A stretch of DNA of 64,000 nucleotides from Neofusicoccum parvum (taxonomy: Eukaryota; Ascomycota; Dothideomycetes; Botryosphaeriales; Botryosphaeriaceae), in contig CP087211.1 of NCBI GenBank assembly GCA_020912385.1, positions 2,170,001 to 2,234,000 on the forward strand, read 5' to 3'. The notes under the pieces were generated by a model that had not been told where the DNA came from, made no database searches, and worked only from the letters and a program-made list of their open reading frames with translations. The position numbers and the translations under genes are program-made. Within the stretch, counting starts at the first letter, position 1. Each line of letters opens with the position of its first letter. Below are positions 1 to 64,000 of the stretch, piece by piece.

Positions 1-1803
1 CGTGACTTCGGTGGAGAGGATAGGTGCCCAGTTCGAGGTAGGGATGTTCTTCGTGCCCACCGGTGACTTGGAGTAGTCCTCGCTGTCGAACCGCTGAAGA
101 GTCCAACCAGCAGATCCTTCGTAGTCCTTGACGCCAGCACCCATAGGTGGCAAGAGACGGAAAGTGTGAGCGCCTGTTGGAATTAGTCAATCAATCCATA
201 AGGTGGAGTTGCTTGAACGCTTACCCTTGGCGTAGACAAGCTCAATGTCATCTCCAACAGCAGCCTTCAGGCCCTCATATGGAGTGATCTTATAGTGAGC
301 ATTGACCGAAGCGCTTCCACCGCCGTGAATCAACGCATCCTTGGCATGTCCCAGCAGCGCAATCTTCTTCTTCGGCAAGTTCTCCTTCTTGATGGGCAGA
401 ACACCACCCTCGTTCTTCAGCAGGACCGCTCCGGCTCCACCGACCTGACGAATAAGCTTCTGGGTCGATGGCCTGTTGATGGCCTTCTCCGGCGGGGTGA
501 TGGGGTCCTCAAACTGCTTCGTCTTCACCAACAGCTCCAGCACATTCCTTGCCCTCTCCGTAACCGCCTCCTCGCTGGTCTTCCCCGCCGCAATCGCCTC
601 CTTCACATCCTCAACCTTGCGCCACTTAGTCGGACCGGGCATCTCCAAATCCATCCCAGCATTGATGCTCTCCGCCGTCGAGTTCGTGCCACCCCAATCG
701 CTCATCACCAGACCCTTCCATCCCCAATCCCCCCTCAACACCTTCTTCAGCAAGAAGTCCGACGAATCCGCATGCGTCCCGTTAACGAGGTTGTAGCTCG
801 TCATGACAGCCCACGGGTCCGCCTCCTTGATCGCGATCTCGAAGGGCTTGAGGTAGAGCTCGCGCAGGGCGCGCTCGGAGATGGTCTCGTTGACGGTGAA
901 GCGGCAGGTCTCCTGCTCGTTGGCGGCGAAGTGCTTGATGGTGGCGCCGACGCCCTTGTCCTGCAGCCCGCGGATGTACGCCGCCGCCAGCTTGCCCGCC
1001 AGCAGCGGGTCCTCCGAGAATGACTCGAAGTTGCGCCCGCCCAGCGGGTGCCGGTGCAGGCACACCGTCGGCGCCAGCAGCACCCGCGCCCCCTTGCTGG
1101 CCGTCTCCTCCGCCAGCGCCGCGCCCACCTGCGTCGCGAGGTTGACGTCGAAGGTTGACGCTAGGCAGACCGACGCCGGGAAGCAGGCGGCCGTGGTGCC
1201 GTGCGCGAATTCGGCGCCGCGGGCGCCGTTCGGGCCGTCGGAGGTCTTGAGGGAGGGCACGTTTTTGCTGGGGATGGCGACGGTTTCCCAGAAGTTGGCG
1301 CCGGCGAGGAGGGAGATCTGGGGGTAGTTAGTGGGTGCTATTCAGGGCGATGGTGGAGAAGCGGAAACGGCGAGAAAAAAAGGAGAGAATGAAGCAGATT
1401 TCAAAACGACATGTTGGCGCCGGATGGGACATGGTCTTGCCGCGACGAGATGGAATCATTCGGCTATGCACGCTGTGAATGTGTTGCCGTTCTCTTCTCG
1501 AATTCCTCGCGCAGAAAACGGCAACTACAATTCGGTTGAGCAGATATGGCACGACAGAGATTCCAAATGGTGGCCAGGCATCGCAAGCTTCTCCTCGAAA
1601 GGCTACTCCGCGGGCTCTGGACAACCCCGCTCCCATCGTGGTTTGCTGATTCGCCAACCAGAGTGCTGCTCTGACTCGAGACGGGGGAACAGGCTGTGGT
1701 TTGAGGGTTCAAGGCAGGACTGATGACAGATGAAAGATGGATATACCTTCTCGTCCAGCGTCAACGAGGCGAGGATAGCCTCGACGTCGGTAGTGGGAGC
1801 CAT
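1..1803 (-). CDS. GH3 beta-glucosidase, 5' part (C-terminus outside window)
   Basis: Hydrolyses terminal beta-D-glucosyl residues of cello-oligosaccharides or beta-glucosides. Exons read 1803-1747 (19 aa, starting MAPTTDVEAILASLTLDEK), 1317-225 and 173 to the window edge. Exon 1 joins exon 2 (ISLLAGANFWET) in phase 0, giving the continuous start of a fungal GH3 N-terminal domain. Visible motifs are SDGPNGARG near residue 45, GGRNFESFSEDP, KHFAANEQE and VMSDWGG; the Asp of SDW (about residue 226) is the expected nucleophile. Exon 3 (AHTFRLLPPMGAG) would begin the PA14 insert seen in many fungal intracellular or vacuolar GH3 enzymes. No signal peptide is visible. The first intron (1746-1318, 429 nt) is far longer than the second (224-174, 51 nt). 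Family assignment is secure; substrate is inferred. Confidence 0.93.
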
Positions 1804-4317
1804 GGCAGAGGTGAGGGTATCAAAACGAGGGAAGCGGCAGGGAGTAGAGACGGAAGCACCCTCGAGGCGGGCGGCGGTGTTCTTGTATCAGCCATGGCTG
1901 GGGGGCTTGGTGCCGTGCGCTCTCGGTCGTGTCATTGCCTGGCGGTGCCATGTGGATACTGATGCCATTTCTGGCGCGGAACGGGTGCCGAGGACAGTAG
2001 ACTCTTGGGGAGGCAGGGCCGGGGAATCAGCGGCGCTCGGGAGAAGTGCGGCGCGGGAGAATGTCGGGGGCCTGTTCGAGGCAGACACCGGCGCGTGACT
2101 GGCGCATCGCAGGAAGCGATTGGGCGGCGCGGAGTCGCGGGGAGAGGCTTCGCAAGCCCGAACGCATTGGCGAGAGGGGCCCCGGGTGGCTGCCGCTGCG
2201 TGCTGCGTTGCCCCGTCCGGCCTGCAGCTGGTTATCGTCGCCTGCGCGACCGGGTTTCCCGTTTGGCCGTGGCCAAGCGCCCCAGGGCTGCTGATTAACA
2301 ACCGACGTGGAAAGACGTCCCGGGCTTCCGCACAAACCACACCCGACGTCATCCCATTCACCCAGCGCCTCGTGTGCTCGTCTGCCCCGCGTTGTCGCGA
2401 GCCCTTCGCCTCCGCTCCGCACTTCAGGCTCATCCTCGTGTCTCGTACTCCGCCGGGGCTCTTTCCTGAATGCACTCGCGGTCCGGAGAATAACCTTCTC
2501 GGCTTTTACCCAGGGTGACGGGTCAGACACGGCTCGTCGTCGACATCCATCGTGATGCTGAGTTACGTGGCCCTCGGCGGACGAAGCTTATAGGTTATGG
2601 AGTGCTTGTACCACCGTGTCCCGAGCAGACTCCTCGAGACGGAGCGTCAGTCGTGACGGCGGCTGGCCAGCTTCATCGAGGATCTGACGTTTCGTGATCT
2701 GCGCCTCCAACAGCCCCACACCGGATCCGCGCCGGTCAGGCATCCGTGGGAAGGCTCCTGCATTCGAGCAGCTCTCCTCGTGATGCGAGATCCGCCGTTG
2801 GCCGTTGCGAAGAGCGTTCAACCGCTGACCGGGCGAGGAAGGCCGCTTATCTGATCCGGGCATTAGCCTGCGGGAGGGACATGCTCGCAGCAACGCAACC
2901 CGCGCCCTGATGGCCCGTCTGTCGCCGCAAGCAGGAACCCGAGCACTTGGTTCACCAGGCCGCTGTCCAGGCGCGCTGAAAAAAAGAAGCCCGACATTCT
3001 CCCGCGCCGCGCTTCACCCGCCGCTGCACCTCCACTCCCTCCATCCACTTCTCCGTCCGGCCCGCTTTGCTGACACTGACAGGCTGGCCGCCGATAGACG
3101 CACGTACCGCGCTGACAGTGCGACGGAGCGATTCATTTTGCCTTCGGCACGGCAAAGTACGCCGGGCTTGGCGGGCCATCCGACTCGCCGTCTTGCGGAG
3201 CCGCGTTAGCGCCGGGTTTTGCTAATTTAGGGCCGGCCAACGGTGTGCTCTTTGTCAGGGCCCGCGGGTAGGCGGTCAGCTAGACGTGGGTGCTGTGCAA
3301 AAATAGGCCCAGCCCGAGCACATCGCCGTCGCGAGTTCAACACCGTGGCCTTGTTACGCTTTCCTGCATCGTGAGCTCGGAGATATGTCCGAGGCGGGTC
3401 GCTTATGTCCCACGGCAGGATGCCTCAACTCCGGCTGAATAGCGGGGCGTTGAGACACGCGGTATCCTCCGCTGGCAAGGAGGAATCTCAGCTTCGAAAG
3501 CATCTCTCCCGCATCATGTGTGTTTGGGGGGGCGCCATTGGCTGGCAGATCTGCGGCACTGGTATCAGCGTGGGATTGAGTGCTGCGCATATCTACCCTC
3601 AAGCTAACCAACTCCTGTCCCTTGGGAATCGCTCGGCTTGCACATAACTGCCTCGTCACGGTGAGAGGAAGCCCGTCGCCGCGGATTAAGGTTCGAGCTT
3701 GCGTCCGCCCCTACATAAACACGCCAGCATTCAGGCTCACTATCTCAGGCCATGGTACGATTTTGATGCCTAAAGCCATGAGCATGATGTCGGCTTCCAC
3801 AATGAAGCTGAGAGCCGGCATCATGGTGGTGGTGGGCAGAGCATCTCACCTACGAGTGACGTCATCGCTCACCCGACGCGTCGCGCCTGCCTCTTTCTCC
3901 TTCGCGCGGCGCTCCACCCTACTAACTCCACAACTATCCTTTACACCGCACGCTAACAACGCTCGCTGGTATCTATCGCACACGCTCCTTCTTTCCCTCC
4001 TTTGGCAGGCAAGTGTGTCTGAACGGTGAAGCTCTCTTGCCGGCTAACCTCAGCACTCACCGACGCATACGGCTCCGGCTTGCTTACGAATTGCAACGAC
4101 CGCGTCCTCCGTGCGTTGGCCTCGGGGTCTTCAGCCCTGTGTTCTTCCTGCCTCTTTTCTGGGTCTGACGCTTTGACGGGCACGCAGCACCCAGTCTCTC
4201 GGTCTTGCCTCTCACCATCCGCGAGGGAGCGCCATCTCGCTTCGCCCACTCATTTCGCTCGCACTGTCATTTCGTCAACATTATCGATCCAACCAGCCAA
4301 GCCGAACCTACTCAAAA
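1804..4317. other. Intergenic, no gene recognised; holds a dispersed inverted repeat
   Basis: This spacer contains the upstream region of the beta-glucosidase and the approach to the DUF4246 pseudogene. Several open frames of 80-195 aa cross it on both strands, but they overlap each other, lack recognisable domains and look like chance ORFs of GC-rich DNA. A 26-bp inverted repeat lies at 2043-2068 and 2990-3015. Confidence 0.6.
2043..3015. repeat. 26-bp inverted repeat pair (2043-2068 / 2990-3015)
   Basis: The reverse complement of 2043-2068 matches 2990-3015 at 25 of 26 positions, with core CCCGACATTCTCCCGCGCCG. Similarity continues a few bases further on the CTTC side (CTTCTCCCG against CTTCACCCG). 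The arms are about 920 bp apart. No transposase frame lies between them, so this may be the ends of a small non-autonomous element or a duplicated fragment. Confidence 0.5.
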
Positions 4318-5840
4318 TGAGCTCAAGGCCCTGGACACCACCTCAAGTGTCGCCACATGCCACAAACATAATTCGTTCACAGCTAGGTATCGCGTCCATT
4401 TCCTAAACACTATCACAGACTTCCACGCTCAACTTCTTACCACCCGGGAGCGGACTGTGAATGTGGCTCATGAATAAGCTTACGGGGAAACGCCCATGGC
4501 TTACGGGTATCTTTCATCATGATGCTGTGGAAGGTTTATTCATCTCCATTGCAGCACTGCCGTGGTCTACTCTAACAAAGGAGAGGCTTAGCTCGATCCA
4601 TCGATTCCATCGAACGCATCCGCCACAATCATCCAGGCAGACTATATTCAAGCCCCTAGGAAGAGATTCAATACAAAGATGGTCACAACCCTCATGACCC
4701 GGATGGTATTGATGATACTCGCTTCTGGTCCAGCGAATACCAATGGCTTTTAGCAGATGATGCTTGGAAGGGAGACGGAAGCGCGAAGATCGACAGCTAC
4801 ATCATCAATCTTCACCCGGATCACAAGAGACTACAAGCTGATCGAAAAAGTGATGACCAGGGTCGGAACTCAGTGCGTTCCTCACCACCTAGTGGATGCT
4901 CACGCCGTATTGATCTATCTTCTTTCGAGACCGTCGTCCCTAATCCACCTGGAAGTTTCATTTTTGATGAGGGTTGCATTGTATAGAAAAGATCTGGTGG
5001 GAGATGCGTGAGTACTCCGACTGGGTGGAGGGGAGAACAGAATTACAGTTCATCCAAGACTACTACATGCCATCCCAAGGAGGCATGATGGTAAGACTGG
5101 TTCATTAGACGATTTTCTAAACTCATTCTATGCTCGTAGAACCGATTGTATGGTATCCTTGAAGTCGAAAGAGTGGTCTCATCCAATGTTGATCGCGTGC
5201 AAGAATTCCTGAATGGTGTCCAAGTAATCATACGAATTACTAGCCTTGAACTGACACCTCAGAACCCCACAGTCTCATCAAAATTCTGGCAAGTGGAAGG
5301 AATGACGGTGCATACTCCTTCTACTTCGACTCCAAGAACGTTTCATCCGCCGCAGTCGACTTTCGACAAAGGTCTGATGCTGATGAATTTCCCAAAATCT
5401 GGGGTAGGTGATATGTAGACGCTGCTGTCGACGTTCTTGGTATCGGGTAATGCACCGGATCGGATGAATATCCGGAGCTGGGCCGCGTGTTGATTCCCAA
5501 AGACCGCTTCTTGGTTTTCCCCAACATTCTCCACACTGAACATTTTCTTTCCGTAAGGCCAATGCCTTGAGGACTGAAAGGAGAAAAGAGATCACCAATT
5601 TCAAGAACAGACTTGACAGGCATGTGCATGAATTCGAGTGTAATGGTGAAGAATGCAGCGTCCTTTCACCCTACCGCCTCTGGGTTATCAATGTGCTTCG
5701 CAGACCCGAGCTACAAGTTATGCGGTGTTTCTCTGTTATATATCTAGGAATATGATGAGTGGAGTCTTCTCATCACCGACATGCAAAGTTACAAGAGAAA
5801 ATGCAAGCTATCTTATAAATTTCTTGGAGTTTGGAGGTTG
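4318..5840 (+). pseudogene. Decayed DUF4246-family gene
   Basis: Pieces of a fungal DUF4246 protein (double-stranded beta-helix, 2OG-oxygenase-like) follow each other in the right order but in different frames. They are LLTTRERTV then MWLMNKLTGKRPW near 4430-4510; FWSSEYQWLLADD and SAKIDSYIINLHPD near 4725-4830; YKLIEKVMTRV; VQVIIRITSLELTPQ and WQVEGM near 5215-5305; AYSFYFDSKNVSSAAVDFRQ near 5310-5375; ELGRVLIPKDRFLVFPNILH near 5480-5540; and SPYRL near 5670. At least four frame changes and several stops separate them. The conserved box usually ending W-H-V-E-G-M reads WQVEGM, so a likely metal-binding His is replaced. Intron-like signals exist (GTAAGA at 5092) but do not repair the frames. 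The family call comes from remembered consensus; the broken state is seen directly. Confidence 0.75.
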
Positions 5841-6559
5841 AGGAGAATTAACCACGTGCGTGGTCAATTGATGAATGTCCGCAACGAGCATTTGCTCTTT
5901 ACACATGAGAAGTTGGAACAACTATCTGGATGAGAAATGTCAGTGAAGTTGATTTGCGAATGAGCGATTTGACTGCTCATAGGAGTGGGCACGTATTGTA
6001 GTACTATCTTGACCGCCGAGGTTCCCCGGTGACGTACCAACGCACAGGCCAGCCACAAAGCATAAGCACTCACACCTCGATCGAATGGTGATTAAACATC
6101 AAGTGGGTTCCACAGGTGAAACTTTAGGTCGATTTAACTCGCACGACAGCAGAGCGCAGTCTGTCGCGACTCGGCCATGGATGCATGTCTCCCGATCTCC
6201 GCGAGCTTCTGTCATACAATATTTCCCGGTTCTTGCGTCATTGCTGGGATTTCATGCCTCACTCCGCAGCCCACGCGCTCAACTCCCACCATTGCACGCC
6301 CACACTGTGGGTTCTTGCCGGATCACAGCTTGTCTTATCGCCATATTCGCAATGCCAGAGTGGGACAATGCCACTGGATTGGGCGGCATCCGACGGCTCT
6401 GCCCGAGCCCGCGGACCTCAAAACCAGGGCAGCATCCTCTCGCCGTTTTCGCATCTTCCCACTCTGTACCTGACTCTATACGCTGATTAGCTCTCTGGTG
6501 GCTGGATTTGCGTGTTCCGATATAGCAGTCTCTCAAACTACGGTAGATTGGGTTCAACA
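5841..6559. other. Intergenic, putative promoter of the monooxygenase gene
   Basis: No coding sequence recognised. The segment separates the DUF4246 relic from the start of the flavin monooxygenase gene and should hold the latter's promoter and 5' UTR. Overlapping frames of about 100 aa at 6085-6490 have no recognisable features. Confidence 0.5.
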
Positions 6560-8202
6560 ATGGCCATCAAAGCAAAGCGGGTTGCGGTAATCGGCGCTGG
6601 ACCTGCCGGCGCAATCGCTGTTGACGCACTTGTGAAAGAGCAGGCTTTTGATTACATCAGGGTTTTCGAACGCAAAGATCAGGTTGGAGGGCTATGGTGA
6701 GTTGAATTACCTTTCGAGGAGCAAAACAAGCAGTATATACTCACAGCAATGCTTTTCTTGTAGGATTTATTCCCCGCAACTACCGCCCAAGATCCCATCC
6801 CTCAAAGCGTTGGTAGAACGTCAAGCCGACGTGCCGATTACAATCCCCTCGCATTTTCCAGCAGAGACGCCCAAGTCTGAGCGAGTCAACAGTCACCAAT
6901 ACCGCTTTTCGGACAATGGCCTGCACCAAGACCTGCACAGCAATGTACCACCAGAGATTATGGCTTATACTCAAGAGCCCATTCCAAAGATTCTCTCAGA
7001 GCGCTCGCTAGCTCTTTTCGGACCCGATTCGCCAACGAGACACCACACGGTCATCAAAAAGCATATTGAAGACATATTCGCCCGCGGCGGACATGAGAAG
7101 CTCATCGAATTCAACACCTCGGTCGAGCTGGCGGAGAAGAAGGGCGCAGAGTGGATCCTTACCTTGCGGAAAGAGCGCCCCGGAAAAGCCACGGACTACT
7201 GGTGGCAGGAGACCTTCGACGCCGTCGTCGTTGCTTCCGGCCACTACTACGTCCCGCACATCCCCAACATCCCGGGTCTGATCGAGTACGACCAGCGCTT
7301 CCCCGGCCGGATCCACCACACCAAGCACTTCCGCAGCGCCGACGACTTCAAAGACAAGGTAAACCCCCCCTCCCCAGCCTTTCCCCCCCGCTCACCAACC
7401 CCCCGCAGCGCGTCCTCGTCATCGGCGGCTCCATCTCCGCCATCGACGCCGTCCACGACATCCGCGCCGTCGCGGCCAAGCCCATCCACGCGGCGATCCG
7501 CAACCCGCTGCCGGCGTTCGGCATGGCGCCGTTCGAGCACCCGCACATCGCGATCCGCAAGCCGGTCGCGCTGCTCGACCCGGCGAGCGGGCGCGTCTAC
7601 TTCGACGACGGCAGCGCCGTCGACGGCATCGACCGCGTCGTCTTCGCCACCGGCTACGACTTCAGCTTCCCGTTCCTGCCGTCCCTGAAGACCCCGAACA
7701 GGCGCGTCCCCGGGCTCTATCTGCACGTCTTCGACATCGCGGAGCCGACGCTGGCGTTTGTTGGTGCGGTGAGTGGAGTCTTTCCTCGGCGCTGGACGTG
7801 TGCGTGCGTGATGGTTGGCTGACGAGTGGGGAGCAGGTTTCGGGTTTCACGTTCAAGGCGTTCGAGTACCAGGCGGTGGCGGTGGCTCGCCTCTTCGCTG
7901 GCCGCGCCGAGCTGCCGGAGCCGGACGCTATGCGCAAGTGGGAGGCTGATCACCTGGCGCTGCGGGGTGAGGGGAAGCCGTTCTACACGCTGGCGCCGGA
8001 CTTCGAGCAGTACTTTGAGGCGCTGCGGAAGGTGGCGGGGGAGCCGGCGGAGGGCACGACGGGGAGGGTGTTGCCGCCGTTTGATCAGGCGTGGTTGGAT
8101 GTTTTTGCAAGGGTGTTGGAGACGAGGCTGAGCTATTGGAGGAGGGAGGCGAAGAAGGTCGAGGAGGAGGAGGCAGGGAAGGGGGTGAGGGCGAGGCTGT
8201 AG
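6560..8202 (+). CDS. Flavin-containing monooxygenase (FMO-like), 485 aa
   Basis: Exons 6560-6696, 6764-7358, 7409-7768 and 7837-8202 join in frame through canonical GT-AG introns of 50-68 nt. The product has the N-terminal FAD Rossmann motif GAGPAG (residues 12-17), the diagnostic FMO signature F-x-G-x3-H-x3-F (FPGRIHHTKHF, about 225-235) and a second dinucleotide-binding motif VLVIGGSISA (about 246-255) for NADPH. FATGYDFSFPFLP near residue 350 is the usual C-terminal FMO segment. Such enzymes oxygenate soft nucleophiles (N or S) using NADPH and O2. Fungal members act in detoxification or secondary metabolism, but no biosynthetic core gene lies beside this one. The first ATG of the frame has an A at -3. 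The last exon is markedly G-rich compared with exon 3. Confidence 0.92.
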
Positions 8203-8771
8203 TCAAGTCATCCGACGTGTTTCTGATTGATTCGTTAGTAGGATAAGCCAACGCAAACGTTAGACAATGCCAAGAAGCATGGATTAATCTTGCTCGTTGT
8301 TTGGATGAAGCCGCATGTCAGCCTTGCTTGTGGACAGGCTCATTTCTTGGACCTTGGGTTCGTCGAGTCCCGTGCCCTCTACACTTTTTGATCTCTCGGT
8401 GAACATCTGCGCGTTGCCACGGCCAACTTCATTAGCCTACGACGAAGAATTACAAATTCACCCCTACGTTCTGAATATTGTCCTGATGAAAGCATCAGGG
8501 TGCGCTCGTCACGTGCCTTCATCCACCCCCACCGACAGTGCGATTACAGCCTCGCCATTCTCCTGACTGTGTTTTCCCCTCCCTAGTTCAACTCCTACCC
8601 TCAGTATATGGTGGTGAACCATCTAGAGCGATATGTGAGGCTCCTATGATCTCCATGCAAGATAGCTGCTAAATCTGCTCCAGCGCGCATCACAGGAGGT
8701 CCAACTTATACGCGCTTGTCCGACGTACCGAACAGCTGGCAATGCTCTCCGAAAACGACTAGCAGGAGGCC
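8203..8771. other. Intergenic between FMO and NLR-like genes
   Basis: No gene recognised. It should contain the FMO terminator and the promoter of the downstream NLR-like gene. Both flanking genes are on the + strand. Confidence 0.5.
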
Positions 8772-11700
8772 ATGTCCATCTCTAACTACGCAACCTACCG
8801 ACTGCGTGGAATACCAAAGGGATCTTCCAGAAAAGATGTGCGAACACTTGTACGGAGGGCCGTGCGTTGCGACGACGACTCGAACATCCGAGTCGGCTCG
8901 TTGGCGAACGAACTTTCAGAGCCTGGCGAAATGGTCGCCACGTTGTCTTTTGACAAGACCCCTGAAGTTCTATCCGGTTCAAGTACGGCTGAACAATGGC
9001 GCTTGGAAGTTCCACTCGATGAGCCTGGCGAAGCTAAGGTGGTCCTACTGTTTGACACACACTTCCATGGCTGCACGACTCTACATTGTCCTCCCGAGGA
9101 AGACTGGAAAATGGAGTAAGGAGAACCCCCACGAATTTTGTTCCAGAATGCTAACGTAAAGGGCACAGTTTGATCGCCATCTCTGGTCTGGGTGGCCACG
9201 CCTTCGGATCTTTCAAGAGAAAGGGCGAATCTTACATGTGGTTGCGAGACGATCTTCCCAAGAGCTTTCCCGGAAGCAGAGTGATCATTTATGGCTACAA
9301 CTCTAAGCTTCATGGGAGCCTGTCAGTCCAGAACGCAACGGACATCGCAATGAAATTTCATGAAGCCATGACGGACATCCGCTCCGTCCCCGAGAAACCA
9401 TTGCTACTACTCGGCCATAGCCTTGGCGGAATAGTGATCAAGGAGGTCAGGCAACCATATGCATCATCTAAATCAAGTGCACCAGTATATTGACATCGAC
9501 TTTAGGCGCTTCATATGATTCGAACCAGTGATGACCAAGTCGACAAAGTCAACTTTGGAGCAATCTCTGGGATTCTCTTCTTCGGCGTGCCCAATCAGGG
9601 CATGGACATTCAATCACTCATTCCTATGGCTGGAGATGGATTCAACCGCGGGTTTCTCCATACACTTGAATCACAGTCCCCTGTCTTGCGTACTCAAGCT
9701 CAACAGTGGTCCCAGACCGACGCCGACTTGAACTGCAACATCATCAACTTCTATGAGACGCAAGCATCCCCGATTACTAGATTGAAGTTAAGTTCTCTAC
9801 TTACTAAGATTGGAGCGGCTGCTAAGGGGCACTCTGCAGGATGACGGTACTTGGACCATGGCCGGGCCGCCAGCAGTGCTAGTCGATTCCCACTCAGCTA
9901 CACACGGCCGACTCAGAAATTTAAACGGCCACCGAATTCATCCTATCGATTGTAGCCATAGTGATTTGGTCAAATTCTCAAGTGTATATGACGAGGCATA
10001 CAAGACTGTGCTTAGGTACCTCCGGTCAGTCGATGCCGAAATTGGCCAACGAAGGAATGGTGAGCATGAGACTGTGCTTTTACACAAGTTTAGTCATTAA
10101 CTTTGGAAGCTCTCTCGCAAAAACTGAACAAAGATCAAGAAGGTAAGCTTGGATGAATGGGTAGAAAATAAGTAATTGAATTTAATACTCCAGTGCAGCC
10201 TGCCTCAAATCGCTTGGATTTCCCGAACAGTATGATCGCATGGACTCACTCGATCCCGACGACCGAACCTGTGACTGGTTGATCAAGAACAAGGTCTTCG
10301 CCTCATGGCTCAACAGCCCAAAAGGACTCATTTGGATCCGCGGAAACCCTGGATCTGGAAAATCAATGGCCATGAAACGCGCTCTGCTCTACTTCAAGGA
10401 CCGATCTAACCTAAACGAACTGGTCGCTTCCTTCTTCATCTACGGGCAAGGCACAGATCTCCAGAAATCCTCCTTAGGACTCTACCGCTCTCTTTTACAT
10501 CAGTTCTACTCGCATCTTCCAGACTGTTCCACTGAAATTACGGAAAGCTTTCAAAAGTATCGCAAAACGATGAGCGGTGGCTGGAGGTGGATGAGTGGTG
10601 AAGTCCGACGCCTCTTTCTGGAAAGGCTTCCCGTTATGAGCAGACGGGATCCAATCATTCTTCTTGTGGACGCACTCGATGAGGCCGGAGAAGTCGAAGC
10701 AAGAAAAATTGTCGGCGACATGAAAGTTCTCATGGCCTCTTTGAAAGATAACGGAGCGAGACTTCGCATTTGTTTTTCTTGCAGGCACTACCCGCACATA
10801 ACTCTCGACGGTGGTGACACCCTTGTTGTAGAAAACGCCAACGGCCATGACATCAGGACGGTGGTTGCCTCTCGGGTTGATTCCACTATTTGCTTCGAAG
10901 AATCTGAGAAGGAAATGATCAAATCTGAGATTATCCGACGTTCCGCAGGAATGTTCCAGTGGGCGTCCCTAATTTCTGAGATCGTCATCCAAGCTAGAGA
11001 AACTGGTGATCCATTCCGAGTTGTTCTGAAGAAAATACAACAAGCACCAGCGGACTTGGACAAACTTTACGAATCTTTACTGGGTGTCGAAGAAGGCAAT
11101 CGCAAGGATAAGGAGTGCTCCCAAACTCTCAAGTTGTTTCAATGGGTTATGTTTCAAAAGAGGCCTCTATTCTCTGAAGAGATGCAACATGCGCTGGCGC
11201 TTGACTGCGAAATGACCCAGCAATCCATCTGCGAATATACCAAGGAAGATGAATTCATCGACAGCAAACAAGACATGGAAACTAAGTTGAGAAATCGATC
11301 GAAGGGACTCATCCGATTCCAAGGCAATACACTGTCACGTCGAGCTGAGTTCATCCATCAGTCTGTCCCTGACTTCCTCCTACGGAAAGGATTGAAACTT
11401 CTGGCCGGTGAAAATTCAAGGAACCCAAGGCAACTTGCTCACTTCCAGCTGTCGAGGTCTTGCTTGAAGTATCTATCCATGGCAGAGATCGGAAATCACT
11501 TGCAAGAATGTTTTAAAACGCGAAAGCAAACTGAGGACTGGCGCAAACTCCAAGCAAATATGTTGCAGAAAAATTTTCCATTCATTTCCTACGCGTGGAA
11601 AAGCTGGACATTCCATGTAAGCAACGCGAGAGTTGAGGCTTCCGGTAGCGGTGACGACTTCGATAACGACATTTTGAAATTCTTCCAGTGGCCTGATGAA

Positions 11701-13145
11701 GAGCCCATCATAGCCTCCTGGACAATACTTTGTCTAGTTCTTGGATCCCCATTAGAGTGGGCATTTACTCTGTTTATTCGCAATCCTGTGGAACTCAAAT
11801 GGCCAATCGATCACAAATCTACGTTAGCTCATCTTCTTGCATTTTGCGGCCTAACAACTCAGCTTCAACACATTCGAAAATTCCGCAAAACTTATTGCCG
11901 CTTCGTGGCTGGAAGAATCCTCTTAAAGCTAAGGACTCTCTGGGGTGGTCACCTTTGGCATTTGCGCTCCTCGGCCAACAAAGGGCAACAGTACAGTTTC
12001 TCATTGAAAGCGGAACCAGCGCGAACAGCAGACTGAAGGTGCATTGGTGGTATGCTGATGGCCTACTAAGGCCACTCCAAATAGCCAGCATGTATAAAGA
12101 TCCCGATATGGTCACGCTTTTACTCGAGGCCGGCGCTAAGGCTAACGACCCTCCGACACGAAAATCCATGTTAAAGCCACTTCAAATTGCTGTGAAACTC
12201 GGCAATAGAGCCACTGCGAGAAGACTTCTTGAGGCAGGGGCGGACTTGAATGCCCACGGGTGGCGTGAAAGCCTGGCGCTGCTGCTTGCATTCCAAGGCT
12301 GTCCGCCAATCTGCGATATTATATCCGACCTCCTAGACTACTGTGCTGACGTGAACCCGCACTACCGGGAGGAAAACCTGGCGCTAATGCTTGCAGTTCA
12401 AGGCTCTCCGCCAAACTACGATCTGATATCCGACCTCCTGGACTATGGTGCAGACGTGAATATCATGGGGCACTTCAGTTCACCTGCTTTTGAAGCCATT
12501 GAAGGCAACGACCTATTTTCCATCGAATTATTTATCCAACGAGGAGCTTTGGATATTAATATAAGAGGAAAAGAGTGGGGGAGAACCTTGCTACACGTAG
12601 CTGCAAGAAAACAGAACTACGACTCAATCAGGACACTACTTCGATTGGGAGCAGACGTGAATGCCAAAGACAGTTTGGGGAAGTTTCCACTACTCGTTGC
12701 TACTTTCTTTACATTCCAAGGGGCTATCAAAGATATCGAGGCTATTGAGCTACTGATCCAATCAGGAGCAGACGTAAATGCAAAAGACAGCTTGGGAAAC
12801 ACTCCTTTATCCAAAGCCGCAAGTCGACACCATTCCGGAATAGTCAAGTGTTTGCTTCAATCGGGAGCAGACGTAAACTTAACAGCTATACATGGAAGCA
12901 CTCCGCTTCTTCATGCAATAGCTTCGCGGCAAGCACCATATCTGTTTTTTGACAGGGCCACTGATGAACGACATACTCTTGAAACGGTTAGGGCACTGAT
13001 CCAACATGGAGCGAACATATTTGCGAAGACTTTCAATGGAACAACAGCTTTGGATTACGCAGTTTCAAAATGGAGCGTTTTCCCAGAGATTGCTGATCTC
13101 CTGCGCGAAGTGGCAGAAAACAGATCCGAAGAGCAAGGGACCTGA
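8772..13145 (+). CDS. NLR-like protein: hydrolase (SesB-type)-NACHT-ankyrin, frameshifted
   Basis: Exons 8772-9115, 9169-9445, 9506-9786, 9827-10059, 10110-10142 and 10199 onward join in frame. The N-terminus (TYRLRGIPKGSSRKDV) leads into an alpha/beta-hydrolase of the SesB/ProteinA type: LIAISGLGGHAFGSFKR, then GHSLGG with a nucleophile-like Ser at about residue 199, then ILFFGVPNQG. The NACHT follows, with Walker A GNPGSGKS (about 438-445) and Walker B ILLVDALDE (about 543-551). Ankyrin repeats (GADVN motifs) fill 11930-13142. The NACHT frame runs to a stop at 12034-12036, whereas the ankyrins are in the -1 frame. The shift lies between FRKTYC (about 11895) and KAKDSLG (about 11935). No intron of usable size fits there, so this is a real indel or an assembly error. 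Unbroken, the protein would be about 1370 aa; as read it stops at 1001. Fungal NLRs of this layout act in heterokaryon incompatibility and innate-type recognition. Confidence 0.85.
12253..12455 (+). repeat. Tandem ~99-nt ankyrin-coding duplication within the NLR
   Basis: Two adjacent units of about 33 codons encode nearly the same text: LALLLAFQGCPP then IISDLLDYCADVN, and LALMLAVQGSPP then LISDLLDYGADVN. The DNA is also very similar, so the duplication is recent or homogenised. A second repeated block, GADVNAKDSLG, occurs at about 12648 and 12768, with KAKDSLG at about 11930. Confidence 0.75.
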
Positions 13146-13652
13146 CGAGGGAACATAGAGATTTTCTCGAACAACGAAGGCAGGAGGAAGATTTATTTCC
13201 TTTGTCTGTCAGCTTTTTTGTAGTTATTTTCTTTCATATAGCAAGAAAACTTTTGTCCTTGCCAGACTTCATACCTTTCACTTTTGACGTTGTACGGCGT
13301 GAATGTAAGTTGGGACAGACAAGGCTACAGTTATGGGTAATTGCTCCCCGTTTACATTTGTACACAACTTTTCGGCCTCCAAGGTCCACATGTCTCACTT
13401 GATTCTGGAGGAGTCCTAGTAGATGAGGTTTCAATTTCCTAACGAGAAATTCTGGATCTAGCTGTGTAGATTCAACGAGGAAGGATAAGGGAAGCAAATA
13501 AGAGCACACTGATTCTAATAGAGTACTCAAGATTTAGTGAACATGTCATCAGCTAATCGAGGCATGCTGAAGTGCCTGGCTGTCCGTGCGGAACGCATAT
13601 CTCCACACCCCCATGCTCCCATACTCCAACACAACCGCCAACTCTACCACTT
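13146..13652. other. Tail-to-tail intergenic region (NLR / kinesin)
   Basis: This is the 3' spacer between two convergent genes, moderately AT-rich, presumably holding both terminators. No gene is recognised. Confidence 0.5.
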
Positions 13653-15555
13653 TCACAGAGTCTCGTAATAGTACCGCGTCGCCGAGTCATACTCAAGCAC
13701 GACCTCAGCCTCCATATGCCGCTCCTCGACCACGCACTGCAGCCACGGCTGCAGCTCAAACGCCCCCGGCATGACACCCGGCATCACCACGGCCGCGCAA
13801 TACGCTCTCCGGTCCGCGCCCGGCTCCGCCGCCAAGAGCATCACGAGGCAGCGCCCAGCCCCGCCCGCGACGAGTCTGCTGGTGCCCTCCGGCGGCGCCC
13901 ACGCGACGACCATGCCGGGCCGCAAGCGCTGCTTGAACGGCAGCGCCCGCATCTCCGCCCGAGGCTCGCGGCTCGAGGGCGTCGGGTCGTCTGGGAGGTT
14001 GGCGGCCGGCTGGGCTTCTTCGGGGCGCGATGACGATGCTGCCGCTGCAGGAGGGCGCTGGGAATCGATGTGGAGCCGCCAGAACTTGGCTTGGAAGGCG
14101 ATGGCTTGTTCTGTCGACACGTCTGGCGTCTCCAAGCATCGTTCGATGAACTCTGGCGCTGGGAGTTGGAGCAGCTGCTTGCCGGTCTCGAAGGGGGCTA
14201 GCATGGTGGCTGATACGGGGGGTGTACCTGACTGTGAAGGTGGTTAGTTCTTGATTTGCCGGTCGCGTAGGAGTCTCGGAAGAGGTGGCGAAGGCGGACT
14301 TACACTCTTCACGATCCAATCTTGAAGATGGTGGTTCGACCAGGTGATCGGCTTTCCTGGGTCATGCTTTAACGGGATCGCCTTCGGGGAGACGACCCGT
14401 AAGAGCTCGGCGTATCTCAGGGTGTTTTTAGAGGCACCCACATCCGCGAGACTGGGGTTGAGGCACGCGATGACGGCTGTCTTGCAGCTGCGGACGGCAG
14501 CCGGGTCGAAAACGTGCTTCAGCAGCTTCGTCAAGGCGGTTTGACGGAATGGAATATACGCCTTTCGGCCCGGTGTTGCCTTAGCTACCCCACCGAGCCC
14601 GTCCAGCTTGGCGGCGCCGCGGATGCAGTCTTTCAGAACGGACAGGCTGGCGTTGATCTCGCGGGCCTCTTTCATTCGGTCTGATGAATGCGCCGAGACG
14701 TCTCGAGCAGCCTCAGATCCTGCGAGATCGACGAGGAATAGCAGGCCATCTTCGGCTTGTGGGAAGGATGGATTCTCAAGCCGGATCTTGCAGATGGAGT
14801 GAGATCGGGAGGAGGCGTCGTTTTTCTGCGTCGAGGCTGTTTGGCGAAGCGAGGCAGCGTAGTTGATATGCTTGATCATTGAAGCCGAGTCGACAACATG
14901 GTATTCCGAAGCGCCGGCCAGATGAGTCGTGCCGAAGCTGTCTTCGAGGATAGATACCGCTTTTCGGGCGTTGAGCAGGTCAAAGGCCGAGTTTCCCGCA
15001 AGCTCGACGATGGAAACGAAGATGTTGCGGGTGCCCTCCGACGCGCCACAAAACAAAGCGTTCGCGACGAGACGCTCCAGGCCGCTGACAGTGTGGGTCT
15101 TTCCGGAGCCGGTCTGGCCATAGGCGAAAATAGTGCTCACGCCGCCTGACCACGCCCACGGGATGAGAGGGTGTACCATGTCGTCGTAGATTGCTTCGGT
15201 TGTGATGTCGGTGGAGAAGGCCTTGTCTACAGCATAACTAGATGACTTTTCATGGGTTAGCTACGAGCATTGATCGTGCAGGCCAGGTCAGTCCTACATT
15301 CAATGCTGCTGTTCCCCGGACAGTCTTCCGCAATTCGTGAAGATCAAGCACTCCGGGAGCTCCATCGCGCGGAAAGATTCCAGCCACAGAACCCTGAGAG
15401 ACCTCATCAGGGAGCAGCGGACGAATGCGAGCGGCGATGACTATGGGCTTCGATTTGTCCTCGTCTGCGTGGCTGGTTTTGGGCGCTGTAGGCTGGAAGC
15501 TCTCGATGAGCTTGAGATAAAGCTGGGTGTTTTCGAGCAGGAATTGATCCATCAT
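13653..15555 (-). CDS. Kinesin motor protein, 592 aa (kinesin-13-like layout)
   Basis: Exons 15555-15298, 15245-14304 and 14231-13653 join in frame. The motor core begins IVIAARIRPLLPDEV. It contains the P-loop GQTGSGKT (residues 129-136), switch I NDASSRSHS, switch II LVDLAGSE and the neck-proximal NTLRYAELLR. The short N-terminal extension, motor placed near the N-terminus, and text such as VHPLIPWAW before the P-loop suit kinesin-13 (KIF2/MCAK-type, microtubule-depolymerising) rather than a transport kinesin. Subclass is an inference. The roughly 200-residue tail encoded by the last exon has no recognised domain and little coiled-coil character. Introns are 15297-15246 (52 nt) and 14303-14232 (72 nt), each with a CTAAC-type branch site. 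Confidence 0.9.
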
Positions 15556-16066
15556 GAAGGCTTGTCGACAAGGTCAGCTCCTCCTCCTGAGCGAAGCTGT
15601 GATGTAGGAAGGAGTTTGAACGAGAAACGAGAAGGTGCCGTAGCCAAAGTGACAACGAAAGAGAGAGACCGTCTCGGTTGTGACTATACCCCATGTGGCT
15701 AGATCGTGTTGAGCGCACGGCTCGTAAAACTACGAAAGTGGAAGTGATACGGGCCGTGCGGCAGTTAGGGCAGGTACAGTGTTGCGCATTGGCCTAAGAT
15801 GCAGTGCACGGCTCGCAAAAGCCCCAAAGAGGTTGTCGAGAATGGTTGAGCCGTCAAAAATTTGATTTCTCATGCGACTGAAATATTCCCATACGCCGAA
15901 TCTCCCCAAGTCGGCAACAGCCATCCTGAAGCTCTCTTGAAAACCATGCTTTGTTTCCCACCCACAGGCCTCAGACACAGACTCTGCGGATTAGCATTCG
16001 GCTAAGGTTGCTTCAACCAGCTCAACTTCAAGTAAATATTTTACACCATAGCATCGTGCAGAAGTC
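15556..16066. other. Intergenic between kinesin and Zn2Cys6 genes
   Basis: It holds the kinesin promoter and the end of the transcription-factor transcript. No gene is recognised; the 82-aa frame on the minus strand lacks features. Confidence 0.45.
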
Positions 16067-17923
16067 TCAAACAATCGACGACTCAGCTGTGTACAGATCT
16101 GCCATGAGCAGCCCACCAGATCCTATGAGAGGCTGCCGTTTCCAACACACATCTTCGGACTCCGCTTGGACCTCGGCCGCCTCTTCAACCGACTGCCATT
16201 GTCCCGTCACCCCGTCTCTTTCCAGATACCGGAACACGATGCGCTCGCCGCCATCTTCGAAGACAAACTCCCTCCTCCATAGACGCTGCCACTGCTCCGT
16301 AGACGTGCCCTCGACTGCATTCGCCTGTTCCACGCCGCGATTCCGCAGGGCTAACACGTACAGCGAGCGCGTGTTCCACAATCCATCCTGGCCCGGGTAG
16401 TCCTTCAACATCAAGATCGCTTCGTCGCGCGCCAGCGGGTCGCGGCAGAAAAACGCCAACAGAAACAAGTTCCACGTCAGCCCACACTGCAGCGACAAGC
16501 GGTGGGCTGGGTTCTCGGTCTCGTGCCTGGCCGTGCGCAATGCGATCTCAGCCAGCGACAGGTACTCGCGAAACGAAGCCGTCCGCGCGCGCACCGTCTC
16601 GACGCGGAGGTACTGGGGCGGGTCTTCGAAGAGGTATGCGCCCAGGTACTTCAGCCGCAGGTGGATGGCTTTGAGGTACGCTGGCGAGCCCGCCGCGGAC
16701 ATGATGACCCGGTTGAAGAGCGGGAGGAACGCGGCGTCCAGCGCTTTCATCTCCCGTTGCGAGTTCTCGCAGAACTCTCTGATGCGGGGGTTGCCGAGGA
16801 GGTTGTGGTAGAAGCTGTCTAGAACGCCTTCGTCTTGAGAGCCGAGGACGCCCGATGTTTGCATCACGTCCGCCATGATTGAGATCATTGCCGTTTGTCT
16901 TTGTCGAGTGATGGCCCAATACCGCTCGGCTTCATCGAGGCTGTCAAAGGAGGTTGGAATGTGGTCAATGTTTGCGGATAACCAAGATAGCTGGCTCAGA
17001 CGGATCATGAACGACTCCAATGTTTGTTGGTTGTTCCGAAGGCCCTTTGCAAGGTGTGGGAGTGGCGGGCCATGGCCAACTCTATCGCGGAGGACGGTAC
17101 GGGCTTGTATTGCTAGGTGCATAAAGATGTCTGCTACTGCTCTGAAGAGAGGCTTCGGATCTGGCGCGAAATTGGTGACTTGGTTATTTATACTTTGATC
17201 TGTTAAGACGGCCAACAGTAGAGTCAACCCATGGTTAACGTGATCTAAAGCGGCCTTTCTATTGCCTCGGAGCGTTTCGAAAAATATAGAAAGTACCGAT
17301 AGAAAAATAGCATCCCGTATGCAGGCTTTCTGGCTCTGCATCTTTAGAGCATGGCAGTAGTACGTAACGGCATGGAAATAATGGGCGTCGTTTTTTGCTG
17401 CCTTGGAAGCGGGTACGGATACTGCGCGAAGCGAATTGGACTGTTGATGCCATTTACTTAGCGAGCCAATAGCCATTGCTGCATTCTGAAGCGTGGTGCT
17501 ACTGCGGGCAAGTTGCGGCAAAGTTATAGCCCATAGATCACCGCCAGATGCCGCGTTGTTCCAGGATCCTTGCACCAGATCCACAAACTCCTGAAAGTAA
17601 CGCATGCTGGCAGCATCCTGGTAATGGAGAGGTTCTGGATCAAGCTGTCGCTGTAGTCTTGGGGTTGCGCCATGAATCTGCTGCCTGGAGTCCCAGCAGA
17701 GCTGACCAGCGCTAGCGGGCTTCTTCAGTCCGACAACATAACCTTCGCAACGGCCACGGCTTCTGATACAATTGTCGCAACTCGGCTTGGCCTCGTCACA
17801 TTTGATGTGACGCTTCTTGCAGGTGATACAACCTGTTCGTACTTTGCTTGTGCTCGTACGGGAATGCTTTGATTTGCTATGTTGGACTGAATCAGTTTGC
17901 GGCACGAAATTCTTCTCAGACAA
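16067..17923 (-). CDS. Zn2Cys6 fungal transcription factor, 618 aa
   Basis: A single-exon gene. The binuclear zinc cluster has cysteines at residues 32, 35, 42, 49, 52 and 59 (pattern C-x2-C-x6-C-x6-C-x2-C-x6-C), preceded by a basic Ser/Thr-rich N-terminus. The remainder fits a C-terminal fungal-specific regulatory region with segments such as MRYFQEFVDLVQGSW and MAIGSLSKW, the type found in regulators with a DUF3468 (Fungal_trans_2) domain. It would bind CGG-type half sites in promoters in the nucleus. Its target is unknown: neighbours are a kinesin and, 3 kb away, a rhodopsin-like protein, so context does not suggest a pathway. Upstream in-frame sequence offers no better start than this ATG. 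Confidence 0.93.
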   Translation of the reverse strand: MSEKNFVPQTDSVQHSKSKHSRTSTSKVRTGCITCKKRHIKCDEAKPSCDNCIRSRGRCEGYVVGLKKPASAGQLCWDSRQQIHGATPRLQRQLDPEPLHYQDAASMRYFQEFVDLVQGSWNNAASGGDLWAITLPQLARSSTTLQNAAMAIGSLSKWHQQSNSLRAVSVPASKAAKNDAHYFHAVTYYCHALKMQSQKACIRDAIFLSVLSIFFETLRGNRKAALDHVNHGLTLLLAVLTDQSINNQVTNFAPDPKPLFRAVADIFMHLAIQARTVLRDRVGHGPPLPHLAKGLRNNQQTLESFMIRLSQLSWLSANIDHIPTSFDSLDEAERYWAITRQRQTAMISIMADVMQTSGVLGSQDEGVLDSFYHNLLGNPRIREFCENSQREMKALDAAFLPLFNRVIMSAAGSPAYLKAIHLRLKYLGAYLFEDPPQYLRVETVRARTASFREYLSLAEIALRTARHETENPAHRLSLQCGLTWNLFLLAFFCRDPLARDEAILMLKDYPGQDGLWNTRSLYVLALRNRGVEQANAVEGTSTEQWQRLWRREFVFEDGGERIVFRYLERDGVTGQWQSVEEAAEVQAESEDVCWKRQPLIGSGGLLMADLYTAESSIV

Positions 17924-20900
17924 AGATCTTGCGGAATGTTAGCTTTGCTTTCTCGTTCACCACCCAGATTCAACATGGGCTCACTGGGTAAAATTCTTGG
18001 ACGTTGCAATCGCCCAGCCCTCCATGATAATCCGTCGTCCAACATAACCTGCGCCGCGAAAGCAGGCGGGATGGAAAGCGTATGCTAAATTTGAAGCCCC
18101 TGAACGATATACCCCGCCTCCATCACGTGAGTGCGCGCGTTAAGCCCCATCTAGAATAGCGCTCTCATCCATACCAGCTCGCCAGAATCCTACCCAGCGT
18201 TTGGACTGCAGACTAACACTCGAGTCATTGGCTACAATGATTAATTCAGTTGCCTATAACGTAAGAACAATTTCATACAAACATTTTGAACCCTAGGGTG
18301 CACAGCCTCTGTGTTTCTAAAAACTAAAGGCTCACGCGGGAAGAGGTGCCGCAAGGTCAGCTACACCAGGGCCCAGCAGAATCGCACGAGCAGTTATCTG
18401 TCACAGAATAGCCAATATCGAATACATATAAGCAATTAGTGTAATTTGAGGCTTGAAGTCAAGTCCCGCTTGAGCCTAAAGGTTGTGCACATGCTTGTTC
18501 GCGCAACGAGAGCGCCGAAAACCCACTTCCCGTTAATAGCTTTACCTCGTAGCATATTTATTCGAAACATGATGTAAGGCTCGTCTTCTCTCGTAGTGAT
18601 CGGAATATTTGCTTAAGCTGATGAGTTTTGCTCGTTTAGAGGGTGACAGATGGAAAATATCCTGTAAAATTAAGGAAATCCATTGCACTACTATCCGCAG
18701 CACATTCTTTGAAGATAGCATTTGTCTCCCTAACATGATAGCCGTCACTTCGGTAAGTCACCTGTAGAATATACTTATAGATATCTCAAGCATAAGCCGT
18801 GACTGATGCCCGCAGCAGACGTTGCGTCAAGACCTAATCTGCACGACATACCAAACCCGGGGAGCAGGCAAGAGGAGTGAGGACATTACGGCCATCCGAG
18901 AAGAGGCGCCCAGCCAACGATCAGGCCCGTAGATCCAGCATGCCACTGCCAACAGACCGCACCACCACGAGCAGCCACAAGCCACCGCCCAAAGACAACC
19001 AGCACCACCACCCACGAAGCAACACCAAGCGCCGAAACCCCCCAGCGCCGCCGCGCCAAACCCCTTAGTCTCAAACCCCCCTCACCGCCGTGCGCGAGAA
19101 CCCAAACGCGCCGCCCCTGCCCGCCCATCCGCCGCCGCCGGCCCTGGCCCGCGGCCGAACTCTGATCCCCACATTTTCCGGGGCAGAGCGCACATCTCTG
19201 CCTTTCGCGCGGGTGGCGATGCGGCGGGAGCGGCGGGAGCAGGCGCGGCCGATCTGCACGGACGGGGGCGCGCGCGCGCGAGTTTATTGCGCATGCGCAC
19301 CACCCACACCCACACCCACCCCCAGATCGGCTTAGGGTGGCCGGTGATTGGAGGCGTTCGAGAACTTTCTGTGGGATTCACGATCCTGCGGGCGGGAGGG
19401 GGGGAACGCGTCGGTGGGCGGCGGTGGGCGGCGGTGGGGAGGTGTGTTTCGAGGAGAGTGGGTGGATGAGTGGTCAAGAGAAATATATTGGTGCGAAGAC
19501 TTCAGCTGATTTTGAAGAGCGTGGCGCTGAGATGTTGTGCTTGGCTCTGCAAAACGATGGTCTGCGTAAGGAAAAGCAAGAACAGCAGGGCGTGCGAAAC
19601 AGACCAGGGAAAGTGGCAGGGGAAATAAGGTTTGTGACCGCCCGCTGGGAGGTCTGCGCTCTGCTGTCAGAAGAAAAGAAACGTAGATACGCGGGGCACA
19701 GGGATACGGTTCCTCATGGCCACTAAATAAGCACTATTGCCTTACTGCACTCTTCATGCCTTAATTCCTCACATCGTGGTCGCGCTATCCTGGCGCTGCA
19801 GGAACTATGCAGGTCCGGTTAGCCCAGGCTACCACCGTGTCTAAGGGGCTCTAAGTAAGCCTTAGCACGTGAAGTCCCTAGTGATGCAGAACCCGTTTCT
19901 CGTATTCGAACCTCTCCAATTCGGCCGCTCATCTCACTGGACAAACTATGAGCCACTTCCTGCCTGACGTCGGCCAGCGTAGGTCTCGTTAGAAAAGACG
20001 TCTAAATTATGTACAAAGCATAGCTTCCGCCGCTACTCTCCTCAATCTGCTCTAAACGCACGCCACCGTATCGTAGGCGCGGAGCGGACACAAGCCGTTC
20101 CGTCACGATCCACGTGGATCCTTCCCTCCCGGACTGAAGGCCTGACTGCTTTTGGCCGCGGCTAGAACGCTTCGTATTGTTCCCTCGAGATCCACGCTCA
20201 AACTCAGTCCGGCGATGCTTGGCTGTGTTCTGCGCTCGCTGGATCGGAGCCTGATCTGACCATCGTGCCACTTCAAACGCCGTTCGCCTCTCCAAACGTG
20301 CTCGCGCCCACTCTCCACCCCACCCAGTCCCACTAAGCTCAAGCAAATCCATGTCTCAAGCTATGGTGCTTGTTCCATCGCTCTTTCGCAGGCGTGTAGT
20401 GTGTATGCCATATTGAGCGTAAGTGTCCAAGCTTTCCGCCGAACCGTTCATGGCTGAATAGGTGGCTGGCTGTCAACTAACGAATAACGGTCCCGCCCAG
20501 TTGCTCCATCGAAAACGGCGGGACCAGGCGCCACGTGAAAATGCGTAGCCGTTGGTGTCTTGAGGCGTCGGGGGTCGGTCGTCCGCGTCTGCGTGTGCAC
20601 GGGTAGCTGGTGGACACAAATGAAGCGAAAGCTCTTGTCGATACTTTTGGAGCTGGTAGATTCGGCTGCATGAAGGCCCGAGGCGGAGATGATGACAGTG
20701 CGCTGAACCGAAAGGAAATTTTAGAGACACTTGCTCGAGGATGTAGAAGGGTGGCGGAGAGAAGTAGAAGGAAAAAAAAAACAATGGGTATGAAGAAAAG
20801 AACGTCCCAAAAACCAATGACAACGACGATGAATGCTTGCCTTCCCATGACAATGCCGCCCGATCATAACGTCATACTGGTATCCCAAAAAGCCCACAAC

Positions 20901-20965
20901 CCATCTCGCAGAACCAAACCACCCACCAAAAGAACGAACGCCAGCCCACCCCACAATGCCCTCGC
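17924..20965. other. 3-kb intergenic region, no gene recognised
   Basis: The first 900 bases are relatively AT-rich. From about 18900 the sequence becomes GC-rich with simple-sequence tracts: a CACCCA-type tract near 19297-19325 and GGCGGTGGGC units near 19411-19440. Frames of up to 131 aa are present on both strands but are low-complexity and unsupported. The promoter of the Zn2Cys6 gene should lie at the left edge. Confidence 0.5.
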
Positions 20966-22370
20966 TCACACCATCCGATACATCTCCAAATCCTCGCCCT
21001 CCCACTTCCCCCCGCCCTTAAAACTGCTCTCGCTCCTCCCCCTCACCAACGTCCTCTCATCCACGCTCCTCCCCTCCTCCGCCACGAGGTCGATCCGCGT
21101 CTCGATCTTGATCGCGTCGCGCGGCCCCTCCTCCAGCGGCGTCAGCCGCTCGTCGCTCCCCTCGTCCAGCAGTGTGGTCCCCAGCCCGATGCCGCCGCTG
21201 CTCTTGCTCTTCTTCCCGTCCGACAGCGCGCTGCGGCCGCCCCAGACGGTGGTGGTGCGGGAGGAGCGGCCGTCGCCGGCGCCGCCGAGGGCGGGATCAC
21301 GCTGCGAGCGGCTGCGGTTCTGGCTGTACTGCGACGCGAACCGCTTGATCGGCGACAGGACGCGGACGAGGAGCGGGTGGAGCGTGATGAGGCAGGCGCA
21401 GACGATGACGACGTTGAGCTCGACGGTGGACCAGAGGGCCGGGATGGGGTTGTAGTGGGTTGTGTCCTTGGTGCCGGTGAGGAAGTAAAGGTAGTAGAGG
21501 CGGATGATTGAGGTGACGCAGCCGCTGTGGGGTGGTGTTAATGGCTTGGAGTGGAGGGCGCTGGAGATATCTTTTGATGCAGAGTGGAAGGACTTACAAA
21601 CCACCGAGAGCGAATGTGAAGGCTAAACTCCATTTCTTCTTGGTTTCGAGATTCATGTTGAAGATGGTTGGAAGGGGAATGATGACGATCGCGAAGTCCG
21701 TTGAGATGGCCATGGCGCTATGCAAATACCTGGAGGAGTGTGAGCGTCACCAATAAACAATCCGAGCGAACCGGCTCACCATATGACGATGTAGTTGATA
21801 CATGTACCTGGAACGGTTGGATTCCAAAACTTCTCGACTGGTGAACAGGCGAATATGCCGCCGAAGAGACAGACAAGACAGCAGGTAATGATGAATGCCA
21901 CAGTGGCCCATGCCGCGAGGATTGTCCTCACTCCCACGAATACGCGGATATACTGGATGAGGATGGAAATTTTTGCGAAGGCCACGCCGGTGAGGTATAT
22001 CCCTGAGTACTGATAAGCTTCTGGACCATTTTCCACTATTGACGAGCTCACATGTTGACGCCCAAAACCAGACCATTTGCTTTACCAGAACTTGCGGTGG
22101 TATATCCTTCAGGTGGTCTCCCAGGCCATATTTCAGCTCTGCCGCGAGGTTAGCGTTGCACGAGGCAGTAGTCACCACAGGACCGAACTCACGGAACCAG
22201 TATATAGGACATAACGCGATTGAGAAGACCAGCGCAACGGTGACCAGGAAATCATCCCAGCCAGGATGCCGGCTGATAATGAACCGGGTAAACAGCCGCA
22301 GACCAACAAATATCGTCGCAATACCCGCGCACACGAAGCAAGCCACCGTTGCCTCAGGCCCGGTGGTCAT
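20966..22370 (-). CDS. Rhodopsin-like seven-TM protein (SAT4/PTH11-type domain), 410 aa
   Basis: Exons 22370-22052, 22002-21780, 21729-21598 and 21524-20966 join in frame. The first intron is resolved by the acceptor CTCAG at 22003, giving WFWASTWIYLTGVAFAKIS, which matches the family core. Hydrophobic helices alternate with loops: VACFVCAGIATIFVGLRLF, FLVTVALVFSIALCPIYWF, FAKISILIQYIRVFVG, TVAFIITCCLVCLFGGIF, then STDFAIVIIPLPTIFNMNL and ELNVVIVCACLITLHPLL. FACSPVEKFWNPTVPGTC carries the usual loop cysteines. The tail (about 130 aa) is Ser/Arg/Gly-rich and cytosolic. These proteins sit in the plasma membrane as putative receptors; ligand unknown. The N-terminal CFEM domain of some PTH11 proteins is absent. 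Confidence 0.88.
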
Positions 22371-24887
22371 GGTGCCGGGAAGCGGGGGAGGAGGAGGAGG
22401 GCGAGGAGGGGAGGAGGGGTGGAGGGATGGAGAGAAGTTTTGTTCAAAGGATCGAGGTTGGGGGCGGAAGGGATCTTCACTTCATGGAAGAGCATATGAT
22501 GAAAGGGACGGGGAGTGGGACTTAAGTGCTAGTCAGGTACGAGCAGCCATTATCCCAGACCGACAGCTTCTGCTCAGCGGTGCTCGCCTGGAGAAAGGTC
22601 AAACAAGCCTGATGGGAAGGCGGCCGGCCTGCAAGCCACCGCGGACCCTTACTTCCCGCAAGCGCATCCTTGGGCAGTAAAGGAGGTCCGGCGGGCGCGC
22701 GGCGCTGCGCCGCGGGCGGGAAGGGCGACGGCGTCGAATCAATGGCGAATGATATCGAGGCTAGCGCTAAAAGTTCGAAAATCGGCCTGCGCTTCCCACG
22801 TGGTAGCAAAAGAGTTGGCGTGCCAGTGCTCAAAAAGGGTAGGGGTGGAGGGTGAAGATGCTTCAGCTATGGCGGCCGTTACGGAAGGCGAGGGCCTATT
22901 CCTGGGCATGCGGTTGAGTGGGTTCGTGGAGCATCCCTGGACACTGCTTGAATCGTGTGGCCAGTGACGGGCCGAGTGGTGGTGCAGAGGGATGTGCATC
23001 CCGGGGGCGCCGGGATGTGGGGAGCAGAGTTCGGAGTAATCGTCACGGGGAAATCTTCACGCGTCTTGGTTCGTCGTTGGCCCTGGTGGACTGGAGCGGT
23101 TGGCTGTAAATAGTTCACCCGGCTGGTTCCTCTAATTAAAATGGCTTTCGCATCGAAAATCGCTTAGAAGCATATCGTACAGACGCAGCGTCCTCAGCGG
23201 AGACGACGTGTAACATCGGCGGGCATCCATCGACTGCCCGCCGTAACACACTGCAAACGCGTATCGACCGGGTGTAAGCGAGTGGTTATCTCCCATCATG
23301 GCGCCATGCAACGACCCCGGTACATGTAGCGGATCTGCTAGCTCGCAGTGACGATGTGTGTGCCTGGGGGGCAGAGCAGATCCCCAGTCGCCAAGGGCGC
23401 CGGAAGGCAATGATGCTCGCCACGGCGCAGCTCGCGGCGGCTCCGCATGCCGGCGTGATTTCGCCATGTATGTATGCCCGCGGCAGGGCACCTGGCCTGA
23501 TGACGGTTCGCAAGACTAGCAGACGCTGCCGCTATCGACCGGGCCGACCACTGGCGATCCAGACGGAGAGGCTCCGGGCGACGCCAGTGGTGCGGGGATG
23601 TCCACCCCGCTCCCGTGGCGGCGCAGGCGGTTCGCTTCGTTGGCCCCAAGCGGCAGAGGCGCTGGCGAGGGAGCTCGGAAAGTCGGCCGACTTTAGCGCG
23701 TCTCCTCCAGGGGCTCCAAGCTCCCAGGCTTGTCGCAAGAACCCTCTGACGTGCCTCCCGGGATTTTTCAGAGTTGTTGCGGATCGCTGCATGCCACACG
23801 CAGATTGACGGAGCCGTCGCCGGCCTGTCATTGGCCGTGTCATCGACAAGAGGGCCAGAGCGGGCTGGGATGATGCCCAACATCAGGTCCAATTCCAAAG
23901 ACTGCGCCGGCGCGACGGCATGTTTGCCAAAGGCTTGGCCTGCACTCATGGGGAAAAGAAGTCCTCCAAAGCTGAACCGACGCTATCGCAATGCATATTG
24001 ATCGACATATATAGCAGCCTTTCTGCAACCGCGTGGTCCGAGTCTATGCGGTGCGCGCCCGCAGTGGACACGCCGCACTGACTCGTGAGGTGAGGAGAAG
24101 CCGCCGACAGCCCAGAACATGAGCGCATTCAACGCCAAATATTGCAAGGCTGCAGCCCGTCTGCCAGGGGCTGCGAACGCCTGGTTAGTGGTCTCATATA
24201 GAAGACTGCAGACCCCCGAACCAATCTTGCGATCGGCCGGTCGAACTGAGGATAGGCCGAGCACCTATCCATGCGGCCCATTTCCGCGCCTCTATAGGTG
24301 CCCGCTCGCCGAATGAGCCGAGGAACCACCCAATATCGGGGCCGTTAAGCCCCAACCGGGAAACATCGCTCTGCCTAGTCGCACAGCTAGGTAAGATGGG
24401 AAATGGCGGGATTCGCCAGCGGATTCGATATTGTGATTGAGGTCCGGATACGATTATGCGACGTTGCTAAGGCAGCGGTGCGTGGAGGTACCCTGCTCCG
24501 TCAGGTCATCCAACGGTCGCAATCGTGCGCCGAGGCCCGAATTTGTGGGGGCGTCCAGCCAGGGGGAATCAAACAACTAGGCTCCCAAGGTATCTCGACA
24601 GGTCTATCCAAAGAAAAACACAGGTTGGTGTACTGTGGCCCCAAGACTCCACGGAAATGCTCGACACGAACGCGCGCAGCGGCCAGTCTGGGCTGCTGAG
24701 TCGGCTAACTTCAAGTCTGAAGGAACCCAAAATCATGATCGGTCTCTATCCGAGCATCTGGCAGTCTCCGCGCCGTGGTCCAGGTTGCTCCTCGCGTCCC
24801 GTCTGTCAAACGCGCTGCCGTCCGGGAGTCATCCAAGACGCGCGGGTCCCGCTCCAACCACCCGGCGCGTGGAACGGCACCGGCAGC
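22371..24887. other. 2.5-kb intergenic region, no gene recognised
   Basis: It contains the promoter of the rhodopsin-like gene on the left and the F-box gene's 3' end on the right. Mutually overlapping frames up to 203 aa (for example 23338-23949 minus) have no domain and are treated as chance ORFs. Confidence 0.5.
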
Positions 24888-25379
24888 TCATTTGGAAAAC
24901 TCGCGGATGGATGCCGAGTACCACTTCGGATCGTCCTCCACGACGGGGTCCAGGGCGTGGAAGATGAACGCCAAGGCCAGCGGCGACTTCATCAGGCCGT
25001 CGAAACGGTCAATGTCCAGGAACGGAAAGCCGGAGTTGGAGCAGAAGTAGCAGTCGCTGTAGATCCGCTTGTTTCCGAAGACCCGCCAGAACTTGCGGTA
25101 GAAGATGGCGTTGAGGCGCCAGTTGCGGGCGCGGCGGTAGCTGTCACACGGCAGGCTCCACTCCTCGGCGGCGCGGCCGCAGGCTGTGCGTTGGAAGATG
25201 CGGTCGGCGATGAGCTTCTCGTGCGAGGCGACAATGTCAGCGAAGCGGCGGTTGACGCAGCGCAGGCTGAGGACGGCGTCGGGAGCGTCGATCAGGACCT
25301 GCAGCAGCAGCTCGTTGGGGAGGCTCTCGAGGGAGACGCGCGGCGGCGGAGCGGTGTCCGCTCCTCCCTCGGAAGACAT
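24888..25379 (-). CDS. F-box protein, 163 aa
   Basis: A short single-exon protein. An F-box occupies residues about 15-55 with the typical start SLESLPNELLLQVLIDAPD and a following LRCVNRRFADIV. F-boxes bind Skp1 and recruit substrates to SCF ubiquitin ligases. The remaining 100 residues (YRRARNWRLNAIFYRKFWRV; CYFCSNSGFPFLDIDRFDGL) resemble the generic C-terminal part of fungal F-box proteins of unknown substrate. The protein is short for the group and contains no LRR or WD repeats. It ends ASIREFSK. The start ATG lies immediately before an acidic, Pro-rich lead. Confidence 0.8.
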   Translation of the reverse strand: MSSEGGADTAPPPRVSLESLPNELLLQVLIDAPDAVLSLRCVNRRFADIVASHEKLIADRIFQRTACGRAAEEWSLPCDSYRRARNWRLNAIFYRKFWRVFGNKRIYSDCYFCSNSGFPFLDIDRFDGLMKSPLALAFIFHALDPVVEDDPKWYSASIREFSK

Positions 25380-26455
25380 GGCCGACGCTCGACGGGGGCT
25401 GGGCGCACATAGGTGAGGTCCTGGCGAGGAGCGGAAGCCCTGGGGCGTGCAGTACTTGAGGAGTGAGAGCGCGCCGGATACCGAAGGAACTCCCGCCGTT
25501 ACCGGCCGAAGCTCCCTGCTCCGCTCTCACGTGGCCCGACGTCATACGACGCCTGCCTGTAGCCCCCACAAAAGCGCTGCGGATAAGCCGTCAGCCATCC
25601 TCTGCATCTACTGAACACTGTGCTTCTTGCACCAATGCCTCGAACGGGCGTCTTACGCGGACTGCCTGGCGATGAGGCAGCAATCCTCCCGTGCGAGTGG
25701 CTTCCTGATGCGGACCGAGGCCCGGTCCAAAGTCTTGGGATGTCTGCGCGCAACAAATTCCGCTTTTCAGCTGGCACAGCTTCAGCCCCAATGCAGCCTG
25801 TATAGGAGCCCAGATCCTCTGTGCGACCTTCCGAAAGCTATGTTTCGTCGGAGGTTTTCGCTGGTTGACGGCCTCTGTTTTGATTTGCTATTTTCTATTT
25901 TTTGTTTTGGCGCCACTGTCTTGGATTTTCTTCGTTGCTTCCCGACATCGGGCTACGATCTCCGTGGGAGGCTGGCACACGACTTCCAAGTTCTGAACAT
26001 GTGGAGAAGAAAAGCTCCGTAATCCTATCACACCTGCACATTGCGACAGATCTGTGACGAGCTTCCGGGGCTATCTCCAGCGTCACGCGTCCTTTCCACA
26101 AATAGTAACAGCTGTCGATCCTCTTCACTGCGCGGATTCCATTCCCTGCTCACAACTCCATGAAATTCAACGTGTCGTGACCCCACATGCTCACTAATCA
26201 GCTTCACAAGCACAGCTGGGTGCAGCACAAATAAGTGACGAACGGTATCTCTGCCGCGGTAAGTGATCCTTCCCGTCTGAGCCGTCTACTTCTGTTCTGC
26301 ATGTCATGAAATTCCTTTTTCTTGAGCAGCAAGGCTGTTGATGGTTGAAAAGCAACAGAGTGTCAGAGACTAACACAAAGCCAGATCTGTGTCCCCATTA
26401 CAGCGTTTCTATGTCGAGCAGATGCTTCGCGCTCGAAAGACAAAAAGGAAAAGTA
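25380..26455. other. Intergenic, no gene recognised
   Basis: The spacer holds the F-box promoter on its left side and the 3' side of the minus-strand membrane-protein candidate on its right. Short frames only. Confidence 0.45.
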
Positions 26456-27099
26456 TCAGGAAGTCATCGGATGATATTTTATCTTCCCATCCTCCACCAA
26501 CATCGGAATAGTTAAAGCAGTTGGCAAATGCCATCCAGGATTAACACGAATAATCTCGGCGATGCAGACTGCGAAGCCCAAACCCACCCCAGCGTAGTAT
26601 AAGCGGTGTCTGCTAAAGCCCGAGCCTGCCATCCACGAGAGTTTTTAGAATAGAGATTCAGGGTAGCAAGACTGTGCAACCATTACCGTGATGGCCACCG
26701 CGATGGTCCTTATAGCACCTGATAACCCCCTCCGTAGTCCCATTTCTTCCAAACCAGGACTCTCCGAATTCGAGCTACCGGGGCCTCAAAACAAGAATTG
26801 TGAAGAACGCACCAAATGGGAGCATCACGGGCGACAAATACAAACTGACCCTCGATCGGAAGAAAGAAGCCGTTATTACGAATTAGTTGTACCTCAACAT
26901 GATTCCTCTGACGAGCGAGCGCCACCTCAGCATGTTGAGAGCTTCGGGCGAGTCCGGCGGCATGACCCGCCGTGCCAGCCGCCTACGAAGAACGAAGGCG
27001 CCCCAAGCGAGTATCACCGTACCCAAGCTGCGCAGCATAAACTGCATTAAGAAAAACGAATGCAACAAGCGATGGAGTGACGTACTCATCCAAAGCCAT
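26456..27099 (-). CDS. Candidate five-exon small integral membrane protein, 150 aa
   Basis: Not recognised. Reading the minus strand by hand gives exons 27099-27023, 26982-26893, 26850-26779, 26729-26673 and 26612-26456. All four introns are GT-AG, 40, 42, 49 and 60 nt, and all joins keep frame. The product starts MALDEYVTPSLVAFVFLNAV and contains hydrophobic stretches LVAFVFLNAVYAAQL, VSLYLSPVMLPFGAFFTILV, IRTIAVAITVMVA and LYYAGVGLGFAVCIAEII, hence three or four likely membrane helices. It ends near KIKYHPMTS. The hydrophobic spacing across exons argues that this is a real, or recently real, gene. The fourth donor (GTCTTG) is weak and introns 1 and 2 are very short, so the model could be partly wrong. 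Upstream exons cannot be excluded. Confidence 0.42.
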
Positions 27100-28338
27100 C
27101 CCGGCGACTGTTATCGAGATGCAGAAGAGGAGCGGGAGCCCAGATTAGGGTGAGTTGTTCGAAGACGTCAAACTGCGTGAATGAAGCTATTTATTGGAAT
27201 GTAAGAGTCTGGAATTGGAAGGTAGAGAAGTAGGCATAATGAATTGCTAGCGAGGGCGCAGCTTTTTGAAGGTACATGGTTTAGCTGTGCCGCAATTAGG
27301 CAACTCTTCTGTGGGGTCTGAGTTGGCGCATCAAAAATAGCTCTTGAATTTTCTTGGAACAAACTCATTATGTAATAAACAAGCTAATAGCACAAAATGA
27401 GTATGAAACAATGAGAAGAGTGCACGTACTGGATCCGGGTCAAAGTCCGAGACCAACGTGTGATCTTACGGAAGGAAATAGAGGTTGCTCGTTGTGATCA
27501 GGGTGGCTAATCAAGCTATTATGCTATATAATTACTCTCACGGTGTCTCTCATACGAGCCAGGAAGGTCACAGTACCAGATCTCTCCGCTGGTGTGTTTG
27601 ATTCTGTCGAACTTGCAAAAGTACGACGCCGCACTGTTACTAGTGCGTGCTAATATGCCTTATATGCTGACAGATTCCTGCAAGTGAAATTGGATTGTCG
27701 ATGCTGTGACACATTCCAGCTCTTCAGACGTTCGACAGTGCTACCGCGGCCTCAAACGACCAGGGTGAGCGGCTTGGTTCTCGGGTCAGCTGCAGATGAA
27801 TTTTGTTATTTGTGCAACCTCGCGTATGCATCGCAGGTGTGGGAATACAATGATTGCTTCAGACGTTCAATGTTGGAGCGCATAGCGCTTTTCCGAACTC
27901 GGTAGGATGCATGAGCTCATGACTGCAGACATCCAGATAGCATGCCTTTATCGTTTTGAATGGATGCTCACTTTAGTCGGCTTGAGGGCCCTCGAATATT
28001 CTGTGATGCGAATGTCGGATGAATTTATCTTTTCGGACAAGAACGGCCGGATTCAGATGTTATTAATATGTGCGGTGGTGATTTCAAGTGTTGGCTAATG
28101 AATGCCATCGTTCGTGAATATTGCTCTAGAAGAAACTTCAAAGGCTTTACTCTCACACAGCTAAGTGAAGATTGGAAAAGAACAGGTCGTCGTCGGCGGA
28201 AAGACAAGAAGCACCAGCCCTCATCACGTGCCAGCCTTGGCAAGGAATTTCTGGCGCCGACCACCATCACCGGCGAAGCTCGACGATCCGTCAACACCAC
28301 CACGACCCCAACCCACCACCACCCCTCCCACCGCCACC
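27100..28338. other. AT-rich intergenic region
   Basis: Relatively AT-rich spacer containing the promoters of the divergent membrane-protein candidate (-) and mL50 (+). Two short frames at 27684-28098 have no recognised feature. Sequence becomes GC-rich again near 28230. Confidence 0.5.
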
Positions 28339-29458
28339 ATGCGCAGAATACCACGCCTCCCGCCGTCAATTGACCTCGCGCACCCCGCCCCGCCCCGCCA
28401 CACCCGCCGCATCTCGACCACCGCGCGCGCCGCGGCCAAGAGCACCAGCACGCCGTTCACCGAGCGCCTGCGCACCAAGATCTGGGGCACCGACCACGCG
28501 CCCGGCCGCGAGGACCCGTACTCGTTCGACTCGCCCCTGCGCAGCGAGCAGCCGCCGCAGCCGCCACGCCGGCCGCCGCAGCCGGCCGCGGTCTCGGAGC
28601 AGCAGCAGCAGGGCCCGAAGCGGCCGGTGCGGGCGCTGAAGGACGGGTACGAGCCGGCCAAGACGTGGCACGGGCTGGAGTGGGTCGGCGGCGAGAAGTG
28701 GGCGCCGGAGCAGGAGCAAGTAGCACCGTTCGAAGCGCGAGCTGCGCGGGCTGCGGCAGCTTGGTCGCCTGGGGAAAGTGTTCGCTGACTGGTGGCGTGT
28801 AGTTTCGTCGCGGCCGACGTGGCCGAGAAGACCAGCGATAAGCAGGAGATCACGGCGGCGTTGCGGAGGGCGCTGGTCGAGGTGCATGCGGCGAAGAGTA
28901 ATGGCGACTCGCTGGAGAAGGTCTACAACAGGACAGATGACATTTCCGTCGCCTTCAAGCTGAAGGCTGCGAAGGATGGGAGCGCTGTGATTACGGAGAG
29001 GAAAGTGGAGGACCATACTGCAAGCATTGGCGAGATTGTGGAACAGGTCGGCATCAGTCCGGGGGAAATCAAGAGGTGGAAGCCGGTTTCCCTGCGCGAC
29101 CCGGAGATCAAGTTCGCGGTGAGCATGCAGAAGTTTTTGACCAGCTGGAGCCGTGTCGCTAATGTTATGTCAGGTCGTCAAGCGCGTCATGCAGCTGACT
29201 GGCCTTCGAATTTCCGACCCTGTCATCGCTAGGAGCAGCACAGCCGGAATCCTGCTTGACCAGATCACTGCGCGCGAACAGCCTAAGAAGCTTGCGGAGA
29301 GGCTTGAGCACAACGAGCAGCTTGCTAAGCTGCCAAACGTCAAGATCAGCCGCCGGAGGATCACACCCATCGATAAGGAGAAGGAAGTTGGCAGGTGGAA
29401 GGTCATTGAGCAGAAGCTTCTGGACAAGAACTTGCCTGTAACTGGTCACGAGATTTGA
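28339..29458 (+). CDS. Mitochondrial large ribosomal subunit protein mL50 (L50 family), 325 aa
   Basis: Exons 28339-28715, 28803-29118 and 29174-29458. The start ATG has a strong context (GCCACCATG). The first 35 residues are Arg/Ala/Ser-rich without acidic residues (RRISTTARAAAKS), a typical matrix targeting sequence. KTWHGLEWVGGEKW followed by ALRRALVEVHAAKSNGD, then VVKRVMQLTGLRISDPVIA and the basic C-terminus, fit the fungal mL50/MRPL13 family of the mitoribosome; this assignment is from memory of the family. The first intron only keeps frame if the donor is GC (GCAAGT at 28716) with acceptor TAG at 28802; this gives EQDFVAADVAEK. The nearby GT donor at 28720 is out of phase. Confidence 0.68.
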
Positions 29459-29846
29459 GGAAAATCTCATCGCAGTAGGAGAAGACTAAAACAATGTACC
29501 ATACCTGTAACATGGGGCAGGCTTAACGGGCCCGGAATACCAGCGTAATGACCACGCATGTCAACATCCATCGCAGCTTTCAGACTTCGGCATCACATTT
29601 TGTCATTTCAATCCGGGTTCTAAATTTGCTTAACTTTCAGAACAGACGTCATTTGTAAATTTCACCATCCCGAACCTCACAGCATCACGTCATCACGGTC
29701 GGAACGAAGTCCACCAGCAAAAGTATGTGCACAGTTGTCTTGAATACATTTACAAGAAGATAATAACCACCGCATCAAACACTATCCGAAAAGTTTGTTC
29801 GTCTTTTTCACTCATGAGCTCTTCCCCATTTCAATCACGGACGCAT
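29459..29846. other. Tail-to-tail spacer (mL50 / GH131)
   Basis: Short AT-leaning convergent intergenic stretch, expected to carry both 3' UTRs. No gene. Confidence 0.5.
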
Positions 29847-31084
29847 TTACGAGCTCTCCTCCTGGGCCAACCAGGCCTTGATGGCGGTGTACCACTTGTA
29901 GATGGCCTCATTGACCTCAGTCTGCTCCTCAGCGGACAGGCCGTTGCCGGAGTCGGTGCTGCTGCTATCGCTGCCGTTGCCCTCAGCGGGAACGCTGCCG
30001 GTCTGGCCGGTGGCGGTCGACGCGGCGGCGGTGGAGGAGGTGGTGGAGCTGACGACGGTCTGCAGAGTGGTGGGGGCGACGGACGAGACCTGCGCAGCGG
30101 GGGTGGAGACGACGGCGGCGACGGAAGAGGTGGTCGGGACGGGGGTGGAGGTGGCGGCCTCCTGGACGGCGACGGACGACGAGGAAGCAGTCGTGGCGGG
30201 CGCGGCAGACGACGCCGCAGACGAAGAACCGGTCGAGCCGGACGACGAGGCGGAGCCCGAGCCGACCGAGGTGGTCAGGTCGCCGCTCTCGATGTACACG
30301 CCGCTGAAGTACCAGTCCTCGGCCGTGGCGTCGGTGGCGGCGTTGAGGCGCAGGACGCCCAGGTGCCAGTCGGCGCCGTTGGAGCTGGCCGACACGGACA
30401 CGGGGCCCGCGACCTTGGTCAGCTCGTCCGAGCCGGTCGAGTGCCAGAAGGTCACGCTGCCGCCCGAGAAGTCGATCTCGTACGCGACGTTGTGCCACAC
30501 GCCCGCCTCGAACGTCACGTTCCACTGCGACTCCGAGTTGGCGTACCAGCGGAGAGAGGTGTCCTGGGTGCCGCTGGCGCCGCTGATGAGGCCGTACTTC
30601 ATCTCGGTGAAGTGGGACTCTGAACAACCTCGTTAATATGTGGGCGTTTGGAGGGATTCGCCGGAACCTTACCGAAGAAGTTGACCTGGTGCTCATAGCC
30701 AGCGTTAGGCGCGTTCTCCTCCTTGCGCATCATGGAGAAGTGGTAGTAGACGGTGCCCTCGTTGATGGCGGCGGTGGTCTGGGGGATCAGCTCGGTGCGC
30801 AGCATGCCACCGGAGTTCCACTGCGAGGTCGAGTCGATGCTGATCTTGGCGCCCATGGCGTCGCTGCTGGCCGGGTTCTTGAAGTCGGCGCCAGTGTTGA
30901 CGTAGTCGGTGAGCTCGCCCGAGCCGTGGATGTAGTACTGGTACGCGCCCTTCTGGTTGGACCACGACCACGCCGACAGCTCGGACGAGGTGTCGGCGGT
31001 GAACTTGCCGTCCCAGAGGGTCTCGCCGGCGAGCGCGGTGCTCGCCAGGGCGGAAAGGAGCGCGGGGGCGAATTGGTAACGCAT
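29847..31084 (-). CDS. Secreted GH131 beta-glucanase with Ser/Thr-rich tail, 394 aa
   Basis: Exons 31084-30673 and 30619-29847, intron 53 nt. A signal peptide (MRYQFAPALLSALASTALAG) precedes mature GETLWDGKF. The GH131 domain covers about residues 20-255 with hallmark text: WSWSNQKGAYQYYIHGSGEL, RTELIPQTTAAINEGTVYYH, ESHFTEMKYGLISGASG, WHNVAYEIDFSGGSVTFWHS and SSNGADWHLGVLRL. GH131 enzymes cleave beta-1,3/1,6- and beta-1,4-glucans and are secreted during plant-biomass growth. After the domain come about 110 residues of Ser/Thr/Ala/Val-rich linker and then a short charged helix (TEVNEAIYKWYTAIKAWLAQ). No CBM1 follows, unlike several GH131 proteins, and no clear GPI signal is present. Confidence 0.93.
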
Positions 31085-33198
31085 GGTGGAGTTTTTGGCG
31101 GTTGGTATTTTCGAGATCTACTCAAGAACGGTGGTTGGTGGAAAGAGTGGAAGGTACGAGATCAACTCGTTGGGTGTAAAAGAATGACTGGAGAACGAAA
31201 GTGTATCCAAAAACGACGACCGGCACAGCGGATGGATGAGAAGAGGGAAAGGAAGCAAAGCGGCAGGCCAAGCCGGTGGGTATATGTACGGATAGTAGGG
31301 GCGTTCGCCTGGCCGCCCCTCCGCATGAACGATTCATCGGCTATACAGCATCTCGCCAAGATGAAACGCGAGCACCGGCAAGCGAATGCCGTTTGAAACA
31401 AGCCTCTTCTCGAGAACCGCTGACGTTTGTGGGAGCGGTGGAACCTGCAAATTTCCGAAGGGGGGAATCGTGGCATCGCTTCGAAACAACTACCGCGACC
31501 CCTGGTTGGCGGGAAAAGTGTGTGCCGCCAATGCCGGGCAAGCGTGGCGCGACGGCCGGCAATGACTTGCATCATCCAATGCGCGCTTGGACGTTGTTTT
31601 CTGCGGATAGCACCACCCCTGCGCAGATCGCGCGCTTCGGTCGCGGATTGATGGATGCTTGCGACGTGGTGAAGCCGGCGAGAATGCGGCTCCTATATCG
31701 TGTAAAGAGCGCTCCGCTGTTTCTGCGGCTGAAATAATTGTCAGGCCAGTATATGGAGTCCGGAGCGTCCCTTTTAGCGTCCGTGGCTCCCGACAAGAAG
31801 GATGCTGTCCGCTTCCTGTCGGATACCCGGATCTCAACGGCATTCTAGGCGTGAGTATCCGCGCACTTATCCCGATAACGTATTCATCTTCATTTGCTTG
31901 CGGTCTGCTCTTGTTGTTCGAGCCCCAGAAGTATCCATCAAGGAAGAGAACCCGCGTTGCTGCTGGGTTCGCTTGCTACTAGACTTCCTGATCATTTGCT
32001 TCCCTAAAATGAAGGTCAGCTTCTCCCTGTTTCCAGCCATTCAATCTCTTCTCTTTTCTGAATTCACCGCTTCATTCTCTTTTCAGTCATCCGCCGGCCA
32101 CAATTGCATGATGCACAACACCCCTGTCTTCCGGCTGTGCCTCACGCCCGCGTGCGCCAATACGAAATGGAGCCCCGGCCAGCTCAGTTATTGGCCTAGC
32201 GCAGCCTTACCGCTCTTGTACTTTACCCACCATTAGCAGCCCTAGATAGATGCTATCTTTCCAGGGTGCCAGAAGACGTCAGTCTAGGCTCGACTTCCCC
32301 GCTCTTGCACGAGCAGTGGGAGCCCTCTGAAGGCTATAGCTTGACACCCCCTCCCAGCAACGTCTTTTCTCCGTCACTCACCGTCACACATTCCTAAACA
32401 GTTCAACCGCATTGCGGTCTCTTGATTTTTCCCTCGCGTCAAATATGCATGGCTTTACCGCGCGGCTGTCGCCAAGCCGTCGTCGCGTCGAATCCACCGA
32501 AGAGTCCAACCCTGGCCCCAGACGCCTTCCGGAGGAAACACCGCGTCAGCAGACCTTGCTCCTTCTGGAACATTGTGGACTCATCCCCCCACGCGCCATT
32601 AAGATTGGGCAACGCTCACTGGATGCCGTCAACACGCCTTGCATAGACACGTCGACGCGCAGTCAGCTGCTCGCGCGGGCCGCATGCACCTGTCTGCTTC
32701 TCTGCCCAACCATCAAGCCGAAAGATTCTTCTCGGTCACATAATAACTCACCGCATTTTAGATCAAGGGTCCAAGTGGTTCTCCTCCTGCAATCATTAGT
32801 CCGGCGTTCGGCCGAATATGCAGTAGTGTTGTAGGAGTTGAGTTCCAGGTGGGTTGCAATGCAGGCGCTGATCACCTTCAAGCCGGGGGAGTATGGTCGC
32901 GATATGCAGATATGGCTCGGTATAACAGGCAGCAGTTGAACATGTTTGCCTTCTTTTCTGATTGCCTTGTCAATCAAGACCTCATTGAGAGATTGAGGTA
33001 GATATCGAGGGTAAGGAGCGGTGTAGAAGTGACACTGAAGATACGTACCTCACGGGCATCTGGTAAGTATAAAGATCTCCTGGGTTGCACTTATCATACA
33101 ACCCTTCAGCGCTCACCACCTGCATCGAATTTTCATTCTCTTGCCAGCTCTATTTGGCCAGCTTGGGGAATCATTTTCTACATCCTTTCCATTGCACT
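31085..33198. other. Intergenic, divergent promoters (GH131 - / small C2HC gene +)
   Basis: No gene recognised in 2.1 kb. A TATA-like element of the downstream small gene lies at 33067-33074. Open frames at 31276-31737 and 32412-32834 overlap opposite-strand frames and have no features. Confidence 0.5.
33067..33074 (+). promoter_or_regulatory. TATA-like element upstream of small C2HC gene 1
   Basis: GTATAAAG lies about 130 nt before the ATG at 33199, with no intervening ATG. Caution: the preceding GGTAAGTAT also resembles a splice donor, so this could instead mark a 5' UTR intron. Confidence 0.4.
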
Positions 33199-33453
33199 AT
33201 GGCGCCCCGCAAGAGTTCTCGGCAGTCGTCCCAACCCAAGAAGGAAGCTCCTGACGCCGGAGAGTGTCGCTTGGAAGCCAAGCGTTGCCCCGTTTGCGGG
33301 GAGTGGATCAATCGTGATGGAGGTCGCCACAAATGTCCCGGAAACCCTGCAGCTATCCGATCCCTTCCCAACTACAAGGAAGAATCCGACACGAGCGAGG
33401 ACGATGACTCCAGCAACGGATCGGACTTTGGCAGCCCTACTCTCGTAGATTGA
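33199..33453 (+). CDS. Small C2HC zinc-binding-like protein, copy 1 (84 aa)
   Basis: Not a family I recognise. A Lys/Ser-rich basic N-terminus precedes CPVCGEWINRDGGRHKC, with putative ligands Cys30, Cys33, His44 and Cys46, then ProGly. The pattern C-x2-C-x2-W-x4-GG-x-H-x-C-P-G recurs exactly in two other short ORFs in this window (42643 and 54760). The C-terminal 25 residues are acidic and Ser-rich (EESDTSEDDDSSNGSDFG). No signal peptide. The first ATG after the TATA-like element is used, and the reading frame ends at TGA 33451-33453. Such a small single finger with charged tails could bind nucleic acid or protein; function is unknown. Two cousins with the same motif but otherwise different sequence are the main evidence that it is coding. 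Confidence 0.65.
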   Translation: MAPRKSSRQSSQPKKEAPDAGECRLEAKRCPVCGEWINRDGGRHKCPGNPAAIRSLPNYKEESDTSEDDDSSNGSDFGSPTLVD

Positions 33454-34657
33454 CTATCCGGCCATCCTGGCCAAATTTGCGGAGGTTTGTAGTTTTGTAG
33501 ATCGAGGATGTGGCCCGAGAAAAACTGACGCCGTACAGCTCTTTTGACCTTCGCAGTGCTCTTTTGGCTTGGGTACCTTTGAATCAGGGGTCGGTTGTTG
33601 CCGTCGTGCACACTCTTTTTTTGCGAGCTGCGGGCTGGCTCTGCCTTTTATCGAGATGCCGTTCATTTGAACATGGGAACCGAAATCGTTGAGTTTCTGA
33701 GATAGAAATTGATCAACCTGTCTCTCCTGAAAGTAAAGTCCGTGGTCTCAAGCGGAATGGCGACAATTCCACGCCAGTGATCGACAAGACCTCGCGGGCT
33801 TTCCCGCTGCCGGAGAGCCCTCTCTTGGGTAACTGTTGCATATCATGTCTGCAAAGGTGCAAGACTCCGGCAATCATGTCCAAAGAAGTGCTAGCAATCT
33901 CCTTGGCGGAAAACACCGCCACCGCTTGCTCTGTCGGACAGCTCAACGCCTTCAGCCTCTCTTGGATCTTCCGCTGATCTGCAGCTTTATAATTCAACTT
34001 GCCTGGATTTCTTAGAGCTTCCGCTGACAAACGGATGGGTAGGATGGTGGTAAGTCTGGCAATTCTCGGGAACATCCGTGGGGGGCCTGTTCTCCACTCC
34101 ACTTCCTTGAAACTGCTGTCCCAACGAGCGTGCAAGCAGACCCAAGTGCTAAAACTCTCAGCGGGAGTCGCATTCCAGACGGACTCTGGCAAACCTGGGG
34201 TATTTGAAGGTCCGGAAGCTCGGCGGGGTCGGCACGATGTGCTCGGGTTTTCTAATGACGAGACATCGAGATCATTTCCGCGCGAGTCATAGCAACGTTG
34301 CGGTCAGCTATACTACGTAGTAGGGAGACAACAATCTGCCCCTCCAAGATTGCCCAAGGCTTGAGGTGCTCGCGCAATACGACCTTTCATTGGCTCTATG
34401 CCGTACGGAGCGTGCCGCTGAGACAATGATCGAAATCGAGAGACCCCCCTGCCCCAGGCTTGGGAGGACTCGAGCCGCCCCACGCGTTCCGACTCACGGT
34501 ACGGTTCGTCATGCAAGGACGATCACGCAGAGGGCTGTTTCCTTATAATAGAAGCGGGCGCCAATCCGGCTCGCGATCCCGCCCGGAGAGTTCTCCTGTT
34601 ACCCTTTCCCTCGTCCACGACTATATATCGCTGCACATATGCGCCCACGGACCCGGG
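33454..34657. other. Intergenic, with one doubtful ORF (33713-34192, -)
   Basis: The 159-aa minus-strand frame at 33713-34192 has protein-like composition (for example KAADQRKIQERLKAL) but no recognised domain, and no cognate exons could be joined. TATA-like sequences at 34541 (TTATAATAG) and 34622 (TATATATCG) precede the next + strand gene. Confidence 0.35.
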
Positions 34658-36550
34658 ATGTTGACGAAACACTCGAAAAGCTTACACCGGAGGCTGTCGC
34701 GCAGATCGGCTTCGACTTCACAAACAACATGCGCTCCGTCGGAGGCGCAACAGCCACGGACGATACCCGTGCGGCCCGGTGAGCTGCGAAAGTCCGTTGC
34801 CGGCGAGAGCGAGACCACTCCTTCCAGTCTCCCCCCGAGGATCCCGACCTTTTGGAAACAAGACAATGCGACGCCGTTGCCTTCCCCGAGTCTTGGTGAC
34901 GGTGGGCAAGGCCTATCGACCGCACGGGGAAGAGACTATGGACTGAGCCTGAATGCTGCACCAATCCGGGAAGGGCAAGTTCTACAGGACGGATCATCAC
35001 AGTATCTGCAGCCACCGAACGCACCTTTCGCAGAAAGCCAGAAGACCCCGGCCGGAGACACCGACGGCAGCCAACGCGAGTATCTGACGCTGCATCTCCC
35101 CACCCCGGACACGCTGCCCACATTTACGGCGCCGGACTGGAGAGAACCCACATCCAAGCGCACCTTCAGCCTCCGGAGCACAATAAGCCACACAAGCTGG
35201 AAAAGCTGGAACAACGATCGGCGCATTGACTCGGCCATAAGTCATCACACTCCGAGTTGTGCACCCAGCGCCGAACGGAGAACATATTCCATGCGCTCTT
35301 TCTCACGCCGGCTGTCTTTCCGGGATAATGGCAGCCAGCGTGCATCCTCAGTTCGTCTGAGCTCTGTACCTCCTGAAAGGGACCAGGAGCAACCAGCAAT
35401 GCCATCACAAGGGATTGGTTCTGCAGAGCACACGCCGCGGGAGGACGTTGATATCTTGTCATTTTTGAAAGACTCCCGCATACCTCAAGAAAGAAACCCA
35501 CCTCCCACGCCGCTAGTCACGCTCTCACACACCGGCGAGGGCAGCAGCCGGTCAAAAAGCATAGCGCTACTCGCAGCAGCCGGCACATCAAAAACATCAC
35601 TAACGCAATACCAACCGCACGAGGACGACTGGGAACGGCCGCTCAAGCCCTCCGACGGCACCGGGCTGGACGAAAAATGCCTCGCCAGCGAGCTCTCGGA
35701 CGAGAAAATGCTGGTCACCGAGCTCTCCGCCTCCTCGCCGCAGCGCGGCCCCGTCCTCACCGAAGACAACCTCCGCACCCTCAGCCACATCACCGCCGCC
35801 GCCACGCCCCCCTCCAAAGACAAAGACCTCCCGTCCCTCCCGCTCCCCGCCTACCCCCCCACCTCCGCCGGCTCCAGCACCCGCTCCTCGCACTCCGCCA
35901 AGAAACCGCACCACCACCACCACCGCCTCTCCCTCGCCCCCCACCACCCCCCAACGACCCCCCACCTCCGCAAACGCTCCTCCACCCTCCTCGCCCTCGT
36001 CACCCGCCCCACCGCCTCCGCCCTCGCCAGCACCGCCTCCACCACGCGTCCCCCCCGCCTCCTCTCCCGCGTCGACACCCTCCTCACCCGCACGCACACG
36101 CGCCGCCGCTCGACGCACCCATCCGGCGGCCCCGCACCCCTCGCCGCGATCGCCGCGCACTGCGGCGGCGACGCGGGCGCGGTGGCGGCGCACGCGCGGG
36201 TGGCGGCGTGGGCGGCGGGGCAGGCGGACGCGGGGCTGGCGGCGTGGTATGCCGAGCAGGGCCGGTACCAGGCGTGGCGGCGGCGGCGGCGGGAGGAGCG
36301 GGTGGCGCGCGAGATGGCGGCGGTGGCGGAGGAGGCGGAGAGGGAGGCGTTCACGCGGGTGAAGCTGGAGGGGTGGTTGGGGGGGACGGTGGGGGTGTGT
36401 TTGGGCGTGGGGCTCGAGGAGGGGGTCGAGTGGCCCGGGGAGGTGTGGGACGGGGAGGGGGGGAGGGGCGCGGGGAGGGAGGGGGAGGCGGAGTTTGAGG
36501 GGTTGAGGCCGGGCAGTGGGGGGAGTGAGGTTTGGGTGGGGGAGATGTGA
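34658..36550 (+). CDS. Hypothetical long disordered protein, about 630 aa
   Basis: Not recognised. The frame is open from 34460, but I take ATG 34658 (MLTKHSKSLHRRLSRRSAST), just after two TATA-like stretches. An in-frame ATG at 34511 is an alternative. The first 500 residues are Ser/Thr/Pro/Arg-rich and probably disordered, with basic-Ser segments (TYSMRSFSRRLSFRDN) resembling kinase-site clusters, and a KKPHHHHHRLSL tract. After about residue 500 the text changes to an Ala-rich helical stretch (AAHARVAAWAAGQADAGLAA) with WYAEQGRYQAWRRRRREERV, possibly a coiled coil, then a Gly/Glu-rich end. The DNA switches from C-rich to G-rich at about 36170. Overlapping long antisense frames are compositional shadows. 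Confidence 0.6.
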   Translation: MLTKHSKSLHRRLSRRSASTSQTTCAPSEAQQPRTIPVRPGELRKSVAGESETTPSSLPPRIPTFWKQDNATPLPSPSLGDGGQGLSTARGRDYGLSLNAAPIREGQVLQDGSSQYLQPPNAPFAESQKTPAGDTDGSQREYLTLHLPTPDTLPTFTAPDWREPTSKRTFSLRSTISHTSWKSWNNDRRIDSAISHHTPSCAPSAERRTYSMRSFSRRLSFRDNGSQRASSVRLSSVPPERDQEQPAMPSQGIGSAEHTPREDVDILSFLKDSRIPQERNPPPTPLVTLSHTGEGSSRSKSIALLAAAGTSKTSLTQYQPHEDDWERPLKPSDGTGLDEKCLASELSDEKMLVTELSASSPQRGPVLTEDNLRTLSHITAAATPPSKDKDLPSLPLPAYPPTSAGSSTRSSHSAKKPHHHHHRLSLAPHHPPTTPHLRKRSSTLLALVTRPTASALASTASTTRPPRLLSRVDTLLTRTHTRRRSTHPSGGPAPLAAIAAHCGGDAGAVAAHARVAAWAAGQADAGLAAWYAEQGRYQAWRRRRREERVAREMAAVAEEAEREAFTRVKLEGWLGGTVGVCLGVGLEEGVEWPGEVWDGEGGRGAGREGEAEFEGLRPGSGGSEVWVGEM

Positions 36551-36698
36551 TTGTGGGGATGGGATGGGATGGATGGTGCGGCTGGCGATGATATACCCCC
36601 CGTTGGAGTAGGAAATGGGCGCGCTTTTGTTGGCGCAGTCCGTCGGCTTTGAGGATCGTTTTTCTGAGAAGAGCAGGCAAGAGCCGAATAAAACTTCT
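36551..36698. other. Short convergent spacer
   Basis: Converging 3' ends of the disordered-protein gene (+) and the first HET gene (-). Confidence 0.4.
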
Positions 36699-38739
36699 TT
36701 AGATGATCTTTACAGTGTGTGTTCCGCTGCCTTCAAATAGGTCCGTGTGACTCAAATCCTCTTGAACAATTCCAATTCGCCAATACTCGTTCGGGGATCC
36801 GGTTTCCAGGAGGACAAGAGCAACCCGCCATCGAAGAGCATCTGTCAAGCCATCCACCTGCCAAGAGCCGCGCGCCCCGAGCGCCAACAGCCAGACACCG
36901 TCTTTCCAGGTATATGATTGAACTGATGCTTCCTCGTCGAATTCAGAATCCTCGAAATCCAAGAAGACTGTGTCTTTGACAAATCTCGTAGGTGGCCGAC
37001 ACATCCTTCCGCTCAGCACAATGTGACCGCCAAGCACCGGACCGAAAGGATCTGGAAAAGCGAGTTGCGTTTCTGCGTGCTCAATGTGGCACTCTGGCTT
37101 CAGCCCCTTTAGCCCCCAATAGACTCTCAGTTTCCGTGAAGCCCAGGACCAAGACGGTGCTACATAGCAGTTTGTGTCCGTTGAAGACGGCCTTGACATG
37201 GTGATATCTTTCAGGTCTGGTTTTGTCGTTTTCAGTGGAGCGTTGCCGATTATCTGCCATGCCAAACCGTTGATCAGATCGTATCTCCAAATCCCAGCCA
37301 GGTAGTCTCCGGGAACTGCGGCGTGCACTGGTGCGAATTTCCGAGCCAAAGCGGATATTGCAGGCAATCTATCTCGAGGAAAACTCAAGAGTCTTTGGGA
37401 ATAGTTGAATATGACTTCACTCCAGTCGTCGTGATTGGGGGAAAATTCAAAATCCACTGATTTGATTTTCTCCGGGTGTCCAAGCAAGGTGTCGAGATTC
37501 ATGAACCCGAGATGCACGAGATCCTCTCCGAAGATAAGCGGCCGGGGAGAGAGGAGGCCTTCTTGGAATGTCCATGCCCTCCGAGACCAACCTGTTTTGT
37601 CGAAATCAAGGATTTCTTGTTGCCTCTTTGGCGGTTTCCGGTACCGAAAATAGAAAGATCCAGGCTTGGCCGTCTCTGAGAAGTGAGAGAAAAATTTTAT
37701 TTCTGCTCCCGGGAGCCGCTGCAGCCTCAAAATACCGCTGTTGCATGAGTCTCCTTTGGTGGCACAAAATGTTAAAAAAGCGTTCTCGTAGACCGTGGCC
37801 ATTCTAGACGCTTCGTATTCCCAATCAACAGGATCGTCCTGTATAATGCAGACGGAGTCAATCCAGATATATCGCACTCCAAGTTGCCTGGTGAGAAGAA
37901 TTGCGTCCCGAAGTGTTTGAGGGAAGTCATGAAGCGGTATATTTTCTTTCATCTTTTGAAGAGAACTTATTGTTAACTTCAAAAAGTAAGAGGCTTTTAC
38001 CGGTCCCCAACAGTAGCTGAGTGCAATGTACTTTCTTTGCTTGAGATTTGACGGCGTCGACGTGCAGAAAGGCATGTGATCGGCAGAAATTATGAGGCGA
38101 GGTTGGCGTCTCCCATGCTTCCCACCAACATCTATCAACCTCGTGGGAAGGTCAAGTACTTGATTTTGAGGCTTCCGAACCAGAACCTCCTCGATCAAAT
38201 GCTTCAGATCATACATAGACGTAGCAGAAAGGATATTTTGCGACGACCCAGGAGGCATCTGGAGCATCTTTGCGCACCATCCTTTGAAAGCATTAACACT
38301 GCGACCCGAGGATTGACTGCTTTTCAGTGGAAATACCTATTTCAGTTTCGATTCTCAGACTGAAAGATCGCTTTGTTTCTTCGTATCGGCCTGGATTTCG
38401 TGGGTACGTCAGGTCCACCCAGAGCTCCCTGAAATATGGTCTGTCATGCCTGGTGGCTTTCAATCTGAGAGGGCCGATGATCACTTTGTATGAGCTCACC
38501 TCCCAAAGACCATGGTTCGGGATTGCGATCTTTAGGAGGCGGCAGAGCTCACAGCCAGAGGCAGCTGATGCCGACAGAGTAGGGAGGTCATCCAGTATGT
38601 CTTCTTTTTTGAAGTGTAGCAAATAGCTGTCATTTTCAGATATCGTGAGGGTTGTGCTGCGCTTCATCAATTCTGCGATCTCGATCTCTACTATCTGGCA
38701 ATCACCGCATAACTGCTGGCCTGAAGTCTGACTCGGCAT
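36699..38739 (-). CDS. HET-domain (heterokaryon incompatibility) protein 1, 661 aa
   Basis: Exons 38739-38337 and 38281-36699 join in phase across a 55-nt intron (donor GTATTT at 38336; acceptor AAAG), giving ETEIGWCAKMLQMPPG. The N-terminal part carries a CxxC (LCGDC) and CELCRLLK, the usual lead of this family. Then come PTRLIDVG, the HET core YIALSYCWG, LPQTLRD-type text (FPQTLRDAILLTRQLGVRYI) and WIDSVCIIQDDPVDWEYEAS, ending in ATVYENAFLTFCATKG. Downstream RAWTFQEGLLSPRPLIF and PSWSWASRKL are standard HET C-terminal landmarks. HET proteins trigger cell death when incompatible alleles or partners meet in a heterokaryon. Full motif order and length suggest an intact gene. The second HET gene lies 5 kb downstream. 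Confidence 0.93.
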
Positions 38740-39245
38740 CTTGGAGTGAGGTGTGAATATAGCTTGCTGGCAGAAGGACGATGACTCGGCGATGACGTGA
38801 AGGGGTGGTTAAATGAAAAATAAGGTTGAGATTAGCCATACTTTAAGAATCGAACGCAACCACATGTTCCTGTCTCATTGGACAGCCGCGATCCTCGCTT
38901 ATCGCCGAAGGTTACCCATCATCAGGCCGCAACAAACAATCGAATTGATGTAATCATTGTGCTTCGAAGAGCTGTCTTCCCAGTCGAAGAGGGGCTGCTC
39001 CTCCGATTGCAGCCATGACGCAATGGGTTGGCCCAAGCGCAGTCTCAGCCATGCTGGAGTAGCGTGTGACGGTGGCAACCTCCATTGCTCCAGCAGTTGA
39101 AAGCTGGTGATCTCAAGTAGGACGGTAATAGGTCTGCGGTGATGGATCGGGGCAGACAAAGACAGGAGAGCGAGGTATATAGAGAGATGGGTATCATAAG
39201 CACCGGGCGAAGCCAGCAAAGCACTCCGCCCAAACTCCACCCCTC
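38740..39245. other. Intergenic, HET-1 promoter / arrestin 3' end
   Basis: No gene is recognised; both neighbours are transcribed from the minus strand. Confidence 0.45.
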
Positions 39246-40475
39246 CTACGGCCGATACGGCGGCGGTTCATACGGCGGCGGCTCCTCCCCCTCCCTCTCC
39301 TCGCCCAGCCCCAGCACCTCCCCACTCTCCACCACCGGCAACACCTCCACCGCATGCCTCGCCGCCAGCACCTCGAACACCTTCCCCGCACACTGCACCC
39401 ACAGCACCACCTCCAGCTCATACGCCCGCGCCAACCCATAACTCCTAAACCCCGGCACCACCTCCCGCGGCACGACCAGCGCGCCGCCCTCGCCCAGCCG
39501 CACCGGCCGCGCCCCCAGCGGCGCCGCCGCGCCCGCCCGCCGCACCGCCCACGCGCGCTCGGCCGCGCCGTCCGCCAGCTCGCGCGCCGCGTTGTGGCGG
39601 TACGGCACGCGCACGCGGGTGCGCGCGGTCAGGGTGGCGCGGTAGCCGCGCAGGGCGACGGGCGGCGGGGCGGGGAGGGAGGCGCTGCGTTGCTGGTGCG
39701 CGAGCGCGACGGTCAGGGGGACGGCGTGGCCGGCGCGGAGGGAGGCGGGTGTGGTGGTCGTGAGGGCGAAGGTGGCGGTGGGGGGAGGGGTGCGCGCGAG
39801 GAGCTGCTTGAGGCGGGTGAGGAGATGGGGGCGGCGGCGGGTGGTGGGGAGGGCGAGGCGGTGGTGGCGGCGGGTGAGGGAGATGGTGGTGGTGATGGGG
39901 GAGGGGGGCGGAGGGCCCAGGGGTGGGTGGGGTGGGCTGAAGGTGAGGGGTTGGCGGACGCGGCGCGAGGGGTTGACGAGGGAGGTGGTGGTGAGGATGG
40001 CTTCGAGGTGGTAGGAGATGGCCTGGTTGTAGCCTTTGCATTTGGTGCGCATGGAGGGCGGCAGGGCGTGGCCGCGGAGGTGCTCGAAGTCGTCGCTGCG
40101 CTTGAATGACTCGCCCTCGTAGAGCGGCGGCGGGGTGCTGACCACCCAGGGGAAGCGGAACTCGAACGGGAAGGAGACGTGCGTGTGGTTGTGGTCGGCG
40201 AGGGATTCGATGTCGTCGCCGGAGAAGGAGAACAGCTCGGAGGTAAGCTCGAAGAGGTCGACTGAGGCGCGGTCGACGAACTGGTTGGCGCCGCCGGCCA
40301 CGGCCATCTTGGAGGTCGCTTTGAAGTGGATGACGAGTCTTGAGGCCTTTTGCTTTCGTTCGACCTGGACTTCGCCGCGCACTGTGTCTCCGCACGTGTA
40401 GATGCGGCGTGTGTCGGCGTGGGGGTCGAGCCGGATTCGCAGTGGCCCATGATGGAGATTTTCTCGGCCAGCCAT
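39246..40475 (-). CDS. Alpha-arrestin (ART-type ubiquitin-ligase adaptor), 409 aa
   Basis: Single exon. The arrestin-like N-terminal domain is visible at residues 10-150: PLRIRLDPHADTRRIYTCGD, VRGEVQVE, SRLVIHFKATSKM, FPFEFRFPWV and the LPPSM box preceding YHLEAIL. A C-terminal arrestin fold follows (AVPLTVAL; REVVPGFRSYGLARAYELEV). The last residues are PPPYEPPPYRP, two overlapping-register PPxY motifs that bind WW domains of Nedd4/Rsp5-type ligases such as HulA. Such adaptors direct ubiquitination and endocytosis of permeases at the plasma membrane, and an NCS1 permease lies 11 kb away, though linkage proves nothing. The middle (about 180-270) is Pro/Thr/Arg-rich low complexity in C-rich DNA, changing to G-rich at about 39600. 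Start ATG 40475 yields MAGRENLHHG. Confidence 0.88.
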   Translation of the reverse strand: MAGRENLHHGPLRIRLDPHADTRRIYTCGDTVRGEVQVERKQKASRLVIHFKATSKMAVAGGANQFVDRASVDLFELTSELFSFSGDDIESLADHNHTHVSFPFEFRFPWVVSTPPPLYEGESFKRSDDFEHLRGHALPPSMRTKCKGYNQAISYHLEAILTTTSLVNPSRRVRQPLTFSPPHPPLGPPPPSPITTTISLTRRHHRLALPTTRRRPHLLTRLKQLLARTPPPTATFALTTTTPASLRAGHAVPLTVALAHQQRSASLPAPPPVALRGYRATLTARTRVRVPYRHNAARELADGAAERAWAVRRAGAAAPLGARPVRLGEGGALVVPREVVPGFRSYGLARAYELEVVLWVQCAGKVFEVLAARHAVEVLPVVESGEVLGLGEEREGEEPPPYEPPPYRP

Positions 40476-42642
40476 GGCTCGAAGAGGGGGGCCTCTGACC
40501 GCAGAGCTCGTTTCTGCTGACTGAGGCGAGGCTATCGATGATGGGCGGTGCAGGAGGCAAATGTCGAGGCGAATGAGAGTTGGAAGAGCAGCAGAATGGC
40601 GGACATGGTGCAGAAAGGGCGGCGGAAGTCGGAGATGCTGCGCAAAGCCGACTTATGTAGCGGCATGTGCGTGCTGCAGCCCTGGAGATTGATGCCTGAG
40701 CCTATTAATAGCGGTTACACGGGGTGTCTGGGCGAGTCTGGACGGCGGCCGGGCTGCTGGCGTGGCGGGCGTGCTCTTCTGCAACGAAGCCACCGACTGA
40801 GTGCTGCATGGGGTCACAGGATCGGTATTTCGCGGCACCCCTGCGGGCAGCACAGTGGCGTTGATGCGCATAGTTGCGCGCTCGGCGCGTGAGAGTGAGG
40901 CTGCCCGGGTTTGGCTTGCGGGAGGCGCAGCTCGCGTATTGCGCCAGCCAGGGGGCTGCCGGCTTTCCGCCACGCTCGTGTCATTCAGCCCTCAGCTGGC
41001 CGAGATGAAGGAGATCTCGCTGGAGTCATTGAGATTGCACATCCAGCCCTTATGGTCGCTCGGGCTCCAACATCTACTGCGTAGTATAGGTGGATACGGA
41101 TTGGCTATTCGGAACTGAGCACAGCAGGATGCTTACAACGCACTTGTATATCTTCACTCCATGCAGAGTTGCGATTACACGACCTTACGATTAGGGCAGA
41201 TGTGCTGGACTTCACGCCGAAAATCGGCAACGAGCAAGACATCGTGGTCGCTGACAGAAGTGGGACCGCCACCACCGCCACAGTCACCGCCCGAGGACGC
41301 GCTCTTCTCAGCGCGTCAACTGCACGCGACCAGGCGCGGGGCAGACGCGTATAAGCGTATGGCCAAGACCCGTCCAGGGCATCCCGTGCAGCCAGCGATA
41401 CATCCATACTTCGGTGACCTCATAGCATGCAGGCTCGTCGGTGTGCGAAGGGATGCCCTGACTCTTGCGCGCAATCTATGTATGCATTGGGGTGCGTCAT
41501 CAACGCGTCTCTGCGGAGTTGACGAAAACACAGAGTCAGTTTCGGAGCGAGACCAACGCACTTCTATCACACACATAAACGGGCGCCGACCGGAGCTGAA
41601 CCCGCGTTCGTGCCTCCTTCGAGGAAATCATATGCATGTGCCTCTTCTCTCTGAGCCAGCGTCATTTTGCTGTGCCTGAGACCCGCATGCCCCGCCGGGA
41701 AATCCGGCCCTCGCTGCTCAGATACTGCTTATCCGGCCAGCAATCGGTCCTTCTGTACTGCATCTGCAGCCTGCGCGGACTTTACTATGTTTTGTTCCTG
41801 CACCAGCCTTGCGCTGGCCGCCGCTTCTGAGCTGCCTTGCCACCTGCGAATGAGATGCTCGATCAGATCAATGCTTCACTTAAGTATCCAGCTCGAAGAG
41901 CAACGACAGACCTCTCCAACAGCCGAAAGTAAATCTTGTAACTTGTAAGCTGGATACCCGGACCTTTGGAACCAGCTCGGCTCCTCAGACATTTTGCAGC
42001 CCCCGTCTGCCAATGGTGCCCGGCTGGCGGACTTGATTGTGGGATTTCCGACCCCCACGGCACTGCGCGTTCACCGCACATTCGCGCCGCCTCGAGATCA
42101 GCTGTTCACGCGAACCACTCCCAGCCTTATCGACCAACCAGGGCGCTGGAAGCACGGGCCAGCGACATGTTCTGATGCAAAGAAACCTATTCAGCTGGCA
42201 ACCCCGCTTCCATTGCTCTTTTGGTCCAGTCGTGCCATAACCCCAATGGCCAGATTTTATGCCAATGCCTGTGAACATGAGCCCATTTCTCCAGGCACTA
42301 TTTTTGACCTCGTCAGGCAGCTGCACCGCGTACCGGAAATGGAAATTCGTAGCAACGGCACCATTTCGGTTTCGTTGGATTTCCTCTCCCGTGCAATCTT
42401 TCGGAGAACAACCGGGAGGCAGACAAGGCAGAATATAAGACAAGTAGCGGTGTGCTGCATCAACGTGTGCATGCCGGCAATTCACATGACGCGTTCCAGT
42501 GCCAGGCGGAGGGTATAAAAGCCCTGTCATCTTCAGCTCCATATATGCTGAGGCAACTCACACTCTCTCTTCAGAAAGCAGAGTTGCTCTTGGCCACCAC
42601 ACAGCCCTTATTTGCCACTCTCTTGTCGCCGACTATCCTGTC
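40476..42642. other. 2.2-kb intergenic region before C2HC copy 2
   Basis: Contains the arrestin promoter on the left. An imperfectly placed inverted repeat (GTATCCAGCT at 41884-41893, AGCTGGATAC at 41948-41957) and the TATA element of the small gene at 42514-42521 are the only structures seen. Open frames of up to 185 aa lie on both strands without features. Confidence 0.45.
42514..42521 (+). promoter_or_regulatory. TATA box upstream of small C2HC gene 2
   Basis: TATAAAAG in context GGAGGGTATAAAAGCC, 129 nt before ATG 42643. This distance nearly equals that in copy 1 (131 nt). Confidence 0.55.
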
Positions 42643-42744
42643 ATGTATTGCTGCAGGATCAAGCGTTGCTCGGTCTGCAACAAGTGGATCAAGCGATGGG
42701 GCGGAGTTCACCACTGTCCTGGACATCATCACCGAATCTTTTAG
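42643..42744 (+). CDS. Small C2HC zinc-binding-like protein, copy 2 (33 aa from first in-frame ATG)
   Basis: The frame contains CSVCNKWIKRWGGVHHC followed by ProGly, with ligands Cys9, Cys12, His23 and Cys25 if ATG 42643 is used, and the same spacing as copies 1 and 3. The frame is open upstream to about 42499 without an ATG, so the protein is either 33 aa or starts from a non-ATG codon or a spliced exon I cannot see. The first ATG after the TATA box (42545) opens a different frame of 76 codons that overlaps this one. At only 30 nt from the TATA it may lie upstream of the transcription start. Tail is HHHRIF. It could be a truncated relic; the conserved motif argues for purifying selection at least until recently. 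Confidence 0.5.
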   Translation: MYCCRIKRCSVCNKWIKRWGGVHHCPGHHHRIF

Positions 42745-43817
42745 CTTTCCAATACTGGCTCATTTAGTCATATGATACCTGCAGCGGTAAGTTGCGAAAC
42801 ACTACTTCGTGTAATTTGAATTGCGCTGACATTGATCAGAAGCATCCCTTCTTCATTCACTTACCACAATCCGAAAACGGACCTCATACTGGCTTTTGAA
42901 ATTCTGTTAGGTTTGATGTTGCGTCGGAGTCATACCGTCTCTCTAGAACAGGAGTCAGTAACCAGATACTTGAGAATTAAAAAAAAGGGAGTAGAGACAT
43001 GAGTTCAAATTATGCATTTTTGGGCCGGCCTCTTAGCTAGAAAATCCTTTACCAATCACCAAAATTCATCACTCGTTTCCAAACTGCTACATTGCTTTTC
43101 TTTGTCTGCGCCACGTGAAGCGACTTGCCCTCATCACTCGTCTGATGTTGCTTCACTCTTTCACACAGTTTGGAGAACTATTTATTGCTATGTTGCTTTG
43201 AAATATTTTAATCAACCTGAAGTGTTCAAGGTAGCTCATCAAAAATCATCAATTACCTTGAACATTTCGTGATTGAGAGCATCTTTCCGGTGGGGTTTCC
43301 CGGGATGGAAAATAAGTGTGAACAGAGGATGAAAACTGGAACAGCGACGCTAAGCTTTGAGAGCAGATTTTACGACTGGCCCTCCGAGGCTCCGACCGCT
43401 AAAGTCTGCCTGGAGTTGTGAGTACGGCCAGTAAGCGCGTTTGATGTTTGAACCGTGCTTACCCGCAGACACTTACTACCAATCAATAGCGAACCAGCTG
43501 TGGAAGCTGAACCAACCCCACTAATCTATGACTGCCTATATAAGCAAACTGTTTACTTGGCACGTCCTTTCCGCCAAAAAACCTCTCTGTATTGCCATTT
43601 CTTATGTGACTCACTATGAAGCTACGAAGGTTCCAAGGAAACTGCGATTTAAAGTTTAATCTAGCTATATTGTAAATATCTTTATCATCACGCTCTGTAC
43701 GTCTATCAAAGTTTCCGAAACAGTCAATTCTTCGACTTAGTCTTCTCACATTTAATAGTTTGTGTTGTATCATGAATGATCCTTACTATGCGTAGAACGG
43801 TGTTTAGAAAAATAAAT
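42745..43817. other. AT-rich intergenic region
   Basis: The spacer is AT-rich, without coding signal. A perfect 11-bp inverted repeat (TGTTCAAGGTA 43223-43233 and TACCTTGAACA 43254-43264) could form a hairpin with a 20-nt loop. A TATA-like CTATATAAGC occurs at about 43535, with no convincing gene after it. Confidence 0.5.
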
Positions 43818-46076
43818 TTACACAATGGTGATTGTGTAAAGGTACTTGCTGAGATGATCTTTCCCTTGAGCCCCAAATCGCGGGTCAATATGCCGCTCTT
43901 CGTAATCTCCGCTGTCCGGGCCGTGTACTTTATGGACGAGCAATTGCTCATCTACTTGCTGGAGAATGTGATGCATCGAGGGTCGCAAGTCGCAGTCTGT
44001 CAGGACGAGCGATGGTGAGATGTCTTCCTGTAACTCAACCCAAATCTTCTTCATCGAAAATGTGCCGATGCGCTGGAACTGCCCAGGACTGTTTGGCACT
44101 TTTGCTAGGATCATGCCACGCAACAGTACCTCTGCCTTCCCTTTGGAAGATTCCGCCGGGTGCTCTTCGAATCTGTATGCTCCCTGGATTACCGGCATGA
44201 GGAATACACTAGCTTTCGAGTAGTTGTCCAAAGCCTTCTGCCCGGAGGCTGTAGGCAACGAGGTTGCTTCATCGTATGAGAACGTGCCATTTTCTCCTTG
44301 AAAGCCGTTGGGGTGAGTGGATGGAGATGTGTTTGCGTAACCATTCCTCTCTTGTTCGTTTAATCTCCAGAGCCAGCATCGGATTCGGAGGTGGCCTGCC
44401 TTTACCTGCAAGTACGTGTCATCGCTCACAGGGGACACGTCGTAGTCGACAATCTCAACAAGCACGTTCTTTTCAGCGCCTTCACGGCACCTGGGGGGCA
44501 TGACATGGTAATCAGTGGACGCCCACGACCAAGAAGGCGCTCTGTAGACCTCCGGGCGACCGCACTCCGGCCGCCTTGCCTCATCGCCGACCCAGAACGC
44601 GCTCCACAGAAGCTGCTGCGCCAAGCACCGCGACCAGAGCCCGGCGAGATACTCGACGCGCGGCGGCGCTGCGCGGCGGAGCCGCTCCCCCACCTCCTTC
44701 GCGATGCCCGAGAAAGCGGGCAGCTTGTCTTCCTTCCTCGTGAACCCGGCCTGCGCGTACAGGACGACCAGGTCCGACCAGTAGAACATCAAGTCGTTGA
44801 ACGGCGTGCCCGAGGTCTGCGGCACCGTCTTCGGCAGGTGGCCGACGACCGCTCGCTCGGGCTCGTCCAGCGCTGGGGAGGCTTCGGACGCGATGCCGCG
44901 CTGGCACTCCCAGAAGATCATGGTCCGTCCGAAGTGCAGGACGCGGGTTGCGAGGAACCACTCTTGGATCACCCATCCTCTGGAGTATAACGGCTGGTCG
45001 TATCGCCCGAGGTGTTCCGTGCAGTGGGGACCAACCACCAAGTAGTCCTCTGGGGGCGATCTGGCGGAAATCGAGCGCACGGTCATTGTTCCGAAGAAGG
45101 CGGGGTCCTTTTGGGAGAAGCAGCCTTCTGACCCGTCTTTTGCGGCTGCGGCGGCGATGTTGCAGAGACCGTTCTTGTACACCAGACCCATCACAGAGCA
45201 CTCTTTCAGCCAGTCCTCCACCGAATCCTGTATTATGCAGAGGGAGTCGATCCAAAGATACCGGTAGCCCAGAGAGTGTACGGTGTGCACGGCATCTTGG
45301 TAGGTTTTTGGCAAGGACGACATGGGGATACCAGTGCGGAATTGCGCGAGACAGGCGCCGGTGAGTTTGAGAGTTAGAAACGATCCCCAGCAATGGCTCA
45401 GCGTGATGTACCGTGATCCCCGGGGAATTTCGTCTCGAAGGCACAGACGGATCTCGCCCGCAGTCGCAAACGAACCAATGTCGATGAGACGTGTTGGGAC
45501 CCAATCAGAGCTCGATGCCTCTATACATGTAGAATGATGTGATGTGCACTTAGTAAGCCACTGTTGTGCCTGCGCCAGCGATATTTCAGAGCCCGTGCTT
45601 GCGCTCTCTGAGAGCGGATTCTTTGGAGGCACATCATCTTCTCGGTCAGTGAGCTCCCACTGCTACAACGTTCGCATATGACAGAGAGACATACCTTTCT
45701 TCATGCGGCGCATGTGAAACTCAGAAATGTCCGTGTCTCCTTGAGAAAAGAAAACAAACCAGGTGCCGACGGGAACCCTGGGTGCGCTCATCCTCCATCT
45801 GAGGAGCTGCGCATCTTTCGCGATTGTCGGGTCTTGCACCCTCTCCAGCAAACTGGGAGGCAGACCTCCCAAAACAATGCCGCAAAACTTGCACCCGTCA
45901 ATGGCGGATTGCTTGAGGACTGGAAGGCTCTCATGATGGTCTCCATCATATCTCCGAGAGCTGTCGTTGAGGCGAACTTTGAAAAAGATGCCCTCACATT
46001 TTGGGCAAAGTTTGTGGGAGGAAAAGGCCTGGTGATTCGGATCCTCGGAAGCCAAAGCGAACGGCGTGTCAACCAT
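43818..46076 (-). CDS. HET-domain protein 2, 734 aa
   Basis: Exons 46076-45695 and 45640-43818 join in frame (RRMKKEDDVPPKNPLSES) across a 54-nt intron with a CTGAC branch site. The N-terminal part has KLCPKCEGIFFKVR and DGCKFCGIVL, paired cysteines typical before HET domains. Core: WVPTRLIDIGSF, YITLSHCWGSF, LPKTYQDAVHTVHSLGYRYL, WIDSLCIIQDSVEDWLKECS, then GLVYKNGLCNIAAAAAKDG. Later landmarks are GRYDQPLYSRGWVIQEW, ATRVLHFG, FWECQRGIASE and APSWSWAST. It seems intact. It is not a close duplicate of HET 1 (different linkers and C-terminus), so the two probably have separate partners. Expected role: death reaction on non-self fusion. Confidence 0.93.
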
Positions 46077-46737
46077 CGCGGTTCAGCTTTTCAGCCTTAC
46101 GACCTGGCCGAACTGGACGCTACAGCAATTCTGCAAGGGATTTTGTCCTCTACCGCTCGTTTTGCGTGCCACGTCAGCCTTGTCAAGTGAAGCCAATGAT
46201 TGGACTACGGCGGCGGAAAACCATGGAGGCTAAACTCCAGGGTTCTCTAGGCAACCGCGCGGACTTTTGCGCAATTGGGGGTCAAAGTGGACAGCAAATG
46301 GTGACGTCATGGATGGGGACTAAAACTGATCAACGCGAGTCAGGGACACCGCGTGGCGCAGTGCGGCTTTCATATTGAACTGAACTGGTCAAAATTACAC
46401 AGTGAATGAATTCTCATATCTAACAAATCCTCGCTTTTCGTTCTGTAAAGTCGAAAAGAATTCTGCTTGCAATCGAGGCATCATCATAATCGTCTCAAGC
46501 GTTCCACCTATGTCATCTGTCGTATATCATTCCACACCAACATTCTTTGTACACGTTCCTCAATTTACCTTCGCCTTTTCGCCACCCATCGTCATCGGGG
46601 ATAGGGGTCGTCGTTTTTACAACTTGGGGTGCACGGGGAGTTCAGAGGACGACGACACCGCGCTGGAAAACCCAAAGAGTCAGAAGATTGATGGCATTAA
46701 AAAAAAGAACAGCAGCTCATGAAGCAAAGGAATCTAT
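46077..46737. other. Intergenic between HET-2 start and katG stop
   Basis: Contains the HET-2 promoter and the katG 3' UTR. No gene recognised. Confidence 0.45.
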
Positions 46738-51225
<4,488 letters not shown>

Positions 51226-52899
51226 ATGGCAGACAGGATTCGACGACGTATTCCTTCCAGAGAGACGGTCCGGCAAAGGCTGACCTCTGTCAAAGCGTGG
51301 GAACTCGAGGTCGAGCCGAGCTCCCTGGCTCCCAGAGGCGCCTTCTCCAACGCCGACACGGATCCAACGCCAAAAGAGAAGCAGACATGGAAGGCTTACA
51401 CACTCATCTTCTACTGGTTCTCCGACATCCTCACCATTCAGGGATGGGAGTCAATGGCAACCATCATTAAAATCGGGCTCACATACAAGGAAGCCATCTG
51501 GTGCACTCTCCTCGGAGACTTCCTCATCGCCATCCCCGTCGTGCTCAACGGCCACATCGGCACACGCCTGCGCGTGCCCTTTCCCATCCAAGCGCGGAGC
51601 AGCTTCGGGTTCCACGCGGCCAAAGGCGTGGTGTGCATCCGCATCGCCACCGCGCTCTTCTGGCACGCTCTCCAAACCTACAGCGGCTCGCAGGTCATGG
51701 CGCAGGTTCTCACAGCCATCTGGCCATCGTTCGGACGGATGCCCAACCACATCCCCGCCTCGCAGGACATCGACTCCAAGACGCTGGTGGCCCACCTGCT
51801 CTTCTGGCTGCTGCAGCTCCCCTTCGTCCTCATCCCACCCCACAAGATGACCTGGTTCTTCTACACCAAAGCCGCGCTCATGATCGCCACCTCCCTCGGC
51901 ATCGTCGGCTACCTCGTCCACCGCGCCGGCACCTCCGGCGAGATCTTCAACCAGCGCCCCACCGTCGACGGGAGCGAACGCGCCTGGCTAACCGTCTACA
52001 TGCTCTTCCAGACCGTGTGCGGATGGGCGACCATGGCGACCAACATCGCCGACGTGTCGCGGTACGTCAAGTCGCCACGGCACCAGATCGTGCAAGCCGC
52101 CAGCCTTCCCCTCGTCGGGCTCTACATCGGCGCGATGGGCATGCTCGCCTGCAGCGCCAGCCGCGTCGTCTACGGCGCCTTCATCTGGTCGCCCGCCGAG
52201 CTCTTCACGCACTGGCAAGCCACGCGCGCCGGCCGCGCCGCCGTCGTCTTCGCAGGCCTCTCCTTCTGCCTCGCGCAGATCGGCATCAACATGTCCGCCA
52301 ACATCGTGTCGCTGTCCAACGACCTCGCCGGCCTCTTCCCACGCCACCTCAACATCCGCCGCGGCGCGCTGCTCGGCACGCTCGCCGGCGGCTGGGTCAT
52401 GGTGCCGTGGAAGATCTCGGGGTCCGCGCCGCAGCTGGTGACGTTCGTGTCCGCGCTCGCCATCTTCCTGGCGCCCATCGCGGCCATCCTGATCGCCGAC
52501 TACTTCGTCGTCAAGCGCCGCGCCGTCGACGTCCCGGCGCTGTACGACCCGCGCGGCCGCTACGCCTACTGGCGCGGCACGAACCCCCGGGCCGTCGCCG
52601 CGCTGCTCGTCGCCGTGGCGCCGAACCTGCCCGGCTTGGCCCACGACGTCAGTCCTGGCTTGCGCATCGGCGGCGCCGTGTATATCTACTATCTGAACTA
52701 CGCGGTCGGGTTCGGCGTCGCCGCGGCCGTGTATGTGGCGCTCAACGTCGTGTTTCCGGCGCGCGAGAGCCTGGTGCCGCGGACGGTGTACGCGTACGAC
52801 GACGCGTCGGCGGAGGAGGGGGGAGAGGGGTCGGGCGGGGAAGAGCGAGGGGAAAAGGGGGCGAGCGAGGTGCGGACGAGGCCCGATGTGCTGCCGTGA
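51226..52899 (+). CDS. NCS1-family permease (allantoin/uracil/purine-related, Fur type), 557 aa
   Basis: A single-exon plasma-membrane transporter of nucleobases or related compounds. Start ATG 51226 gives MADRIRRRIPSRETV, a basic cytosolic lead. The NCS1 signature follows: WKAYTLIFYWFSDILTIQGW, then SSFGFHAAKGVVCIRI (the conserved RSSFG helix), QMV-like SGSQVMAQVLTAIW, MTWFFYTKAALMIATSLGIV, ATNIADVSRYVKSPR (the TM8 N-x-D-x-S-R-Y element), and GINMSANIVSLSNDLAGLFP with NIRRGAL. About 12 hydrophobic segments are visible. The RYAYWRGTNPRAV box near the end is typical of Fur proteins. The hydrophilic tail (about 40 aa) is Glu/Gly-rich and encoded by suddenly G-rich DNA from about 52730. Substrate (allantoin, uracil, uridine, thiamine) cannot be decided. 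Confidence 0.92.
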   Translation: MADRIRRRIPSRETVRQRLTSVKAWELEVEPSSLAPRGAFSNADTDPTPKEKQTWKAYTLIFYWFSDILTIQGWESMATIIKIGLTYKEAIWCTLLGDFLIAIPVVLNGHIGTRLRVPFPIQARSSFGFHAAKGVVCIRIATALFWHALQTYSGSQVMAQVLTAIWPSFGRMPNHIPASQDIDSKTLVAHLLFWLLQLPFVLIPPHKMTWFFYTKAALMIATSLGIVGYLVHRAGTSGEIFNQRPTVDGSERAWLTVYMLFQTVCGWATMATNIADVSRYVKSPRHQIVQAASLPLVGLYIGAMGMLACSASRVVYGAFIWSPAELFTHWQATRAGRAAVVFAGLSFCLAQIGINMSANIVSLSNDLAGLFPRHLNIRRGALLGTLAGGWVMVPWKISGSAPQLVTFVSALAIFLAPIAAILIADYFVVKRRAVDVPALYDPRGRYAYWRGTNPRAVAALLVAVAPNLPGLAHDVSPGLRIGGAVYIYYLNYAVGFGVAAAVYVALNVVFPARESLVPRTVYAYDDASAEEGGEGSGGEERGEKGASEVRTRPDVLP

Positions 52900-54759
52900 A
52901 TCAGTTCTCTGGAGCTGAGGAGGAGGGGATGTGTTGTGAGGGGTTTCTGAGCGGGCGACTTCTGAACGCGAGCTGGCTCTTGGGTGTTGTTTTCTGCCTG
53001 CTGGGCCGGTAGCCGAAAAGTAAACAAACAAATAAAGGTGAATATAGAAGAAGGAAGAAAGGGAAAGAAAGAGCAGGGACCATTAAGTCGACAAAGATAG
53101 GAATTCTAGGACTTCGCCCTCTTCGCCCTTGCGAACTCTGGCGGATTTCCCTGTTCCATTGACAAGGTGGTCATCGGCTGCCCGGCACTGCCACGGTCGG
53201 TGCCTGCTGAGCTGGGCCTCGCCCCAAAAGCTACCACACCACTTGTGCAGCCAAAATAACACGGCCAATGGGAACTGTGTTTCATTACCTTGCCGGTCGT
53301 TTTTGGGGGCTGCGGTGCTGAGTCTGCCTTGCAGCCTAGCTGTTTCCGTAAACTGAAACAGCGCCCACGCCGCACCAGCCTCGGCGCGTAAATAGAAGCT
53401 GCAGTCGGGCGTTAAATACAGCGGGAAACATGGTCATAATGATGACAATCACTCGCCTTCAATTACAGCCTCAGGTCAATACCTCAGTCGCGCACGTTCT
53501 GGCTTATTCCTCGATCCAGGCCCGCACGCAACGCCATTGTTCGCGTCGAAAACCACCTTGTCACATCGAGATTCATCTACACCCATTGGCAGTGTCTATT
53601 AGCACTGCCTTGAGAAATTGATAGGGGCGATGGGCGGCCGGCCTGCCTCGAGATGAATGGCTCGGCTCAGTGTGAAGCGTGAACCTGCGTCGCGCATGAT
53701 TCCCCAGCACCTGAGTATTTGGTTCTCCGTCTCTCGCCTGTGCGGCCTTCAAGTCAGAGCAAGCTAAAGAACTCCCGTAGAAGAGCATCTAGGCATATTC
53801 GAGGCCCTACGCGTTCAGTAATTGGAACGGAGACGGCGAAGTGCCAACGCAGACAGCCACATTGACGTCCGTGCAGCAGTACACCTCGTGTTGACATGAG
53901 CATGCTGGAAATCTGACCGGGGTCATTTCTTCCCGCGTCATACTGGACAGTAGAGAGCGAACCGGAGAAGGTGGCGGCCTCGAGGAGAAACAGCACGACC
54001 TTGGCCGACCGCCGATCGCAGGCAATACACGACCACGCAGCCTCTGCCTTGCCAGGGACAGATCGATCCGTCATCTCGGTTGCGCTTACTCCTATACTTT
54101 GCAGAACTACTTTATTCCTTCGGATGCGCCTACCCCCGTTCCGCAGGCGAGGCCGAGAGTTCAGGGCCTAGTAGGACTAGGGCGTATAACGGGCTAGGAA
54201 GGAAGGGATTTTCTTCTCAAGAATCGGACTTGAGCAAGATCGCTGGGCCCATGATTCATCCTATACTTTCACTGACACCTGGATAGGTTGACGGTGCTCC
54301 CTTCACCATACGCCCGAGTTTCAAAGCCCTGGGTGTGGAGCACAAGCCTGGCCGTGTGGGCCTCCTTGTGTTGTGCTGCCACGGCAACACGCCCTCAAGC
54401 CCTCAGACTCTCCTCATCCGTGAACCAAAATGCCGCCCGTGCGTAGTCATCAGGACATCCTGAGATCCAATCAGGGTACCCTTCGTATCGATAGCCGTCC
54501 GCCGAAGAAAGTTCTGGAGGGGTATAAAACCGTGAGTTCTCACCGTTACCTCTGATCAACCTTCACAGATCAACCCTCCTTTCTACTTCCTCCTCCAGCC
54601 TACGCAAAGGAAGGCATTGTTCATCAAACTCCATCCCGCCTCCCACGCATCAGCACGCGGGCCTACCTCGCTCCGTCCCACCTTCGACGCGTCCCCGCAC
54701 GTGCCCTCCACCCTCAACCCTACCATCTCGACGCGTCACCTGCTTCTCCATCCTCCACG
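52900..54759. other. Intergenic before C2HC copy 3
   Basis: The only structure assigned is the TATA element at 54523-54530. Short frames occur without features. Confidence 0.45.
54523..54530 (+). promoter_or_regulatory. TATA box upstream of small C2HC gene 3
   Basis: TATAAAAC in context GGAGGGGTATAAAACCG, 237 nt before the ATG at 54760; no ATG intervenes. The flank GGAGGGGTATAAAA resembles that of copy 2 (GGAGGGTATAAAA). Confidence 0.55.
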
Positions 54760-54915
54760 ATGCAACGCGAACTCGACCAACTCCTCCTCGACAACCTCGT
54801 CACCATCTTGTCCAATATCAGACGGTGGGTGGCGAGATGCACTGTGTGCGACAATTGGATGCCGATGAGAGGAGGACAGCACATCTGTCCCGGGCCTAGC
54901 CGCTCGATCTCGTAG
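54760..54915 (+). CDS. Small C2HC zinc-binding-like protein, copy 3 (51 aa)
   Basis: Too short for most gene callers. The protein starts MQRELDQLLLDNLVTILSNI, an amphipathic Leu-rich helix, followed by CTVCDNWMPMRGGQHIC and ProGly (ligands Cys27, Cys30, His41, Cys43; conserved Trp33 and GlyGly 38-39), and ends PSRSIS. The motif spacing equals that in copies 1 (33199) and 2 (42643). It uses the first ATG after a good TATA box (54523). The helical N-terminus differs from the basic one in copy 1, so only the finger is shared. Function unknown; a Leu-rich helix plus a finger could mediate dimerisation. Confidence 0.6.
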   Translation: MQRELDQLLLDNLVTILSNIRRWVARCTVCDNWMPMRGGQHICPGPSRSIS

Positions 54916-55535
54916 GAGCATGCAGTCCTTCAAAAGGCGCGTGTTCCGTCAAACATACATGACTACATCTTCATGGGAGGACTCTATGAGGGCAGGGCAT
55001 CCCGGCTGGATCCAGGAACAACATGCACGACATGGAGACTCTCGCTGGCCGCTACGCTGAGAAACAAAGGTTGCAAGAAAGGCTGACACTATAAAAATTG
55101 GAGGAGCATGGAGGGCTTGTAAAGTGCTGGACGCTTTAGCTTGTGTGTTTATAGCACAACGCGAGTTCCAGAGAAAAGTGTGCACATGTTTGGACATTTA
55201 TGGCACCGTTTTCTAGATTGGATTTCCATCGATGCCGAACACTAAAGCTCGTAAAGAGTCTCTTTATTTCGTGTGTAGGGTGAGCCGACCGGTTTTCCAT
55301 TTCTGCACTGGCTTAGTAAGCTCTACACTCCTGTCATTATGGTAAGGTTTTTTGTATCTCTTACGTTTAGCACAATTAAATCCTACAAATATAAAGCGGA
55401 GTTTATTGGAGTGGCTATAACTTTTAGGATCTTGACGGGAGGAAAACTACCCTCGTAAGCATTCATCAGCATAGCCGTGAGGAAATTTACAGAGCTTTCT
55501 ATACCAAACTTGTAGAGCTTATTGCGCTCTACCAA
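54916..55535. other. AT-leaning intergenic region
   Basis: No gene recognised. The sequence becomes AT-rich from about 55190 to 55560, as is common for decayed DNA in fungi. Confidence 0.45.
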
Positions 55536-56071
55536 ATGAGCCAAGTTTGGTTATTTTGCGACCGTTTATTTGGGTATAAACTTAAGGCGCCGCTGAAGGG
55601 AACCCTGAAATATAAGGGTTCCGTGGATCGTGGTCCCACGGATTCTCTGCAGACTAGATTTTGGTACCGGGAGGATTTGCCGGAAAAGTTTGCGAACAAA
55701 TTTTTCAGAACAGAACTTAAAGAAGAGCGTGAAAGCAGCACTCATTGTACCAAATTACCTGGCAGGACACAACGTGCACCAGATATTTGGCCCACCCGGA
55801 CGACAAGGGCTTCGGCCATCTTTGCGACGTCCGCAACGGAATCGTGATGCACAAGTCACTGGAAAAGGCTTTTGACCTCGGCCGGGTCGCCATTGTTCCT
55901 GCCGGCGTCGTCAATTCCAGCAACTCTGATCCAGAAGAGAAACCCAGCAATCTTGTAGTTGTCATCCTGGACGACGAAATTAGGACCATGGATATTTTCC
56001 CCGGAATGCCGTTTGAAGCTATCGACGGTAGACGCCTCCAGTTAAGTTCAAGCACGCAGACCACCGCCTAA
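55536..56071 (+). pseudogene. Relic of a fungal HNH-nuclease-domain protein (HNH_2-like)
   Basis: The frame containing KAALIVPNYLAGHNVHQIFG (about 55728-55790) and the frame giving DDKGFGHLCDVRNGIVMHKS then LEKAFDLGRVAIVP (about 55800-55895) together resemble the fungal HNH_2 domain, in which an A-H-I-V-P box is followed by R-N-G and H-K-x-L-E-K-A-F-D. A one-base shift near 55795 separates the two halves. The position of the first conserved His is Leu here (ALIVP), so nuclease activity is doubtful even if the shift is an error. The C-terminal part (NLVVVILDDEIRTMDIF) continues the domain. Upstream text from 55536 has no recognised feature. Family call is by remembered consensus. Confidence 0.6.
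55599..55641. repeat. Two adjoining perfect hairpins
   Basis: GGAACCCT (55599-55606) pairs with AGGGTTCC (55615-55622) around an 8-nt loop. CCGTGG (55621-55626) pairs with CCACGG (55636-55641) around a 9-nt loop. They lie just upstream of the HNH relic. Confidence 0.5.
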
Positions 56072-57880
56072 GCATGCGATACTTCTATTCCGCATTCTGT
56101 ATGACGCTCCTGCGGCGCTAGAGGTTTTCTAGTAAGAGTTGGCGCCTAGACTGGTCTAAGATACTGCATAAGAAGCTATGGGGCTCTCCCGATAGGGCTG
56201 AATACGCCATAAGTCTATGGTGGCTGTCGTGAAGCGCATGGGCGCTTCGAAGGAGTTGTTTGAGTTGTTCAACTCTGGACATATGGCTAAAACGCATTCG
56301 GAAGAAGAATAACCGGACGATAAAGATGATTAAGCTGTATAAGCGTTTAAGAAATCGGTACTAGAGAAGGAGATTGGACCAAATCTTCCCTATGAAGATG
56401 AGGATAACCCTGACGACAGTATGCGCATGTGAGCATGCCTTAGATGACGAGTAGTTTCAACGATAACTTCATTCGCTACATTGATCTAGCAATAGCAGCA
56501 CACATAGCATGTCATTCGTTTGACCAAGAATTCCTGAATTTACTTAGTTGCACCTTTACGGCACATCAGGCAAGGCACCATTGGCGGGTGACATAAGCGA
56601 GGCGCTTAACCCAAAGTGGAGGGTAGCTTGAACTGGAGTCGGCTTTTCCTGCTGCGACTTTACGGAATGACAGCATGCGGTTTTTTATGATCCTTGTGTT
56701 TGAACTTATGTACGTGACAAGATGGTTAACGCCTGCCTTCATTGGCCCGCACACTTCATTGGCTCCAGTACAACAGCAATGATTGTTCAAACCAAACCGC
56801 ACCAATACGAGAAATCATGATTAACTATCTACCATTACAAATTCCACAACGCGTGTTGTGTCCCTCCATCATCTACATACGTCATGCATAACCAAACCAA
56901 ACAAGCATAAAAAAAACGCCATCTATCTAAAAACCCCAGGTATCACAAACCGAAAACCCCACTGAACATGCCCTGGAAAGAAAACCAAAACCTCGCTGCC
57001 CGCTTCACCCACCAAACACCCCTCTATCCCGCGCATTACCAATGCCCAACCAAACCCTCCACCACTCCCCGCGACACCAACCCAGAAGGAAACAAACAAA
57101 CCGCACACGAAACCACCGTCCTCCCCTGCCACCGCAACCCCCTCGCATCCCCATCAGACCAAGCAGACACAAACACCACCTCTCCACCCGCGCACCAAGA
57201 CCACCAGGCACCAACACAAGCCATGCAGGATGGAAGCGACGACCCCGACCACGACGAGACGGCCACGCTCGGGAGCGGGGAGACGGCGATCTCCGCCGCC
57301 GAAAAGGGCGGGAAGCGCGCGCGTGTGCGTGTGCGTGTGGGGCCGATTTAGATGGGGCGGGGGGGGGGGGGGGGGGGGGGGGGGAGGAGGCGGTGAGAGC
57401 GCGGCGAAAAAAAAGGAACAACGCGTGGAGTAGGTTGGTCGATGGTGGGTCGACCGGGTGATCCGGGGGTGTCGGTGGTGTCGTGTGCCCCCTTTTCCCG
57501 TGGTGTATTTTTTTTGTTGTTGTTGTTTTCGTGGCCCCTCCGGTTTACGCCGACCGGCGGCGTGAAGGGAGGAGAAGACGTTTTTGAAAGGGGAGGAGGA
57601 GGAGATGGGGTGAACATTATGATTATCGTTTAGTCGTCGACGATGCAAGGCGAATTATGATTATCGTGTTGTTTGTTGGTGCAAAGGCGAAAATGTTCCC
57701 ATGCCGATGGTCGTGATAGTTGTTGAGTGTTGGAAGAAACAAAAGAACCGGGTTTCGTCGAGAAAGTCGTCGTCGTTGTTATTGCTGGAGACACAGTCAG
57801 ACGAAGATGCCCCAGAAGCAACACCGAGCACACGTACCGTAATCCCAAAAATGTCGCGTGATCATCATTCCCTCTTGCAT
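56072..57880. other. Intergenic with a 26-G homopolymer
   Basis: No gene recognised. The left part is AT-leaning. The right part is low-complexity, with the G run at 57359-57384 and Pro/Arg-coding repetitive frames on both strands. Confidence 0.45.
57359..57384 (+). repeat. Poly-G tract of 26
   Basis: An uninterrupted run of 26 G, preceded by GGGGC and followed by AGGAGG. Such tracts form G-quadruplexes and are hard to sequence, so the exact length is uncertain. Confidence 0.8.
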
Positions 57881-58210
57881 TTACTGACCACCGGCATCCC
57901 TCGGCCACGGGCCCTGCGGCTTGGGCTTGCGCGTGCGCCTCGCCGGGCCAGCCGACGAGCGGGGTCTCTGATGCTGCACCATCTCCGACGAGGAGCCGCC
58001 AGCGGCACTGGTGACGGAGGAAGTAGGAGCGGAAGAGGAAGAAGGAGAAGCTCTCTTGCCCGGCCTGAACATGATTGGAAAGACGGAATTGAAGACGAAG
58101 AAGAAGGCTTGATGGAGGAAAGGACGGAAGGAGATGGTAAGCCAAGTAGTCGCTTTGAGCGTGAAGTCTTTGAAGTTGAAAGTGGTTGCTGCACGGAGGA
58201 TAGACATCAT
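57881..58210 (-). CDS. Hypothetical small protein, 109 aa, with hydrophobic segment
   Basis: Not recognised. The protein begins MMSILRAATTFNFKDFTLKA, has one hydrophobic stretch (PFLHQAFFFVFNSVFPIMF, about residues 33-51) and a Ser-rich then Arg/Pro-rich tail. A TATA-like CTATATAAC stands about 30 nt before the ATG, so transcription might start very near it. The frame is also open far upstream (to 58846), but that part reads like untranslated leader. It could be a real small membrane-associated protein or chance. Confidence 0.3.
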   Translation of the reverse strand: MMSILRAATTFNFKDFTLKATTWLTISFRPFLHQAFFFVFNSVFPIMFRPGKRASPSSSSAPTSSVTSAAGGSSSEMVQHQRPRSSAGPARRTRKPKPQGPWPRDAGGQ

Positions 58211-60215
58211 TGACGAAGCGCAGGCCGCTGGGTTGTTATATAGGAGGGGGAGGAGGCAAAGTTTGCTGTCTTTTGGGGGCTGGACTGGGCTGTGTTGTGT
58301 GTGAGTTGTGTGTTGTTGTGTGATGGGTGGCGGAGAAAAAAAAAACGTGGGTAAATTTGGAAACGTTGACTCTTCTTTGCCTGGGTGGTAGGTGGTGAGC
58401 GGCGGTGCGTGCTTCCTGATGTGCTGTCTTCCTTCTCCTTTCCACGTTACCCCCTGGGCGCGACCGGTCAGTCCGCGATGAGTCTTTTGTGAAGGTAGCG
58501 GATGGCTTGGTTCCTGGATGATCGACAACACCAATGTACGTGTTCTCTCCCGCTGAAAGCCGAGCGGGATCACCCACCAACGGTCCGCTGTGCTGCTTCC
58601 CGCTGATTGCGCAAAAGGGGAGCCAGGCCAGGCGGCCAGAACGAGCAGGACGAGGCGGATGTTCAGGGGTGCGTGGTGTTGATAGTCAGTGGCGATGCGG
58701 TGAGTGAGTGTCTCTATCCAATCGGGCCAGAACAGCCACGCGAGCGTGAAACTGCTCGACGGGTGAAAATTTTCTGCATGCCTGGCTGGCTCGCTCGTCA
58801 GACTTGCATGCATGATTAGGTGTTTTCGCCGGGACCCGGCTGCCAAGCGAGTCCAATGGCCGTGGATCTGGCTTCCGTGTCAGCAGTCTGCTCCCGGGCA
58901 TCCGGTTATAAGACGTACGTATCCATTTGCCGCCAGACAATAGCACCACTTCCCATGGAAGTCTGAAGAATGCAGTGAGTCTGCTCAGGCCCAACGCCGC
59001 TGCGCCATTTCACATGCCCGCCCAGCGGGTCTCCCAACGTCTTCGTGTCTTGAGCTGCGTATGCGTCCCGGCGGCTGGCACGCGATCGTAGCTTGGAGAT
59101 CATGGCGGATCCCACTGGCCACCCAGGCCACGATGGCGCCGACAACTAGTCGAATGGGGGAACATTGGCGAGATCCGGCAGTTCTGAGTTTCGACCCTTT
59201 TGCCGCCAGAGTTTTCGCGCCTGCCGGGCGAGTGATGTGGTGGTGGAGAGTTTCCCGTTTCGGGCCGATCCTGACGATCACCGGTCAGTCCAGTCTGCAT
59301 GCCAAGTGGTTAGAACGCTTCTCGAAGACTTGTAGCGAAGGATTGCAAGCTTTGACTCACGGCGATGAGCTGGTGCGCCGCAAAAGAGCGCCGAAAATTC
59401 CCAGCGTCGCGTTGCGGGAGGAAGAGACGTTGGGCTGAGAAGAGGTGATGTTGAAGCTGCGAGGGTGATAGGCCAGCACACCTGCAGGATCGGCTCTGTT
59501 GTCGTTCCCTGCTTGCGCAGGCTTGCGCAGGCTCGTGGTCTTACGTGCAGCGCCGAGGCCCAGGGTCCTTGTACGAACGTCCAGGGGTTGGCGACAGGGC
59601 AGAGCATGCCCTGCAGCCTCACGCCTCGAACTCTATCACATTTCGCCTTACCGTCGGGCTGTCTGGTGTCAGTCGAAGACTTTTCAATGGGGAATATCTC
59701 AGCGTACCTTGCAATACTCAAACTCCGGTCCAGCGTCCAGCTTCGTGTCTGCAGCCAGCGTTCCGCGCGCCTGCGCCGTGTGACTTGTCACATCATCTCT
59801 GAGCGCTTGGGGAACCGGGGAACCGAAAGAGCTGGAGACCTCACTGAGAGAAAGGACAACAGCCAAGTGGACCAAATGGAAACAAGGAGAATTATTCATT
59901 GCTCGGCCACTCGATGCCGACCGTGTTTTTTTTCCACAACCCTATCCAAACCAATGCCCACTTCGTGTCGCTCATAATCGCCGCAAAACGCCGCGCATCG
60001 CTGCTAGATGCGTGTCCAAGTGGTATGCTGATACACAGGAAGAAGAGAAGACGAAGAAACAGAAAGGAAACAGCGAGCCAGGCTCGCCTGCCATACGCTC
60101 CCCGTGGATGCTTTTTACCCGTCCATCCCAGTCCTCTTTCGCAATTATGCAAAGGTCGGAAATACAGTAAACGAAATCCAAATGAAAAGGCTGGCGTTAT
60201 GCCGTGTGTTGACTA
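58211..60215. other. 2-kb intergenic region, no gene recognised
   Basis: It contains the 3' side of the BRL1-like gene at right. A short direct repeat (GCTTGCGCAG twice) lies at 59514-59533. Frames up to 170 aa have no domain. Confidence 0.45.
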
Positions 60216-61884
60216 TTAAAACTGCAGCCGCTTGACAGGACTTGCGCTGCCTGCTGGCTGCTGGTGTGATCCCGGACCCCCGGGAGTTTGACTTGGCCGT
60301 GGCTCGAATCCTCCATATTGTTGCATTGAGTGTTGTGCAGGCGTTTGGTAAAAACTTCCTATCATCGGATGGCCAGGAGTATCCCATCCATTGCTTGGGT
60401 ACCGTTGAGGTGTTGGTGGGACTCCCCATTGCTGCTGATGCTGCCATTGTTGCTGGTATTGTTGAGAGGGATCATGATGGCCCTGCTGAGAATGGACTGG
60501 GTGCGTGTTGCGGAACTTGGTGAAGGCGATGTTGTTGACGAAGAGGCAGACGATGACGATCATAAGGCAAAAGAACTATGAGGTGGGTCAGCCATGTTAA
60601 TCTTGGAGGGCAACCGAAAGCCCAGGAAAACAGAGGGACCTACCATGGCCTTCCAGCTGATCGGCTCAATGAAGCTGTTGAAGATGGTCGCGAACGTGTG
60701 CGCACTGACTCTTGCGCGGCCCACCTTCTTAGGATCCCTGTTCATGCACGCGTGCCAGTTATCACAAAGTGTCGCCATGGCTGGCACACGTGTCTCGGGC
60801 TCGCAGCGATTCTCGCGATAATCTCTGGCGCACACGGCCATCTCGGCCAATGCTTCTGCGATAGCGCGGTCGGCCTCGATGTTGACATCGCTCTGAATGG
60901 CGCTCCAGAACGAGTAGACGATCCAGATGATGCAGCCAACGAAGAAGAAGTTGAGTATGAGCTGGGCGTAGAAGGACAGGGTATGAGGAAGGTTCGGATG
61001 TGAGTCGATGTAGGACAGAATGGCGCCGATAACGCTGGGAGCCGCCGAGTCCTTGCCCTTGCCTTCGTCGTCCGAGTCGATGTCGACACCGCGCCGCGAG
61101 CGTCCTGAGTTTCGCCTTCGGTCTGCGTCTTTCTGTCTCCGCTTCATGATGCGCTTCTCGGCCTTGTCTGAGTATGGCACCTTTGCTAAACTCGCGTCCT
61201 TCTCCTTCCCGGGGCTTCCCAGTACCTTGGTCAATCCATTCATCCAGCTATCTCTCCTCCGCTCCTTGGTCGGACTCTTGGTCGGACTCGCGCCCTCCTT
61301 ATTCTTCCCGCCTGCCATGAAGTTCACCGCACGATTCCGGAATCCCATGAAGCTGCTATCAGGCGTGGCCTCGCTGTCGGCGTTGTCCGCGTCGGGATCG
61401 CCAGGCGTCTCTGGTGTTTCGCCGCCGGAGCTAAAGTCGAAAGAATTGGTGGGCTTGCGCGGGGTCGAGAACTTCGGGTCCCGCAGATGCTCAGGTACAG
61501 AGGAGAGGGGCTTAGTGGGGCTGATCCGCCCAGTGTTGCTGGCGAATGACGAAGGCGGTTGCGAGAAGTAGAAAGGCTGGGAGGCTGGGGGACGGAGGCT
61601 GGGCGTTTGCTTATTCGGAGTGTCGAAAAGACCGTACGTCCCTGTCGCGCGCATGGGGCGCCCTCGTTAGCATACAACTCCTGGGTCCAACTGTCGTCCC
61701 ATGCCGCTGGTCGTTGCGAAGTCGCGTGGTGTTGAGCGCAAGGTGGTGGCGCACCTAACTTACGTTTCTTGTTTTGCGCGCTCGCGTTGCGCGAAGCAGT
61801 GATGAAGGGCGAGCTCTCGTCGATGGGGCCGGTACCATTGGAGTACTCGTAGTCCATCGGCGTATGCGCCGAGCGACGGTCCAT
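60216..61884 (-). CDS. Brl1/Brr6-family nuclear envelope protein, 492 aa
   Basis: Exons 61884-61764, 61641-60644 and 60575-60216 join in frame (QNKKR-TYGLF; WKAM-FFCLM). The first 225 residues are polar and probably nucleoplasmic or cytosolic. Then come a first membrane helix (LILNFFFVGCIIWIVYSFW), a lumenal loop with four cysteines (VCARDYRENRCEP; LCDNWHACMNRD), and a second helix (FFCLMIVIVCLFVNNIAF). This is the Brl1/Brr6 di-sulphide-bridge domain. Such proteins act in nuclear pore assembly by helping fuse inner and outer nuclear membranes, and influence membrane lipid state. The Gln/His/Pro-rich C-terminal tail (about 90 aa) is encoded in the last exon. Which of Brl1 or Brr6 it represents cannot be said, as most filamentous fungi have one gene. 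Confidence 0.9.
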
Positions 61885-62361
61885 GGTGAGGTGCAGAGCT
61901 GGTGCGGCGGCGGTTGACCCGGTGAAGCTCAGGCAGAAGATTAGCTGCGCTGACTTGCTGTTTACACCACAACGGCCACCTTAATTCCGCGCCCCGCGCG
62001 TACGAATCCGTCGCGGTCACGTGCGCCTCCCGCAACAACAAAACCCTCGTCGCTCCTGTCATCACTCATTTGGCACGCACGTTTTGCAGCTTCAGCAACA
62101 GGAATGCGGCACATATTTCACGCACCAACAAAAGTCCAGGCATATTTCTGAAATCTTAATCAATGAAGTCTATGGACAAACGACGCATATCTTAACAAGA
62201 CCGTCAAAGCCACCGCCAGGGATATACATGAGCTCGAAAGATCTAGAGTTCTCTTGAACCTTCCCAACCAAACGCCAAAAGACACAATCATTACCACGCA
62301 TATCGCCGTTTTCCATTTCCCCTCATTTTCTGTCGTCTATCCTCTCCGCCATCCACGATGC
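61885..62361. other. Intergenic between BRL1-like start and FAS beta stop
   Basis: Holds the BRL1-like promoter and the FAS beta 3' UTR. No gene recognised. Confidence 0.45.
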
Positions 62362-64000
62362 CTAAGCCGTCGCAGTCTGCGCCTCCTGAGGCTTGTCCTC
62401 GTACTTCTCCCAGTTGGCCAGGATGTTGCCAATCTTAGGCGAGTTGGTGAGGCGGTACACATCCTCGAAGTACTCCTTGGTGAGCTCGAAAGGACGAGCA
62501 GTCACGTTGGGAATGTACTTGCCGATCAGCTTGCTGGGGTCGATCGACGTCTTGTGGATCTTCTTGAGCAAGAAGGAACGGAAAGGCTTGACACCAGAGC
62601 GCAAGAACGTGCTGTGGAAAGGCACATCGATGCCCTTGAGCGGGATCGTGGCGAAACCGCGCTGCAGCTCGAGAGGCTTCGGCTTGGCCTCTGTCTGCTT
62701 GGCGCACTCCTTGATGATCTCCACCAGGTGGGCCTTGACGTCCTCAAGTGACATGGTCTGCATGAGCTGCTGGATGTCGATCTTCTGAGCCTTGAGGTAG
62801 TTGGTGACGTTGGTAAGGCAGTCGAGCGCCCTGAGGTCACCAGCCGCAACATACTGCATGTTGGCGATGTTGTAGTTGACAATCTCAAGCAGCCAGCCAG
62901 TCTGCTCGGCGATGTTCTCGACAACGTACTGGAGCGCCTGCTCGTTGAACGTCTTGGAGATCCTGCTAGGGTTGACGGCGCACATGGAGTAGTTGGATCG
63001 CCCAGCCTCGTCACGTTCGACCGCGACTTGCATGGTGAGACCACGGTAGAACACGACTGACACCAAGCTCTCGATGGGCATAACCTCAGCCATGGCAGCA
63101 AGAGCAGCGTACTCACCGAGCGAGTGGCCCGCGAAGCTGCTGTCCGTCTGCACGAGACCCTTGGCCCGCATGTCCTCGAATGCCGCCTTCTCCATGAGCG
63201 TCAGAGCGGGCTGAGTGAACTGAGTAGCGGACAGGAGGCCGGTGGGAGAGCGGTAGGTGTACGAGGTGGTCTCCTCGTCAATCTCCTTGAAGATTCTCTC
63301 CGACTTGACGGAGCCGTCAGCAGCCACAGTCTCGAACGTCATGGACATGTAGTTCTGGCGGATGGCCTTGCCACGAGGTCCACCGAAGTGAATGGTGAGC
63401 TCCTTGGGGTTGTTCTTGACAATGTGGGTGATGGCGAAGCCATAGTTGTCCAAGAAGTGCTTGTCGGCCCTGTCCCAGACCTCCTTCGCAACGGGGCTGC
63501 TGTTGTACAGGTCCATACCCATGCCCTGCTCCTGCGATCCCTGGCCAGTGAAGACGTAGGAAGAGGTAGGTTGCTCGACCTCAGCCTCACCAAGGAGGAC
63601 CTTGTCCTCGGTCTCCTTGTTCGAGGCCTCGATCTTGATGATCTTGCGACCAGAGACCATGCCGACGTGCTGAAGCTTGACATCGATCTCGTCATCGGGC
63701 AGGACCATGCCAACAAGGTCAGCATGGAAGCTACGGATGCGTCCAATGTTGTTCTCGGCGGCCCAGGTCTCGACCAGGCTGCGAACAGCAGCGCTGGAGT
63801 ACATGCCATGGGTGATCGTGCCAGGGAGGTTGGCGAACTTGGAGAACACCCTGGACACGTGGATAGGGTTGTAGTCGCCAGACACACGCGCGTAGGTCTC
63901 GTTGGATGCGGGAGCCTTGAGCGTGAGCGGGCTCTTGCCATGCAGAGGGATCGGGTTCTCGAAGAGGACGGGCTGATCAACCTTGCTGCCGTGGCGCTCA
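62362..64000 (-). CDS. Fatty acid synthase beta subunit, C-terminal part (runs off window)
   Basis: Uninterrupted frame of 545 codons from the window edge to TAA/TAG at 62362. It contains the MaoC-type dehydratase hot-dog segment ([32 protein letters not shown]) and the malonyl/palmitoyl transferase: [19 protein letters not shown], the active-site box [18 protein letters not shown] (Ser in GHSLG), then the transferase end ([33 protein letters not shown]). It is the end of the fungal type I Fas1 chain, which pairs with the alpha chain in the cytosolic alpha6-beta6 complex. Housekeeping FAS rather than a secondary-metabolite FAS (hexanoate or sterigmatocystin type) is likely, but the full gene is needed to decide. 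It ends EAQTATA. Confidence 0.95.

Follow-up and report, generated by a model that had tools for sequence, protein, structure and literature searches.

A 64,000-nucleotide stretch of the Neofusicoccum parvum genome (contig CP087211.1, positions 2,170,001 to 2,234,000, hereafter the window; 56% GC) contains three very short ORFs that specify the same arrangement of three cysteines and one histidine. The question raised by this locus is whether these ORFs are genes of one family and, if so, what kind of protein they would encode and how they relate to the HET genes found next to two of them.

A signature shared by three short ORFs

The three ORFs, named A, B and C, have been translated again, and the positions, plus-strand orientation and lengths given in a preceding sequence-only reading of the window were reproduced. 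The ORFs and their core motifs, all read from the translations, are the following:

33199..33453, + strand: finger ORF A, 84 aa, with a basic N-terminal tail (pI 10.0), the finger and an acidic C-terminal tail (pI 4.1)
33286..33342, + strand: core motif of A, CPVCGEWINRDGGRHKCPG
42643..42744, + strand: finger ORF B, 33 aa, nearly the finger alone (pI 9.8)
42667..42723, + strand: core motif of B, CSVCNKWIKRWGGVHHCPG
54760..54915, + strand: finger ORF C, 51 aa, with a Leu-rich N-terminal stretch followed by the finger (pI 8.7)
54838..54894, + strand: core motif of C, CTVCDNWMPMRGGQHICPG

As first described, the signature C-x2-C-x2-W-x4-GG-x-H-x-C-P-G is present in all three translations, in register and with the same spacing. 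The Arg right before the first Cys and the Val two residues after it are also invariant, as is an Ile located five residues after the last Gly, which lies beyond the signature initially proposed. The tails, which had been considered unrelated, indeed share nothing detectable: among window ORFs of at least 30 aa, no protein match other than the finger links the three loci at E 1e-3. At the ORF level, A, B and C can be classified as single-finger microproteins (84, 33 and 51 aa with one motif each), this designation referring to a kind of protein and not to a homology family.

The strict signature matched three times in the six frames of the window, always in A, B or C. GG-x-H-x-C-P-G was also written as a DNA pattern of 23 places and run against the entire genome, which comprises 43,992,428 bases and 18 contigs. 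It matched three times on the forward strand and never on the reverse strand, again only in the three ORFs; the reversed control of this pattern gave one forward and no reverse match. The pattern search that had been suggested as a check, when run genome-wide with this half of the signature, hence recovered A, B and C but yielded no further copy. The broader pattern for C-x2-C-x2-W alone was far too unspecific (1730 forward and 1768 reverse matches, with 1039 and 999 for its reversed control). Genome searches at the protein level, for which each ORF and also a consensus core served as queries, returned the same three loci plus two weak rows (C15, E 0.07; C7, E 3.2), interrupted in each case by an in-frame stop. 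Both were translated and discarded as extra members, the motif occurring in neither. A fourth, decayed member was sought in the window by comparing a profile with its 1732 six-frame ORFs of at least 20 aa, and was likewise rejected (next best E 0.036, in an alignment without C-x2-C and H-x-C).

Codon-level conservation and upstream sequences

We have compared the 19 codons of the core, nine coding for the motif residues and ten for the others. The motif codons differ at 3 (A-B), 2 (A-C) and 3 (B-C) of 27 bases, all in third positions, whereas the ten remaining codons differ at 17, 21 and 18 of 30 bases, respectively, a contrast that is partly built in, the motif having been picked for being conserved. 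The non-motif values are near saturation, unrelated sequence being 75% different. When the divergence of neutral pairs was simulated, the nine residues were retained at a frequency of 0.008 at 20% divergence, of 0.0001 at 35%, and in none of 40,000 simulations at 50%. It is on the contrast between motif and non-motif codons that we base the argument for conservation, rather than on a pooled Fisher test of codon-position differences over the whole core (p 2e-4), which is biased by the selection of the motif on protein identity and by the dependence among pairs; taken pair by pair, the same test gave p values of 0.018, 0.021 and 0.092. The codon-usage score was mildly favourable for A and C, with 46 and 35 of the 346 scored window ORFs scoring as high, and unremarkable for B (188/346).

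Judged from these comparisons, the best reading is that the finger has been under purifying selection and that the tails were free to change. The description of the family as fast-evolving applies to the tails and to the residues between those of the motif, but not to the finger, whose motif codons are conserved. The codons of the four putative ligands (TGC, TGC, CAC and TGT) are the same in A, B and C, which fits common descent. Since the non-motif core codons are nearly saturated, the duplication that gave rise to the three ORFs must be old.

The DNA around the three ORFs was then inspected for signals of transcription, with the following features:

33068..33073, + strand: TATAAA of A, 131 bp before the A ATG
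42514..42519, + strand: TATAAA of B, GGGTATAAAAG, 129 bp before the B ATG
42545-42775, + strand: out-of-frame 76-aa ORF overlapping B, its ATG 31 bp after the B TATA box
42787..42839, + strand: predicted intron-like stretch of 53 bp (match to a GTAAGT ... CTGAC ... CAG pattern)
54523..54528, + strand: TATAAA of C, GGGTATAAAAC, 237 bp before the C ATG

A TATA box thus precedes each of the three ORFs. The plus strand of the window contains eight TATAAA in total, and the probability of finding one within 240 bp of a random plus-strand position is 0.029; in a control set of 12 ORFs, the true starts of which are uncertain, none had a TATAAA within 400 bp of the start. In A and C, the ATG of the finger ORF is the first one downstream of the TATA box. 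In the case of B, the overlapping 76-aa frame could be a leader ORF, or its ATG could lie right at the transcript start. The intron-like stretch near B begins 43 bp past the stop codon, in the presumed 3' UTR. The three upstream regions have no 8-base word in common, and the only two 7-base words they share both overlap the TATA box, a result reached in 11 of 500 shuffles. No convincing similarity was seen when 2 kb of DNA to either side of the ORFs was compared (best matches of 19-22 bp, E 0.18). Three further TATAAA are present on the plus strand just past C, at 55090, 55390 and 55575; a 103-aa ORF that begins at 55536, downstream of the TATAAA at 55390, has neither the motif nor a significant Pfam match.

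These data also bear on whether A, B and C might be no more than the last exons or the relics of larger proteins, members of a family whose other parts would have decayed or be spliced in from upstream. Such an origin would be compatible with the lack of stops immediately before the ATGs (the open frames span 126, 84 and 119 codons from stop to stop for A, B and C, respectively) and with two intron-like stretches before C (54171-54286 and 54439-54568, both pattern matches), and the search tools that we have used do not model introns. However, every ORF has a TATA box of its own, followed in A and C by the finger ATG as the first one, and the finger is the sole protein match between the loci. 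Moreover, relics would not be expected to retain nine residues with the intervening codons nearly saturated. We therefore regard the larger-protein origin as unlikely.

HET neighbours of the finger ORFs

A, B and C lie within 22 kb, and the genes between them (two HET genes, a peroxidase-domain protein and a permease) are all unrelated. The neighbouring features considered here are listed below:

10240-13145, + strand: overlapping pair of ORFs that match NACHT/NPHP3_N (E 1.1e-27) and ankyrin repeats (E 5.4e-44)
34460-36550, + strand: 696-aa ORF located between A and HET1, overlapping GC-rich repeats in part
36699..38267, - strand: HET1, HET domain PF06985 (Pfam, E 8.5e-33)
43818..45632, - strand: HET2, HET domain PF06985 (Pfam, E 6.6e-28)

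The ORFs at 10240-13145 are predicted to encode an NLR-like protein, situated in the same window as the HET genes. The 696-aa ORF had no Pfam match up to E 0.1, and no tRNA was detected when the window was scanned for them.

The sequence-only reading had placed the small ORFs among HET genes. Two HET ORFs do adjoin them, but the notion of a specific link did not hold, HET genes being abundant genome-wide. When used as a query against the genome, HET2 gave at least 89 match rows, some genes accounting for several of them (73 of 166 candidates scored). HET1 appeared far down among the HET2 genome matches listed and is not one of its nearest relatives. The possibility that finger and HET were copied together as a recent unit was accordingly rejected, HET1 not being close to HET2 and the loci sharing the finger only.

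We have considered whether A, B and C could be functional parts of HET allorecognition genes, acting as partner or trigger of HET1 and HET2. The distance between A and HET1 is about 3.2 kb and that between B and HET2 about 1.1 kb, in both pairs with the finger on the plus strand and the HET gene on the minus strand, and the NACHT-ankyrin protein is also found in the window. Yet, this pairing is inconsistent, as C has no HET gene beside it among the 40 window ORFs scanned with Pfam, a scan in which no HET domain was found beyond HET1 and HET2. The three ORFs themselves have no HET or NACHT domain according to Pfam. In addition to the abundance of HET genes and the distance between HET1 and HET2, the intact GG-x-H-x-C-P-G pattern is confined to A, B and C, which means that no other HET gene of this genome has such a neighbour. 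A role in allorecognition is therefore improbable. Because HET genes are so abundant, these neighbours look unspecific, and the HET neighbourhood looks like background, as judged from one genome.

Finally, chance or convergence among non-coding ORFs might be invoked on the grounds that short ORFs are frequent (the window has 346 that start with ATG and encode 30-100 aa) and that the codon score of B is ordinary, but it is close to refuted and is no serious explanation: base composition predicts 5.3e-8 occurrences of the complete nine-residue signature per window (3.6e-5 per genome) versus three observed, the probability that three random places fall within 21.6 kb of 44 Mb is about 7e-7, and A, B and C use identical ligand codons. 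The triple match is as improbable by chance as had been supposed.

Searches for relatives and known zinc modules

Family databases returned no relatives of A, B and C. There was no match above the curated cut-off in Pfam (best E 0.046), none above the cut-off in NCBIfam (best E 0.15) and no significant match in PHROGs (best E 0.2). In a set of 5.8 billion proteins, A gave zero candidates and an alignment query gave a single one, short of E 10, in a search that needs three shared five-residue words and a similar length and that would miss the finger in longer or diverged proteins. This set does contain fungal proteins, since HET2 had 4299 relatives in it at E 1e-10, with many fungal names among the 120 listed. 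Three of these 120 are labelled N. parvum, and a protein with this label has 98% identity to HET2 over 76% of the HET2 length. Two of the three carry the name PC9H_000022, which is also found on a Pleurotus ostreatus row, and the third carries BOTSDO, which we take to be a Botryosphaeria tag; the names of these HET2 relatives have probably been copied across annotations.

The literature, of which part was covered, yielded no published description of the C-x2-C-x10-H-x-C spacing or motif. The earlier statement that no such family has been described consequently stands for Pfam, NCBIfam, PHROGs, the PDB and the protein set, and for the covered part of the literature.

Viral and prokaryotic sources of the finger were tried and discarded. 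Among viral sequences, 54 stretches fitted a pattern and none was confirmed; among prokaryotic ones, 94 fitted and six were confirmed, all with a PolC-like half motif. The six are Clostridia records in which RCPVCGEW agrees with the first half of A at every position, within a frame of 1253-1502 aa that is presumably PolC. The bacterial PolC zinc site shares this first-half motif with A but is without the GG-x-H-x-C-P-G half, and is hence a look-alike and not a relative. The match to collagen IV in a PDB profile search with A1 (E 1e-13) was dismissed as well, the whole-chain score being a sum of repeated R-C-x-V-C matches of at most 10.7 bits each (three alignments).

Overall, A, B and C are likely to be a real, small and local gene family, and the proposal of one finger module joined to unrelated tails agrees with the conserved motif codons, the near saturation between them and the TATA boxes in 3/3 loci. 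As to what the family is, the reading that we favour, with a probability of about 0.5, is that the three ORFs are separately transcribed genes that arose through ancient local duplication of a single ancestor, and that they encode single-metal microproteins with a partner-binding finger, the action of which is set by the tail. The four conserved candidate ligands, lying within 17 residues, could hold one zinc ion. The fold of each microprotein would be held by this single metal ion, most likely zinc, with C-x2-C and H-x-C as predicted ligands, and the Trp and the two Gly may form a turn and a common contact surface. The finger would bind one kind of partner, either nucleic acid or protein; a module surface that meets one partner fits the conservation of Trp, GG and C-P-G and the free exchange elsewhere. 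The differing tails would determine the place and the companions of action: the basic/acidic tail pair of A would suit the nucleus, B might act as a bare finger, and the Leu-rich stretch of C could be helical and mediate pairing with a further protein.

More tentatively, the three ORFs may represent an unrecognised class of fungal one-finger microproteins with their own ligand spacing, in which nine residues have long been kept by strong selection and their surroundings replaced, and which would work as regulators with interchangeable tails. A class of this type would escape notice in other genomes, ORFs of such length tending to be discarded in annotation.

If transcribed, A, B and C are very small fungal zinc-finger genes that illustrate how a single fold-holding module can outlive the replacement of the remaining protein, and they hint at a gene class that annotation may miss, none having been detected in the protein set searched. 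The family being small and localised, the removal of A, B and C together is feasible and would render their function testable.

Of the known zinc modules, the CCHC zinc knuckle (PF00098) is likewise a short Cys/His module that combines three Cys with a single His, arranged as C, C, H, C. Its spacing is C-x2-C-x4-H-x4-C; that of A, B and C is C-x2-C-x10-H-x-C instead, and PF00098 is absent from their Pfam matches up to E 10. The first half of the motif, with C-x-V-C, would form a hairpin that resembles the CPxCG knuckle of treble clefs and zinc ribbons. Both AlphaFold models obtained (mean pLDDT of 59 and 62) contain a small hairpin around C-x2-C-x2-W, predicted with low confidence, and a Foldseek search with a low-confidence model gave 12 matches, none of them convincing (best E 6.2). 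In the treble clef, two of the ligands are supplied by the start of a helix (PMC4999995), whereas no helix is predicted after the knuckle in our models, which are poor.

Closest in kind among the systems considered is the set of micro-proteins of Haloferax volcanii, whose genome encodes 43 one-domain zinc finger proteins of up to 70 aa (PMC6562870). These are archaeal and have C(P)XCG motifs, two per protein, whereas A, B and C are fungal and end in H-x-C-P-G. The two groups are likened in kind: in both, the proteins are very small and consist of little beyond one zinc module. In H. volcanii, 12 of 16 deletion mutants showed a condition-dependent phenotype (PMC6562870). By analogy with these phenotypes, the most likely role of A, B and C would be that of a condition-dependent adaptor or regulator.
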